This document shows positions 1-64,000 of a stretch of 64,000 nucleotides of DNA, piece after piece. A program made the translations under genes and the position numbers. Below the pieces are notes generated by a model. It did no database searches and was not told where the DNA came from. It worked only from the letters and a program-made list of their open reading frames with translations. Origin of the DNA: Narthecium ossifragum (lineage: Eukaryota > Streptophyta > Magnoliopsida > Dioscoreales > Nartheciaceae); assembly GCA_963920575.1 (NCBI GenBank), contig OY986975.1:1568650-1632649 (forward strand). Reading direction: 5' to 3'. Positions within the stretch are counted from its first letter, which is position 1. Every line of letters begins with the position of its first letter.

Positions 1-770
1 CAACAGCATGGACGGCAGCTCCCCTGCTGAAGGAAGGGAGTTCCCCACATGCCTTGAGGATGAATGGGAAAGTGTAATGGTCAGGATTAGTACCCAGACG
101 CTGCATCCGGCGGCAGAGGGAAAGAGCATGGTCAAGGTGGCCTTGCTTGACATCCTGTTGTATCAGTACATTCCACCAGAAGATAGGAGACGGTACGAGA
201 CGCTCCAACACACGAAGCGCATCGGCAGGGGCACCGCAAGAAATATACACAGACACAATGCCAGTTCCCAATGACGACGACGATGACGAAAGTAGACCTC
301 TAGAGACAATCTGTTGGTGGATGCGCCTGGCACTAGATAAGGACTTGCACTCCTCTATCAAAGATGCAAATGGCAACGGCGCATTGTTGTAGCGCGACAC
401 GTGAGCCAAAGTGGAAAGGAGCCTTGCTTGGCATGTTCTTGTTGCCTTTGTCAAATGGAAAAGCATTAGCATGATAGCATCGCATCATGCCGCCTGCAAT
501 CTGTCACATGAGAGCCATTTATCTTGCTGCGTGCACAAAGCCAAAGCAAGTTGTTGTTACTCATTGCTCAAATATCCCACTGCTATACAAGAGATGAACA
601 AAGAAAATTCTAAACAGAAATCACCTTACAGTTGTCAAAGGTTCCAAGATCACCATTTAACAACTGTAGAATTAGATGTGAAAGCTGATCCGGAATTATA
701 TCGAACAGGTTATGCACACTCTCTAAATTGCAAGAAATTCCTACTTGGTTAATTTAATACTTGGTTAATA
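1..770. other. No recognisable gene
   Basis: Only short open frames occur here. The longest is 8-274 on the plus strand (88 codons), which resembles no family I recognise and has no supporting promoter or splice context. It could be the tail of an exon that starts left of the window. Nothing else is supported. Confidence 0.4.
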
Positions 771-774
771 TAGG

Positions 775-1255
775 GCTTTCGAATCGATGAACTATAATAG
801 ATCGGAAGGTGTCAATAGAATTAAGGCAAGCCACAAAGAAAGTAGGAGGAGGAGGAGGAGATGAAGATGAACAAAGTTTGATCTTTTTCTTGTTTTATTA
901 CAGAGACACAAGTAGGGAAAAACTAATCTAATACACAGCTTTTGAATCGACAACCTATAATAGATCAGAAGGTGTCAGAAAGGCAAAGCACAAAAGAACT
1001 GTAAACTTTTACCTCTTTCACCAACAGATCAGAGATCCAAGCAACAAAGATCGATCTTTTTCTTGCCTTACTATAGAGACACAAATCTAGTATGCAGCTT
1101 TCAAATCAACGAACTATAATAGATCGGAAGGTGTCGATGCAAGTAAAGCAAACCACAAAGGAAATTGTAACCTCTTACATCTTGCACCCACAGATCAGAG
1201 ATCCAAGGAACAAAGTTCAATATGTTTCTTGTCTTATTAGAGAGACAAAGAACAG
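775..1255. repeat. Three imperfect tandem copies of a ~160-bp unit
   Basis: Three anchors of about 38 bp, each containing 'ctataatagatc' and 'gaaggtgtc', begin at 775, 938 and 1097. The periods are therefore 163 and 159 bp. Each anchor is followed by a related stretch ending in 'gatctttttcttg' and 'agagacacaa'. The copies have diverged by substitutions and small indels and carry no shared open frame. Confidence 0.75.
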
Positions 1256-1272
1256 AAAGGAAAATTCACTAA

Positions 1273-1412
1273 GGGTCCGTTTGGACACCGCGGGATCCAC
1301 AGGACGGAATCCGCGGGCACGGATCACGCCCCCGGCGTCCGCTCGAATTCCGGGATCCGCGCGAGATCCAAACGCCGGATCCCGCCGGGATCCTCAGGTG
1401 CCAAACGGACCC
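1273..1412. mobile_element. Tourist-like MITE (PIF/Harbinger type), 140 bp
   Basis: The ends are perfect 12-bp inverted repeats: gggtccgtttgg at 1273-1284 and ccaaacggaccc at 1401-1412. The element is flanked by TAA at 1270-1272 and TAA at 1413-1415. A 3-bp TAA/TTA duplication and a GG-starting terminal repeat are the hallmarks of Tourist/PIF-Harbinger MITEs. The inside is GC-rich, with several ggatcc-type palindromes, and has no coding capacity. Confidence 0.88.
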
Positions 1413-1415
1413 TAA

Positions 1416-2892
1416 TATACATGTAGATCAGAATTAGTCTGGCTATTAGGAATCAGGGATTGTGATTATATCACCTTCTTCTAATTTTCTTGAACTCTGT
1501 TGCTTTTGCCTTTGTAAATCAACATTATTGTTCAACTGACATCTAGCGCTGTCAGAGACATCGTTTGTTTGAATTTGAATCAGCCATTGCTTGCTTATTG
1601 CTTTTCTACGTCACAATATTTGACTCAAAGCTCACAAAAAGTCAGAGCAAATAGATGCCTATATTTAAGAAGTTTAGTTACTAAAGTATAGGCCAAAAAC
1701 CCTTGGTTCATGCCACAAATAATAGTTTGACGTCACCAGAAGTAGAATATTTGAGTTAGTGTGCCCCCATGTTTCCTTGATTTATTTTTCTGCATATGTC
1801 AGTTGAGCTGCAGTATGGTTCAAATAGCTCATTACAATTTTGTCTGTGTAGGGTTGATATCTGGGTAAAGCATGAGAGTGAGAAGCATGCTAAACTGAAA
1901 GTTTAATGCTTTTGGATCCGGAAAGCTAGGCACAAAGAACGAACCATGATTGTGCGTGTATAAAATACTGACACGTGATTGTGATTCTTGAGAAGAGAAA
2001 GGTCATCTCTTATAAGACATCCTGTCAGAAGAGAAAATTAGCACTCGGGACCATAGTGATCTCTTCTCATATTGAAAGCAAAGTTCACCAAAACCATCTT
2101 TTCTTACTCTATTATGGCCAAATGGCTTTGGCCAGATGAATCACAATAAGCCCATGTGCCTCGGCATCCTATCATTGTGACACGCATGTTCATATAAGAT
2201 GAACTGCGATGCTAGAAGCTTGAAGCATACGCGATATTACACTGTCAAATTTCTGCTAGTTATGTAACTCAGCTCATCATATTCTTGCTTTATCTTGGAT
2301 TGCCATCAGCGAGCCTATGCATCTTTGTTGATCAGTTATTCCTGGGGACGCCATTACTAAGGACCATTATAACTGATTAGACCGTTACTTTCCTGATCCA
2401 TGTAGAAACTTCTGAATATAATTTCGTGCTATCTAATCTAACCCTAGAAACCACACCAACTCAAAAATCGATATCACGTTTCTGGCGGAAACGAAGCACA
2501 AATCCCTCCATTTCCCATTCCACTGGCATCACTTCCAAAGAAGTAAAACAACTTCAACCCCAACAACAAATATCTCATAACCTTTAAGACCCAAATCTAT
2601 AGGACAAGAAACCGATCATACCAAACTTTACATCCACCAATGATCTCGAAAAAATGATCAATCGACCAAAAAAACCAGAACCTATAGATCACCAGATCGA
2701 AGAAGTCTTACTTACAATAAAGATAAATCTTCCAGAACAAAACTAAATCTATTGCCAAGCGAACGAATCAAGACCATTGAAACGAACTCTACCCCTTAGA
2801 GATCCAAGCAAAGAAGAACAAACACAAAAATATCAAAAAATAATACTAAAAATCCACGAAAAGATGAAATCTAAAGAGAGAGACAGCTTACC
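1416..2892. other. Non-coding stretch, no gene seen
   Basis: This is AT-rich sequence with stops in all frames and no recognisable terminal repeats. It could be intron or flank of a gene whose first exon lies near 3.0-3.2 kb on the minus strand, where a GTATGT donor-like site is present. I cannot support a gene model. Confidence 0.35.
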
Positions 2893-2994
2893 AGAGAGAC
2901 AAAAGAAGAACCTAGCACGAAATAATTATCCATTGCGCAGATCAGAGAGACAAAAGAAGAACCTAGCACGAAATAATTATCCATTGCGCAGATC
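2893..2994. repeat. Perfect or near-perfect 51-bp tandem duplication
   Basis: The stretch starting 'agagagacaaaagaag' at 2893 repeats at 2944 with no obvious change over 51 bp, a multiple of three. A plus-strand frame through both copies would give a 17-residue repeat, but nothing else supports that frame as a gene. Confidence 0.85.
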
Positions 2995-3399
2995 ATCAAG
3001 AACCTATGGCACGAATGACAATATTCTTCATAAGTAGAGGTGAAGAACACATACCTACTACGAAACGGCGAACTCGCCACGACTCGTCGGACTCCTGTCA
3101 CCTTCTCTCCCTCCGGTCGCCGTCCGTCGGAGCCCGTCGCTTGTGTGACTCTCTCTCTCCCGTCTCAACTTTGGGCCGGTCGACCCCGGTAAGGGCTGTC
3201 CGAACCCAAAACTATTCCTATTGCGGGCCGGGTCGGGCTTGGACTGGGCCCGGATAACGTTACCTAGGGGACTAGGCCTTAATAATAATACCTAGGCCAT
3301 CTGGGCCAGCCTGGCAACGCATTGGGCTCAGACCGGTCCAACTTCATTCATACCGGGAAAGAGAGAGTTATGGCGGGAATGGAACTCAAACGGCACCGC

Positions 3400-3723
3400 C
3401 ATTGGCCTCGCCTTCGAAGTTCGAAGGCCTCCAGGATGGCGCCATTGGCGGCGACGTGACCGAACGTGGTCCAGGGACTCACCTCCTGGAACTTAAGGAT
3501 GACGTACCCTCCTCGCAGACTCAAAGGTGTGAGCTTTCTTCGCCGCCGATACCAAAGTCTTGTAGCACCGCTCGCCGGACTCCGTCGCCTTGCAGAACAG
3601 TGCTTGCAGAACAGATGCAAGCACATTCAACATCCATAGGAGTTGACGGAGCTTGATGGAGTCTCGGAGAAGGCCCCCGGCCCATTTCCCGGTTCCGCTG
3701 GGATCACCGAGCTCCGGCGGCAA
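3400..3723 (-). pseudogene. GRAS transcription factor fragment, SHORT-ROOT clade
   Basis: Two overlapping minus-strand frames carry pieces of a GRAS domain in the right order. The first (from 3723) has a LLWMLN segment, then [19 protein letters not shown]. The second has [19 protein letters not shown] followed by AILEAF near 3420. These are diagnostic of the SHR subfamily, in which this LHRI region follows the N-terminus. The part between LLWMLN and LQALF is deleted, a frameshift separates the two pieces, and the VHIID and later GRAS motifs are absent. SHR proteins are about 500 residues and only about 100 are left, so this is a dead fragment. Confidence 0.8.
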
Positions 3724-5690
3724 TAAAGATTAGTGTTCGGAAATCTGTATAATAAAGATTAATTAGGTGCTGTATAATAAAGATTTTTAAGCAAGATTTA
3801 AGTTTGATATCGCCATCATCGTCGTCATGGAAGTTTTGGATTTTCATATAAATTAATCAAAAATTGCATTTTTCAACTCTCTTTTAACTCAATTCTAGAT
3901 TTTGGATTTTACAAAAACCCAAGTTGATTGATATATATTGTCCTGATCCAATGTGAGTGAAGAAAATTCTGACTATTAATTAAGGCAGCAAAAAGACTGA
4001 ATTTTTTCGTTTTAGTGTTCGGAAATCTGCAACAATTTTCCATCTACATCACAGCGTCATCATCCAAAGAAGTGTTTGATAGAGCAAAAGGCACTGCATT
4101 TCTCAATCAATTATTAAAGATTTTCTTGTTGGGAGCCATCATTAATTGAATTAATCAAGCGGCATGGCAAGTTTCAGAAAGTAATTTATACAAATCTCTC
4201 TTCCCATGAAAGTTTTCAAATAGAAAAAAAAATAAAGGTTCATGGAAGGATTAACAAATACAAGTAGAACACATATATCTAAATCCTAATCACCCCTTAC
4301 TCATGATTAATTAGAGAAGATAACAAGAGGCAACCTCTTTAATTAATTTGAACGGCGACGGACACATGTCCTTATCGTTGGTTGTCGACCAGATCGCCGG
4401 TCACCGACTAGATTGCCGGTCGCTGACCAGATCAGGAGGTAGAGGACGCCGAGAGCTGGTGGACGGTGGACCCGGTGGTGGGAGTGACGAAGTTGGGAAG
4501 ATGACGAGGGTATTTTGGGAAAGAAAATAAAAGAGGGTGTACTTAACAAAAGTAGCCGTATATCCAGAATCACTCTCATGCCAAAGGCCCACTATGTAGG
4601 GAAAAAGGAGTCACATGACCTTGTATGATTTCCATCTCTGTGGCCAATGGACATGCAACAGCTTTAATCCATATGCGTTCTCAGACCTTTGCTGTACCAA
4701 GCTGTGCAAGTTCATCATGGCATCTATCTCTCTTTCCTCTATGTGCATACATAAGGTGCCAATCAAAAGTAGGAAACTTTGAAGCTTTTTCTTGGTGATG
4801 TTACATGCCTCCACTTGCATTACACTCTTCCAGGTAATAATTATCCTGCATCAATTACCTGAAGTTTCTTTTTACAATCCTGCAATGCATATATTGTTGA
4901 GGTGTGGAACTTGATTTTCTACTTGTCTTGGATTATAATGCGGATCCGACTATGATGCATTATGCAGAGTTGACAGGATTCGAAAAAAAATATGCCCAAT
5001 GTGAAGTTAATTTCCATCCCTCCTCCATTATCCACAAAAGAGGCGTAACTAATAAACTAAATGTAGCAGGCAACCATCTCTGGTAAATCCAAGCAGATTC
5101 ATCATACTACTCTAGAAGATGAACAACTTTGCTAGCCTTAGTTCCTCAAATACAAGAACTAAACCCTGTCCATATTCTATAAGAAGGCAACAAATGATTG
5201 GTAATTCAAGAGAAACATATCTCAACATCTACAGCAGCAATAGAGATGGGCTGAACCTCACCAAAATAACAGTAACAGTGTTAATTTGGTTATAGTCTTC
5301 ATAAATGAGGTCAGAAAAGCCTTTCTTACACTCAACATGGCAAAAAAAGGTGTTGTCCATTGGGTGCCTTGGATTCTGTCGCCGGCTCGACTATGACACA
5401 CTACGCAGAGTTAACGGGGTCCGGGACAGCGCACCGGCGGGGGTTGCCCCCGGAAGGTAAACGGTTTTTGGGATCTGCTTAAGCGGGTCTGATCTATTTA
5501 GTCTTTAGACCTGATCCAGATTAGGTTATGTTATGAGAACTATAAAGTACTCATGTAACCTAAGGGTTAGGGTTGAGAAAAAAGGATATATTGAAGTGGC
5601 CGTAGAGAGAGGCCCTAAACTATAAAATACCGCGGATTCCGGATCCCGGATTACATCATGGATTCGAGCCAAACAAGCCCTAAATTGGTC
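3724..5690. other. Non-coding stretch with low-level repeats
   Basis: No gene is supported. 'agtgttcggaaatctg' occurs at about 3731 and again near 4014. A segment near 4935-4985 resembles one near 5385-5420 (both contain 'gactatga' and 'cagagtt'), suggesting decayed repeat copies. The end of the stretch ('gagccaaacaagccctaa') looks like one terminus of a further MITE, but no partner end was found. Confidence 0.35.
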
Positions 5691-6680
5691 CAAATAATAT
5701 GGGCCTAAGATGTTCTATTGTTTTCACATTAAACATCATCGTGCAATCCTAATAAAGTAAGCAACACTTTCACATGAGAACTTAGGACGGCCTCTACACC
5801 TCAATCAGAATAATTACAGCCAACTAGACAGTAATCTCAAAACATCAGATTATTAGCAAGACAATTCCACGCCTAGACCTTGCTACCCAGTCTCAGTCCT
5901 ATGACTAGATCCGATATACCTGAGAACCTCGGATAAGCGATCAACCCATCGTCCATGTCCTTAGCTGATGCTTCTAATGCGATCAAAATGCATGCAATGC
6001 TCATACGCACAAAGATAAGATTCAGGCATGCAACAATATGCTAAAATGATATTCAAGGCTTAGCGTAGCATACAGTTCGCCATAAGGTAAGCATAGCAAG
6101 AGACTAAGGAAAGTGGATAAATAGGCATGCATGCCACAAGTCTCCACGAGACTAAACACTCAATCTAGATTAAAAATCATCATTAATCTACAAACGGGAT
6201 ACAACCCCGGCTAATCAATTAAACAACTATAACAACAGTTATAATAATAATTTAATTAAAGCTCAGGGCGTAACTAAGGCCCATGTATTCAACACATCCC
6301 AGGGAGGCGTGACTCCTCTGGTTCAACCACAAACTACACACGGGCTTACACAGTTATAATAACATATATCTGAAAAATAAGATTAAAATAATCAATTTAT
6401 CGAAAAATCAAATCAACTATACTGTAAACTTCAAAAAATCCTATCTTTCAATTTAGTTGTCCGATTGACATGAAACTTGATATGCCCACTCAATGGCATA
6501 TCCCGAATCACATATCCAAAAATCGGATCACTTGGATAAACGAAAATACATCAAAACCTATAATTTCGGTAAAAGTCCGGATTCGATAAACAACCCATAA
6601 ATCCTTCGAAAATTCGTCGGATTGAAACCAAACTTTGCAGATCCCTCCCAAAGATTATTAAGATCATCGCATCCAAAAAT
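5691..6680 (-). mobile_element. Decayed LTR-like fragment, Ty3/gypsy chromovirus style
   Basis: The block 'ctagatccg ... acctcggataagcg' and the following text near 5890-6130 parallel the block near 12,830-13,000 inside the solo LTR described below, in the same order and orientation. No target duplication or intact ends were found. The fragment directly abuts the stop codon of the small gene at 6691 and may supply its 3' end. Confidence 0.35.
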
Positions 6681-6690
6681 CATCACCAAT

Positions 6691-7113
6691 TCACCATCTC
6701 TCTGTTCTAACTTTTGTTCGCTCAAGTAGCCTTTGTCTCCTCACCCTTGAAATGAACTCTTCAGCCCTCTTCTCCAACTCATCTACACCCTTGTCATCTC
6801 TCACATTACTTTGAACTCCCTTCTTTCTCTTCATGTCCACCCTTTGAGGTTTCTCCATCAGTCTCTCATACTCTTCTTCAAAGAAATCTTTCTTCTGAGA
6901 ACTTTTCCGCAACTTATGCTCGCCGATGAGGAAGATAACAATGAGATTGCCCAAGATGAATGAAATCTTCGGCTCGGAGATGAACAAGAATAGCTTGCTG
7001 ATCAAGGAAACCATGATGAAGAGTAAACTAAGAAGAACTGTGGGGTGGATCAATTGCTGCCTCCTCCTATGCCTCTTCATGGCATGAAGCTTCTCTATAA
7101 TGATAGGGTTCAT
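6691..7113 (-). CDS. Small membrane protein, DUF4408/DUF761 type
   Basis: One uninterrupted frame of 140 codons starts at the ATG at 7113. After a basic N-terminus (MKRHRRRQQ, residues 12-20) there are two hydrophobic segments at about residues 25-44 and 50-68, the second ending LIGEHKL, as in plant DUF4408 proteins. A charged linker follows. The C-terminus (residues about 108-131) reads VDELEKRAEEFISRVRRQR, which matches the DUF761 signature found at the end of the same plant proteins. The function of this family is unknown; members are small, plant-specific and predicted to sit in membranes. The gene appears intronless. A TATA-like run lies about 100 bp upstream, and a decayed LTR fragment abuts the stop. 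Confidence 0.8.
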   Translation of the reverse strand: MNPIIIEKLHAMKRHRRRQQLIHPTVLLSLLFIMVSLISKLFLFISEPKISFILGNLIVIFLIGEHKLRKSSQKKDFFEEEYERLMEKPQRVDMKRKKGVQSNVRDDKGVDELEKRAEEFISRVRRQRLLERTKVRTERW

Positions 7114-7216
7114 AATAACAAGAAGACTATTGAGCTATGAGACTATGGATTCTCTATTTGGAGATTAGAGAGAGTCTTAGGAGGAATTGAGGGTTATGTT
7201 CAAAGGGTTTTAAGCT

Positions 7217-7230
7217 TATATATATATATT
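7217..7230 (-). promoter_or_regulatory. TATA-like box for the DUF4408-type gene
   Basis: On the minus strand an uninterrupted TATATATATATA run lies about 104 bp upstream of the ATG at 7113. That would leave a leader of about 70 nt containing CT-rich stretches ('cctcctaagactctctctaa'). Placement fits, but no experiment supports it. Confidence 0.5.
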
Positions 7231-7430
7231 TGATATCTAAGGGGGGTGCATAAGTTTTATAATTGTATGGAGATGTGGGAGATGATTTGGACCTTCTACT
7301 TTCCAACGTCATTTGCTTTAGTGGTCTTGATTTGGATATCTTTGTTTTAGTGGTCTTGATTTGGATCCTACTATGACTCGCAATAGTGACAATAGATGCA
7401 AACAAGTACATCTTAATTATTGTTTTCTTC

Positions 7431-8306
7431 CAATTAAGTAGCCAACCAAAGTGACGTCTTATATTCTTATAGTAGTTTTATTGATCAAGGAAATTATTGT
7501 TTGTATTCGTCGGCTTACATTTCCACCTTGTGACTAGTACAAATTGGTTATCACAATTTTAAATTGATTAGTATACTTGTTGATATGAGAGTGGTGATAT
7601 ACATGTTGATGTATGATTGTAACTGATTTTTTTTTATCTTATATAAACTCTACATAGCCTGCGGGCTCAATTGCTCAAAAAACAAAAAAAAATGCAATGA
7701 TATGGATGTGTGATAGCTTGTCGTAGATTAGTTTGTTGTAATCAAATGTTCATAATAGCACGTACATATTCATTCTATATATAAGTCTATTTAGATGATC
7801 ATGACAAATTGAATTTGATGGAAGAGTATTTCAGTTCTTATTTCTTAGCAGCTGCAAATTGATGAATTGATGTACTTAATTATTAATTTAGAACTATTAT
7901 ATTTTGATACTAGAATATTACACACACAAAGATAAATGTCTATATATACTAGGAGGGTGTGCCACCTGCCACGGCTAATCAGCCACCCAACTCTCTTTAT
8001 CTCTCTCCTCAGTCCCTCTCTCTCTCTACGATAACCAATCTTACATCTCGTGTGCGTCATATCACAAATTAGTTATGATGTGACATATGATTTAACTAGT
8101 GACTCACAAAACATTACTTAACAGATTACACATATATATGTGTATCTATAAAAAAAGGTTTAGTGTATCCTATAAGAGGACCGAGATTATTTCCTTATAT
8201 TTATGACTTAGTTAATCTAACGAGAGGGGTGTGGGAGTTAGGGGGGGGTCGGTTATAACCATGTCGGGTGACACAGGGAGCCCCACTAGTATATATATAA
8301 AAAAAA
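7431..8306. other. Non-coding stretch
   Basis: No gene is seen. 'tatatatactag' near 7942-7953 recurs inverted near 8287-8298, each followed (in its own orientation) by G-rich text containing gtg. This hints at a small inverted-repeat element of about 350 bp, but no target duplication was found. Confidence 0.3.
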
Positions 8307-9306
8307 TTAAAGTCCACTTTTGCTTCAAGGTTGTGACAAATTAGTAGCTATAATTTACTTTTACTCGGTTTACTACCCAGAGTTTCAAAACTGCCCAATT
8401 TCAACCCTACGGATGAACGTCGAAAGTTATGTGACAGTAAACTAGCCAAAAGTGCGTCACGTCGCGACCCCCGCCCGTGACTATTGTCAAAGGGGCTACG
8501 ATTTTGGAGAGGGACCACCAAGAGACCAGTGATCGGAGTGCAATGGCCGACTAAAATCGAGTTTTTCCGCCATTGGCCGGCAAGCCGAGCAATAGCTACA
8601 CTGGCATTTGTTCAATTTCACCCAATTTTACCCTAGATTTGGCAATATGCTTAGTTATTTCGATGCTAGGTGATGCCCAATTTCCTCCCTCCTAATCATC
8701 GTTTCTTGGAATGTAATCAACACGAAAGTTGTAGGGCTTTTGCTTGGCTTTCCATAGACAGCAAAATCACCCAATTTGGAGATTGGAGTATAAGTTATGT
8801 CAAAAATACTGAAGATTGTCCCCGAAAATCCGAGAATAGAATATTTCCTCCTAAATCACCATGATTCCTTCGTTCCACGATTATTCCTAAACTGAAATAA
8901 AAAAGTAAATAAGAACTCTAATAAAAACAGAAATAACGCAGATTCTAGAATAAATTAATATTAAAACTATGACAAACATATATATATATATATAAATCAA
9001 GCACATCACTAGGCCCGGTGATATGGATTTGATTGATTTGAGGGCATTATTTAGTTGTTTATTTGATTTTGAGATGTTTAATCGAGCTTTTCTCGCTTTT
9101 TTAAGCCACAAGGCTCATTCTTCATTTGCTATTCATCAAGTTTGGGGCGAATGATTGGTTTACCATCGTCCTCTTATAACGCCGTTCAACGGCAGGACCT
9201 CAGTAGGTATATTATTAAAACTTTGGGTACTTAAACGAGTAAAAATAAACTGTAGGTATTAATTTATCACAACCTTGAAATCACATATACCAAAAGTGAA
9301 TTTTAA
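8307..9306. mobile_element. ~1-kb foldback element with long imperfect terminal inverted repeats
   Basis: The left arm 8307-8386 and the right arm 9214-9306 are inverted copies of each other. Matching blocks include 'caaggttgtga', 'aaatta' and 'tttttactcg' in the right order. Arms of 80-90 bp around an AT-rich, non-coding interior are typical of non-autonomous Mutator-like elements. A clear 9-bp target duplication was not found, so the superfamily is uncertain. Confidence 0.6.
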
Positions 9307-9390
9307 CCTATAAAGAATCAGCAAGGAACAATGTTTTTTGAATAAAGATTTGTGTATATGGTCACGTGGTATGTGCATTGCACATGCCTC

Positions 9391-9484
9391 CAATCGATAG
9401 TGAGATATCGATTGGTTGATTTAATTTATTTGTATTGTTCTACGGATGGATTAAATCAACCAATCGGTATCTCACTATCAATTG
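9391..9484. repeat. 35-bp inverted repeat, hairpin with 24-bp loop
   Basis: Arm 9391-9425 and the reverse complement of arm 9450-9484 match at 33 of 35 positions. Mismatches are at arm positions 5 and 18. The loop is 9426-9449. A stem this long and regular could be a young foldback element or a small-RNA precursor. It lies about 60 bp from the LINE insertion point. Confidence 0.8.
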
Positions 9485-9546
9485 AATGTACCAATGATCG
9501 AATCGGTGGTATATACCGATCAATTGATCTTGTCTCGATATTGTTC

Positions 9547-9560
9547 TACCGATAGACTAG
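9547..9560. repeat. Target site duplication of LINE 1 (3' side)
   Basis: TACCGATAGACTAG at 9547-9560 is repeated exactly at 11903-11916 on the far side of the LINE. This gives a 14-bp duplication typical of L1-type insertion. Confidence 0.93.
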
Positions 9561-9618
9561 TTTTTTTTTTTTTATTTTAAGAGTTGAGCCAAACGGCTTA
9601 CAAACAGGACACACTACA

Positions 9619-11320
9619 CTACACTATCCCATCAATTCCGCTAGGTCCATCCCCACGGGCCCAGCTGAAAGTCGACGAGGTAATCCGACACCATTTCGCT
9701 AGAGCATCAACTCTCCCATTACAAGCCCTAGGAACATACAAAAACAAAGCATACTCAAAACCTCGTGAAACTGCCCAGACGGCCCTCACAATTGACGCCA
9801 CCTCCTCCGGCCACAGCCGCCCACCATTTAGGATGTCGACGGCTACCATACTATCAGATTCCACCACCACTTTTCTCCCACCCCTGGCAACGATCGTATG
9901 CACCGCCAGCAGGATCGCTTGTAGCTCCACATCAAGAACAGAGGACGCGGAGACCACCTTCCCCAACGCCCACCTCACCCCTCCATCATCCTCCAGCGCC
10001 ACTACACCGACCGCAGCCTCCCTCGTTTGCGGAAGCCACGACGCGTCCCCTTGAACCACAACAGCTCCATCCTCGCGAATACGCCGAGCTCCACCCAGCC
10101 GTCGCGGTAGATGAAGCTTCTCCTCCGCCAGCCGCCAAGCACGCCGCGCCACAATCGCCGCAGCCTCCCCACCCTCGCCAAATAGAAGCCTATTCCTATC
10201 CTTCCACACTTCCCACATCCCATAGGCTAGGTAGGACTTAAGCGTCCCGGCGCCCCGCGAGGAAACAGGGCACACCAACGCCAACCGCACCTCCTCTGGA
10301 CTCCAGGTCCTCTCCTCCCCACTCTGCCCAGCCACAATCTGGAGCACCTGCTGCGCAAACCTACACAGAACCAGAGCGTGGTCGATCGTTTCCTCCTCCA
10401 TACCGCACCTCGGGCACTCCCAGTCGGAGCACACCCTCGCACGCCATAGGAACCCTCTGACGGGAATCCTACCATGCCAAGCTTTCCAAATAAAATGTCT
10501 CACCCGCGGCGCCACCCTCAACCGCCCCAGGGATCTCCAGTCCTCACCGTTCGGCCGGCACATCTCCGGAAACCTTCTCAGCAGAACAGAGGAATACACA
10601 GACGCCGTAGTAACCAGACCTTTTGCATCCAGCGTCCATCGCCAGCGATCACCCTCCCTGCCCACAGCCATGGAACTCACCTCTGCCGCCACATCAGTGC
10701 CCAGCACCGCCCTCACCTTCTCCATCTGCCAAACGCCATCTACTATTAAGTCCCCCACAAGCATCCCTTCAGTGTCGCCATTCCCCGCAACCAACGCCGG
10801 TCGCCTCTCCAATGGCTCCTCCCAAACCCATGCGTCTTGGAGGACACTAACCTTGCTCTCCTTCCCCGGCGTCCACCTTAGACTAAACCGGAGTTCCCCA
10901 GCCGCCGCACAAAGATCCCTCCAATGAACAGAGGCCGATCTCGACGCCTTGGCCTGCGGCAACCACCCATTCCAACCATATTTGGCCCTCGCCACCAGCG
11001 ACCAAACAGAGTCCCCCTCCTTCAAGAGCGCTGCCATCCTCTTCGCCTTCAATGCCCTCTGCCAGACCTCCAAATTCCGTAGCCCTAGACCCCCCGCCTC
11101 AACCGGCGAGCACACCTTGTGCCAAGCTACAATACCAAAGCCCGAGTGTTTCCCATTCCAAAGAAAATCCCGGCATATCCTCTCAATCCGCCTAATCACC
11201 GAAGAAGGAACACGCGTAGTGGCCATCACAAATGCCGGTACAGCTTGAAGGACCGCCTTAATCAGCACCACCTTCCATGCTTCTGAAATATACTTCCCCT
11301 GCCACCGAAGAACATGGGCA
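9619..11320 (-). pseudogene. LINE ORF2 C-terminal part: RT end, zf-RVT, RNase H
   Basis: The frame is open over about 560 codons but has no start of its own. Upstream of the GTG at 11271 it continues in frame through RWQGKYISEA, the usual text before IKAVLQAVPAF in plant L1 elements, until a stop near 11,322. In order it has the end of the RT domain (RICRDFLWNG, GGLGLRNL), a zf-RVT region with CPRCGMEEETIDHALVLC, and a C-terminal RNase H. That RNase H still has its acidic residues: GDASW, ELQAI, ESDS and VDALA. The YADD catalytic centre of the RT lies in the deleted part, so the protein cannot reverse transcribe. Confidence 0.88.
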
Positions 11321-11324
11321 GCTT

Positions 11325-11902
11325 AACCGAATGGGTCTTGAGAGCGGGGGTGCTAACACAGTTCCTGGGGACGTTGCCGGCCGTTCACTGGACGACGCGC
11401 AAGTCTGGTGGCGTGAGGGCGGGGTCCACATTCAAGGCGGTGAGCGTGATGGAGGTGGTGACTGGAGGGGGAGTCGTTCCTACGCGGAGGCGGCGGCTGC
11501 TCTCAAGCCTAAGTCGTCCATTGTTACGCTGGAGGAGATGGCCAGGGTGGGTTCGCTGTATGCGGATGAAGTAGTTCTGGATGATGAACTGATGGCGGCT
11601 GGCCAGAAGCGTTGGGAGTTCGCGCTGTTTGGCAGGTTCCTGGGTGGATGGGTTTCGCTAGAAGTCCTAAAGCAGAGGTTGGCGAGTCTTTGGTGGACGG
11701 CTGATCGGTTCCAGGTGGTCGATACGACTAATGGTGTGTATGTTTTCCGGTTCACAAACTCAAGGGATATGCAATACGTTTTGACTGGAGGCCCCTGGGT
11801 GGTGAATGGTAGGCCGCTGGCGGTGATCCGGTGGGTGCCGGATTGTGTTCCCGATGAGTCTTTTTTTCGGAAGATTCAGGTTTGGGTAAGGTTGCCACAG
11901 AT
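11325..11902 (+). pseudogene. LINE ORF1 N-terminal part (DUF4283), inverted
   Basis: The plus-strand frame of about 190 residues contains SYAEAA and, further on, a DUF4283 core with FALFGRFLGG, RFTNSRDMQYVLTGGPW and IRWVPD. DUF4283 is found in ORF1 of plant L1 elements and in related retrotransposon gag-like proteins. The zinc knuckle that normally follows is missing because the frame stops at the insertion boundary. It faces the ORF2 remnant at the inversion junction (about 11,320-11,325). Confidence 0.82.
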
Positions 11903-11916
11903 TACCGATAGACTAG
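11903..11916. repeat. Target site duplication of LINE 1 (5' side)
   Basis: Exact copy of the 14-bp sequence at 9547-9560. Confidence 0.93.
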
Positions 11917-13349
11917 ATTAATCTATGGTTATTTCACTACCGATTGGAGACATGCTACATGACTATATACACAAATCACGACCCATGTTCTTTTACTCTT
12001 TTACTATTCAAGGGTTTTCTAATAGCCGGAATTTGGATATCCATCATTTTGCTTGCCTAACTCACCCCGACTGTCGCGCCCCGACCAGCGTAGGCCCAAC
12101 CGGGCCGGGCGACGCGAAGCGGAACCTAACCTATTGCGGAAATTTTGGCGATGTTTCCCTCTAATCGTAGTGGTTACCCTAACAGATCATATCATCCTGT
12201 ATTGACACAAATTACAAACTCAAGGACTGAAACCGATATAATATTATAGATCCTCAAACAGGGAAATTATACATTTATCACTCCCGTAGGAGATTATCTA
12301 TAACAAAAAAGGTGTAAAGCTGGAAGATCGCCACCTCTCAAGCACCGCCAGACGCCGCCACGCCACCAAACACCGGCCCGATAGGGGCGACCGAAGAAGA
12401 GCTAGCACCAACACTTGCAAAACGCAGCCAGGGTAGGAGTGAGCACTAAGCTCAGCAGGGACACTACACTACGACGCTCACAAGGGAGGGAACACAACAG
12501 TGTCGCCCTCGAGCAAGACTTGGGTGTGCAGCAAGGGTCCCATAACCCTTTGCCGATGTCCCTAGGCATATCCAACCATGGTCACCCCAAGGGACTGGGC
12601 CCATCCTGGATACACCTAGTGCGGGCAGGAACAGACACTGCCTGGGTGGGACCCCTCCGAAGGCCCCCAAGGACAAGAACCGACACCGGTTGCACCCACA
12701 ACATCTGGCTCGAGGCCGACATGACCTCTAAACATCGAACAACATGTATTCAGGTCAAACTAACCCTATCATCGAAAACGACTGAATACTACAAATCGAG
12801 TCCTGGACCAAGCTACCCGCAACGGTCCTAGAGCTAGATCCGGGCTACCCGAAAACCCCGGATAGGCAACGCCCTACACAGATGCAACTAGTGCACAACA
12901 CAATGCATGTATGAACATGCGCAGGATAAAGCAGATTAACATGCAACAGTATGTGATGATATACAATAGCAAGGTCTGGGCACGGCACCCTGCCGGCCCG
13001 GGGTGGTGAACAGATAAATAAGGTATAGGGACTGCTGCAGTGGTACCCCCACCAACTGCCAGCAGTCCACCACAGAACATGCACCGGGAAGCAGCCCCGC
13101 AAACAACAGCTCACATATATAACAGATAAAGCCCTCGGCGGACGCCAGCATGCAAGGCTAGGGAAAGCTGTAGGGCTACTCGCCCGTTTATTCTAAACAT
13201 CCCGGGAGTCATCACTTCCCCGGTTCACCACTGCCCCTATTATAGGGCTAACATGCTTAAACGTATATACCAGGTATAAAGCGATAAGAAAGACCGACAT
13301 ACCAAGCCCCGCGGGCAAAAACCATGAAAAACCCTCTCTGCTACTGAAG

Positions 13350-13632
13350 GATCGATCCTTCCCAACGAAAGGATCGATCTTTTAAGTAACAGTGAGCAGA
13401 AGATCGATTCTTCCTCCCAGGAAGATCGATCTTTCTCGAGACAGAGGGCACCCTTCGTGTCGCACAAAAAAAGATCGATCTTCCTCCCAGGAAGATCGAT
13501 CTTCTTCGCGACGAAGGGTAGCCTTGCTACCCAAGAATCGGGATCGATCTTCTCCAAGTAGGAGATAGATCCTTCATCGGGCGTAGCATGACCAACCCAG
13601 AGAGATCGATCCTCCCTCAAGAAGGATCGATC
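13350..13632. repeat. Paired-palindrome array, five GATCGATC pairs (solo LTR)
   Basis: First and second palindromes of the pairs start at 13350/13372, 13402/13424, 13473/13494, 13542/13564 and 13604/13625. Start-to-start spacing is 22, 22, 21, 22 and 21 bp. Single-base variants occur (GATCGATT at 13402, GATAGATC at 13564). Distances between pairs vary from 52 to 71 bp. Confidence 0.88.
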
Positions 13633-13970
13633 TCGATGGGTTCTCCGGCGTCCTTCCGGCGAGAAATATCGCCGGAAGAGACATCCAAACTCAACCAAAC
13701 TCTGGGATCTGATAGATCAAGATCCCACGAGTCCAAAACCGGTGAAAACACGAGGAACAAACATGCATATCAAGAGATCTAAGTAAAAGAACACAATCAA
13801 ACCGGAAACTCCAAAAACCCAGAATAAAAGTAGGTAAGAATCCCTATCGGAGAAAAAGCAGCTTAGATCCAAGCAGCTAGGCCTTGGATCGTCCTCAGAT
13901 GCCTTCAAAAATCGCGAGATCTGGGCTCAAATCTCTGGATTTCAAAAGGGATTCAAGGAAGAAGATCTCG

Positions 13971-13982
13971 TCTGCTTTATAG
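13971..13982 (-). promoter_or_regulatory. TATA-like box of the solo LTR
   Basis: The minus strand reads CTATAAAGCAGA. It lies just downstream (minus-strand sense) of the palindrome pairs at 14005-14102, the nearest being 22 bp away. Confidence 0.45.
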
Positions 13983-14004
13983 ACAAACGAACCGACTTAT
14001 GAAT

Positions 14005-14102
14005 GATCGATCCTTCCCTAGACAAGAATCGATCCTTCATGACGATCACACTTGACTTTCTGGCACGAAGAAGATCGATCTCTTAGCCAGAGAGGATCGA
14101 TC
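14005..14102. repeat. Two further GATCGATC pairs next to the LTR TATA box
   Basis: Pairs start at 14005/14027 (second copy AATCGATC) and 14073/14095, both 22 bp start to start. They lie immediately upstream of the minus-strand TATA-like box at 13971-13982. Confidence 0.88.
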
Positions 14103-14303
14103 CTTTTTGTGCTGAAAACTAAACTTAGACAAGAACTCAAGTCTAAGTCCGGATCTTTCGATCCCGGGTCGCACTAACCGTTCTAACCAAACATTACCAC
14201 AAATACGGTCAGTGTGTGCACACGCGGGTGTGAAATAAGCCGACAAGGCGCCTTGCGGTCTACGACGAACCAAAAGAATAGAGGGACGGGTCCTCACACC
14301 GAC

Positions 14304-15766
14304 ATAGATGTGAATCCGTCATGCGACTATCCTCATCCTCCCAACTTACTAATGGCTCTTCCGAGTCAGTCACTTGAGTCCGAAGAAGGCGATCGGAAGG
14401 TATATGAAGTGAAGGTATATGAAGTGACGGGTGAAACGTACGCCAGATCGTCGCGGTGCAGGGGTGACAAAGAATCGTTCGAAAAGGGTCCGGCACATGA
14501 ATCGGGATACGACGTCAGGAAGTGGCGGACCAACCAGTATGGGCGCTGTCCCGTCTACAATCATCCTGAAGGAAAGGAAGGGACCATAAGACCAGTAATG
14601 TTCAGCTCCCATTCTACACTTTTTTTCATGGAAAAAACTCTTCAAACATCACAATTAGTCCTCCAATATCTCATAACCTCATAAGAACCGATAAACTCTT
14701 ACTTAGTGCACATTTTTTTAATTTTCTGCATCGTAAACCACTTTAGATTATTCGCATATATAGGAAAGCGACAACAAACACGTATGGGTGACACTACATG
14801 AGATAAACCATGAAAAAAATCACCAAATGCATGACTTTATCATCAATTCCTTGTACAACATCTTCATGTTTGTCATCCTTTTTGGTTCATATTCTGCAAT
14901 AACTTCTCTGACCCTAATTTATAATATCACCATAAGTGATCAAAGATTGGTTATTAATTAGTTACAGCTAATAAGGTATATGTCACCAGTAAAACCTGCT
15001 ATATCATTTTCTCTTCAGCTCATCAATTGGTTATTAATTAGTTGCAGCTAATAAATTATATGTTTTTTAAGTAAAACCTGCTAAATGTTTTTTAACAGCT
15101 AGCCTTGAGTATAGTTCAAGTTTTTACAACATTCCTTAATTACATCAAGTTGGACAGAGAATTCAAAAAAAAAAAAATCTTTCTCCTCCCTATCTCCATT
15201 GTGAACCTCTCCAAGTTTAAATCCAAAAGGAAAACCATTAGGTCTTCACAGAAGATTAAAATTATATAATAGAATATTCCCAAAATATAAGAAGCCCAAC
15301 TAACAAAAGATTCAAACACACTACAAGCTTAAATAAGAAAATATTTAAGGAGTGAGCAAGCATAATATTGTATCCACAGCCAAATAAGAAAATATTCCTA
15401 CTTGCAATTAACTTGCAAGAATTAGTACAAATCTTGAAGCTAAACTTGAACAGATAATGCCAAATAAGAAGATTAAGAAAATTCACGGGAATCAGCATTT
15501 CGAGAAGATTAAGACCAAAAGAGAATTTGTAATAATATGTAAAAGTTTGCTCATCTCAGGCGACATATATAGAATTGTAGTAATAGAGAGACAGGGAGGG
15601 GTTTGCATGAGAGGAGAGATGTATAGGGGGTTTTACTCAAGTTCTGACGAGTAGTACGGCTTTTGCACAAAAGTTTACTAAGGTAGCAGTAAATAGCTGG
15701 TCGCAGCCGAGTGGAGCTGTAATAGCGTCTAGGCAAGTTTCCTGTATCATCCTTCAAAAACTCAAA
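14304..15766. other. Non-coding stretch with a 77-bp duplication
   Basis: No gene is supported. 'attggttattaattagtt' occurs near 14,947 and again near 15,024, each followed by 'cagctaata' and then 'gtaaaacctgcta', so a 77-bp unit is duplicated in tandem. The rest is AT-rich text without recognisable ends. Confidence 0.5.
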
Positions 15767-16105
15767 GGTGTCGTTTGGTTGCGAGATAAGTAATTTCGAG
15801 ATTGGAGAGGATAGGAATTGGTATGTTGGGATAAGTAGTGAGATATATGTGGTATTTGGTTGAAAAGTAGTGATAAAGTAGTAATGTTTGGTTAAAAAGT
15901 AGGGATAAAGTTGATTTGATTGGTTGAAAAGTAGGGATAATAAAGTAATGATTGGTTGAAAAATGAAAAAAGTAGCGATAAAGTTGATGCGATTGGTTGA
16001 AAAGAAGAGAAAAAGTAGGGATTAGAGGGTGTTTTGGCTGCAATACCGGGATAAACTGGGCTTAAACCGGGATAATGATTCCTTATTTCCGAACCAAACG
16101 AGGCC
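15767..16105. mobile_element. MITE-like element, ~340 bp, with internal tandem repeats
   Basis: The left end ggtgtcgtttggtt (15767) and the right end aaccaaacgaggcc (to 16105) are imperfect inverted repeats. AAAG is present at 15764-15767 and 16106-16109, but the duplication length is ambiguous. Inside, 'ttggttgaaaagtaggga' is repeated four to five times with variation at about 25-45-bp spacing. Superfamily not assigned. Confidence 0.6.
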
Positions 16106-16116
16106 AAAGGGTTATT

Positions 16117-16119
<3 letters not shown>

Positions 16120-16197
<78 letters not shown>
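16120..16197. repeat. (AT)n microsatellite, about 39 units
   Basis: Uninterrupted alternating A and T directly beside the MITE-like element. It produces a spurious Tyr-Ile open frame on the minus strand. Confidence 0.97.
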
Positions 16198-16199
<2 letters not shown>

Positions 16200-16579
16200 A
16201 CCTTATAAGGAGCAATAACGGTTAAACCTGCATTAATTCATATCCCCTAAGTTTCTTTATATATATTCCCTAAGTTTGCTTTATATAAACCTGCATTAAT
16301 TCAAATCAACCTAAGTTCTATTAATATTATCTTATGCTAAGACTTATATATTATTTTATATACCCTAAGTTAGACTTATAATATTTTTATATTTTATTAG
16401 CTATGTTTTATGGTGGCAGTGAACAAAAAGCTACGACCAACCTTCGAACCCTGGATCATCTACGGGTCAACACAGCCGTCTAACCAGACAAACTACAAGG
16501 AGTTTGTTAAAATTTTATATTAGTAATAACTAAAAACTGTGCCAGGGGCACATGTGAGTACTAGTATATATATATAACT

Positions 16580-16912
16580 GAAATCTGACATATTACATAT
16601 TTAGGTATGCAAACAACCGTTTAAAGTCCAAATGCTGTATAAAGTCCATATTCCACATATAAGTTTGAAATATGACATATTACATATTTAGGCCTATAAA
16701 TACCGTTTAAAGTCCAAGTGCAGTTAAAATGTTGTATGTTTAAAGTCCAAATTAACTCTCCCAATGGTAGACAAGGGCAAAGAGGACATTTCACATGTCT
16801 CCGTTAAGGCCGTTAGACATAGTCCCTCTAGATTCGAAGGGAAGTAACTCCATGAACACATTTGGACTTTAAACGGTGTTCATAAGTCTAAATATGTAAT
16901 ACGTAAGATTTC
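16580..16912. mobile_element. Foldback MITE-like element, ~330 bp
   Basis: Arm 16580-16634 and the inverse of 16860-16912 share 'gtttaaagtccaaatg', 'tacatattta' and 'gaaatct' in order. A third partial copy of the arm, in direct orientation, lies at about 16667-16722 ('acatattacatatttagg', then 'ccgtttaaagtccaa'). No coding capacity and no clear target duplication. Confidence 0.6.
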
Positions 16913-17445
16913 AAACCAATATATGTAATTTTGTATATTTTTAGGCCTGCGTATGTAAATAACCCAATCTCAAATTGCTGGAGAGTCCTAAATTCAAGTT
17001 AGTAGACTAAGCAAGGTATTAATTGATTGCAAAAAGAATCCAAGCCCATGTCTTTCTTGTATCAGTTATATATAGCACATAATCAGCACCGGCATTTTAC
17101 TATTTGTAGGTGGATTCTAATCCGCTCAACAGTTATAAAGTGGTATTGATGTGTGAAAATTAAGTTTGTTTTTGTCATTGAAATTAAAAAAACCCCACAG
17201 AACCCTCACGGGAAAAAACCACGGGTCCACTGCAGGACCAGACGAAATCAATCCACGAAAAACAAAAGTACCGTTTACACAAGTTAACACGACTCACTGT
17301 ACTGACTCCACAGATACACGCCATCGTCCTCATACTTGCTCGACTCCTCGAATCACGGTCCGCAACTCCGCTTTTCTTGATTAATCGTCTCCACTTGGTT
17401 ATACTCGTCGACTCACTCAGTCTGACGAATACCTTTCATCTGCAT

Positions 17446-17760
17446 TCACCTCCACTCTCACCTCACAGCCACCTCTCTCTTCTTCTCTCTCCTCTTTCTT
17501 TTCTTCCTTAGCCGTATCTCTCTCTTTCTTCTCTCTCTTCTATCTCTTTTTCTCCCTCAGCCGGTCTCTTTTTTCTCTCTTTTCTCTCTCAGCCGGTCTC
17601 TTTCCTCCCTCAGCCGGCCTTCTCTCTCTCTTCTCTCTCTTCTCTCTCTTCTCTCTTTCCTCCCTAAGCCGGCCTCTCTCTCTCCCTGTTCTTTTCTCTC
17701 CTCTCTATCTTTTCCTCTACGGTCAACGCCACTCTTCTCTGCTCTCCTCTCAAATCTTTT
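17446..17760. repeat. CT-rich low-complexity tract
   Basis: About 300 bp of tctctctt/cttt text broken by several 'cctcagccgg' or 'cctaagccgg' copies. CT-rich leaders are common in plant 5' regions, and a GC-rich stretch with short open frames follows (17,850-18,084). That stretch is cut by the retrotransposon at 18085, so any gene here was disrupted. I do not recognise the encoded text. Confidence 0.6.
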
Positions 17761-18079
17761 CCTCTTCCACAACCGGTCAACATCTCTCGAATCTTTTCAT
17801 GTTCCACACAACCGGTTAACATCTCTCTCTTCTCTCTCTTTTCACCCTCACATGGCCGTACCTCACCTCTCTCTCTCTGTCTTTCCGTGGCAGCCGAGAG
17901 AGTTGTCAAACAGGCTCGTCTTCTCCAACAGCTCCGGCGCGCGCCCCCACTACGCATCACCGCCTCCTGCCTCCCCATCCCCATCCAGTCCCAGATTCGG
18001 ATACTGGAGATCCTTCCGACCCGTCTCCGGCCATCCTTCGACCCATCTCCGGCCATCCTCCGACCAGATCCGGCAGCTG

Positions 18080-18084
18080 TTCGT
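18080..18084. repeat. TTCGT target duplication (left) of the Athila-like element
   Basis: TTCGT at 18080-18084 is repeated at 29265-29269, immediately outside the two LTRs. Confidence 0.93.
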
Positions 18085-18253
18085 TGATAAGACGTGAAAA
18101 GTGCATAAATCACCCTTTTAACTTGGCCTTATTAGTCTCCGAGCAAGGCCTTACTGATGGATTTTACCCTATTACAGGTACAAGTGCCCTCAACGAGAAT
18201 TGGATCAAGTTCCGAGCTTAAACGATGTCATTCGGGCCAGTTTTTATGAAGAA

Positions 18254-18551
18254 GATCGATCCTGTATTGATGAAGGATCGATCCTTTGAAGTGCTTTAAG
18301 AAGGAGCCAATCAGGACAACAAGGATCGATCCTATGGCATGAGAGGATCGATCATTTTTGCGCATTTTCTCAGTGACAGAACGCAAGTTCTGAAGGATCG
18401 ATCTTCACCCTGGGAAGGATCGATCTTCATCGAGGCGCAGCCAGAATTCAAGAAGAAAAGATCGATCCTTTCCTATAGGAGGATCGATCCTTCACGGGAC
18501 CAGCGATCACACGAAGCGAATGATCGATCCTTCACCCTATGAGGATCGATC
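18254..18551. repeat. Paired-palindrome array in the 5' LTR, five pairs
   Basis: GATCGATC starts at 18254/18276, 18324/18346, 18396/18418, 18460/18482 and 18522/18544. All five pairs have exactly 22-bp start-to-start spacing, while distances between pairs vary (70, 72, 64 and 62 bp). The array ends 63 bp before the TATA box. Confidence 0.95.
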
Positions 18552-18613
18552 CTTTGGTGCCAGCCGAGCAAAATCAATGGCCCAGATCTAATCCGAGTGG
18601 GGAGGCTTGTTTA

Positions 18614-18623
18614 CTATAAATAG
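18614..18623 (+). promoter_or_regulatory. TATA box of the 5' LTR
   Basis: CTATAAATAG, the best TATA match in the LTR, is placed just downstream of the paired-palindrome array. U3-R organisation is inferred from it. Confidence 0.7.
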
Positions 18624-19666
18624 ACCCCTTAGGGGTGATTTGAGGGAATCTTCTCTTAGTTTTCTCCAGCCCTTCTAGGTTTCTTACCCAATTGAGAGGA
18701 GGACTTCTTGGAGGGAATCCATGGGAGGGGAGCTTCATCAACCTCCATCCATGGATCCAACCAAGATGAGTAGCTAACTTCCTATCTCTTGGGATTTCCA
18801 TGTAGTTGTAGGATTCTTTTGTAGTTTTCTTAGGGTTTTGATGTGTAATCTTTAGGGATTGATCTATTGTATGGTTTTGAGCATTATTTCTCTATCTTTG
18901 TACATGGATTTCATATGTTGAATGGATGAATGCCTTCCTTTGGTATGAGTTAGGACTTGTGCATGATAGGTGTTTATTGTTATGCCCCAATGAGTTGGAT
19001 GTGCTAGAAACACATCCAATGACATTGGGAGGATTACTAGCCCTAGATTAGAGATTAGGGATGCTAGAACCATCCCTATCTCTCTAATCAAAGGATCCAT
19101 TCTATCTTTCTCTTGCATTGGATTCGAGGTGCTAGAACCATCTCGATCCAATGCCCGACTCCATGCAATATCTTTTTCTTGCGACGAATCGATCTTAATC
19201 GAAGGTTCGTTAGCGACGATAGAAGCTAATCACTCATTCGTCGACTTTGTGAATGTGATTATTTCCGGCGGATGATCCTAACCCGACTTCCGTTGAGCGA
19301 TAAGTGAGGCTAATCACCCGCTTGTCGACTTCTTGATTTCGATCGTCCCGACTGGATTACACACCTCAATTCCTTAGGAGGCTACATTAGAACCTACAAT
19401 GAAATGGAGATCCCAAGACCTCTCTATATTAGTTTTATCTCTCTTCCCTTAGTTAATTACTTTAATAGTCATTAATCCAAAACCCAAATCATTTTAGCTA
19501 GTTGTTTGGAGTTATCTATCGAGTACGTTAGACAATTCTCATTTCCCTGCGGATCGACCCGGACTCCCACTAGCTATGTAGTAGTTAGTAGGATTCGGTA
19601 TAAATTGTAATCTTTGACGCCCTAGTCACTTTTAACGACGAGTGGTTTGGGTCCCGTCAAAGATTT

Positions 19667-19684
19667 TGGCGCCGTTGCCGGGGA
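19667..19684 (+). promoter_or_regulatory. Primer binding site, tRNA-Asp
   Basis: TGGCGCCGTTGCCGGGGA lies 7 nt after the LTR. It is the full 18-nt complement of the 3' end of plant tRNA-Asp(GUC) including CCA. This primer is characteristic of Athila/Tat-type Ty3/gypsy elements. Confidence 0.93.
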
Positions 19685-19920
19685 TTTGTGATTTGAATTT
19701 CTTACTTGATAAATTCCTTCATTCAATTAGATTGCTTTATTTTCTTTTATTACAAAATACCAAAAATAGAACGTTGCTTATATTGTATATCTTTTTGTGG
19801 TTGTAGGTGAAGCTTCCGAGCGGCGAAACGACTCATCTACGGGCGAAGATACAAAGTTCTTGGACCAGCCCACTGTAATGTATCTCTTACCTTGTATGGT
19901 CCAAGTTCTTATATGTGTGA

Positions 19921-20850
19921 ATGAGTGTGCATGAGGATTCGGATTCCGATTTAGATATCACCTTGCAAGAATTCCTAGATTCTAGGACATCTTCAAGCAT
20001 ACCCTTGCATAAGGACCTCCCACTTCCTAAAGTCATGGATGCTCCCAACCCGGACCCCAATCCCAATGCCAATCCCATTCCGGACCGTAGGAGTATGAGG
20101 GATTATTATGTCCCTACTACTTTTGCACCTACATCGGGCATACAACAACCCGTTGTTCAAGCCGCACACTATGAGTTTAAGCCTCAATTCCTTCAATTCC
20201 TTCCAAACTTTCACGGCTTGAGTAATGAGGACCCTTACTATCACTTAGAAGACTTCCTCGAAAAGAGTTCCACGGTTAAAATTCCAAACTTTACCGAGGA
20301 TGCAATGAAATTAAAGTTGTTCTCATTTACCTTGAAGGGCAAAGCCAAGCATTGGTTAGGATCCCTTGAGCCCCAAACGATCACTACATGGGACCAATTA
20401 CAAAGTGCTTTTCTAGAAAAGTTCTTTCCTATCGCTAAGACTCATGAAATGAGGATCCAAATTGCGACCTTTCGTCAAGAAGATGACGAACCTTTTCATG
20501 ACGCTTGGGATAGGTTTAAAGAGCTTCTTAGGAAATGCCCACACCATCAAATCCCTAAATGGTCTCTTGTTGATTATTTTTACAATGGCCTTAGAATACG
20601 TCATCAACAAGACGTAGACACCGCTTGTGGAGGGGTGTTCATGACAAATCCCTACGAGGACTCATGAGTTTTATTTGGAAAGCTTGCCATTAATTTCCAA
20701 AACCATGCCTACACTTCAAGAAATGTTAGGGAGACTTCAAGTGCTAAGGGACAATCCAACCCGAGAGGATTTTTAGAGTTATCCGAAGCTACCCGTGTTT
20801 CACAACAAATCGATACTCTAAGTAGGAAAGTTGATCAAGATCTTGCTCAT
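19921..20850 (+). pseudogene. Athila-type gag, interrupted by a TGA
   Basis: The ATG at 19921 opens a 248-residue frame. After an acidic, proline- and asparagine-rich N-terminus it has a retrotransposon gag domain: FLPNFHGLSNEDPYYHLEDF at about residues 92-111, LKLFSFTLKGKAKHWL at about 130-145, and LEKFFP. The frame stops at TGA 20665-20667, then stays open in the same frame into the protease polypeptide. For about a dozen codons around the stop, the +1 frame gives the better gag text (HEFYLESL). This suggests two nearly compensating small indels rather than programmed readthrough. The missing bridge would break gag in this copy. Confidence 0.82.
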
Positions 20851-20853
20851 TCT

Positions 20854-23214
20854 TTGAATCAAATTCCTACTCTTCCTTGTTCATCGAGTTACTCCCTCAA
20901 TTCTCCATCATTGGGAGAACTTTGCTTCCTTTGTTCGACTCCCGACCACGTAGTTACCGATTGTCATTTGGCCGGTGAGTATCCGGAGCTCGTGCAAGAG
21001 CATATCAATGCGGTCTTCAATCAAGCAAAGACTACCTATGACCCTTATTCAAACACGTACAATGCTAGGCCTCCGATTTCGGGCAATCAAGCCCCAAGCT
21101 ATCCTCCTAGGTACCAAGCGCCATATCATTCTAATCCACCTCCACAAAATCAATCCACCTACCGGCCACCTCAAGCTCCTCATGCATATCCACCTCAAGC
21201 TCCTCATGCATATCCATCTCAAGTGCCAAGTTATCCTCAATCATCTCATCCGACAAATTGGAATCAAAGGCCACCTGGGCCTTCCTCATACCAAGCTCCC
21301 CATCAAGCTCCTCAAGTGCCTAAACGTGACCCTTGTATTGAGGAAAGGCTTCTCAAGGCCTTGGATTCCTTTGAGACAAGTACCCAACTTTTGCATTCTC
21401 ATTCCCAATCCATTGCAAAGTTGGAAGTGCAAATAGGCCAATTGGCCAATACTATGGCAAGAAGGGAGGAGGGTAGACTTCCTAGTCAACCCATAGCAAA
21501 CCCTAAGGGCCAACATTTTGTCGATTCCACTCACGAGGAAGTGCAAGCGGTTACTACCCTCCGGAGTGGAAAGATCTTTCCTAATGTTGAGATGCCTAAA
21601 GACACCACATTAGGGCAAGGACATGAACCTCATTTGTCTACTTCGATGAATGACTCTCAAGCATTACCTCCTCATGCTCCTCATGATTCTTCAAGTCAAT
21701 TGCCATCTTTCAAGGAAACTGAGCCTAGTCTACTCGATCCTTTACCAACCAAAGCTTACATTCCTAAGGCTCCATACCCTCAAGCATTAGTTGATCCTCA
21801 AGCTACATCTCAACCTTGGAAGGTGGGCAAGTATGAGGAGATGCTAGAACTTTTCAAGAAAGTTCACATCAACCTTCCCTTGTTGGACGCCATCAAGCAA
21901 GTGCCTTCTTACGCCAAATTTTTGAAAGACTTGTGCACCCATAAGAGGCAATCCAAATCTCACGTCTCCAAAAAGCTCTTCCTAACTGAGCAAGTTAGCT
22001 CTATTCTTCAACTCGATCTACCTCCGAAATTGAGAGACCCCGGCACTCCTATCATCTCTTGCATCATAGGAGATCAATTGATTGAGGGGGCTCTTCTTGA
22101 TTTAGGAGCTAGTGTGAATCTCATGCCCTACTCCTTGTTTTGTAAGTTTGGCTTAGGAGAGCTCAAGCCGACCTCGATGACTTTGCAATTGGCCGATAGA
22201 TCTCTCAAAACACCACGGGGTGTTCTTGAGGACATATTAGTCAAGGTCGATCGATGTGTTTTTCCGATCGATTTTGTTGTCTTAGACATGGAGCCCGGAC
22301 CAAGGCATAAACAGTCCATTCCCATCATTCTAGGTCGACCATTCCTTGCCACAGCCAACGCTTTAATAAATTGTAGGAATGGAGTCATGACCGTGACATT
22401 TGGCAACATGGAGATACGGCTTAACATTTTTGATGCATCTAAGCATTATGCAGGTGAAAAAGAATGTTTTATGATTGATGTTTGGAATGATCATCATGAT
22501 GAGGAATACTTGATTGAGTTACTTGGTGATGATGAAGGGGTTGATGATGATTGTTATGATATTAATCTTCCAGTATATCAACCATTTTATGAAGACATAC
22601 CTAATTATGAAGAGGATGCTTGTGATATCAATATGCCGGTCTATGAAGTTTTTAGTGAGGATATATCAATTTTCAGGGACTCCTATGAGGTTAATATGCC
22701 TATCTATGAGGTGTTTTGGGAGGACATAACTAAGGTTGATGAGCCAAGTGTGGTTGTTTTCCAAGAAAGGTTATCAATCCCTCATGATTGTGATGATGAA
22801 GGCCAATATATGTTGCCGGCTTTAGAGACTTTTGAAATTTTGGATGAGGTCTTGCCCATTCTTAAATGTGATTATATAGGCAATGATTGTGCTACTCCTT
22901 GGTGGAGACATGATTTTGATTTGTCGCCTTCTATATCTTCCTCCACAATAATATTTGCCACCACACTATCATTGCTCATCTTGAATGCCACCCCATTTCC
23001 CACGTTCATGCATACATTCATTCGGCCTTATAAAACCGTTAATAAAAAGCGTGACACCTTTTGTGCTAAAATGGACATAAAGTTAAAATGGCTTGTGATG
23101 AAAGAAATGTGGTTTTATCATTGGCATTTAAGTAAAATTCTTCGAAAATGGCTTCGATCTCGCATTTCTAGATGCGACCACCATTTAGAGGGGACATCGA
23201 AATTTTATGGGTGA
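20854..23214 (+). CDS. Athila-type gag C-terminus plus aspartic protease; no RT follows
   Basis: The frame has 786 codons and probably continues the gag frame above, since there is no convincing start of its own. Near its start is a zinc knuckle CFLCSTPDHVVTDC (CX2CX4HX4C, from about 20,931). A Pro/Gln/Tyr-rich stretch with a duplicated APHAYPPQ-type unit follows (about 21,165-21,230). The retropepsin domain has the active site DLGAS at 22099-22113 and IILGRPFLATANA. In autonomous relatives an RT domain comes next. Here it is replaced by an acidic tail with three repeats of the DIN.PVYE.F.EDI type (about 22,557-22,725), a hydrophobic segment (near 22,945-22,995) and a basic end. The tail resembles nothing I know. 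Confidence 0.85.
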   Translation: MNQIPTLPCSSSYSLNSPSLGELCFLCSTPDHVVTDCHLAGEYPELVQEHINAVFNQAKTTYDPYSNTYNARPPISGNQAPSYPPRYQAPYHSNPPPQNQSTYRPPQAPHAYPPQAPHAYPSQVPSYPQSSHPTNWNQRPPGPSSYQAPHQAPQVPKRDPCIEERLLKALDSFETSTQLLHSHSQSIAKLEVQIGQLANTMARREEGRLPSQPIANPKGQHFVDSTHEEVQAVTTLRSGKIFPNVEMPKDTTLGQGHEPHLSTSMNDSQALPPHAPHDSSSQLPSFKETEPSLLDPLPTKAYIPKAPYPQALVDPQATSQPWKVGKYEEMLELFKKVHINLPLLDAIKQVPSYAKFLKDLCTHKRQSKSHVSKKLFLTEQVSSILQLDLPPKLRDPGTPIISCIIGDQLIEGALLDLGASVNLMPYSLFCKFGLGELKPTSMTLQLADRSLKTPRGVLEDILVKVDRCVFPIDFVVLDMEPGPRHKQSIPIILGRPFLATANALINCRNGVMTVTFGNMEIRLNIFDASKHYAGEKECFMIDVWNDHHDEEYLIELLGDDEGVDDDCYDINLPVYQPFYEDIPNYEEDACDINMPVYEVFSEDISIFRDSYEVNMPIYEVFWEDITKVDEPSVVVFQERLSIPHDCDDEGQYMLPALETFEILDEVLPILKCDYIGNDCATPWWRHDFDLSPSISSSTIIFATTLSLLILNATPFPTFMHTFIRPYKTVNKKRDTFCAKMDIKLKWLVMKEMWFYHWHLSKILRKWLRSRISRCDHHLEGTSKFYG

Positions 23215-23225
23215 GCTTGCATTGT

Positions 23226-23271
23226 GTCGAGCTAGAGACGGTAAATCAAGCGCTTGGTGGGAGGCAACCCA
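23226..23271 (+). other. Conserved post-pol block of Athila-type elements
   Basis: The text 'aagcgcttggtgggaggcaa', preceded by 'gtcgagctagagacgg', is the block that in Athila-type elements follows the integrase end and precedes the env-position region. Its presence directly after the protease-linked ORF shows that the RT-RNase H-integrase block was lost in between. Confidence 0.6.
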
Positions 23272-23559
23272 TCCTTTCTTCGTATTTTTCTGTTTTTGTT
23301 TGTTATTTCTTCTTTGCATGATTGATTGTTTTTCTCATTATTTGCATGTTTGATTTTGGTGTGTTTTTGATTTGATCTTTGTTGGAATAATTGTGATGTC
23401 AAGATGATATGTTGAATTTGTTGGATGATTGATGTGTTGTCTGGTTTAGAGGGTTTGTATTGTGGTATTTTAATGCCTAAGGAGCCTAGTATTCATGTTT
23501 GGGGTGTGTGGGGCGAATTCCCAGGTTTTCAGCCCAGTTTTGCATTTTGGTACATAAAT

Positions 23560-24045
23560 GATCGATCCTCCAAGAGGAGAGGATCGATCCTTTATGTCCG
23601 ATTGATTTTACGCTGGAACCTGGAGGCGAGAGATCGATCCTTCCATACCCCATGATCGATCATTTTTGCGAATTAATTCGTGACAGGGGATTGGTTTTGA
23701 GAAGATCGATCCCTCAATCCCTCATGATCGATCATTTTTGCGAATTTATTCGTGACAGGGGACTGGTATTGAGAATATCGATCCTTCCATCTCTAAGGAT
23801 CGATCATTTGTGCGAATTTATTCGTGACAGAGGGATGATTTCTGGATGATCGATCCTTGATCATAGAAAGATCGATCATACCTACTTATACACGTCAGCA
23901 CGACTTAAGTGAGAACCGTTATGATGCTGCCACGTGTTCAAAAGATCGATCTTTTGCTGTCAGGAGATCGATCTTTTGCGGGGTTGGTTAAAAAAATATA
24001 TAGGCGCGGGAGATCGACTTAGGGCCCCAAGCCCTAAGATCGATC
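23560..24045. repeat. Paired-palindrome array inside the Athila-like element, seven pairs
   Basis: Starts are 23560/23582, 23632/23654, 23704/23726, 23776/23798 (first copy TATCGATC), 23848/23870, 23944/23966 and 24012/24038. The first six are exactly 22 bp apart; the last is 26 bp and is the pair with the longest inner complementarity (CTTAGGG against CCCTAAG). Three pairs share the downstream text 'atttttgcg/atttgtgcg ... gtgacag' with the LTR array, so the two arrays are related by descent. Confidence 0.92.
23997..24002 (+). promoter_or_regulatory. TATA-like box upstream of the env-position ORF
   Basis: TATATA after an A-run lies 24 bp downstream of the sixth palindrome pair and about 470 bp before the ATG at 24468. 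The arrangement copies that of the LTR (array then TATA), so an internal promoter for the downstream ORF is plausible but unproven. Confidence 0.35.
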
Positions 24046-24467
24046 CTCTCTTCCCCTTCCCCTGTTCGCCCGGACGCCGCATCCCTTCTTCGCCGCCTCC
24101 AACCGGTGCGCCACCCTCTCCTCCGGCCGGATTTCACCGCCGCCGACCTTCCCAAGGTGCCCGCGACCACCCTTGACCACCCTTCACCTCTCGATCGAGC
24201 TCCCGTCCCCCACATTTACCCCACCTCCTCTCACATCTCCGTGATCGGCGGGATCCTTTCGCCTCCGACGCAAATCGCCGCCGCCCTCCACCTCCCAGTG
24301 CCTCCACTACCCCTTCCTTTCACTCCACTTCCCTCAATCGACCCCGGCGCCGTCCACATTTCGTCATCACCTTCCATCGAGCCGCCGGTGCCGCCTCATC
24401 CTTCAAGCTCGTCGTCGCCGGCCACCTTTGTTGATCCAGTTCCCCCTTGCTGCCATCCTCAGCTCCG

Positions 24468-25850
24468 ATGGTTCGCAAGCACACCGCCGCCATCAAGAAG
24501 GCCGCCGGGAAGGGCAAGGCTGCGGCATCCTCTCCATCTTCCTCTCCAGCCGAGCAAGCTTCTTCCACACCATCTTCGCAACCGGCATCCTCTCCATCTT
24601 CCTCTGGGCCGGCCGCTGATTCATCTTCTCCTCCTACACGGCCGGTCCGTGCCACTTCGTCCACAGCTCCGGCAGCTTCCAAGAGGAAAGCCTCCGCTGC
24701 CCCTGTGTCATCCAATCCTCTCCGATCCAAAAAGTTGAAGAAGCCCAAGCCCTCCACTGCGCCCACTGATGTTCGAGGCCTAGATCCGCAGTGGCGACGG
24801 GAGGTAAAACTCGAGTACACCTTTGACGTCTCCTTCTTCAGCACGATCGAGCATGCGCAGGATTCCGTCGCCACACTGGAAGCCCGCGGCTGGCTGCCCT
24901 TCTGCACCCCCTCCACCACTGTTTACCCAAGGCTGGCCTGCATGTTCTACCAGAACATGAAGGCTATTCCCTGCGGTAATGAGAGGGACGAGGCTGGTGA
25001 TGCCCCGAGCCGGGCCTTGGGCTTCACTTCGATCATTGACGGCGAGGATATCACATTCACTGCTCGGGACGTGGCTGCCCTCTTGGGTGTCCCTCGCCAC
25101 TCCCCTGGTTTCCACCGAGCCACCCTTGAGGAGCTGCCTCGTGAGGTTGATGCCCAGCTGTTTCTCCACCCAGATCGCACAGGAGAGGCCAAATTTGTGC
25201 GGGCAGAGCTGCCCCCTCAGATGTGGTTGATCGACGATATCTTCCGCCGAAACATTTACCAAACCGGCCACGCCCAGTATAGGACTGGCAAGTGGTTGTG
25301 TTCACTATGGTTTTTGGCTAAGTCGTGGTCGATCGACTTGGCCCAGCAGGTCGTCGAGGACATGTTCCAGTTTTATTGTGGAGCGGTTCGGGACCGATCG
25401 GACAGTTTTAACGATAAACCCGTCCCGCACCCCTGCCTTATTTCGGCTTTTCTCACTAGCCAGGACCTAGTCCCGGAGGGTGAGCCTACTGTCTCGGACG
25501 CTGCCTTCAGGTTTGCCCGCTTCGGTAAGGCCACCTGGGCCAAGGTCCTTAGCCATATGAGGAGAGCCGGCCATCCTCGTCCTCAGCCGAGACCCAGTAG
25601 GACCCAGTCGACCCCAGAGTTCGGACCTGTAGAGCACCCTACCATGGGTGAGATCTATAGGGAGCATCGGGCATTCCAGGACGTGGTGTTGCAGAGGTTG
25701 GACGCGGTAGACGCGCGCATCGGCGCCCTACACCAGGTCACGTCGAGTATCCTCACCCGTCTCGACGCCATCCACCCTCCTCCTCCACCTGTCACAGATC
25801 TCGCTTCTTCCCATCCGTTTACTTGTTCAGAGCAGAGACCTCAGGGATGA
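24468..25850 (+). CDS. Env-position ORF, putative plant transposon protein domain
   Basis: The frame from the ATG at 24468 has 460 residues. The N-terminal ~100 residues are rich in Ser, Pro, Ala and Lys (SSPSSSPAEQ; KRKASAAP; KKLKKPKP) and could act as a nuclear targeting or disordered tail. The middle part (about residues 120-370) contains RGWLPFC, FTARDVAALLGVP and LCSLWFLAKSWSIDLAQQVV. These match the 'putative plant transposon protein' domain found downstream of pol in Athila-type elements. The C-terminus has a helical stretch (about residues 390-440) and a Pro run. No signal peptide or clear transmembrane helix is visible, so an envelope function is not supported. Its biochemical role is unknown. 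The frame is intact, in contrast to gag. Confidence 0.75.
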   Translation: MVRKHTAAIKKAAGKGKAAASSPSSSPAEQASSTPSSQPASSPSSSGPAADSSSPPTRPVRATSSTAPAASKRKASAAPVSSNPLRSKKLKKPKPSTAPTDVRGLDPQWRREVKLEYTFDVSFFSTIEHAQDSVATLEARGWLPFCTPSTTVYPRLACMFYQNMKAIPCGNERDEAGDAPSRALGFTSIIDGEDITFTARDVAALLGVPRHSPGFHRATLEELPREVDAQLFLHPDRTGEAKFVRAELPPQMWLIDDIFRRNIYQTGHAQYRTGKWLCSLWFLAKSWSIDLAQQVVEDMFQFYCGAVRDRSDSFNDKPVPHPCLISAFLTSQDLVPEGEPTVSDAAFRFARFGKATWAKVLSHMRRAGHPRPQPRPSRTQSTPEFGPVEHPTMGEIYREHRAFQDVVLQRLDAVDARIGALHQVTSSILTRLDAIHPPPPPVTDLASSHPFTCSEQRPQG

Positions 25851-27680
25851 TAGACTGTATCTAGGGGTATTCTGTATTTTCGGGATGGTTAGAGTGGATC
25901 TCTTTTTGTGTTTGGAGGGTAGGTAACTTTTTGTACTCCATTGCTCCACTTTTGTATATGGTTAACATCATTGATAGTGGATATATATATACATGATTTT
26001 TGGCGGTGGGGGTGTGCCCCGGGTGTGTGTGTGTATGTGTGGATGTGGCTATGTAACTGATAAAGATGGATGGATGGATGCTTGTAAATGATGGTTGGAT
26101 GTAGTTACATTTCTGTATTTTCATTTTGAATGAATGTATAAATTGTTGGATGCAAATGGCATCTTTGTACAACCCTTGGGCGTATTGAATAAATAGAGGG
26201 AATGCTGCCCAATTTTTCTCAAAATTTGTCATATCTATTCTTTGATTTCCATAATGCTATGGTGGGTATTTCCTCTATGTTTTTGCAGGGCATACGAGCT
26301 ATGGATAGCAACACAAAATACGACATTTTGACATCACAATAATACGGTTTTTCACGACTAACCTTGACTCTAATTCCTGTCATATCTTTCGTCAAGGTTA
26401 CATTTTCGTCCATTTCGTCACAAGGTTATCTCTACACTCTACCCTTCTTCCGTGCTTGAGGACAAACCCGCTTAAGTTAGGGGGTATGATTGCATCATGT
26501 TTATAGATAACCTGTGATCGATCTACAGTTAGTCACACGTTTATTTGATTGGTAAATATGTGAAAAATTTTCAACTCTTATGCTAGCATGGATGACTATT
26601 GCATAATTCATCTTGATTCCCATGCTTTGTAAAATTTAGCGAATCATTTCATGAGTAGTGTTATTCTTCTACTTTAATTCTTCTTGTCATGCATTAAGGA
26701 CATTTAAGTGATCCAATCCACTTGTGCACTTACACTTGTATGAGGGGGCAAGTAGTTTTGATTGGGGGACCTTGATAAATTGGGAGTCCAAGGCTATTTA
26801 CACTCGATTGAGATGACTTGTAGTAGGGTTCGAAGCCAAGTTAGAGGCCGAGAGTCAGGTTAATAAAAGTGACTAGTCGTGATTCGTAGCCTTCTAGGCT
26901 CGAGTAGTTAGATCTGAGGGGTGCTTCAACACCTAATGCCCCAAAGCCATCTGGCGTGGGAGTCATTGATCTAACACTCGTTAAATGGGCCTAGTAGAAA
27001 GCTTAAGGGATCAAGGCATTGCACGGTCACGCTAGTATCAATTAAAAGCTTGTTGGTCAGCTGTGATTCGTGGCCTGCTAGGTTCGGGAAATTAAGCTCG
27101 AGGGGTGCCTCAACACCTAGTGCCCTTAGGTCATCTGACCAAGGAGTCACTGGCCTAAATCCTGTTACATGGACCTAGTAGAAAGCCTAAGGGATCATGG
27201 CATTGCACGACCACTGGTTTAGTTAGAAAAAAAAAAAGAAAAGAAAAGAAAGAAGAACAAAGATTTTACTTTAAATAAAACTTGTCATTTGTTCAACCGG
27301 TGTAAAGCACTAAGGATGTCTAGTTTTGATGGGAACCCTACTTGAATGACTACGAGACCCCGAATACTTGAGTAGCAACTTTCACTACACGGATTACTTA
27401 GATGAGCTTTAATCTTGTTCAAGTGCTTTGAAGTGTTTGAATGATGCTATTGATGGAATTATTCACTTGCATTTTACTCGTGCTATGGGATGATGGATGG
27501 AGCTATGCATTTGAATCTATGTGTGCATATGAATGAATTTTGATCGTATAAGAACCAAAGCTTTATGAGAAGTGGCTAATTGTTGATCGGGGGATTGCTC
27601 TTTTTGAGTTTCTTATTTCTTCTCTTTCCCTTCAAGTTATTTTTCTTTTGCTTTGCTCGAGGACTAGCAAAGTTCAAATT
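25851..27680 (+). other. 3' untranslated region of the retrotransposon
   Basis: Non-coding. Short tggatgga repeats lie near 26,065-26,080 and an AAAAGA-rich stretch near 27,225-27,255. A ~170-bp unit is duplicated at about 26,878-27,040 and 27,058-27,215; both copies contain 'ggggtgc', 'tcaacacctaa/tag' and 'ggcattgcacg'. Such repeats near the 3' end are common in this lineage. Confidence 0.65.
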
Positions 27681-27688
27681 AGGGGGTG
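27681..27688 (+). promoter_or_regulatory. Polypurine tract before the 3' LTR
   Basis: AGGGGGTG directly precedes the 3' LTR start (TGATAAG at 27689), as required for plus-strand priming. Confidence 0.8.
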
Positions 27689-29264
27689 TGATAAGACGTG
27701 AAAAGTGCATAAATCACCCTTTTAACTTGGCCTTGTTAGTCTCCGAGCAAGGCCTTACTGATGGATTTTACCCTATTACAGGTACAAGTGCCCTCAACGA
27801 GGATTGGATCAAGTTCCGAGCTTAAACGATGTCATTCGGGCCAGTTTTTATGAAGAAGATCGATCCTGTATTGATGAAGGATCGATCCTTTGAAGTGCTT
27901 TAAGAAGGAGCCAATCAGGACAACAAGGATCGATCCTATGGCATGAGAGGATCGATCATTTTTGCGCATTTTCTCAGTGACATAACGCAAGTTCTGAAGG
28001 ATCGATCTTCACCCTGGGAAGGATCAATCTTCATCGGGGCGCAGCCAGAATTCAAGAAGAAAAGATCGATCCTTTCCTATAGGAGGATCGATCCTTCACG
28101 GGACCAGCGATCACACGAAGCGAATGATCGATCCTTCACCCTATGAGGATCGATCCTTTGGTGCCAGCCGAGCAAAATCAATGGCCCAGATCTAATCCGA
28201 GTGGGGGAGGCTTGTTTACTATAAATAGACCCCTTAGGGGGGATTTGAGGGAATCTTCTCTTAGTTTTCTCCAGCCCTTCTAGGTTTTTTACCCAATTGA
28301 GAGGAGGACTTCTTGGAGGGAATCCATGGGAGGGGAGCTTCATCAACCTCCATCCATGGATCCAACCAAGATGAGTAGCTAACTTCCTATCTCTTGGGAT
28401 TTCCATGTAGTTGTAGGATTCTTTTGTAGTTTTCTTAGGATTTTGATGTGTAATCTTTAGGGATTGATCTATTGTATGGTTTTGAGCATTATTTCTCTAT
28501 CTTTGTACATGGATTTCATATGTTGAATGGATAAATGCCTTCCTTTGGTATGAGTTAGGACTTGTGCATGATAGGTGTTTGTTGTTATGCCCCAATGAGT
28601 TGGATGTGCTAGAAACACATCCAATGACATTGGGAGGATTACTAGCCCTAGATTAGAGATTAGGGATGCTAGAACCATCCCTATCTCTCTAATCAAAGGA
28701 TCCATTCTATCTTTCTCTTGCATTGGATTCGAGGTGCTAGAACCATCTCGATCCAATGCCCGACTCCATGCAATATCTTTTTCTTGCGACGAATCGATCT
28801 TAATCGAAGGTTCGTTAGCGACGATAGAAGCTAATCACTCATTCGTCGACTTTGTGAATGTGATTATTTCCGGCAGATGATCCTAACCCGACTTCTGTTG
28901 AGCGATAAGTGAGGCTAATCACCCGCTTGTCGACTTCTTGATTTCGATCGTCCCGACTGGATTACACACCTCAATTCCTTAGGAGGCTACATTAGAACCT
29001 ACAATGAAATGGAGATCCCAAGACCTCTCTATATTAGTTTTATCTCTCTTCCCTTAGTTAATTACTTTAATAGTCATTAATCCAAAACCCAAATCATTTT
29101 AGCTAGTTGTTTGGAGTTATCTATCGAGTACGTTAGGCAATTCTCATTTCCCTGGGGATCGACCCGGACTCCCACTAGTTACGTAGTAGTTAGTAGGATT
29201 CGGTATAAATTGTAATCTTTGACGCCCTAGTCACTTTTAACGACGAGTGGTTTGGGTCCCGTCA
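27689..29264 (+). repeat. 3' LTR, 1,576 bp
   Basis: Copy of 18085-19659. Palindrome pairs run from 27858 to 28155 at the same spacings; one palindrome (28022) has become GATCAATC. TATA box at 28219-28228. Most of the ~16 differences from the 5' LTR are transitions. Confidence 0.95.
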
Positions 29265-29269
29265 TTCGT
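29265..29269. repeat. TTCGT target duplication (right) of the Athila-like element
   Basis: Matches 18080-18084. Confidence 0.93.
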
Positions 29270-30420
29270 CGTCTCCCCTGCTCGCGGCCATCGTCCCCAA
29301 CAAGCCACTTGAGCTGGTTGAATCAGGCTCAACCACTTCGGCTAATAAATACATTTAGCTATCAGGGGTATTTTAGTCTTTATTTAATTACATTAGTCAA
29401 ATAAACCTATCAAATGGGGTTCTAACCTTAAAAACACATCAAACGGGGTTTTTAGCAAAAAATTTCACTAAACTGGTGTTATCACCAATTGTCTAATGTT
29501 TTTAGCTCCAAGTCTAGATTGCTGGATTGGGGCATGATCGGATTCAGTTGTGAATGAGCCTGATGGGCATGATTTGGTCCAATCTGGCTAGGAGGAGGGG
29601 TCAATTCGTTCAGATCAGGTTCAAGTGCTCAACATGATCTGATCAATTCAAACCGGTTCAACCCGATGTAGGACTTGGAGAGGAAGGCAAGGCCGATCGG
29701 ACGGCTGAGAGAACTCTGGCCTTGGTCAACAGCGAGGACGGACCAGCGGTCGACGGTGCCGGTAGGGATGAAGTCGTGGTGGCCTTAAGACTCGATCCGC
29801 GGTGCTGGATCATCGGTGGCGCCGCCGTAAATGGCGGATCTACGGAGGCGACGGCGGTGCTCTTGGAGAAGGGAGGCAGTGCTTGGTCGCCGGAGGATGG
29901 CCGGAGAAGGGCGAGAGGGAACTCGAGTACCCGAATTCGGGGTCAGATGGGACCGGGGGAGGTTGGAAATAGCGGTGTAGAGGGTGACGGTACCGGATCC
30001 GGGAAGAGGGCGAAGCTCGGGGTTGGCTCTCGACGAAGACAGATGCTGAGGGAGGTCCGACGGCGTCGAGGTGTCGGGGGTCGTCGAGGAAGGCGGAGAT
30101 GTCATGCGCGCCGGTTCAGGAGGCTAGACGATGCTGGAAGGCCGTTGGTTGGTGGGTTTAGGTGGAGGCGGCGCCGGATATGAGAGAGGGGAGGAACTTG
30201 AGTGAGGCTTCCTGCGAGAAGGACGATCGGACAGCGTCGGGCGTCGTCGGCGAAGGGGAGATCGCCGGGAAGGGGGTGGTCACCGAAGTGGATGGCCAGC
30301 GGAGAAGGTGAGTATTCTCTCGCCAGGAGAGGAGAGAGAGAAGACTGGATTAAAAAAAGAAAAAGAAAATAAGGGTATTATTGTCTTTTTGAGGTGTTTT
30401 GGGCTTATTGATCTAAAAAA
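29270..30420. other. Continuation of the pre-insertion locus, GC-rich, no gene recognised
   Basis: Bases 29270 onward continue the GC-rich stretch cut at 18084. A GC-rich block (29,690-30,310) has open frames on both strands (for example 29722-30183 plus) but no recognised domain, and frames of this kind arise easily in GC-rich DNA. Confidence 0.4.
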
Positions 30421-30645
30421 ATTAGGGAGATTTGTTAAATGGTCTCTTACTAGAGATCAACTTGTCAAATGGTCTTCTATGGAAGACCTTCAATCATTTA
30501 GTATCATGTTAAGAATAAAGACTAAACTACCCCTCTTTCCCATATCTGTAAATCCTAAACACCCCTAACCCTCTCCCTAACACCCCCTTAAACCCAACCC
30601 TCCCCCACGTCCCGCGACCCTGCGTCCCCGTCCCGTCCCTGTCAA

Positions 30646-30672
30646 CCCCCCCCCCCCCCCCCCCCCCCCCCC
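30646..30672. repeat. Homopolymer of 27 C
   Basis: Uninterrupted C run inside a CCCCGTCCC-type GC-rich stretch, just before the AT-rich minisatellite. Length may be affected by sequencing error. Confidence 0.9.
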
Positions 30673-30839
30673 GCGTCCCCGTCCCCGGCGTCCCCGTCAG
30701 CCGTCGCATCCACATCATGTACTTAGAATGAGAGCTGAAATGAAGGAAAATCGGAAAAATAGTGGAAATATTGGGAAAAACGGGCAAAATAGGTGAAATA
30801 AGAGGGAAAATAAGAGAAATAAGTCAAAAATTAGCATGT

Positions 30840-33110
30840 CAAGACTTATTTTCCACGGTAGTTACTTTCCACAACAGTTACCTCCACCGTAGCTACTTTT
30901 CACGATAGTTACTTTTCCATAAATAATATGTGAAAAACTCAGCGACAATAATGAAAAATATGGTAGTTAATTTTCAATTTATAGTTACTTTCCAATTGGT
31001 ATTAAAATATTGAAAAATATTGTGAAAAATATTTATAGTTTCCTTTCAATTTTGTAGTTACTTTTCAGTTTTTTTTTCAATTTTTATGGGGGAATATCTC
31101 TTTTTAAATATTTTTAGTTACTTTCCAATTGGTAGTTAAAATATTGGAAAATATTGTGTAAAATATTTGTAGTTACTTTTCAATATTTGTAATTACTTTC
31201 CATTTTTTTTTCAATTTTTGTGGGGTGATGTCACTTTCAAATATTGTGAAAAATTTGGAAGTAACTTTTCATTTTGTAGTTACTTTTCAATTTGTAGTTA
31301 AAATATTATAAAATATTATGAATAATATGGAAGTTACTTTTCAATTTGTAGTTACTTTTAAATTTGTTGTTAAATATTGAAAAATATTATGTAAAATATT
31401 TGTAGTTACTTTTCAATATTTGTAGGGGAATTCACTTTTCAATATTTGTAATTAATTTTCAATATTTGTAGTTACTTTCCAATATTTATAGTCACTTTTC
31501 AATTTTGGGGAAATATGTGCAAAAATCAGCTAAAATAAAGTTGGTAGTTAATTTTCAATATTTGTAGTTACTTTCCAATATTTGTAGTCACTTTTCAATT
31601 TTGGGGAAATATGTGCAAAAATAACCTAAAAAAATACTGGTAGTTATTTTTCAAATTTTTTCAATTTTTATGGGGGAAATTCACTTTCCAATATTTGTAG
31701 TTACTTTTCAATATTTGTAATTACTTTTCAAGTTTTTTCAATTTTTGTTGAAGAGTAATTTGGTGGAAAATAGCTTATAAGATGGTGGTTACTTTTCAAT
31801 ATTTGTAGTTACTTTTCAATATTGGGAAAAATACGGTAGTTACTTTTCACAAATAAGAGCTGAAAAATATTGGGGGACCCTCCTTCACGGTAGTTACTTT
31901 TCAAAAAAAAGTAGGGTTGACTTAAGTGGTAGTAACCTAAAAAAATACTGGTAGTTACTTTTCAATTTTTTCCAATTTTGTGGAGGAAATTCACTTTCTA
32001 ATATTTGTAGTTACTTTTCAATATTTGTAATTACTTTTCAAGTTTTTTCAATTTTAATTTGGTGGAAAATAGCTTATAAGATGGTGGTTACTTTTCAATA
32101 TTTGTAGTTGCTTTCCAATATTTGTAGTCACTGTTCATTAATTTTCAGAAAATATGTGCAAAAATCAGCTCAAAAAATGCTGGTAGTAACTTTTCACTAT
32201 AAGGAAAATATGGTAGTTACTTTTCAATATTGAGATGGTGGTTACTTTTCAATATTTGTAGTTACTTTTGAATATTGGAAAAATACGCTAGTCACTTTCC
32301 ATAGATAATAGCTGAAAAATATGGTAGTTACTTTTCAATATTAATATGGTAGTTACTTTTCAATATTAAGATGGTGGTTATTTTTAAATATTTGTAGTTA
32401 CTTTTGAATATTGGGAAAAATACGTTAGTCACTTTCCACAGATAAATAGCTGAAAAATATTGGTAGTTACTTTTCAATATTAATATGGTAGTTTCTTTTC
32501 AATATTAAGATGGTGGTTACTTTTCAATATTTGTAGTTACTTTTCAATATTGGGAAAAATACGCTAGTCACTTTCCACATATAAATAGCTGAAAAATATT
32601 GGTAGTTATTTTTCAATATTTGTAGACACTTTTCAGAATTTCTAATTACATTCCAAAATTCGTAGTCACTTTTCAATTTTTGGAAATTTTTTGCAAAAAT
32701 CAGCTACCAGAATGTTGGTAGTTACTTTTCAATATATGTAGTTACTTTCCAATATTTATGGTCACTTTTCAATTTGGGAAAATACGTGTAAAAATAATTA
32801 AAAAATACAGGTAGTTACTTTTCAATATTTGTTGTTATTTTTCGGTATTTTTAATTACATTCCAATATTCGTAGTCACTTTTCAATTTTGAGAAAATATG
32901 TGCAAAAATCAGCTAAAATAATGCTGGTAGTTACTTTTCAATATTTGTAGTTACTTTTCAATAGTTCGAGTCACTTTTCAATTATGAGAAAATATGTGCA
33001 AAATTAAGCAAAAAAATGTTGGTAGTTACTTTTCAATATTGAGAAAATATGGTAGTTACTTTTCAATATTGAGAAAATATGGTAGTTAATTTTCAATTTG
33101 AAAAAATATG
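30840..33110. repeat. AT-rich degenerate minisatellite, about 2.3 kb
   Basis: The motif TAGTTACTTTTCAATATTTG and variants (TTCC for TTTC, AAT for AGT, GTCAC for GTTAC) recur throughout in one direction. They are interspersed with 'gggaaaatatgtgcaaaaatcagc' type text split across copies. Spacing is irregular, with 20-22-bp steps combined into larger blocks (for example around 32,215-32,580). No open frame. Confidence 0.85.
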
Positions 33111-33650
33111 ATAGGTACTTCTCAATTTTCCAAAGAGTTTGAACAACAGCTATCCTACCATTTTTCCTAACTTGGTTTTTCCTATTTTCATCATTTTCCC
33201 CTGTTTACCCTGCCCTTTTTCATATTTGGATTTTTCCAATATAAAATCCAAGCTCCATCCCGACATTGCCGTCCCCACTCGCCGTCCCGATCTCGCCTTT
33301 GAGGTCCACCATCAAAAGAAATTAAGCTGAGTTGTAGAGATTGAGATGAGCGTATCTTTCTGTGTTCATCTTGATGCTGTCATTGAATGTTGCTAAGCAT
33401 CCTTCAGGTTCACATCATAGAACTTACAATCCTCAAACTCGCCGCAAGAGTCCAAAAAAAACAGGGTAAAAAAAAGAAGAGAAAAAACCGCTGGCGAATA
33501 AGTACTTTAGGCACGTCGTATTTTATCACGTTAAAATCCATTTGTAATGTTGCGGTTTTCTGCAGACAAAACAAAGAAAAGAATTAAAGTTAATTTCATA
33601 AAGATAACAAATAGTTCAAATCATCATCAGTAAAAACAGGTTCACATCCG

Positions 33651-34075
33651 AGCTCGCCGCGGATCCATCCTAGCTCCATCCCGACATCGCCGTCCCGATC
33701 TCGCCGTCGCCGTACCGACATCGCCGTCCAGGAGATTGGATGAGGTGGTGATGAGTTTGGCGGCGATCTCGCCGACCCACCTCCATCCCAGCTCCATCCG
33801 AGCTTGCCGCGGATCCATCCCAGCTCCATCCCGACATCGCCGACCCGATCTCGCCGTCCAGGAGATTGGACGATGTGGTGATGGGTTTGGCGGCGATCTC
33901 GTCGACCCACCTCCATCCTAGCTCCATACGAGCTCGCCGCGGATCCATCCCAGCTCCATCCCCACATCGCCGACCCGATCTCGCCGTCGCCGTCCCGACA
34001 TCGCCGTCCCCAACTCGCCGTCCCACCTCCATCCGAGCTCGCCGTGGATCCGCGCCTCCATCCCAGCTCGCCGCC
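33651..34075. repeat. GC-rich minisatellite of ~130-150-bp units
   Basis: 'gagctcgccgcggatccatc' or a close variant begins units at about 33,651, 33,801, 33,930 and 34,037, of length 150, 130, 107 and a partial. A related short piece is at 33,255-33,300, on the other side of an unrelated 350-bp insert. Open frames on both strands here are by-products of the repeat. Confidence 0.8.
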
Positions 34076-34496
34076 GTCCGATCCCGAGCGCTCGCCGTCG
34101 GTCGCTGATCGGCCGATCTCGTAGCGTCGCCTCCTCTTCTTCGCGATGCCATCCGATCCCGTCGTATTCAACGCCAAACCCATCACCACCTCGTCCGATC
34201 TTCATCGCCACCCCCAATCACCACCTCCGATCCCCATCCCCATGACCACCTCCGACGACCTCCTTCTCCTTTCGACGTCCCCATCACCGACCACCCGACC
34301 TCCTCCTTCTCCATCACGATACTGTCAGTGGTTCACCGGATGCTCTGGGGAAGACGAACCGGCACCGAGAAGGAGAGAGAGAGATGATAGAAGGGTATTT
34401 TAGACATTAAAATTTACAACTGGTAAAAAAAAGGATTAAATGACTTAACACTTAGTAAGGGGACTACAGTGCAATAAAGATCTCCCAAATAGACTA

Positions 34497-34971
34497 AACA
34501 CCAATTATCCCTATATTTTATACACTTTACGTACAAACATTCGAATTAACTTAATAGTTAATTCAAATATTATAATCTTAACCCACTAGCTTATCCACCA
34601 TTATAATATTATATATTTTATACAATTTACAATTCTTACCCTTATCCCAACCTTAACCCACTAACTTACCCATATTTTTCAGCCAAACACCAAAAATGGG
34701 TTAAGCTATCCCCACTTTTTTACCCCTAACCCCCGCCCCCTATCTCTATGCCCGTTAACCCCGGACCCAACCGGGCTTAAAAATGCAACATGTTATATAA
34801 AGAGGCCTATACACCTGTTCATTATTCTTGCCGCAAAAGGTCTATAAAAATTTTTAAAAGTAACTTTTTTTTTCTTGGGTCACCTCAAATTCAAGTTTTG
34901 TCCAACGCAACACAAGTACACTCACGTATATACACACTTTTCTATATCACAGAATGAGAGAGAGACAGAGA
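34497..34971. other. AT-rich spacer, no gene seen
   Basis: Contains repeated 'cttaacccacta' text (near 34,578 and 34,652) and nothing recognisable as coding. Confidence 0.4.
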
Positions 34972-35530
34972 GAAGAAGCAAACTTGTTCTATTCTTTGAT
35001 CAAAAGGTGCTTGATATGTAAGCCAAAACACATTAGATACACATTGGCAATAACCAAAGTATCAAGGGTCGCATACAATTCATTTGAGATCACATCAGTG
35101 CCCAGCTTTCAGATTTCAACAAAAAGCAGTACTGTCAAGGAAACAGTACATACATATGCCAACTCATGATATATACTAGCAACATTTACCAATTGTACTC
35201 CAGCAGAAATTAATTTACTCCAGAGAAAAACAAATAGAGAGTGTGTATATATTTCTGGGATCAAGTGTCTCGCCAAAACACAACAGTTATGCTTTATTGA
35301 GAATTGAGTTGTAATAGCTCTAAAAGATTTCGAATGCCAGCGGAGCATCCTAATTCAGTAATTGTACCGAACTACTGATAACAAATCAAAGTACAAGATT
35401 GAGCAATTACACTAGATAGTTACTTCTTAACAAATTTCTGCCATTCATACCAAGAAGAAACGACTCCCATGATCGAATAGTTTCCTCCGTGAGCCATTGG
35501 AAGGTATAAACAAAAGTTCTTTCATTAAAC
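34972..35530. repeat. Copy 1 of the resistance-gene 3' flank
   Basis: The stretch matches, in order, 36,835-37,214 plus 39,371-39,485 (behind resistance gene 1), 48,240-48,380 plus 48,570-48,905 (behind gene 2), and 63,686-63,860 at the right edge. Shared anchors include 'cttgatcaaaaggtgcttga'-type text (split by small changes), 'caccaagaagaaacgactccc'-type text and 'tgagccattggaag'. Here the copy has no gene attached. Confidence 0.8.
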
Positions 35531-35535
35531 TCCAA

Positions 35536-35575
35536 CGCCGAGCACGCTTAACGCTGGAGTTTTCTGACGGATCAT
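35536..35575 (-). other. Short 5S rRNA-like fragment
   Basis: On the minus strand the text 'gttaagcgtgctcggcg', preceded by 'cagaaaactccagc', resembles the 5S rRNA segment around the internal control region ('gttaagcgtgcttgggcg', preceded by 'cagaactccgaa'). Only about 40 bp are similar. 5S-like promoters inside LTRs are known from Cassandra TRIM elements, but the rest of a Cassandra element is not visible. Confidence 0.4.
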
Positions 35576-35794
35576 TGTCATCACGGCTTTAAAACACATT
35601 GTGTCTATTAAGGGCTTACTATATACTTATATCGAACCCCAGACCATACCCAGGCGTTGTGGAATTGCTTACCCGGCTAGCAGACTCAGCTTTGCCCTCC
35701 AGGCGTAGGCATCTTGTCCCACGGTAGACCCAGCGGGCCTCACATCTTCTCTCTAATAATGGTGTAAAAGATGATGAAATGAGAGGTCTAAGTC

Positions 35795-35806
35795 CTCTAT
35801 TTATCG
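35795..35806 (-). promoter_or_regulatory. TATA box of the LTR-like fragment
   Basis: Minus strand CGATAAATAGAG, 65 bp downstream of the nearest palindrome (35871). In the Athila-like LTR the distance is 63 bp. Confidence 0.5.
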
Positions 35807-35870
35807 TCTCAAGGTCTTCTCCCATCGGATTAGATCTGGACCGTCCGATAATCCACGTTAGCCAACCTCG

Positions 35871-36220
35871 GATCGATCCGAACAAACCTCGGATCGATCC
35901 GAACAAACCTCGAATCGATCCGAAGTTCAGAGCTTCCATTTCATGTAAGAATTGGATTAATTCAGGCTTCAAAGTTGTCGGCCTTCATAGGCTTCGGATC
36001 GATCCGGACTTTTGTCGGATGGATCCGAAGGCAAAATATGGGATTTGAGCTCCCTGAATCTCTGCAAACTGATCGATCCGAGCTTTAGCTGGATAGATCC
36101 AAATCACCTGGGTTGAGCTCCCACATCCTGGATCAATCCAGACATACCTCGGATATATCCAAACCTTGCTAAACTTGAACTTCTAAGCCCGGATCGATCC
36201 AAACCTTTCCTGGATCAATC
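35871..36220. repeat. Paired-palindrome array with 21-bp spacing
   Basis: Starts are 35871/35892/35913 (a triplet), 35997/36018, 36071/36092, 36131/36152 and 36192/36213. All adjacent members are exactly 21 bp apart. Several palindromes extend to CGGATCGATCCG. Later pairs are decayed (GATGGATC, GATAGATC, GATCAATC, GATATATC) yet keep the spacing. Confidence 0.9.
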
Positions 36221-36379
36221 TGAAAAGTATTGTATTATTGGCTTTTTAAGGGTGGTTCTTAGCTCAAAATCAATTAAACTCTCTTCAAAGGCCTTTGTAC
36301 ATGAAATGACATGAAGATTATTAGAAACACAATGCTTTGTGCTGTATTGACTGCTAAGAGAACTGGGGTTCAATCTTCC

Positions 36380-36826
36380 TATTGGCGCCATATATGTCTA
36401 GCGGAGGATGAAGTAAAGAAAGGGTGGAAGGCAAAGTTACTGGCTATGGTTCGGTGTTACAAGGAGAGATGGAGGGGGTGGTGCTAGCCCTCACGGCTGT
36501 GCTTGAGCGAGGTTATATTACACTGATTGTGGAGTCGGGCTCTCAGGAGACGGTTCAGATCCTTGTGGGGGCGAGGCTGTGGCCGTCCGAGTTAGAGAGT
36601 CTGGTTACGGAAGCGTGGTTAAGTGCTATGCAGTTTGTTTCGGTTTTGTTTTTGTACATCCCAAGGGATTGTAATGGTCGAGCAGATACCGTTGCTCGTC
36701 TTTGTCGTCATTCGGAGTTCTGTTTGCCTTGGACGCGGGATGACGGACTGGGGCTTATGGATGGTCTGATATAGTCTTTGGTTCTTACCCTTCGGGCTGA
36801 ACTTATACAAAATAAAAATAAAAAAA
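36380..36826 (+). mobile_element. 5'-truncated LINE, RNase H end and poly(A)
   Basis: The plus-strand frame to the TAG after 36774 encodes the end of a plant L1 RNase H domain. It has VESGS where ESDS is expected (the catalytic Asp is Gly) and GRADTVARL. An A-rich tail (36,808-36,826) follows. The left limit is not defined and no target duplication was found. Confidence 0.7.
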
Positions 36827-37200
36827 CTCATCTGGAACATAGTAACAAATGTTACAATCCATGTTAGATTAGTGCCTAGCTTTGAGATTTCAAAAAAGCA
36901 GCACTCTGAAGGAAACAAGTACATACACATCAATATGCCACAAGCCAAATCATGATATATATACTAGCAACATTTACCAATTGTACTCCAGCAGAGATTA
37001 ATTTACTGCAGAGAAAAATAAATAGAGAGTGTGTATATATTTCTGGGATCAAGTGTCTCGCCAGAACACAACAGCTATGCTTTATTGAGTATTGAGTGCT
37101 AATAGCTCTAAAAGATTTCTAATGCCAGCGGAGCATCCTACTAATTCAGTAATTGTACCGAACTACCTACCGATAACAAATCAAAGTACGAGATTGAGCA
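36827..37200. repeat. Copy 2 of the resistance-gene 3' flank, left part
   Basis: Similar to 35,060-35,400 and, at its start, to 63,686-63,735. It is interrupted by LINE 2 and resumes at 39,371. Confidence 0.8.
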
Positions 37201-37214
37201 ATTACAAAAGATAG

Positions 37215-39355
37215 TTTTTTTTTTTGATGAGTTGAGCCACACAACGGGCTAGATTTCTTACATCAGGTTATCCAAAATTACAATTCCATCCTCGGAAACC
37301 CACCAGAAAGAGTTGCCGGAGCGATGACACCATCTCGCCACACCGTCGGCTCTAACATTAGAAAACCGAGGGATGTGCACTACAAGGACGGACTCAAAAA
37401 GTAAAATTTCAGACCAGATACTCTTTGCCAGGCCCTCAGCTTCCCTTGGCCAGACACTGAACCCATTAATAATGTTAACCGCCGTCCGCGAATCAGATTC
37501 AATAAGCAATCTATGACATCCATATTGTTTAGAGCATTTAAGGGCCAAATCCACTGCCCCTAATTCAGCACAAAGAATGTTGGGTGCCTGAAATGGTCTA
37601 CCAACGACCCATTCCAGGTTATCCTCATCTGATCCACATACCGCAGAAATCGCTGAAGTACCAGAAACACCATCAAATGCCGCATCAACTTGAATGATCT
37701 TACCTTGCGTACCCTGCTGCACTGTTATCTTCTTAGGCTTTGATATGAACTCCACGGAGAGACGACGAATTCTACGTGCCAACACCTCCACAGTCTCCCC
37801 TAAACCTTCATGAATGATACAGTTTCTATCTTTCCAAACAGTCCACATAGCATATCCTATGTGCGTCTTCAAGGCCTTCATTCCTAGCAAACTTGAAGAT
37901 GAATATAGAATCTGCAAACAATGATCAGCACCTCCAGCCAATCGTGACAGACCATCGTTCGTAGAGACCAAATAAAAAATCCTTTGAACCACAGGACAAA
38001 GAATTAAGGCATGCGGAATTGACTCCGGCTCTAAATTACATCTTGGGCACAAACGATCTGTAGCACCGCAGAATCTCCATAGCAGCTCACAGACTGGTAG
38101 CCTTCCATGGAGAACTCGCCAGATGAAATGACGGATCCTCGGACCCACAGGCAATGACCATATGTTGCTCCAAACTTCCGAGGCATGGTGGTTGCGATTT
38201 TGAAGACCTCTGCCCACCAGAAAGTTATAAGCTGAAGCTGAAGTTATGTGGCCTCCACTTCCAAACGCCCATCTGCATCGATCATGAGCACCCACCTGAG
38301 TAGAGCACACCTTCTCTGCTAACAGAGGATGGCACAACAAAGAAACTTTAGCAAGATCCCATTCCCCAACAGTCAAAAGATCTCCTACCATCACATTATC
38401 AAGTTGCTCAGCATCAAAAATATCGGGATATCTAATAAGAGGCTCATCAGCAACCCAGACATCATAGAGAAAGCTGATTTTACTATCCCTGCCTGGAGAG
38501 CAAAGCAACCCCTTTCTCAGTTCATCAGCCGCAACACAAAGGTCACGCCAATGTAAAGAACCTGTTTCGGATTCCAATCTCTCACAGATGGAAGAATCCC
38601 ACTCCATCCATACTTAGCAACAACTAACTTCCTCCACACCGATTCCTTAGGCTGAAGAAAATTCGCCATGCGCTTCATCTTCAGAGCCGTTTGCCATTCA
38701 GAGAAGTTTCGAGCACCCAAACCACCAACCTCCATAGGCGAGCATACGGTCTTCCATGCAACAATAGAAAGCCCAGACTTGCAGCCATTCCACAAGAAAT
38801 CCCTGCAGATTCTGTCAAGCCTTGTAATTGTCGCAGCTGGGATCTTCAATGAGACCATGACATAAGCCGGAATACTTTGAAGCACGGATTTGAGTAGAGC
38901 AAGCCTACCGGGACCAGAAACCAATTTACCTTGCCATCCCAGTACCTTGGCTGCCAGTTTATCCACCAACGGTGAGAAATCTCTCGCTCCCAGCCGCTTG
39001 GAACTCAAAGGTATGCCTAAATAATTCCATGCCTCTGTCGCCTCCGTAACGCCAAGGATATGGCAGATCGTATGTCTCCTGTCTTCATTGAGCCTTGGCG
39101 AGAAACGAATGCTCGATTTGGTGGTATTCATCTCCAGGCCTGAGAGTGACTTGAAAAGCAACAAATTTTGCTTCAACCTCCTAGCCTCCATGCAGGTTGC
39201 ACTAGTGACAAACAAACAATCATCTGCATAGAGTAGATGGGAAATGGAGAAATCCGAGCCATTATACCGCAACCCTTCAATACCGCATGACGGATCCTTC
39301 AGAATATGAGACAAGACCTCCTGCACAATCAAAAAGAGATAAGGGGACAGAGGAT
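37215..39355 (-). mobile_element. 5'-truncated L1-type LINE with 15-bp target duplication
   Basis: AATTACAAAAGATAG at 37200-37214 and 39356-39370 flanks the element. The T run at 37215-37225 is the poly(A) tail. The sister flank copy at about 35,405 lacks the LINE and shows the empty site. Only the 3' 2.1 kb of the LINE inserted. Confidence 0.93.
37258..39332 (-). pseudogene. LINE ORF2 C-terminal part: RT (YADD), zf-RVT, RNase H, frameshifted
   Basis: Two minus-strand frames overlap. The upstream one (39332-38517) has the RT palm with LLYADDCLFV, GLEMNTTKS and NYLGIPLSSKRLG. The downstream one (38607-37258) has GSLHWRDLC, RHFIWRVLHGRLP, CPRCNLEPESIPHALILC and an RNase H with VDAAF, CAELGA, ESDS and RADGVA. 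One frameshift near 38,550-38,585 separates them. The endonuclease and RT fingers are missing through 5' truncation. This is a plant L1 with the added RNase H domain. Confidence 0.88.
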
Positions 39356-39370
39356 AATTACAAAAGATAG

Positions 39371-39846
39371 TTACTTCTTAACAAATTTCCGCCATTCATA
39401 CCAAGAAGAAACGACTCCCATGATCGAATAGTTTCCTCGGTGAGCCATTGGAAGGTATAAGCAAAAGTTCTCTCACTAAACCAGCAACAATCAAGTTATC
39501 AAGTATCACGAGTCCCAATTTTAAGGTCTTCAATGTCCTCCCAAAAGCTTTGATCTTCTAAACGCCATAAGATCACTGTCTGACCAATAACATAATGAGC
39601 ATATCTTCAGCTGTGCTTGCCATCCCAATCAATTTCACTTATGGTTCCTGAACAACAATTTCATACACGAAACGAAATTATCAAGGTTACAAATCATTTC
39701 AGACCAAAAGTACTCAACTTTGTGATTTCAACAAAATTGACCAAAAGGGGAAGATATCTCTACATATCTACATATATACTAGCAAGATTACTTACCAACT
39801 ATAGCACATTTGAACTCCACAGAGACAAACAAAGAGCAAGAAATGA
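39371..39846. repeat. Copy 2 of the resistance-gene 3' flank, right part, and 3' UTR
   Basis: Continues 36,827-37,214 beyond the LINE and matches 48,790-49,230 behind resistance gene 2. Parts nearest the coding region probably represent the 3' UTR of resistance gene 1. Confidence 0.7.
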
Positions 39847-40182
39847 TCATCGTTTTAAATTGGTGTCGAAGGCGAAGGGAGCCTTGGTGTATGAGAAATA
39901 GGCTGATCCATCGTAGGTCTTGGCTTTAACTTGAGGGATGTCTCTGATCTTGGGCCACTCCGGGCCATCCTCAAGACACTTGGAGAGTAGGTCAACACTG
40001 CCGTGAATATTCAGCTTCTGCAGACCACCGAACTGCTGCTGCTGCATTTCTCCTCCTGCTACACTAGTACTAGCACTGCTGCTTGCTAATAACCATTCTG
40101 GCAGGGACTCTATTTCATCTAGGTCAAGCAATTCCAGCTGCTGCAGAGCATCCATACCCACCACAATCCTCAGGTTTCTCCA
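39847..40182 (-). pseudogene. Out-of-frame C-terminal tail of resistance gene 1
   Basis: This frame encodes the last ~105 residues found in frame in gene 2, including ESLPEWLLASSSA, a Gln run and DGPEWPKIRDIPQVKAKTYD. In gene 1 a net loss of 5 nt between about 40183 and 40196 puts it out of frame. The GPEWPKI.DIP block is conserved at the C-terminus of many CC-NBS-LRR proteins of this type. Confidence 0.88.
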
Positions 40183-43100
40183 GCCGCTCTATTAGAGTCT
40201 TCAGACTAGGAAGATTTGACACTTCCTCTAGCATGGGGCAATCCACAATTACAAGTTTCTTGATAAACAGGAGGTTCTTGATCTCTCTCAAACTGTTGGC
40301 GCCTCTTATGTACAACTCTTGCAACATAACTGCATGATTGATGAGGTCCGTTGGGAGAGACCTCAACTTGGAACACATATCAATGGCGAGATATTGGAGG
40401 TGAGGCAGTACTATTAGTTCCTCACCCGCCTCAAACCAATTCCATTCCCTCCAGCTCGGCATTTTCTCGAGATATAAGTTCTCAAGCTTGGGAAAGGAAG
40501 GGGAAGAAAGTTGCGGACCTCCATCATTCATGCCAAAACAAAATTCTTGTCCAATGCTTGTGACTCCCGATGCACCTGAAATTCGTAAGCAATCAAGTTG
40601 CGGTAGCTGGCCCAAGGTTGGGAGCTGCACGAAGTGGTTGCAGTCCAACAACTCCAACCTCCTTAATGTACGAAATAGTAGAGATGGCGCTGACAACATC
40701 CTCAGCCAGCTAGGGAATTCGAGGCCAAAATAACCTGTAATCTCTAGCGTTTCTAATGACGAAGGGGGACATAGCTCCTCGAAGACCTCTTCTATTTTTC
40801 TGATGGCCTCCTCTGCATGTTCTGTACATGTCTCTTGAATCTCTAAGTTGCAAGGACTAGTGCAATTCAAACAAAGATACCGAAGATGGTGTTTGTCCTT
40901 CAATGCTGCTGCTCTTGCGTCACCTCTGCTGGAGACCCTTTCAAGCTTGTCTATTGACAAACTGGTCAGCTTGGAAAGAGATCCCAAATCTTCCAATGTA
41001 GAATCCCCAACATTTTCAACTCGTTCTTCATTCATAGCAGCAGCGGTCAATCCATAAATTACTGCAAGTCGGTGGAGCCTTCTTATTCCGAATGGCATTC
41101 CATCAATTGGAGTCTCATGGAGATTGAGGTACTTGAGGTTATGCAACATGACGATTGTAGCAGGAAGGCGGTGCATGTTTTTACAGTCTCTCAAGTGTAA
41201 GAAATGGAGATTCCACAGATTTCCTATGCATTCAGGTATCTCTCTCACTTTAGTGTATGCGAGACCTAAATATCTCAAGTGAATAAGATCACCTATAGAA
41301 CTTGGCAACTCCTCCAAGGGAGAATAAGAAAGATCCAAGATCCTCAGACACTTGAGAGATTTGAAATCAGCATATTGAAGCTTTTGAATATTTGGAAGTT
41401 TTAGTGCCCTGAGTGATGTTTGTCGCCTTATGATGTCGGTAATGCCCTGTACTTCCCCACCTTGTAAGTATAGACGGCGTGGCTTCATCGGAGAAGAACT
41501 AAACGATGACACTATCTCAGGAAGCCGTTCTGCGTCTCCACAGAAGGTTTCATGGTGTGCTAGATATTGTACAAGAGATTGCACAAGGTCATGTATTCTG
41601 CATACTCCTTGATCATAGTAATTTGGATCTGGCTGCAAAAGATTCCTCTGTATCAATTCCTTCCAATACTCTTCTGCCGTCTCTTCTATCGTCAACTTTC
41701 CTATTGGTTCCACGAACCTCTCGGAGGACCAAAATTTTTGAGTTTCAAACTCGTTGAAAAGAGTATCCTTAGGATACAATGCAAAGTAGAGAAAACATGG
41801 CTTGAGATAAGATGGTAGATCCTCATAACTCAAGTATAAAGCTCCCAGAACTCCTTCGGGAAGAAGATTATTGTTTGACCATACTGGATTTCGGTGAACT
41901 TTCTCCCATTCAGAATGCCGCATGTCCTTTGTACTGAGCATGCCAGCGACTGCATTGATGGCCAGAGGAAGACCATCACATTGCTCTACGATTTTCATCC
42001 CAATATCTTTCAATTCCTGCTTTTTATTGTTGTCATCATCCTTCTGAAATACCGAATTACATAGCAACGACCAACCATCCTCAACACGCAACTTCTCCAC
42101 GCTATGAAGATGTATGGCTCCCATACCCTTGGCTATGTTTGTGGATCTAGTGGTGATCAAAAGTCTACTTCCACGGCCACAACTTTGCAAGGGCCTTTTT
42201 AATAAATTCAGCCATAGAGATGCATCCCACACATCATCCAATACAAGGAAGACTATCTTCTTCCTTACCACCTCATGGAGCTTCACTTCTAGATATGCTG
42301 AATCTTGATTCACATCAGGATCACCTCCTATATGTTGTATGATCTCCCTTAAGATTTTGGTTTCATTGACATCTTGGGAAACACAAATCCACACAGGTTT
42401 GACAGTCCGAAAGTGATTTTGCACCATCTCGTCGTTGAAGATTTTTTGGGCGAGAGTAGTTTTGCCTATCCCCCCCATGCCGACGATGGCGAGGGTAACA
42501 AGCATCTTCTGACGATGATCGTCGGCTAACAGCAACTTCACCAAGGTCCTAGTATCCTCTTCTATTCTTGTGCCCACAAGATCAGGTTCAACCAGAGAAG
42601 ACATGATTCTTCGGCTTTTTGGAGGAGCAGATCTTCTATTTTGATCATTGAGAGTAATTGGCGTAAGATTGAAATCATTTTTGTCCTTAATGATTTCGTC
42701 CAGCCTATTGTTTAGACTTTTAATTTTGTTTCCAATCTGGTGACGAAATCCAATGCAGGAAAAGGGAGTGAGGCAACAGTTTACCTGCCAGGAAAATATA
42801 TAAGGGCATTTGATCAATATGCAAGTTGCAAAATGGATGCTTTCGTGTTGTATATGTACATATCATAAAAAGGAACTTCAATGGTTAACAGGTGTGTATA
42901 AGATAACAAATAGAGGAAAAAGTGAGAAGGGTTCAATCGACATACTAGCTGCCTGAACAGATATGTAAGGTAAGAAAGAGAAGATGGTGCTGCCTGCAGG
43001 CGCTTCTGGTTCTCGATCTCGATCTCGTCCATAATATCATCGGCATCGTACATGAGATCTTTGAGCTCGTTCAGCCAACGATTGATGGCCCGATCCTGGC

Positions 43101-43266
43101 TCTGCCTCCTCTCGGCATCGACGAGCAGGTCACGTATCAAGCTTAGCTTTCTTTGAAGCTTCTCGATCTCGCCCGGCACACCGAGGAGCATGACAGCCTC
43201 GTTCTCGGCATATTTTAGCAGCACATCGGTGAACTTGGAGACGTACTCACTCGGGATCATTGCCAT
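40124..43266 (-). CDS. CC-NBS-LRR disease resistance protein (gene 1), truncated C-terminus
   Basis: Two exons: 43266-42946 (107 codons from MAMIPSEY) and 42784-40124, with a 161-bp intron (donor CTA/GTATGT, acceptor TGGCAG/GTAAAC). Predicted protein 993 residues. Exon 1 is an Rx-type coiled coil with WLNELKDLMYDADDIMDEIE. The NB-ARC domain has P-loop GMGGIGKTT (about residues 209-217), kinase-2 FLVLDDVWD, GSRLLITTRS, CDGLPLAINA, CFLYFALYPKD and an MHD-like IHDLV. LRRs follow (LRILDLSYSPLEELPSSIG and others). These cytoplasmic or membrane-associated receptors bind ATP/ADP and trigger effector immunity; the ligand is unknown. A 5-nt loss near 40,190 replaces the last ~105 residues with about 20 unrelated ones. 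It may still work or may be decaying. Confidence 0.85.
42785..42945 (-). other. Intron of resistance gene 1, 161 bp
   Basis: Consensus GTATGT donor and TGGCAG acceptor on the minus strand. Position and phase 0 are identical to the intron of gene 2 (146 bp). Confidence 0.85.
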
Positions 43267-43283
43267 AACTCCGACTTGGAACA

Positions 43284-43382
43284 AAACTGAGAAGAAACAG
43301 AAGAAGATGGTTGCCGAAACTGAGAAGAAACAGAAGAAGATGGTTGCCGAAACTGAGAAGAAACAGAAGAAGATGGCTGCCG
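43284..43382. repeat. 33-bp triplication in the 5' leader of resistance gene 1
   Basis: Units at 43284-43316, 43317-43349 and 43350-43382 are identical except for one base in the third ('ggctgccg'). Gene 2 has a single diverged copy of the unit at the same place (about 52,693-52,725). Confidence 0.93.
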
Positions 43383-43506
43383 ATGAAGATGGAGTTGAAG
43401 ACGAAGAGAGTGTTCCAAGAGTAGCACAAGCTGGTTCAGCTGTAACAAAGAGATCAGAAAGGAATCCATAATAATTGCTAAGGAGGACCAAATAATTACG
43501 TGTCAT

Positions 43507-45700
43507 ACTAATTAGATGAATAAATTAATGATAAAGATCACTACATGTGAAAAAGACTTAAATTTCTAATTATTATATGAGCTCATACCTGAGTGATCCG
43601 TGAATATAGCTCTGTTCTTATAGGGAAATTTGAAAAAATAGTTCCATTGCAGACACGACGTCCAAGAAAGAACAAAACACGAGGAAATTAACATGCAGGA
43701 AATTGATCAGGCAATAGGCATGCATCATCTAATTAGTAGCACAGCTATGTAGCACAGCACTGGAAACTGACCATCATCAAAAGACCTTAAGTTACTCTCA
43801 CAGATATGTAGCACAGCTACTCATATGATGATTTGGTTTACATAGAGTCAAATTAAGCATATTCAAATAACTCCTGTCCGGCATCATGGAAGGTCGATGA
43901 TTATGGGATCATATCATCAAATTAAGCGCTTGTGTTCCCGTCTTCATGTGCATAAAGGACGTTGTAAATCTTTTGTAAAATGCCCAGAAGTTTTGATTTA
44001 GATAGCAGAGGACAATACCTTTTGATTTGAAGAGTCGTTTGCGACTTGAACTAAACTTGTCCAATAAAAAGATTCAGAGTTCGTACTCCTTTTTCTTTTT
44101 ATTCGTGACTAAATTTTTTCAAAGAGAAAATTTAGTTGCAATAATCATAGAATTAAGGAGTAAAAGTATCAGAAATAGTGAGAAGTGGAGTTATCAATAG
44201 AAACCAGAACCAGAACAAGATTTAATTACTAGGCTTCTTGTAGATACATCATATATAGGAAAGACAAGATTGAAAACTAGAAGAAGAACAAATTAGGCAG
44301 TCAACCATCTTGATTACCTGAATAGCAAGACCTTCTTAAGGGAAATATGGAGGTTTTATACGTACCTGCAATTCACTGCTAGCTATCAATGAGCAATTGA
44401 TTCCCTTGTATTGCTTCAACAACCTCTTCTAGCTATCTCCGCCGCTGGCATGGAGTCCCCAATTCCAACTTCTTCAACTATTTGTTTCTACAACTCTATG
44501 TAGGTTAACAATCAAGCAAACACATTGATTTCCTAGATAGACTTCGAATAGTCAAATGTTGAACTGATGATGAACCACCCCAAATTAGCCGACTGACTTA
44601 GCATTCACCAACTAGCTAATATGTCAAAGATGCAAATACTATAATAGACTAGATCTGGCCTGCGTTCATCAAACTGGATGGATAAGATCGATTCGATAGG
44701 ATCTCAACGATCCTGATCACTTCCAGTGCTGCATTCTAAAGAGAGCTTAACCCAAGTTATGAATGTTACTGTGAGCCTACAATTGTGTCTGTATGGACAG
44801 TCATGAAGGGAATCCCTTCATGACTTTTTAGTAAACCAGCTGAATCATCATCCTAATATTTTTTTAACAATAAGACAGGCATATGCTTTCAATTAAGCCA
44901 AGGGAATCCCATGCTTTCGTTGAAGAATTAGTTATGAGTTTAGAAGACTTCTCTACCTTCACTATCTTATGCTTGATTAGCTTAATTAGTTTAGTTTGTC
45001 ACACCCAAGTTGATGAGTTGTTTTATTGTACAATTAACGTGTGATTGATATACCATTGCTAGAATAAAGAAAAATGGCTGGTAGCTGTAAGGTTTTCGCA
45101 TTGCTTTTTCTCATAAGATCATCCAATCATTTTTAAGAACAAGATGAGCATTTGCTTTCAATTAAGCCAATAGATTCACTTGCTTTCGTTAGAGATTTAG
45201 CTCTTATCTTAGAAGAGTTCTCTGCCTCCATTAAGTAGTTTATGTGAGATTAGTAAGGAATGGAATGATTTTTGAGGAAATGCAAGAGGGGCATATGCTA
45301 TGGATAATCCCAATGACTTCCCAATTAATTTGAAGAATTACCTATGAGAACTTAGAAGAGTTGTAATACCTCCACTAGCTTATGCTTAATTAGCTGGTTA
45401 CATCCAAGTTGATGAGTTGTTTATTGTACATGATTGAAGTAACATTGCTAAAATTAATAAAAAAGGGTTGTTAGCAAGCTGTTAACTCTTCACATTTCAT
45501 AAGAGTTTTTAAGACCAAGTCAAGCATATGCTTCAATTATGGAAATGGATTCCTTTGCTTGCGTTGAAGATCAGCTATGGGTTTAGAATAGTTCTCTAAC
45601 CCCACTATATTACGCTTAATTAGCTTGTCACTTCCATATATATAGCCGAGTTGTTTATTGTAATTTGTTATACTATATTATTATAAACTTAACTTTTCTT
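43507..45700. other. 5' flank of resistance gene 1 with diverged tandem units
   Basis: No gene. The part up to 44,700 aligns with 56,640-56,835 and 58,340-58,890 upstream of gene 2. At 45,000-45,690 a unit with 'cttgtcac...aagttgatgagttgttt' recurs with diverged copies near 45,005, 45,408 and 45,645, and also near 59,008 and 59,368 upstream of gene 2. These are shared upstream sequences of the duplicated locus. Confidence 0.6.
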
Positions 45701-45989
45701 AATGTTTTAAGCTTTTGCGTGAGGGATTAGAGTTAGCATTATATCAGATGTACACGAGTGTAACTCAAATAAAATCTCCAAGGGTTGACCTGAAAATTAA
45801 ACGATTAAGTACTTGGCAAGTTCTTTGCGTAGAGAATAAAATGTTTTGGTGCCACAAAGTTTTCGGAGTGTCTCCGAGCAATGAACCTTGCTTCTTGAAG
45901 ATAAATAATAGGCTTTCACTATCGATGGTGTTAGAGATATTTTCAAATAAACTATCCTTTTCTAATAGCATCGGTTGGGATGAAAGGTG

Positions 45990-46350
45990 AGAAGTGAGAA
46001 GTTATACGATACTTATGTATCGTTGACCGTTCGTAACGGGATGCTTCGCGCGAACGGACGCGACGCTTCCGGAACGGATGCGATGTTTGAGTTTGAGGTC
46101 TATATAAACCCCATTAATTCTTCACTTACGAATACAGATTTTATCATATCTTCTCCTCAAATCTTCTCAAATCTTCTGCCAATATCTCTGACAATATCCT
46201 ACGGACTTTCCTTCGTCGGTACTAACGCAGGAAAGTGAGAACCTCGTTGTATTCTAAAGGAGATTCGCCAGAGACCCGTTGTACTACCGATCTGGTGGGG
46301 CCGAATCAACCCTTAAGGGTAACGACATCCGTAACGTGCCTCGAAGTTCT
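45990..46350 (+). mobile_element. Copia-style LTR fragment
   Basis: GC-rich 'cgaacggacgcgacgcttcc' text is followed by TATATAAA at 46101-46108, and then by wording typical of the 3' part of some plant Ty1/copia LTRs ('gagattcgccagagaccc', 'gatctggtggggccgaat'). Ends and duplication not found. Confidence 0.45.
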
Positions 46351-47600
46351 GTCAATCCGCTACAGAGTCTTCCTCCTTCTCCAACATCCTTTAATTTCTC
46401 CAACAGATGGCATTTCAGCAACCATGTCGTTTGTCTGTGTAGTATGAAACAAGGCTTTTGGTGTCGGCCGATATGGTGCATCATGATCGAACTTTTAGTC
46501 GAACACGCATGATCATGAGCCCTCACAAGGGATTGGTTCGACCTGAAAAGCTAATCACAAAACTCCATGAACAACTCCAATACCACAGGCTGGGGGGTCC
46601 GGACAAAATCCTGATGGTGAAAGCGACACCATCAGCAGAGAGGAGGAACAGAGGTCGCAGGATAGGGAGGAACTAAAAGATGGTTGCAAGCACAAAGTGG
46701 CTTAACAAATGAACGTACAAGGAGACACTTTGATATATAGCAAGGAATTAATTGAAGTGCTCAATGAATACTTGAATGCCTTTTAAGATGTTGGACTACA
46801 GTTCCAGCTGAACCTATGTTCATTGTGTTTTCCCCAAGATTCTTCACAGCTTGTCCACCACCATAATATTAGTATGCTGTTGTTTCTAAGTACTGTCGAA
46901 TTACCCAGTTTGAAAGAAAACTGTTCACAAAGAAGCTAATTTCTGGTAGCACGGCCAATAATTTTGTCAACATATATATCAGCCTTCGCGCTCTTAGGAG
47001 CCACAGCATAGGATTTTTTTTTTTGAACCCAATAGCTTCTCCTCCTTGTTAAAGATGATTCCTTGTTCTTCTTCATGCTCTAAATTTGACTACTATTGGA
47101 CTATATATGTATCTTTGAGAGATTAAACATGAGAACACACATGCATAACTGCTGCAGCAACAGAAAACATAAATTTCGGTCAAGTATGAATGATTTTGGC
47201 GCTAACTGTCGGCAACTGAACTAAGGAAACAAAAACAAGCAAAAAAGAGAGATTTTGCAAAGTGAGTCTGTACATATACATGTGTATCATGAAAAAGGAA
47301 TATATCATGGTGATAGCACTTTCTTGTGACTGGCAAGTCTTGTTGAACTTTCTTTGACTAAATCCAAGTTGTGTTTAGTGGCTCATCATGTTAATGAAAA
47401 TTATGAGATAATGACTTGCAGAATTGTTCTTCTTAATCTCTTCCTTTGAGGTGATTCAGCTCCCATAGTGTATTTTGATAGGGTGGTGGGTCTTTAACAC
47501 AAGTCACAGCTTTCTGAAAAGATTGTCAAGGAATTGTTTGAGTTGCCTTGCTGCAAAAAATGTTAGGAGTTCAAGTTATGTCCAAGGGGTGGGGTGATGG
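46351..47600. other. Non-coding stretch
   Basis: Short open frames only (for example 46458-46676), no recognised domain. An isolated T9 run lies near 47,015. Confidence 0.4.
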
Positions 47601-47639
47601 GAGTCATGCACGAAGGCCTGCTCAAGCACAGGTTATTGA

Positions 47640-48129
47640 TCGAAATCTTGCAAACGGATGGAGCATGGTGTATTGGGTCTTCGACTACTGGGATTGGCAT
47701 GGCTTGTTGAGAGAACGAGGGGATTACACCGACCTGGGTCTTATCTGAGAACGTAATGGCCAGCAGTAGTAATGAGGCGGAGTTGTTGGCGGTCCTCCGG
47801 GCACTAAATGGGCTAGTAGAGCGAGGGATTCACGATATCATTATTGAGTCCGACTCGAGGAACACAGTGAACTCCATTAATGGTAGAGAGGTGTGGGTGA
47901 CAGGTTTGGAATCCATCATTAGGAGTATTTGGAGTCTGGCGTCTCTCCTAGGCGGAGTTATTTTCATGTATGTACCGCGTGAGGCAAACGCGGTGGCGGA
48001 TGATCTAGCACGTCGGGCTAGGCATGCGGCTGCTGGCACTGTGTCAGTGACCACACCGCCTTGATGTAACCTGAAGTAGAGACATGTATCACTTCGCCTC
48101 TTGGCTCAACTCAGCAAAAAAAAAAAAAA
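47640..48129 (+). mobile_element. 5'-truncated LINE, RNase H end and poly(A)
   Basis: A frameshifted plus-strand RNase H remnant: TDGAWCIGSSTTG, stop and frameshift near 47,705, then NEAELLAVLRAL, ESDSRNTVNSINGR and ANAVADDLARRA, ending at 48064. The 3' tail 'ttggctcaactc' precedes the A run at 48116-48129. The same tail is seen in LINE 1 and LINE 2. Confidence 0.8.
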
Positions 48130-48130
48130 T

Positions 48131-48149
48131 CAACACACACACACACACA
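48131..48149. repeat. (CA)n microsatellite
   Basis: About nine CA units directly after the LINE poly(A) tail. Confidence 0.85.
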
Positions 48150-48239
48150 TTTATATACGTACAAAGAGAGTAGGAGAGATATGAATGCAAACTTATCATC
48201 TCATAGTGATAACAAAGCCGCTTGATGTATATTAGTCAG

Positions 48240-49241
48240 AAACTTAGTTAGACACTTTGACAACAAAAGAAGCATCAAAGGTTACATGCAATTCATTTGA
48301 GATCAGTGCCAGGAAAGGATTTGAGATTACAACAGAACACTTTGTAGAAAATAGTACATACAAATCAATGCGCCATATGCCAATTCCAGATTTATATTAG
48401 CGACTAATTGTCATGCTACAATCTCGGGCTTCACCCTTGTCCTGCTTCTCCACCTCCTCCTCTAGAGTCCGCCTTTTGATCAAGTATCTGATCTCGCTGC
48501 GTGCAAAACGCTGTGGAGAGATAGTATCTAGTCCCTGATCAATACCAAAACAGAACAAGTTATGCTACAGGGAATCGAATGCTAATAGTTTAAGAAACAC
48601 CGACAGCCAATCGAAGTACGAGATTGAGCCATTACACAAGATAGAGACACAGAATTTTAACATGAAAAAGATGAAGCTAATAAATCACAGGTGCAATTCA
48701 GGATTAAAACAAAAATCCAAATACTCGAGGAGTAATTGCACAGTAACAAGTTAGACATTTCAACATTTACAAAGCAATGGAACAGAATAGTTACTTTTTA
48801 ACAAATTTCTGCCATTCATACCAAGAAGAAATGACTCCCATGCTGGAACAGGTTCCTCCTTGAGCCATTGGAAGCTATAAACAAAAATCCTCCCACTAAA
48901 CCAGCAACAACCAAGTTATCAAATAATACGAGGTCCAAATCAAGGTCTTCAATGACAAAACAAACATATCTGCAGCTATGCTTGTCATCCCAATCAATTT
49001 TGCTTGTAGTTCCTGAACAACAATTACATACACGAAACAAAACTATCAGGGTTACAAATCATTTCAGACCAAAACTACCCATCTTTGTGATTTCAACAAA
49101 ATTGACAAAAAGAGAAAGATATCTCTACATATCTACATACATCATCTCTATGCCAACTCATGATATATACATACTAGGAAGAGTACTTACCAAGTATAGA
49201 TCATTTGAACTCCAGAGAGACAAACAAAGAGCAAGAAATGA
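48240..49241. repeat. Copy 3 of the resistance-gene 3' flank, with 3' UTR of gene 2
   Basis: Anchors shared with copies 1 and 2 are at 48,265-48,380 and 48,785-48,910. The part 48,900-49,230 matches 39,485-39,845 behind gene 1. The stretch 48,420-48,540 (CT-rich, GC-richer) is not shared. Confidence 0.7.
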
Positions 49242-52200
49242 TCATCGTTTTAAATCGAAGGCGAAGGGAACCTTGGTGTATGAGAAGTAGCCTGATCCAT
49301 CGTAGGTATTGGCTTTAACTTGAGGGATGTCTCTGATCTTGGGCCACTCCGGGCCATCCACAAGACACCTGGAGAGCAGGTCGGTGCTGCCTTTGATGTA
49401 CAGCTTCTGCAGAGAACCGAACTGCTGCTGCTGCTGCAATTCTCCTCCTGTTGCACTAGTAGTAGCACTGCTACTTGCTAATAACCATTCTGGCAAGGAC
49501 TCCATATGATCTCCGCCAAGTAATTCCAGATGCTGCAGAGCATCCATACCGACCACATTCCTCAGGTTTTTCCAGTCACCCGCAACAAATAGCGTCTTCA
49601 GATTAGGAAGATTTGACACTTCCTCTAGCATGGGGCAATCCACAATTGTAAGCTTCTTGATAAATAGAAGGTTCTTGATCTCTCTCAAGCTGTTGGCTTC
49701 TCGTATGTACAACTCTTGCAACATAACTGAATGATTGATGAGGTCCGTTGGGAGAGACCTCAACTTGGGACACAGTATAATGGAGAGACTTTGGATGCGA
49801 GGCAGTACTATTAGTTGATGCACTGGCAGTCGTAGTTCCTCACCCGCCTCAAACCAATTCCATTCCCTCCAGTTTGGCATTTTCTTGAGAATTAATGTCG
49901 TAAGCATGGGAAAGGTAGGGCAGCAAAGTTGTGAACCTCCATCATTCATGCCAAACAAAAATTCATGTCCCATGATTGTGACCCCCGACGCACCTGAAAT
50001 ATTTAAGAAATCAAGCTGCGGTAGCTGGCCCAAGGCTGGGAGCTGCACAAAGTGGTTGCAGTCCAACAAATCCAACTTCCTTAATATAGGAAATAAAGAT
50101 GGGGCCGACAACGTCCTCAGCCAACCAGGGAGCTCAAGGCCAAAATAACCTGTAATCTCTAGAATTTCTAATGAAGAAGGGGGACATAGCTCCTCGAAGA
50201 CCTCTTCTATTTTTTTGATGGCCTCCTCTGCATGATCAGTACATGTCCCATGAATCTCTAAGTTACAAAGACTAGAGCAGCGCAAGTAAAGATCCCGAAG
50301 ATGGTTTTTGTCCTTCAATGCTGCTGCACTTGCATCACCTCTGCTGGAGACCCTTTCTAGCTTGTATATTGACAACTCGGTCAGCTTGGAAAGAAATCCC
50401 AAATCTTCCAATGTAGAACCCCCAATGTTTTCAACTCGTTCTTCATTCATAGCAGCAGGCAATCCATAAATTTCTGCAAGTCGGCGGAGCTTTCTTATTC
50501 CGAATGGCATTCCGTCAATTGGAGTCTCTTCGAGATTGAGATACTTGAGGTTATGCAACATGACGATTCTAGCAGGAAGGCGGTGCATGTTTTTACAATC
50601 TCTCATGTGTAAGAAATGGAGATTCCACAGATTTCCTATGCATTCAGGTATCTCTCGCACATTAGTGTCCGCGAGACCTAAATATCTCAAGTGAATAAGA
50701 TCACCTATAGAACTTGGCAACTCCTCTAAGGGCGAGCGGGAAAGATCCAAGATCCTCAGACACTTGAGAGATTTGAAATCAGTATATTGAAGCTTTTGAA
50801 TATTAGGAATCTTTAGTGTTCTCAAGGATGTTTGTTGCCTTATGATGTTGGTAATGCCCTGTACTTCCCCACCTTGTAAGTATAGACGGCGTGGCTTCAT
50901 CAAAGAAGAACTAGATGATGACACTATGTCAGCAAACCGTTCCGCGTCTCCACAGAAGGTTTCATGGTGTGCTAGATATCGTACAAGAGTGTGCACAAGG
51001 TCATGTATTTTACATCCTTGTTGATCATAGTAAGTTGGATCTGACTGCAAAAGATTCCTCTGTATCAATTCGTTCCAATACTCTTCTGCCGTCTCTACTG
51101 CCGTCAGACTTCCTGATGGTTCCACCAACCTCTCGGAGCACCAAAGTCGTTGAATAGGATACTGGTAGAAAATAGTATCCTCCGGATACATTGAAAAGAA
51201 AAGAAAACATGGCTTGAGATAAGATGGTAGATCCTCATAACTCAAGTATAAAGCTCCCAGAACTCCTTCGGGAAGAAGATTATTGTTAGACCATACTGGG
51301 TTTCGACGAACTTTCTCCCATTCAGAATGCCGCATGACCTTTGTACTGAGCATGCCAGCGACTGCATTGATGGCCAGAGGAAGACCATCACATTGCTCCA
51401 CGATTTTCATCCCAATCTCTCTCAATTCACGCTTTTTATTATTGTCATCGTCCTTCTTAAAGACTGAATTGCAGAGCAACAACCAACCATCCTCAACAGA
51501 CAACTTCTCCACATTGTAAAGATGTATGGCACCCATGCCCTTGGCTACCCTCATTGATCTAGTGGTGATAATAATTCTGCTCCCATATCCACAACTTTGC
51601 AAGGGCTTTTTTAATAAATTATGCCACACGGATGCATCCCATACATCATCCAATACAAGGAAGAGTATTTTATGCATTACAACCTTGTGGAGCTCTTCTT
51701 CAAGGTATGCACGATCTTGATTCTCACTAGTATCACCTCGTAGATGTTGTATAATCTTCTCTAAGATTTTGGTTTCATTGACATCTTGGGAAGCACAGAT
51801 CCACAAAGGTCTGACTATGTGACAATGATCTTGCACCATCTCGTCGTTGAAGATTTTTTGGGCGAGGGTCGTTTTGCCTATCCCCCCCATGCCAACGATG
51901 GCGAGGGTAACAGACATCTTCTGATGATGATCATCGGCTAACAGCAACTTCACCAATGTCCTAGTTTCCTCTTCTATTCTTGTGCCCACAAGATCAGGTT
52001 CAACCAGAGACGACGTGATTCTTCGACTTGTTAGAGGAGCGGATCTTCTATTTTGATCATCGAGAGTAATTGGCGTAAGATTGAAATCATTTTTCTCCTT
52101 AATGATTTCGTCCAGCCTAGTGTTTAGACTTTTAATTTTCTTTCCAATCCGATGACGAAATCCGATGCAGGAAAACGGAGTGAGGCAACAGTTTCTCTGC

Positions 52201-52654
52201 AAGGAAAATAAGGGTGTTTGATCAATGCAAGTTGCAATATTCTTTCATGTATAGCAGCATATCAGGAAACTAATTTCAATCCTAAATAGGTATATAAGAT
52301 AACAAAGTGTGGAAAATAAAGTGAAGGGCTGAATGTACGTACCAGATGCGTTGTTGAAGAAGAAGAGGAGGATTCTGCTGCTGCGATGCGTTTGGCATTC
52401 TCGATCTGGATCTCATCGATGATATCATCAGCATCATACATGAGATCTTTGAGCTCGTTTAGCCAGTGCTTGATGGTTTCTTCCTGGCTCTGCCTCATTT
52501 CTGCATCGACGAGCAGGGCACGTATCAGGCCCAGCTTTCTTTGAAGCCTCTCGATCTCGCCGGGCACTCCATTGAGCATGGTTGCCTCGTCCTGGGCATA
52601 TTTTAGCAGGACATCGGCGAACTTAGAGACGAACTGACTCGGGATCATTGCCAT
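49242..52654 (-). CDS. CC-NBS-LRR disease resistance protein (gene 2), intact
   Basis: Two exons: 52654-52343 (104 codons from MAMIPSQF) and 52196-49242, with a 146-bp phase-0 intron (donor CTG/GTACGT, acceptor TTGCAG/AGAAAC). Predicted protein 1,088 residues. Rx-type coiled coil with WLNELKDLMYDADDIIDEIQ; P-loop GMGGIGKTT at about residues 206-214; kinase-2 FLVLDDVWD at about 283-291; GSRIIITTRS; CDGLPLAINA at about 373; CFLFFSMYPED; IHDLV (MHD variant) at about 501-505. LRRs run from about 540, then a Gln run and the tail DGPEWPKIRDIPQVKANTYD. All nucleotide-binding motifs are intact. The P-loop coding region is the usual target of the miR482/2118 family in such genes, but I have not matched a specific miRNA. 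Closest relative in the window is gene 1. Confidence 0.9.
52197..52342 (-). other. Intron of resistance gene 2, 146 bp
   Basis: Consensus GTACGT donor and TTGCAG acceptor on the minus strand, same phase and place as in gene 1. Confidence 0.85.
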
Positions 52655-53049
52655 CGCTCCGATTGAGAATATGTATGCACTAGAAGTACAAATAAAACTG
52701 AGGGGAAACAAAAGAAGGTGGCGGACGATGAAGATCAAAGAAAGGAGTTGAAGATGAAAAGAGTTCCGAGAGTAGCACAAGCTGGTTCAGCTGTAACAAA
52801 GAGATCAGAAAGGAATCCAAATAATTGTTAAGGAAGACCAAATAATTACGTGTCATACTAATTAGAGGAATAAATTAATGGGCTTAGGACATTAGTGTTG
52901 CAAAATTTGTGTTGTCCATCTCTTACTCATTTTAGATGGTATAAAGATAACTATATTAGTAGAGTAATGCAATTATCGGATGCTAATAGTATCCACTAGA
53001 AATCCAAATTTAAAGATAGATTATCAAATCTCTTTGCAGAAAGAGTCAG

Positions 53050-53430
53050 AAATTATTTGAGGGAACAAAACAATGGATTCATTTGTTACTCTTCTTTCAT
53101 GAATGGTGCATTAAAGACATGTATACATGAAGGTTTGAGTTTATGTAATGACATAAAACTTAAAAATAAGTTAAAGTCTTATAGACTTATTGAGAAAATA
53201 CAATAAGGCGAATTTTGCCAACAATTTGCTTTCCATGAGCCTAATATGCTTGAAAAAGGAAAGAAAATAAAAAGGGAATCTACTCCTTATAAAAAGAAAA
53301 GGAAAAAGTGTTTTCCTAAGAAACATGATTCTCGAAATAAGCGAGAAAATCCAAAAAAGGATAAATCTAAAGCAAAATGCTTTAAATGCGGAAAAAATTG
53401 GATATTATACAAATAGATGCTATACTTAGA
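53050..53430 (+). pseudogene. Pararetroviral coat-protein C-terminus with zinc knuckle, broken
   Basis: A Lys/Arg-rich stretch leads to CFKCGK near 53,377. The remaining knuckle residues (TNRCY) are one frame away because of a small indel. An in-frame TAA lies near 53,204. Confidence 0.7.
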
Positions 53431-54039
53431 AAAAAATCAATGAGATTGAAGACGAAGGATTAAGAAAATCCTTATATAGAATTTTAATTAATTTTGAGTC
53501 GGAAGAAGAAAATGACACTTCTTCTTCAGAGTCACTAGGTGACGAAGAAAATTCTTGTCAATGTACTAATAATATTAGTACTATACAAGATAATCCAGAT
53601 TATTGGAAATCAATAGTCGAAATGGATGGATTATCAATCAATATGATTTTATAAATAAAGAGTTATTTACAAAATTCTTCTCAGAAGAAAATATGTCTTC
53701 TAAAGTAAAGTCTAAATTAATATACTTATACATACAAGGAGAAAATCTCCTAAAATTGATAATACTTATAGGCTATCAGAAGTCTTAAAAAGACGACATG
53801 AAAAAACAATAAAGACACTATCTTTAGCTGAATTAAATCTAGAGGTTAATAACATAAAAAAAGAAATTAGAAGCATAAGAGAAGAAAATAGATTCATTCT
53901 CTCTATACTTGGAGGTTCTGAAGAACCGATACATGGACCAGGATCATCTTCAGAACAACCAAATGATTTGTTGCAAATTTTACAACAAATTACCTTACAA
54001 AAATGGTACATTGAGGTGACTTTGATAATATTATATCAA

Positions 54040-54270
54040 GTAGTTATACCAATTGATAGTGGTGCTGATTTAAATTGCATTTGAGAAGCAATGATACCCT
54101 CTCAATATTTTGAAAAAAGTACTCTACAATTAAGTAGTGCCAATGGAAATAAGTTGGAAGTTAATTATAAACATTCAAAAACATATATTTGTGCCAGTAA
54201 TAATACTTGGATCCCAGCACCATTTGTGTTGGTAAAAAATTTATCTTAGTATATAATATTGGGAACACTA
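54040..54270 (+). pseudogene. Pararetroviral aspartic protease, broken
   Basis: Active-site DSGAD is at 54055-54069. A TGA follows within five codons and another stop lies near 54,248. Confidence 0.75.
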
Positions 54271-54559
54271 GTTTTGCATAATATTATGCCAATAAGAACA
54301 ATAGACTCTTCAGGCATTAATGCTAATATGATGAAAAATCAATTAAGTTTGATTTTATCTTTGAACCTCATACAAAAATCTTGAATGAGGTGAAAGATAT
54401 TATTTTGAAAGAAAAACAAATAAGTTTTTTGAAAGAAGAAATTTCTTTTGTTCGAATTAAAGAACAAATAAAAAATAAAAGAGATTTCAATCTACAGTTT
54501 GTGGTACTACCCCAAATGCTTTCTGGGATAGAAAACAACATATCTTGTATAGTACTAAT

Positions 54560-55522
54560 AATAGGAATCTTTTAAATCCCATTTATAAAGCTAAAATTTT
54601 CTCTAAATTTGATCTTAAATCAGGATACTGGCAAATCCAAATCCATGAAAAAGATTGTTATAAAACGGCGTTCACCGTTCCATTCGGTCATTTTGAATGG
54701 AATGTAATGCCATTTGGGTTAAAAAACGCCGCATCAGAATTTCAGAATATTATGAATGATATTTTTAATTCGTATTCTAATTTTGCGTTGTCATATATAG
54801 ATGACATATTAATGTTCTGAAATGATTTAGATCAGCATTGCAAGCATTTACAGATATTTAGAAACCTTGCAATAAAGAATGGGTTAGTTATTTCTGCTCC
54901 AAAAATGAAATTATTTCAAACTGAAATTAGATTTCTTGGTCAAAATATTGGTCAAGGCACGGTTAGCCCTATAGATAGAAGTATAGAATTTGCTTCCAAA
55001 TTTTTTGATATTATAACTGATACTACTCAGTTACAGAGATTTTTAGGAGCTCTAAATTATGTAGCTGATTATTATCATGATTTGGCCAAGGATGTGCCTA
55101 TTTTATACAATAGATTAAAAAAGAATCATTCTCCTGAGACCGATGAGAACACTCGTGCTATTAGATTGATTAAGTCTAAAGTCAAGAATTTACCTTGTGT
55201 TCATTTATCAAATCCTAATTGGAAAAAAGTTATTGAGACCGATGCAAGTTATATTGGTTATGGTGGAATTCTTAAGCAAGTAAATCCAGACTCTAAGAAA
55301 GAGGTCTTGGTTAGATTTACTTATGGAAAATGGAATTATACTCAGATGAATTATGCTACTATAAAGAAAGAAATGCTTTCTATTATTAAATGTTTATATA
55401 AATTTCAAGATGATATCTTGAATCAGCATTTTATTCTCAAATATGATTGTAGCTCTACTAAAAATGTTATAGAAAAGGATGTAAAGAATTTAACATCCAA
55501 ACAAATTTTTGCAAGATGGTAA
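54560..55522 (+). pseudogene. Pararetroviral reverse transcriptase and RNase H, with stops
   Basis: RT motifs FDLKSGYWQI, FGLKNAAS and the catalytic SYIDD (near 54,788-54,802) are in order. A TGA near 54,818 interrupts the frame and it resumes through the thumb (FLGQNIG, LQRFLGALNY). RNase H has ETDAS near 55,238, and another stop is at 55,520-55,522. The frame then runs to the TAA at 55631-55633. Confidence 0.85.
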
Positions 55523-55619
55523 GCTGAATTATCAGTCTTTGACTTCTCAATTGAATACATTAAAGCTAAAAATAAGTGTTTACCTGATTTTCTGACCCGT
55601 GAATTTTTACAGGGTCAAA

Positions 55620-56655
55620 ATGAAATGTGGTAATTCTTCTTACAATTCTTCCCATAATTTTGGGGGGAGAGGTTGTAGAGGTAGAGGCAATGTTCAGGGT
55701 GAAACCTGGAGATCCATAATTTGCCAGAATAAAGGCAGTAAAGGGAAAAATATTTCCCATGAAAACAATTTGAGAAATTTAATCTCAGAACAGGAAGAAA
55801 TTCTTCATGGGCTTACCGCTAGGGTAAATGATGGAGGTAATGTCTCAGAAGTTAATTATGCAGCAATGGTGAAAAAAGAGCCGCTACTATTTACTAAAAT
55901 TGCTTCAGAGATCATTCTCTATGGGTCCGTTTGGCAAGCATAGTATGGGAAGTATTAGATGGAATGGGGAATGAGCGGATTCCGCATTCCATCTATTCTC
56001 ATGTTTGGCTGATTTTACTATTTGGAATGGGCAGTACTCGACCAGCGTCGGATTCCAGAAATTTGGAATCACGCCTTTCGCTTGATTCGAGCGAATGCCG
56101 CTGCCAGCGGGATCCGAATTTGAGATTATCCTAAATGACCATTTTATCCCCTTGATATATAAAATAGCTATATTTATCATAACTTTAAATATATATGTTG
56201 AAACTTTATGAAATTAGTCTCATTGGAAAGATATCATCGATATCTTCGTTATGAGACCAATATTGAGTATTTTTGAAAGCAAATATTTGATGTAATTTAA
56301 TTTATAAAATCATTTAATATATTATAACTTAAATTACACCCGGTTCCAATTCAGAAATTTATGAATTAAACACCAGAATCCACAAAATTAGCAGATTCAG
56401 CTCATCCATAATAGACAAGCCAAACGTCAAAATCAACAGATTCAGCTCATCCCATACAGACCAATCAAACAACAGAATCAAAATCCACAGAATCACCAGA
56501 TTCAGCTCATTCCCCATTCAGCTAATTCCACAGATTCCTTATTCAGCTAATTCATCAGATTCATGTTTGCCAAACGCACTGTATATTGATCGAGAGGATA
56601 TATCATCAATGGATGATGCTGAAAAATTAAAGCAGAAATTTCTAATTTGTAAGAG
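55620..56655 (+). pseudogene. Second pararetroviral ORF, split by a MITE
   Basis: The ATG at 55620 overlaps the end of the polymerase frame (TAA 55631-55633) by 14 nt in another frame. About 100 codons follow, rich in Gly, Asn and Ser and then helical, up to 55922. The MITE at 55923-56581 interrupts it, and the same frame resumes at 56582-56584 for about 25 codons. The function of this small ORF is not known to me. Confidence 0.65.
55923..56581. mobile_element. MITE, 659 bp, nested in the pararetrovirus
   Basis: Ends gggtccgtttggcaagcat and atgtttgccaaacgcactg are imperfect inverted repeats. The left end shares GGGTCCGTTTGG with the 140-bp MITE at 1273. Flanking TAT at 55920-55922 and 56582-56584 is a 3-bp duplication that, when read once, restores the viral reading frame. 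A PIF/Harbinger relative is likely; TAT is unusual for that group. Confidence 0.85.
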
Positions 56656-56837
56656 ACTTAAAATTCTAATCATCATATAGCTCACATGTGACTGATCCGT
56701 GAATATAGCTCTGTTCTTATAAAGAAAGAAAAAAAAACACAAGGACATTAACATACAGGACATTGATCAGGCAATAGGCACGCATCATCTAATAAGCACA
56801 AGGAAATTGAGCATCATCAAAAGATCTTAAGTTAATC
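56656..56837. repeat. Shared upstream flank of the resistance genes
   Basis: Matches 43,556-43,800 upstream of gene 1 ('gatccgtgaatatagctctg', 'ttgatcaggcaataggca'). Confidence 0.75.
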
Positions 56838-58341
56838 TGTGAGGTCTCGAATCGAGAAAGCGAACTATAACATGTGTCTCTAGACTGGTGGGGAGGGGGG
56901 GGGGGCTATGGAGGTGATTTTACTCGGATGGAGCATATGGGAGCATTTCGGTGTAAAATGACATTTCAATCGAGAAACATTCGTATTCTAAAGTGCCGGT
57001 GGCACATATGCGGAGCTTACATGCCGGGTGGGCTTTTGGCCTCGTTTCTTTTTCTGATATGTGTATCTAGTCAAGTTACACTAGTGTGTGAAGTTTCGGA
57101 ATTTTTGAATGAAATTTCCGGGTTTTGGGCTGTTAGGTTCCGAAATTTCTGTATTTTATATTTTAGACATTTTCAGCTCTCGTGGAAGCATCATTGGGTC
57201 TTTTCATGCGTTTTCTTTTCTCACGCATGTCTTTGGGCCAGGGGATACTATCCCCAAGTTTTCGAATTTTCAGAGTTGAAATGACCGAAATAGCCCTATT
57301 TATAGTTCACTTTTATTCCCAATTTCTGATTTTTCATAAATCAGCAGGCTTGAAGGCATTTATATAACAGAAATCAACACTTGGCTAAAATAGGAAGCAG
57401 AGAAAACAGCTGAGCAACTGTCTACAATCCGGCTAGGGTTATATATCAAGACCAGCTGCCCATGAGTGACAGAGGCTGCAAAATAGCTTGGTGGTCTAGC
57501 AGCCTGCTCAATAGCTGAGTAACTTCTTTTGTCTGCTCAAGATAAGAAAGCCTGGCAGCATAGCTTTTGCTCAGATCTCAAGGAAAAGACCAGTCGGTCA
57601 AGTCGGAGCTGAAGCTTTTGGATTTAAAAAGAGGAGAAGAGAAGATGAGTTGCCTAAGAACTCTGGTCTAAAGGAAGCGAGGAGCAACCTTATCAACTAA
57701 GCTGAAATCCTAGCTTCCTAGCTTCCTCAGAGCTGCCTTTTTATCAAAGAGAGAGTTCTTCACCCTTGAAGCTTTCAAGGGGTGTTATCTGAAGAAGAAC
57801 TTCTTCAATTACTTGGAGGAGTCCAAGTTAAATCGAAGGAGCTTTCCTTCATCCGTGGTGGATTCCAAGGAGCTTCAAGTGAGAGAGGTGTCCTCTATCC
57901 ATCTCAACCGTGCGTAGTTTTGAAGGCCATGCACAAGAACAAAGTCTCAAGTGACAGCGAATCGAGCAGTTGAGTGCAACTGTAGGCAAATGGCAGTGAT
58001 GAGGAGTCATCATGGAGGGTTGTAAGTTATATATAATTGTCAAGACAGTGATCTAGTGCATGGTTTGGGTGGTCTCCGATAGAGGACTTGTGGTTTTTAC
58101 CCAGTTCGGGGTTTTCCACGTCAAAAAACTTATCGTGCTTGTGTATAAGCTTAGCTTCTTCTTCATCACTAATCATAGTAAGTGTTTGCACTACACACAG
58201 GATTGCAGCACAAGTGTTTGATGTTTTGTCTCTTATAAATTTTTAACTGGCAGCTCCTTATAAGTGTCGAGTCTTATTGTTTTGGTCGAAGAGGCTTGCA
58301 CGAGGAAAGTTGAGTGATTACTAGGGGTCCTTATTGTTACA
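56838..58341 (+). mobile_element. LTR-like insertion, ~1.5 kb, no target duplication
   Basis: Starts TGTGAGGTCTCGAATCGAG and ends CCTTATTGTTACA, TG...CA style. Its 3' half has wording typical of plant copia LTR ends ('ggtctccgatagaggac', 'acccagttcggggttttcc'). The flanks belong to the shared resistance-gene upstream region, so the segment is an insertion. The adjacent 5-mers (taatc and accag) do not match. Short open frames inside (56874-57284, 57782-57973) are not convincing genes. Confidence 0.55.
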
Positions 58342-58545
58342 ACCAGAACCACAACGAGATTTAATTACTGGGCTTCTTGCATATACATATCTAGGAAAGA
58401 CAAAATTGAAAACTAGAAGAAGTAGGTACTCAACAAATAATTACCTGAACCACAACGAGATTTAATTACCAGGCTTCTCGTAGATATATATATACGAAAG
58501 ACAAAAATGAGAACTAGAAGAACTATAGGTACTCAACAAATTAAG
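58341..58545. repeat. ~105-bp tandem duplication in the upstream flank
   Basis: 'accacaacgagatttaatta' and the following text occur at about 58,350 and again at 58,451, diverged by small changes. Gene 1 has one copy near 44,210. Confidence 0.75.
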
Positions 58546-59421
58546 GAGTCAACAATCTTGATTACCTGAATATGTAGCAATTCACAGCTAGCAATTTCCT
58601 TGTATTGCTTCAACAACCTCTTCTAGCTATCTCGGCCGCTGGAGTCCCCAATTCCAAGTTCTTCAACTATTTAGTTCTACAACTCTATGTAGCTTAACAG
58701 TCAAGCAGAGAAATTGATTTCATAGATAGACTTCGAATAGTCAAATGCATGTTGGAGGCTCTATCATAATTAGCTCCATGTGGAACTACTGACGATGAAC
58801 CACCCCAAAACATAAACAAATCAGGCAACTTACTTAGCATTCACCAACTAGTATCTCAAAGATGCAAATACTATAATAGACTAGATCTGGTTAAGCCATG
58901 TGACAAAGGATTTCCTGGCTTACGTTGAAGAATTAGGTATGAGTTTAGAAGACTTCTCTACCTTCACTATTTTATGCTTGATTAGCATAATTAATTAGTC
59001 TATCACACCCAAGTTGATGAGCTGTTTATTGTAGAATTTAAGGTGTGATTGATTAACATTGCTAAGATAAAAAAAAATGGTTGGTAGATGTAGGTCTTCA
59101 CATTGTTTTTTCTCATAAGATCATCCCATCATTTTTTACAACAAGATGAGCATATGCTTTCAATTAGCTAGCTGTGAATATGCTTTGGTGTAAACACCAA
59201 TTAACTATTATGTTTACTTATTAGTAAGGAAGGGATCATCATCCAATAACTTTTATGGACATGAGGGGCATATGCTTTGCATAATCCCGATGGATTCCCC
59301 ATTAATTTGAAGAATTATGTATGAAAACTTAGAAGAGTTATCAATTAGCTTATGCCTAATTAGCTGGTCACATCCAAGCTGACGAGTTGTTTATTGTAGA
59401 ATACTCGCGTGATTGAAGTAA
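58546..59421. repeat. Upstream flank shared with resistance gene 1
   Basis: Aligns with 44,310-45,445, ending at 'gattgaagtaac' (59,421). Beyond this point the sequence changes to mobile-element DNA. Confidence 0.6.
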
Positions 59422-61903
59422 CGAAAGAGGGGGGGTAGCTGGCCGATGGCTCTGGGACAAACGATGTCTCGACCACTGGATGAGAGGCCGATGCACCGGG
59501 AGAAGCTATTACAGATGAAAATCTATTATCATCAAGGTCCCGTAAAAGGTTATGCGGGCCATAAACAAGCATCTTTCCAGTAGAGGACAAACCTGGTTTC
59601 GAAGGGGCAGAGTTCAGGGACTCGAAAAGATCATCATTGTCCCTTTCTTCTCGCTCAGTTGATTGAGTGATAAGCTTATCCTTCTTGACCTATAAGATAG
59701 ATATCAGAAAAGGTCGATGAAATAGACGATAAAAGAAAATATGACTAGTTACTTTGTGACTGAGACGTTTTATTCTCTTCTTGGTGTCTGTCGTCATCTC
59801 TTCTTGACTAGTGATAACAAAAAGATTTTCTTCAACTTCCTTCACAACAGCAACATTGCCCAAGATTGATGGGTTTAGTGTATCATGCATTGGAGAGCCA
59901 TAATAACTGGAGAGAGTAGAGGAACCAGATTCCATCTATGTTGTCATTCTAAAAAGAGAAGAAGGAAATGAAGTTAAGTAAAGGAGATGGAAACGCACAA
60001 GGAGAATGAATAGAAAGGCTCACTTGCAAATAGGCACAGACTGGCCACTTGGCCTACTTTTTGGAGAGTCTACATCTTCTCCCATCGCTGAGTATGAGTG
60101 AGTTTGTTTCTCAGGTTCATCGGCCATAGGTCTCTCGGCCAATGGTGATATTATTGATTCACCGGTCGCCACCTTTTGTTTTTTCCGAGATGGAGTCTCT
60201 TCAGCGGACTTATCATGTCTCTTTTTGGACGATGACGTACCCTTACTGTCTAAACCTATTGATCATGTTATTGATCAGAATATGAACAATAAAGTATATA
60301 AAAGAAAAGAAGAGATGAAAAGTTACCTTTTCGTTTCTTTTTCTCTGGCCTATCATCCATATCGGAATGTTCAGTCCCTTCTTTCTTACGTCCCAACTTC
60401 TTAGGAGGGACGAACTTATCGAAGACAACAACCTGGTCTAGAGAAAATATGCGTTCTTTGAAGGCCAAGTCCCAAATCTCGACGATAGTAGACTCCACAT
60501 CGGCCACTGGTTCAAATTGTATAAGTTTGAACCGTTTGCAAAGAGCTATATCTCTCTTTTCTACATTCAATACTCGATCGATGTTATGAAAAACGCATCT
60601 ACAGTCGGCAACTATGTTGAAGCTGAAGTAGGGAGGTATTGGCAGGGCTTGCTTCAAACCAAATTGACGGGCACCAAAATTTGGAGCATAAACCTCAACT
60701 CCACATTTGTTATTGGCCTTACCCCACGCCATTTCATAGTGTAAATCCCGACCAACCAGAAAACACGCCCAACCAATCTCTTACTCTCATCGTCCAAACT
60801 GGTCGATAGGTCAAGTAGTGGACGGATAGAGGAAGGATGGGAGTCAGGATTAAAAGGGCGATAAGAAGAGAAGTCGGATAAAGAATCAAAATAATCAAAA
60901 GTTTGTTTGAAAGATTTAGGGATGGACGATGAAGAAAGATACAAATGGCCTCGAGTTCTGGCCGATGAAGAAGATGGAGACAAATGAAGTCTTAGAAAAT
61001 AGGCTCTAAGCCATAACTGGACATTCCAGAGAGGGCCAAAACCAGTAAGGTTTCCACCATCTCTTAATTGTTCAAGAGTTAGATAGATGCCTGTATATAT
61101 GGCCGATAAATTGAAGGTAGAAAGAGACAAAACATGACTTCCATAGGCAATTTCTTGGGCAAGTTTAATTTAGCCCCTAACAGGTTTCTTGGCAGGAAGA
61201 CAGAGAACGAAATTACACAACCAATAATATATAAAGGTTAATCGTTCTCGAGCATTTGATGGGTCATCAGTCTCTTCTAGCTTGGCATAAGTGTTAATAA
61301 AAACACCATAATTTTTATCGGTCTCAAAACTGTATCACGTTGAGGAAGTTCCATATTGGCCGATATAAGTTCGTCCAGTGGGGAGAGACCAGTAAAAAGA
61401 GTGATATCTAAGAGGGTAATACAGAGGGTGCCAAAAGGAAAAACAAAATTATTATACTCCGTCGACCAAAAAAGGACCGACGAGAAAAGTAAGTTGGGCT
61501 CTTGAGCAGGAATCCTGGTGCTCAAATCCAAGAAATCCAATATACCCGCATCAGAAAAGATTTTCTTAGTTTCGGAATGCCATTCCATGAACTTGTCATC
61601 GGTCAAAAGCCATGGGGTAATAGGGTTTCTGGAGGAAAGAGTAGATAAGTTGAGTGCTTTGGAAAAAGGCAACTCACCGGAAAGAGGAAAAGAATTAACA
61701 ATGGTCATATTCTCAGCAGAAAGGGAAGGAAGATGTTCAGGGATGAAGCAAGGGCCAAGAATGAATAACCTGGGATTTGAAACACCGTCTTTGACCAAAT
61801 ATATTCCTCTGACTTCATCTGATCGCTGCAGCTCGTTGAAATCCGCATAAGCTTTGCATACATCCTTATGGACATCCTCGTCTGCTTTGATTTCGTGAAC
61901 CAT
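59422..61903 (-). pseudogene. Plant mobile domain (PMD) ORF, broken, antisense to its host LTR element
   Basis: From the ATG at 61903 the frame has a PMD-type domain with PITPWLLTDDKFMEWHSE and FGTLCITLLDITLFTGL. After frameshifts it continues with GFGPLWNVQLWLRAYF and YAPNFGARQFGLKQALPIP, all in PMD order. I see a frameshift near 61,325, a TAA at about 61171-61173 and a frameshift near 60,765-60,785. The C-terminal part is basic (KKLGRKK, EKKKRKG) and then fragmentary (59,422-59,935). PMD proteins are plant-specific and transposon-related. Its position directly before a polypurine tract and 3' LTR of opposite strand suggests it is an extra antisense ORF of a Tat-type element. Confidence 0.75.
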
Positions 61904-62248
61904 GGTGGAAAATAGGATGTTTATGGATGAGGAGAAAAAGAGCAGTCGCGCGCCACAATAGTAGAAAGCCAAGAGAATTTTGGGAGCAAAACCCTAATGG
62001 CAAAAGGAAGAAGAGAGCCAATAGAGTTCTTTCGCGCCAAAGAACTATGGCTAAAAGGGTAGAGTTGCCAGATGGCGTATGATGCATTAAATGCGGGATT
62101 TCAAGGGATATAAAAAGAGAATGAAAATTAGGCGGCGATTCGATTTCCTAGAGAATTATCATGATTAGTTTTAGTTGAAACAAGAAAGCTGTCAAATCGC
62201 ATCAGATGCGATCATCTCGACATAAACACAATCTCCTCGATCACCGCA

Positions 62249-62260
62249 TGGGGGGCAAGA
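62249..62260 (+). promoter_or_regulatory. Polypurine tract of a Ty3/gypsy element
   Basis: TGGGGGGCAAGA lies immediately before TGTTAG at 62261, as in Tat-type elements. Confidence 0.6.
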
Positions 62261-63355
62261 TGTTAGTCAAAATAATGGTTAACCAATCAATGGTTGACAC
62301 GTCAGGTTAATAAAAATGGCCGATGACCTTTCCAATCTAACTGGACGATCATATGAAATAATATGCAGGAAGCCATCAACCAAATGAAGAAAGACAAGAG
62401 AAACATCGGGCATGGGCGACGATGATCTATACACAAAAGAAGCATCGGCCATGGACGATGATGATGTGTACACAAAAGAGGCCATGGACGATGATGATGT
62501 GTACACAAAAGAAGCATCGACCAAGAATAATGACATGGCAACTTAAGAACGATCATCGACCAAAGTTAGGACCTGGCAACACAAGGAAAGCTCATCGCTC
62601 AGATGCAACCGTCATCGATCAAACCATGATGTGGAGAAATGTAGAAACGTCGGAGAACATGGGACACGTGGCTCATCAAGAGTGATAGATGAAAGATAGT
62701 GGAGAACGTGTTGAGTGGGAGTTACCAGGCAGTTTAACCGCTTAAGTATAAATAGTCTTCTCTTTGACTGTGTAATCTCTCTCGCAAATCAAACCCAGAG
62801 CCTACGAGCCTGATGTCTTTTTTCAATATTTTTTCAATATGTATCACATAAGTTATTTTTTTCAATGAAATCAGTACGTTTCTTTTAATCTTCATTCCTT
62901 CTCCTCGCATAATGTAGTTTTCATTATTGTTTTTAGGTAAATCTTGTAGAATTAGATCTTTATGATGCTTTCTTTATTGTTTTCTTTAGATTAGTTTAAT
63001 TTAAGAGCTTTAGTATTTTAATCTAGATTAATTAGATTACAGTAGGTTTAACTTATCTTTTCCTTGATTTAGTAATTTAGGATGATCTTTACTGCTTTCT
63101 AGATTAACTTAGCAGTTTTAGATAATTTTCCCATTTTCAGTAGATTTATTTAAGATTAATTTAGGCTTAATCTTGATAATTAGTCTTTGTTAAATTATTA
63201 AATTAGGTTCAATCCAGGTTTCTGTTTAACTTAGCACCTCTGTTCGAACTAAGTTCGAAGGACAAATCCATAACACAATCTCCTGATTTCTTGAGTGTTA
63301 GGTAATTTTGACCTTGACCATTTGATCAATCAACGGTCAGATTTTCATGCTAACA
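62261..63355 (+). mobile_element. 3' LTR of a truncated Ty3/gypsy element
   Basis: Starts TGTTAGTC and ends CATGCTAACA, so the ends are TGTTAG...CTAACA. TATAAATAG is at 62747-62755. The preceding polypurine tract makes this the 3' LTR. The 5' LTR, gag and pol are absent: the element begins abruptly at 59,422 in resistance-gene flank. No target duplication can therefore be seen. Confidence 0.65.
62422..62520. repeat. Tandem repeats in the LTR
   Basis: 'gatgatgtgtacacaaaaga' occurs near 62,459 and 62,489, and a variant near 62,421 ('gatgatctatacacaaaaga'), with 'catggacgatg' between. Units are about 30 and 39 bp. Confidence 0.75.
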
Positions 63356-63685
63356 CCAGTACTTCGCCACTCGCGGGTTGATGATAATTTCCGAGGTGTC
63401 GCCAGAGGCTTTACTCCGACGTCGGGTTTTAGAACGGCGCTTCCGCTTCTTAGGGTTGGTGTGGCCGGAGTCCATTAGAAGTCGCCAATCCTAGTCACGT
63501 GACTCGCACGATTGCTCAAGTTGCCTTGCTCTGCATCTATCCAAAGCTTCAAACTCAAGTAATGCACAACTCAATACAATGCACATAGACCTACAGATGT
63601 ACATATTTACATATATAAATGTACGAGTAAGGCAGATATTAATAGACTTATTTGACAACAATGTTGATTGATATATCAGTTAGAA
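63356..63685. other. Unassigned spacer
   Basis: GC-richer text (63,356-63,520) followed by AT-rich text. No gene or clear repeat boundary seen. Confidence 0.35.
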
Positions 63686-63860
63686 ACTCATCTGGAACAT
63701 AGTAACAAATGTTACAATCCATGTTAGATCATTGCCTAGCAAACTTGTTATATTCTTTGATCAAAAGGTGCTTGATATGTGTTACTCAAAACACATTAGA
63801 TACACATTGGCAATAACAAAAGCATCAAGGGTTGCATACAATTCATTTGAGATCACATCA
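63686..63860. repeat. Copy 4 of the resistance-gene 3' flank
   Basis: The first 50 bp match 36,832-36,880, and 63,740-63,860 match 34,975-35,100. In copies 2 and 3 this flank lies 3' of a minus-strand resistance gene, so another paralogue may lie just right of the window. Confidence 0.75.
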
Positions 63861-64000
63861 GAGCATTCCCAACAGCTTCCCTATCCCTATCCCTATCCCT
63901 AAATTTAGGGAATATGATTAGAAAGTGTCATCCAACAGATTCCCTATCCCTATAGTCATTCCCTATACCATTCCTTAAAACCAATTTGGTTCCCTATATG
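63861..64000. mobile_element. Start of a MITE-like element, cut by the window end
   Basis: 'gagcattcccaacagcttcc' interrupts the flank copy at the point where copy 1 continues 'tgcccagc' (35,101). The wording is typical of one end of a widespread plant MITE type. Short ccctat repeats and a palindrome ccctaaatttaggg follow. The other end is outside the window. Confidence 0.5.

Follow-up and report, generated by a model that had tools for sequence, protein, structure and literature searches.

Why should a long terminal repeat (LTR) carry self-complementary octamers in pairs, with every pair at the same spacing? The question is raised by an LTR in the window (the whole 64-kb stretch of DNA analysed here), in which GATCGATC starts at 18254/18276, 18324/18346, 18396/18418, 18460/18482, and 18522/18544; all five pairs measure 22 bp from start to start, just as a sequence-only reading had claimed, and the steps from pair to pair are 70, 72, 64, and 62 bp. 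The 3′ LTR of the same element keeps all five pair spacings; one of its sites, GATCAATC, is without its central CpG. The array in the 5′ LTR is raised in CpG, with an observed/expected ratio of 1.10 versus 0.71 in the remaining LTR. Here, F1 denotes the element bearing this array, F2 a solo LTR of a different family, and F3 a further array; altogether, five arrays are present in the window (Table 1).

Chance as the origin of the pairs is excluded. The window contains 49 copies of GATCGATC where shuffling predicts 1.05, a number reached in none of 100 shuffles, and 19 exact pairs with a gap of 12–15 bp, against none in 100 shuffles. Throughout the home genome (an assembly of 379,400,290 bp) pairs at 20–24 bp (gap 12–16) number 74,557, against 12 for the reversed, uncomplemented pattern that served as control, and pairs at exactly 22 bp (gap 14) number 33,313 against 3, counts which include many copies per family and are not independent events. 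On either side of this class, 3,548 pairs lie at 13–19 bp (gap 5–11; control 25) and 4,491 at 25–31 bp (gap 17–23; control 50), which leaves 90% of the exact pairs within 13–31 bp to the 20–24 bp class. The pairs are unevenly spread, because a sample of 200 kb near contig ends (20 stretches of 10 kb each, taken at 0.5 and 1.5 Mb of contigs C1–C10, including some N) holds eight octamers and no pair at 20–24 bp where an even spread predicts about 39. The comparison with controls which the sequence-only reading had proposed thus came out in its favor, in shuffles of the window as well as with the reversed pattern in the genome; as to its two refuting conditions, the shuffles and the 200-kb sample near contig ends are devoid of such pairs, and other copies and families keep a spacing of two helical turns. 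Its description of “five pairs in an LTR” is true for the F1 LTR but too narrow, since the layout occurs genome-wide and also precedes an internal open reading frame (ORF).

Table 1. Features of the window that bear on the paired palindromes (positions are those of the window)
Feature	Position	Strand	Remark
F2 solo LTR	12072..14298	-	target-site duplication (TSD) CCGAC at 12067–12071 and 14299–14303
F2 array, seven pairs	13350..14102	-	22 bp in five, 21 bp in two; one site changed in three
F2 TATAAAGC	13981	-	31 bp from nearest site
F1 TSD TTCGT, left copy	18080..18084	.	direct reading
F1 5′ LTR, TGATAAG...CCCGTCA, of a probably non-autonomous Ty3/gypsy element (Athila-like)	18085..19659	+	self-BLAST, ends, TSD
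F1 array of five GATCGATC pairs	18254..18551	+	in 5′ LTR
F1 TATA box TATAAATA	18615..18622	+	71 bp after start of last site
F1 primer-binding-site-like TGGCGCCGTTGCCGGGGA	19667..19684	+	TGGCGCCGTTGCC present in L037 too
F1 gag (PF03732)	19921..20664	+	E=3.5e-24
F1 ORF with aspartyl-protease match (PF13650)	20668..23211	+	23.1 bits, slightly under the cut-off of 24.3
F1 internal array, six 22-bp pairs	23560..24045	+	one pair with one changed site; extra site at 24038
F1 TATA-like TATATAGG	23997..24004	+	31 bp after start of last paired site
F1 accessory ORF, 460 aa, Transposase_32 (PF20167)	24468..25850	+	one basic cluster
F1 3′ LTR	27689..29264	+	self-BLAST, ends
F1 3′ LTR array, same five pairs	27858..28155	+	one site is GATCAATC
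F1 TSD TTCGT, right copy	29265..29269	.	direct reading
F3 TATA-like GATAAATA	35805	-	73 bp from nearest site by hand count
F3 array, CGGATCGATCCG type, six neighboring pairs at 21 bp	35871..36220	-	several sites changed

The two LTRs of F1 are 98.9% identical by self-BLAST. Between them lies an Athila-like set of features, i.e., gag, protease (just below the cut-off), and a sense 3′ accessory ORF with a PF20167 match. The ORFs tested contain no match to reverse transcriptase (RT) or integrase domains and F1 is, therefore, probably a non-autonomous element. The PF20167 match covers residues 139–330 of the accessory ORF product, which has no membrane-type hydrophobic segment (the highest 19-residue Kyte-Doolittle mean is 0.77); no relatives turned up in a protein search at E 0.001 and only weak matches in a search of solved structures (best E 0.61), and an unaligned structure prediction was uninformative (pLDDT 45). 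The lone site at the end of the internal array starts 41 bp downstream of the TATA-like TATATAGG. A 148-bp direct duplication (80%) lies at 26879–27209, past the accessory ORF and ahead of the 3′ LTR.

Elsewhere in the window, LINE-type fragments occupy 9622–11918, with zf-RVT and RVT_3 on the minus strand and DUF4283 on the plus strand; some 2.2 kb of degenerate AT-rich tandem repeats, with units like GTAGTTACTTTTCAATATTTG and periods of, for example, 20, 25, 96, 139, and 209 bp, are found at 30925–33129; and a segment of 4.2 kb is present twice (39367–43530 and 48787–52880, 84% identity), with minus-strand ORFs of 912 and 1000 aa.

The spacing of the sites follows rules at two levels. In 21 arrays, read with sites of at most one mismatch and from families sampled for the most part within the initial 2.1 Mb of contig C1, 149 distances between neighboring sites were obtained; 89 of these are 19–24 bp, with a mode of 22 bp (55 cases). 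The remaining 60 comprise 49 distances of 39–51 bp, eight of 53–84 bp, two of 30 bp, and one of 16 bp, and cluster at 39–42 bp (12/60) and 48–51 bp (32/60), as if linker sizes differed by about one helical turn. The gaps between pairs had been described as varying from 62 to 72 bp in the F1 LTR; the steps do differ, but across the 21 arrays they are not free. The core is GATCGATC in F1 and F2, whereas most F3 sites are CGGATCGATCCG or close to it. Symmetry extends beyond the core: flanking positions 1 and 2 are mirror-symmetric in 107 and 120 of 170 sites, respectively, compared with about 53 and 63 in across-array shuffles, and none of 3000 across-array permutations reached the observed values. 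Shuffling within arrays showed no excess, the flanking bases being array-specific (AT..AT, GA..TC, TG..CA, CC..GG, AG..CT); around a common core they create 12-bp palindromes such as ATGATCGATCAT, GAGATCGATCTC, TGGATCGATCCA, CCGATCGATCGG, and AGGATCGATCCT.

A third regularity is the distance to the promoter. In ten promoters read directly, several of which are related, the nearest site starts 71–73 bp ahead of a TATA-type box in seven related cases and 31 bp ahead of one in three others. To the former belong the F1 LTR with site starts at −71/−93/−133/−155, the array loci L031 and L034 (−71/−93/−134/−156), L032 (−73/−94/−135/−156), L037 (−71/−94/−143), and L041 (−73/−95/−145), as well as F3, where a site start was placed by hand count at −73 from the TATA-like GATAAATA. 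In the 3′ LTR of F1 the nearest site is at −72, owing to one inserted base. The latter comprise L033 (−31/−53/−99/−121), F2 (−31/−99/−121, the site at −53 being changed), which has five further pairs downstream of its TATA, and the TATA-like box before the F1 accessory ORF (−31/−53/−127/−149). Further TATA-type matches lie off the rule, at 112/134 in L033 and, on the minus strand, at 129/151 in L041; at five array loci (L029, L030, L035, L036, and L040), for some of which the stretch was short, the scan yielded no TATA-type match.

How far these promoters are independent of each other can be judged from the sequences around the sites. F1, L031, L032, L034, L037, and L041 have blocks at the LTR ends and an upstream GATCTAATCCGAG block in common, which is why these “class-1” promoters are regarded as one lineage; by direct reading, F3 has the upstream block, too. 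Outside the sites and the TATA box, ungapped class-1 promoters match at 21–44% of positions (71% for L031/L034). A conserved GATCTAATCCGAG-like block lies between the last palindrome and TATA at 18580–18600 of the window and in L031, L032, L034, L037, and L041, and is perhaps a second promoter element. F2, with termini that we take to be chromovirus-like, and L033 are 82.5% alike over 1.2 kb and are, judged by LTR sequence and TATA type, a second lineage. Locally, array stretches of one lineage match those of the other (for instance, F1 LTR versus L033, 181 bp, 70%, E 1e-12), so that the arrays may have come by exchange or common descent; likewise, given the shared blocks and local matches, the arrays and their common distance to TATA may be inherited or exchanged, not convergent. 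An independent origin of all families was, consequently, dropped.

One host outside the window is informative with regard to classification. L037 (C1:88001–98000) covers the greater part of a Ty3/gypsy element, whose ORFs encode gag-protease and RT-RNase H-integrase; RT (151–306) precedes integrase (676–769) within one ORF, which we take to be the Ty3 order. Its octamers are confined to its two LTR regions, the second of which is cut by the end of the stretch, its primer-binding-site motif is the same as that of F1, and its two long ORFs tested have no PF20167 match. At least two LTR lineages have the arrays in their promoters, and one of these lineages is shown to be Ty3/gypsy.

What could be the function of such an arrangement? 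Sites, spacing, TATA positions in ten promoters, abundance, occurrence in at least two lineages, and palindromic flanks are all observed; together they point to activator boxes. In this reading, which we consider probable, the octamer plus two flanking bases is a predicted protein-binding palindrome, the pair a unit presented on one face of the DNA, and the array an activator placed before TATA. Each GATCGATC-centered 12-bp palindrome would be bound by a protein dimer, and two such palindromes, 20–23 bp or about two helical turns apart and hence on roughly the same face, would be bound as a dimer of dimers. Stacked upstream of TATA at set distances, these units would drive transcription from the LTR and, in F1, also from the promoter of the accessory ORF. 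The dimeric DNA-binding factor which had been suggested for the locus fits best among the readings considered, with binding and dimerization both deduced from the layout. Methylation at the central CpG could plausibly serve as an off switch: C>T or G>A at this CpG accounts for 9 of 32 core changes (a site in two pairs being counted twice), which fits methylation of the sites but is no proof of it. It may even be that one pair grammar, consisting of GATCGATC, two-turn pairs, set steps, and a set TATA distance, is common to much of the plant's retrotransposon population and is read, in the manner of lock and key, by related dimer-of-dimer proteins, encoded by host or element, which tell the flanks apart and thereby activate or protect each family on its own; we regard this extension as unlikely.

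Alternatively, the pairs might be stem-loops, of RNA or cruciform DNA, which act by structure, for example as sources of small RNAs or as signals in the transcript; a small-RNA hairpin had been among the initial suggestions. We deem this improbable. The F1 arrays do fold well below plain shuffles (z −8.65 for the LTR array, −8.49 for the internal array), but each octamer is self-complementary by itself, for which reason the sites and two bases were kept fixed in further controls. Against these, the pairs of the F1 LTR do no better than expected (mean z +0.48), while the values for F1 internal, F3, and F2 are −0.82, −1.03, and −2.28 (seven pairs in F2), respectively; all 24 pairs of the window together give −1.03 (expected 0, standard error 0.20), and the pair at 23560 folds below all 200 of its controls. 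Swapping arms within families in the four window arrays revealed no inner excess (P 0.30–0.74), and the outer excess was weak (P 0.03 to 0.39; gapped, P 0.002–0.08); over the 21 arrays (89 pairs), the two arms of a pair complement each other better than do arms exchanged among the pairs of one array (z 3.57 and P 0.0004 for inner arms, z 2.42 and P 0.012 for outer arms), all P values being uncorrected for the several tests of symmetry and folding conducted. Arms facing the linkers have no excess complementarity (46 linkers). The pairs, thus, are modestly dyad-symmetric in their own right; this is most evident in F2 and absent from the F1 LTR, and the activator model does not need it. Among 104 pairs from 23 arrays (counting also the 3′ LTR and another L034 array), 21 have the core changed at one site and two at both; none of the 104 pairs is compensatory, with only those two pairs being informative. 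Furthermore, the promoters read have their arrays ahead of TATA, with the exception of the five downstream pairs of F2. Small RNAs are drawn to the palindromes of maize Sireviruses, as far as the source covers it (PMC10760457), which would suit a structural role. The hairpin as the main role in the F1 LTR was rejected on the site-keeping folds and the lack of compensatory changes; what survives of it, by virtue of the pooled folding and the weak pair symmetry, is a minor rival.

A further possibility is that the reader is encoded by the element itself: a VANC-like nuclear protein, perhaps that with the PF20167 match, would bind the arrays of the LTR and of its own promoter and counter silencing. 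We would bet firmly against it, despite some attractive points. The F1 accessory ORF has its own upstream array and TATA-like box, and its product combines a basic cluster with the lack of a membrane-type segment; for a PF20167 ORF of sunflower Athila a nuclear signal is predicted (PMC11728184, as excerpted), and VANC proteins read dense short non-coding motifs (PMC5735166, likewise). Opposed to it are the other copies of the gene. A genome search for PF20167 yielded 1028 candidates, of which 150 were scored and all 150 matched; in about 0.9 kb upstream of eight chosen copies, seven are free of arrays and one, L045 (C12:8282230–8283130), has catGGATCGATCGcgg-like sites at irregular distances, in contrast to the pairs of the other arrays. 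This weakens the PF20167 protein as a general reader, as does L037, where LTR arrays are present and the match is absent from the two long ORFs tested; the structure model of the F1 protein adds nothing to it. Least of all do we credit passive spread, that is, neutral tandem duplication of a pair-bearing unit amplified only along with its elements: the internal array of F1 indeed consists of 72-bp tandem units (3.2 copies, 86% matches), one linker of the F1 LTR is homologous to three internal linkers, and the genome counts take in many copies of amplified families, but pair spacing and TATA distance are fixed though most class-1 families match at so few positions elsewhere, spacers differ between pairs in sequence and hardly in length, and the two-level spacing recurs with different flanks.

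That a single layout of paired palindromes recurs about 75,000 times in 379 Mb suggests a common regulatory input, which may act on many retrotransposons of this plant, and the question of how these elements are activated becomes experimentally direct.

Among known systems, the plant GATC motif YVGATCBR is related at the level of the core. It is read by GATA factors, acts mainly downstream of the start site, and its copies are additive, according to the portion of the report at hand (PMC11525189). A GATC core and many copies in arrays are common to both, but the consensus is matched by none of 21 GATC in the F1 LTR, none of 27 in the F1 internal array, and one of 34 in F2, and was rejected for these; in F3 it is matched by 12 of 15, and there it was not. 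VANDALs, in turn, are not counted among LTR retrotransposons, and a VANC-type system features an encoded protein that binds the motif and strips methylation. Their VANC anti-silencing system relies on dense short non-coding motifs which evolved by tandem duplication into family-specific variants, and the VANC21 motifs have a single orientation and are rare outside one family, as described in the sections of the two papers used (PMC5735166, PMC10398659). Dense short motifs in the non-coding DNA of mobile elements are, to that extent, a shared trait; here, the GATCGATC core is common to at least two lineages and the motif is not family-specific.

With respect to the element itself, F1 resembles sunflower Athila, for which the available part of the source gives a sense 3′ ORF with PF20167 at 133–312 of 487 residues and a predicted nuclear signal (PMC11728184): in F1, gag-protease is likewise followed by a sense PF20167 accessory ORF with a basic, nuclear-type signal. 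It differs from it in that its tested ORFs are without recognizable RT or integrase and that the accessory ORF is preceded by a GATCGATC array and a TATA-like box. Neither the accessory ORFs of Retand (PMC11963269) nor the LTRs of wheat centromeric elements (PMC11302176) offered a closer match in the parts of these reports consulted. In the open-licence literature, to which the search was confined (subscription papers being outside its scope), no report of such pairs was found, nor a paper containing two of four of the 12-mer palindromes, or one of them together with “retrotransposon”.

The closest relatives are found in Sireviruses. As laid out in the excerpts of PMC2829016 on which this comparison draws, the LTRs of these Ty1/copia elements contain palindromic “repeated motif” boxes upstream of TATA, at least eight per box-bearing element; extra boxes precede a 3′ ENV-like gene where it is present and are absent where it is absent; and the boxes are family-specific palindromes, with a CGG-CCG core in all but one element, and CpG islands are present there. 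The initial claim that no LTR element of this form had been described was, hence, too strong. The authors called such boxes Sirevirus-specific (PMC2829016, same excerpts). The likeness extends to several traits: the 5′ LTR of F1 has ten sites and, therefore, at least eight; the boxes are clustered before TATA, 31 or 71–73 bp from it in ten promoters which are not all independent, with some loci lacking a TATA match; the palindromes are family-specific; and CpG is raised in the F1 array, reminiscent of the CpG islands in the portion of PMC2829016 used. As to extra boxes before a 3′ gene, the picture is mixed: F1, with an array before its 3′ ORF, and L037, with arrays restricted to the LTRs, agree with the Sirevirus pattern, and seven of eight other PF20167 ORFs, being array-free, do not. 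Unlike Sirevirus boxes, most families here have GATCGATC and not CGG-CCG as the core, and the hosts are Ty3/gypsy elements, as the PF03732 gag of F1 and the RT before integrase in L037 indicate, not Ty1/copia; because core sequence and element superfamily differ, the arrays are no Sirevirus boxes proper. Also, the pairs are mostly at 20–23 bp, and a fixed pair spacing is not among the properties of the Sirevirus boxes given in those excerpts (PMC2829016). Palindromic boxes in Ty3/gypsy elements, where they obey a measurable rule of spacing and stand at a set distance from TATA, suggest convergence or exchange; most likely, the arrays are a Ty3/gypsy counterpart of the “repeated motifs” known from Sireviruses, but more strictly spaced.
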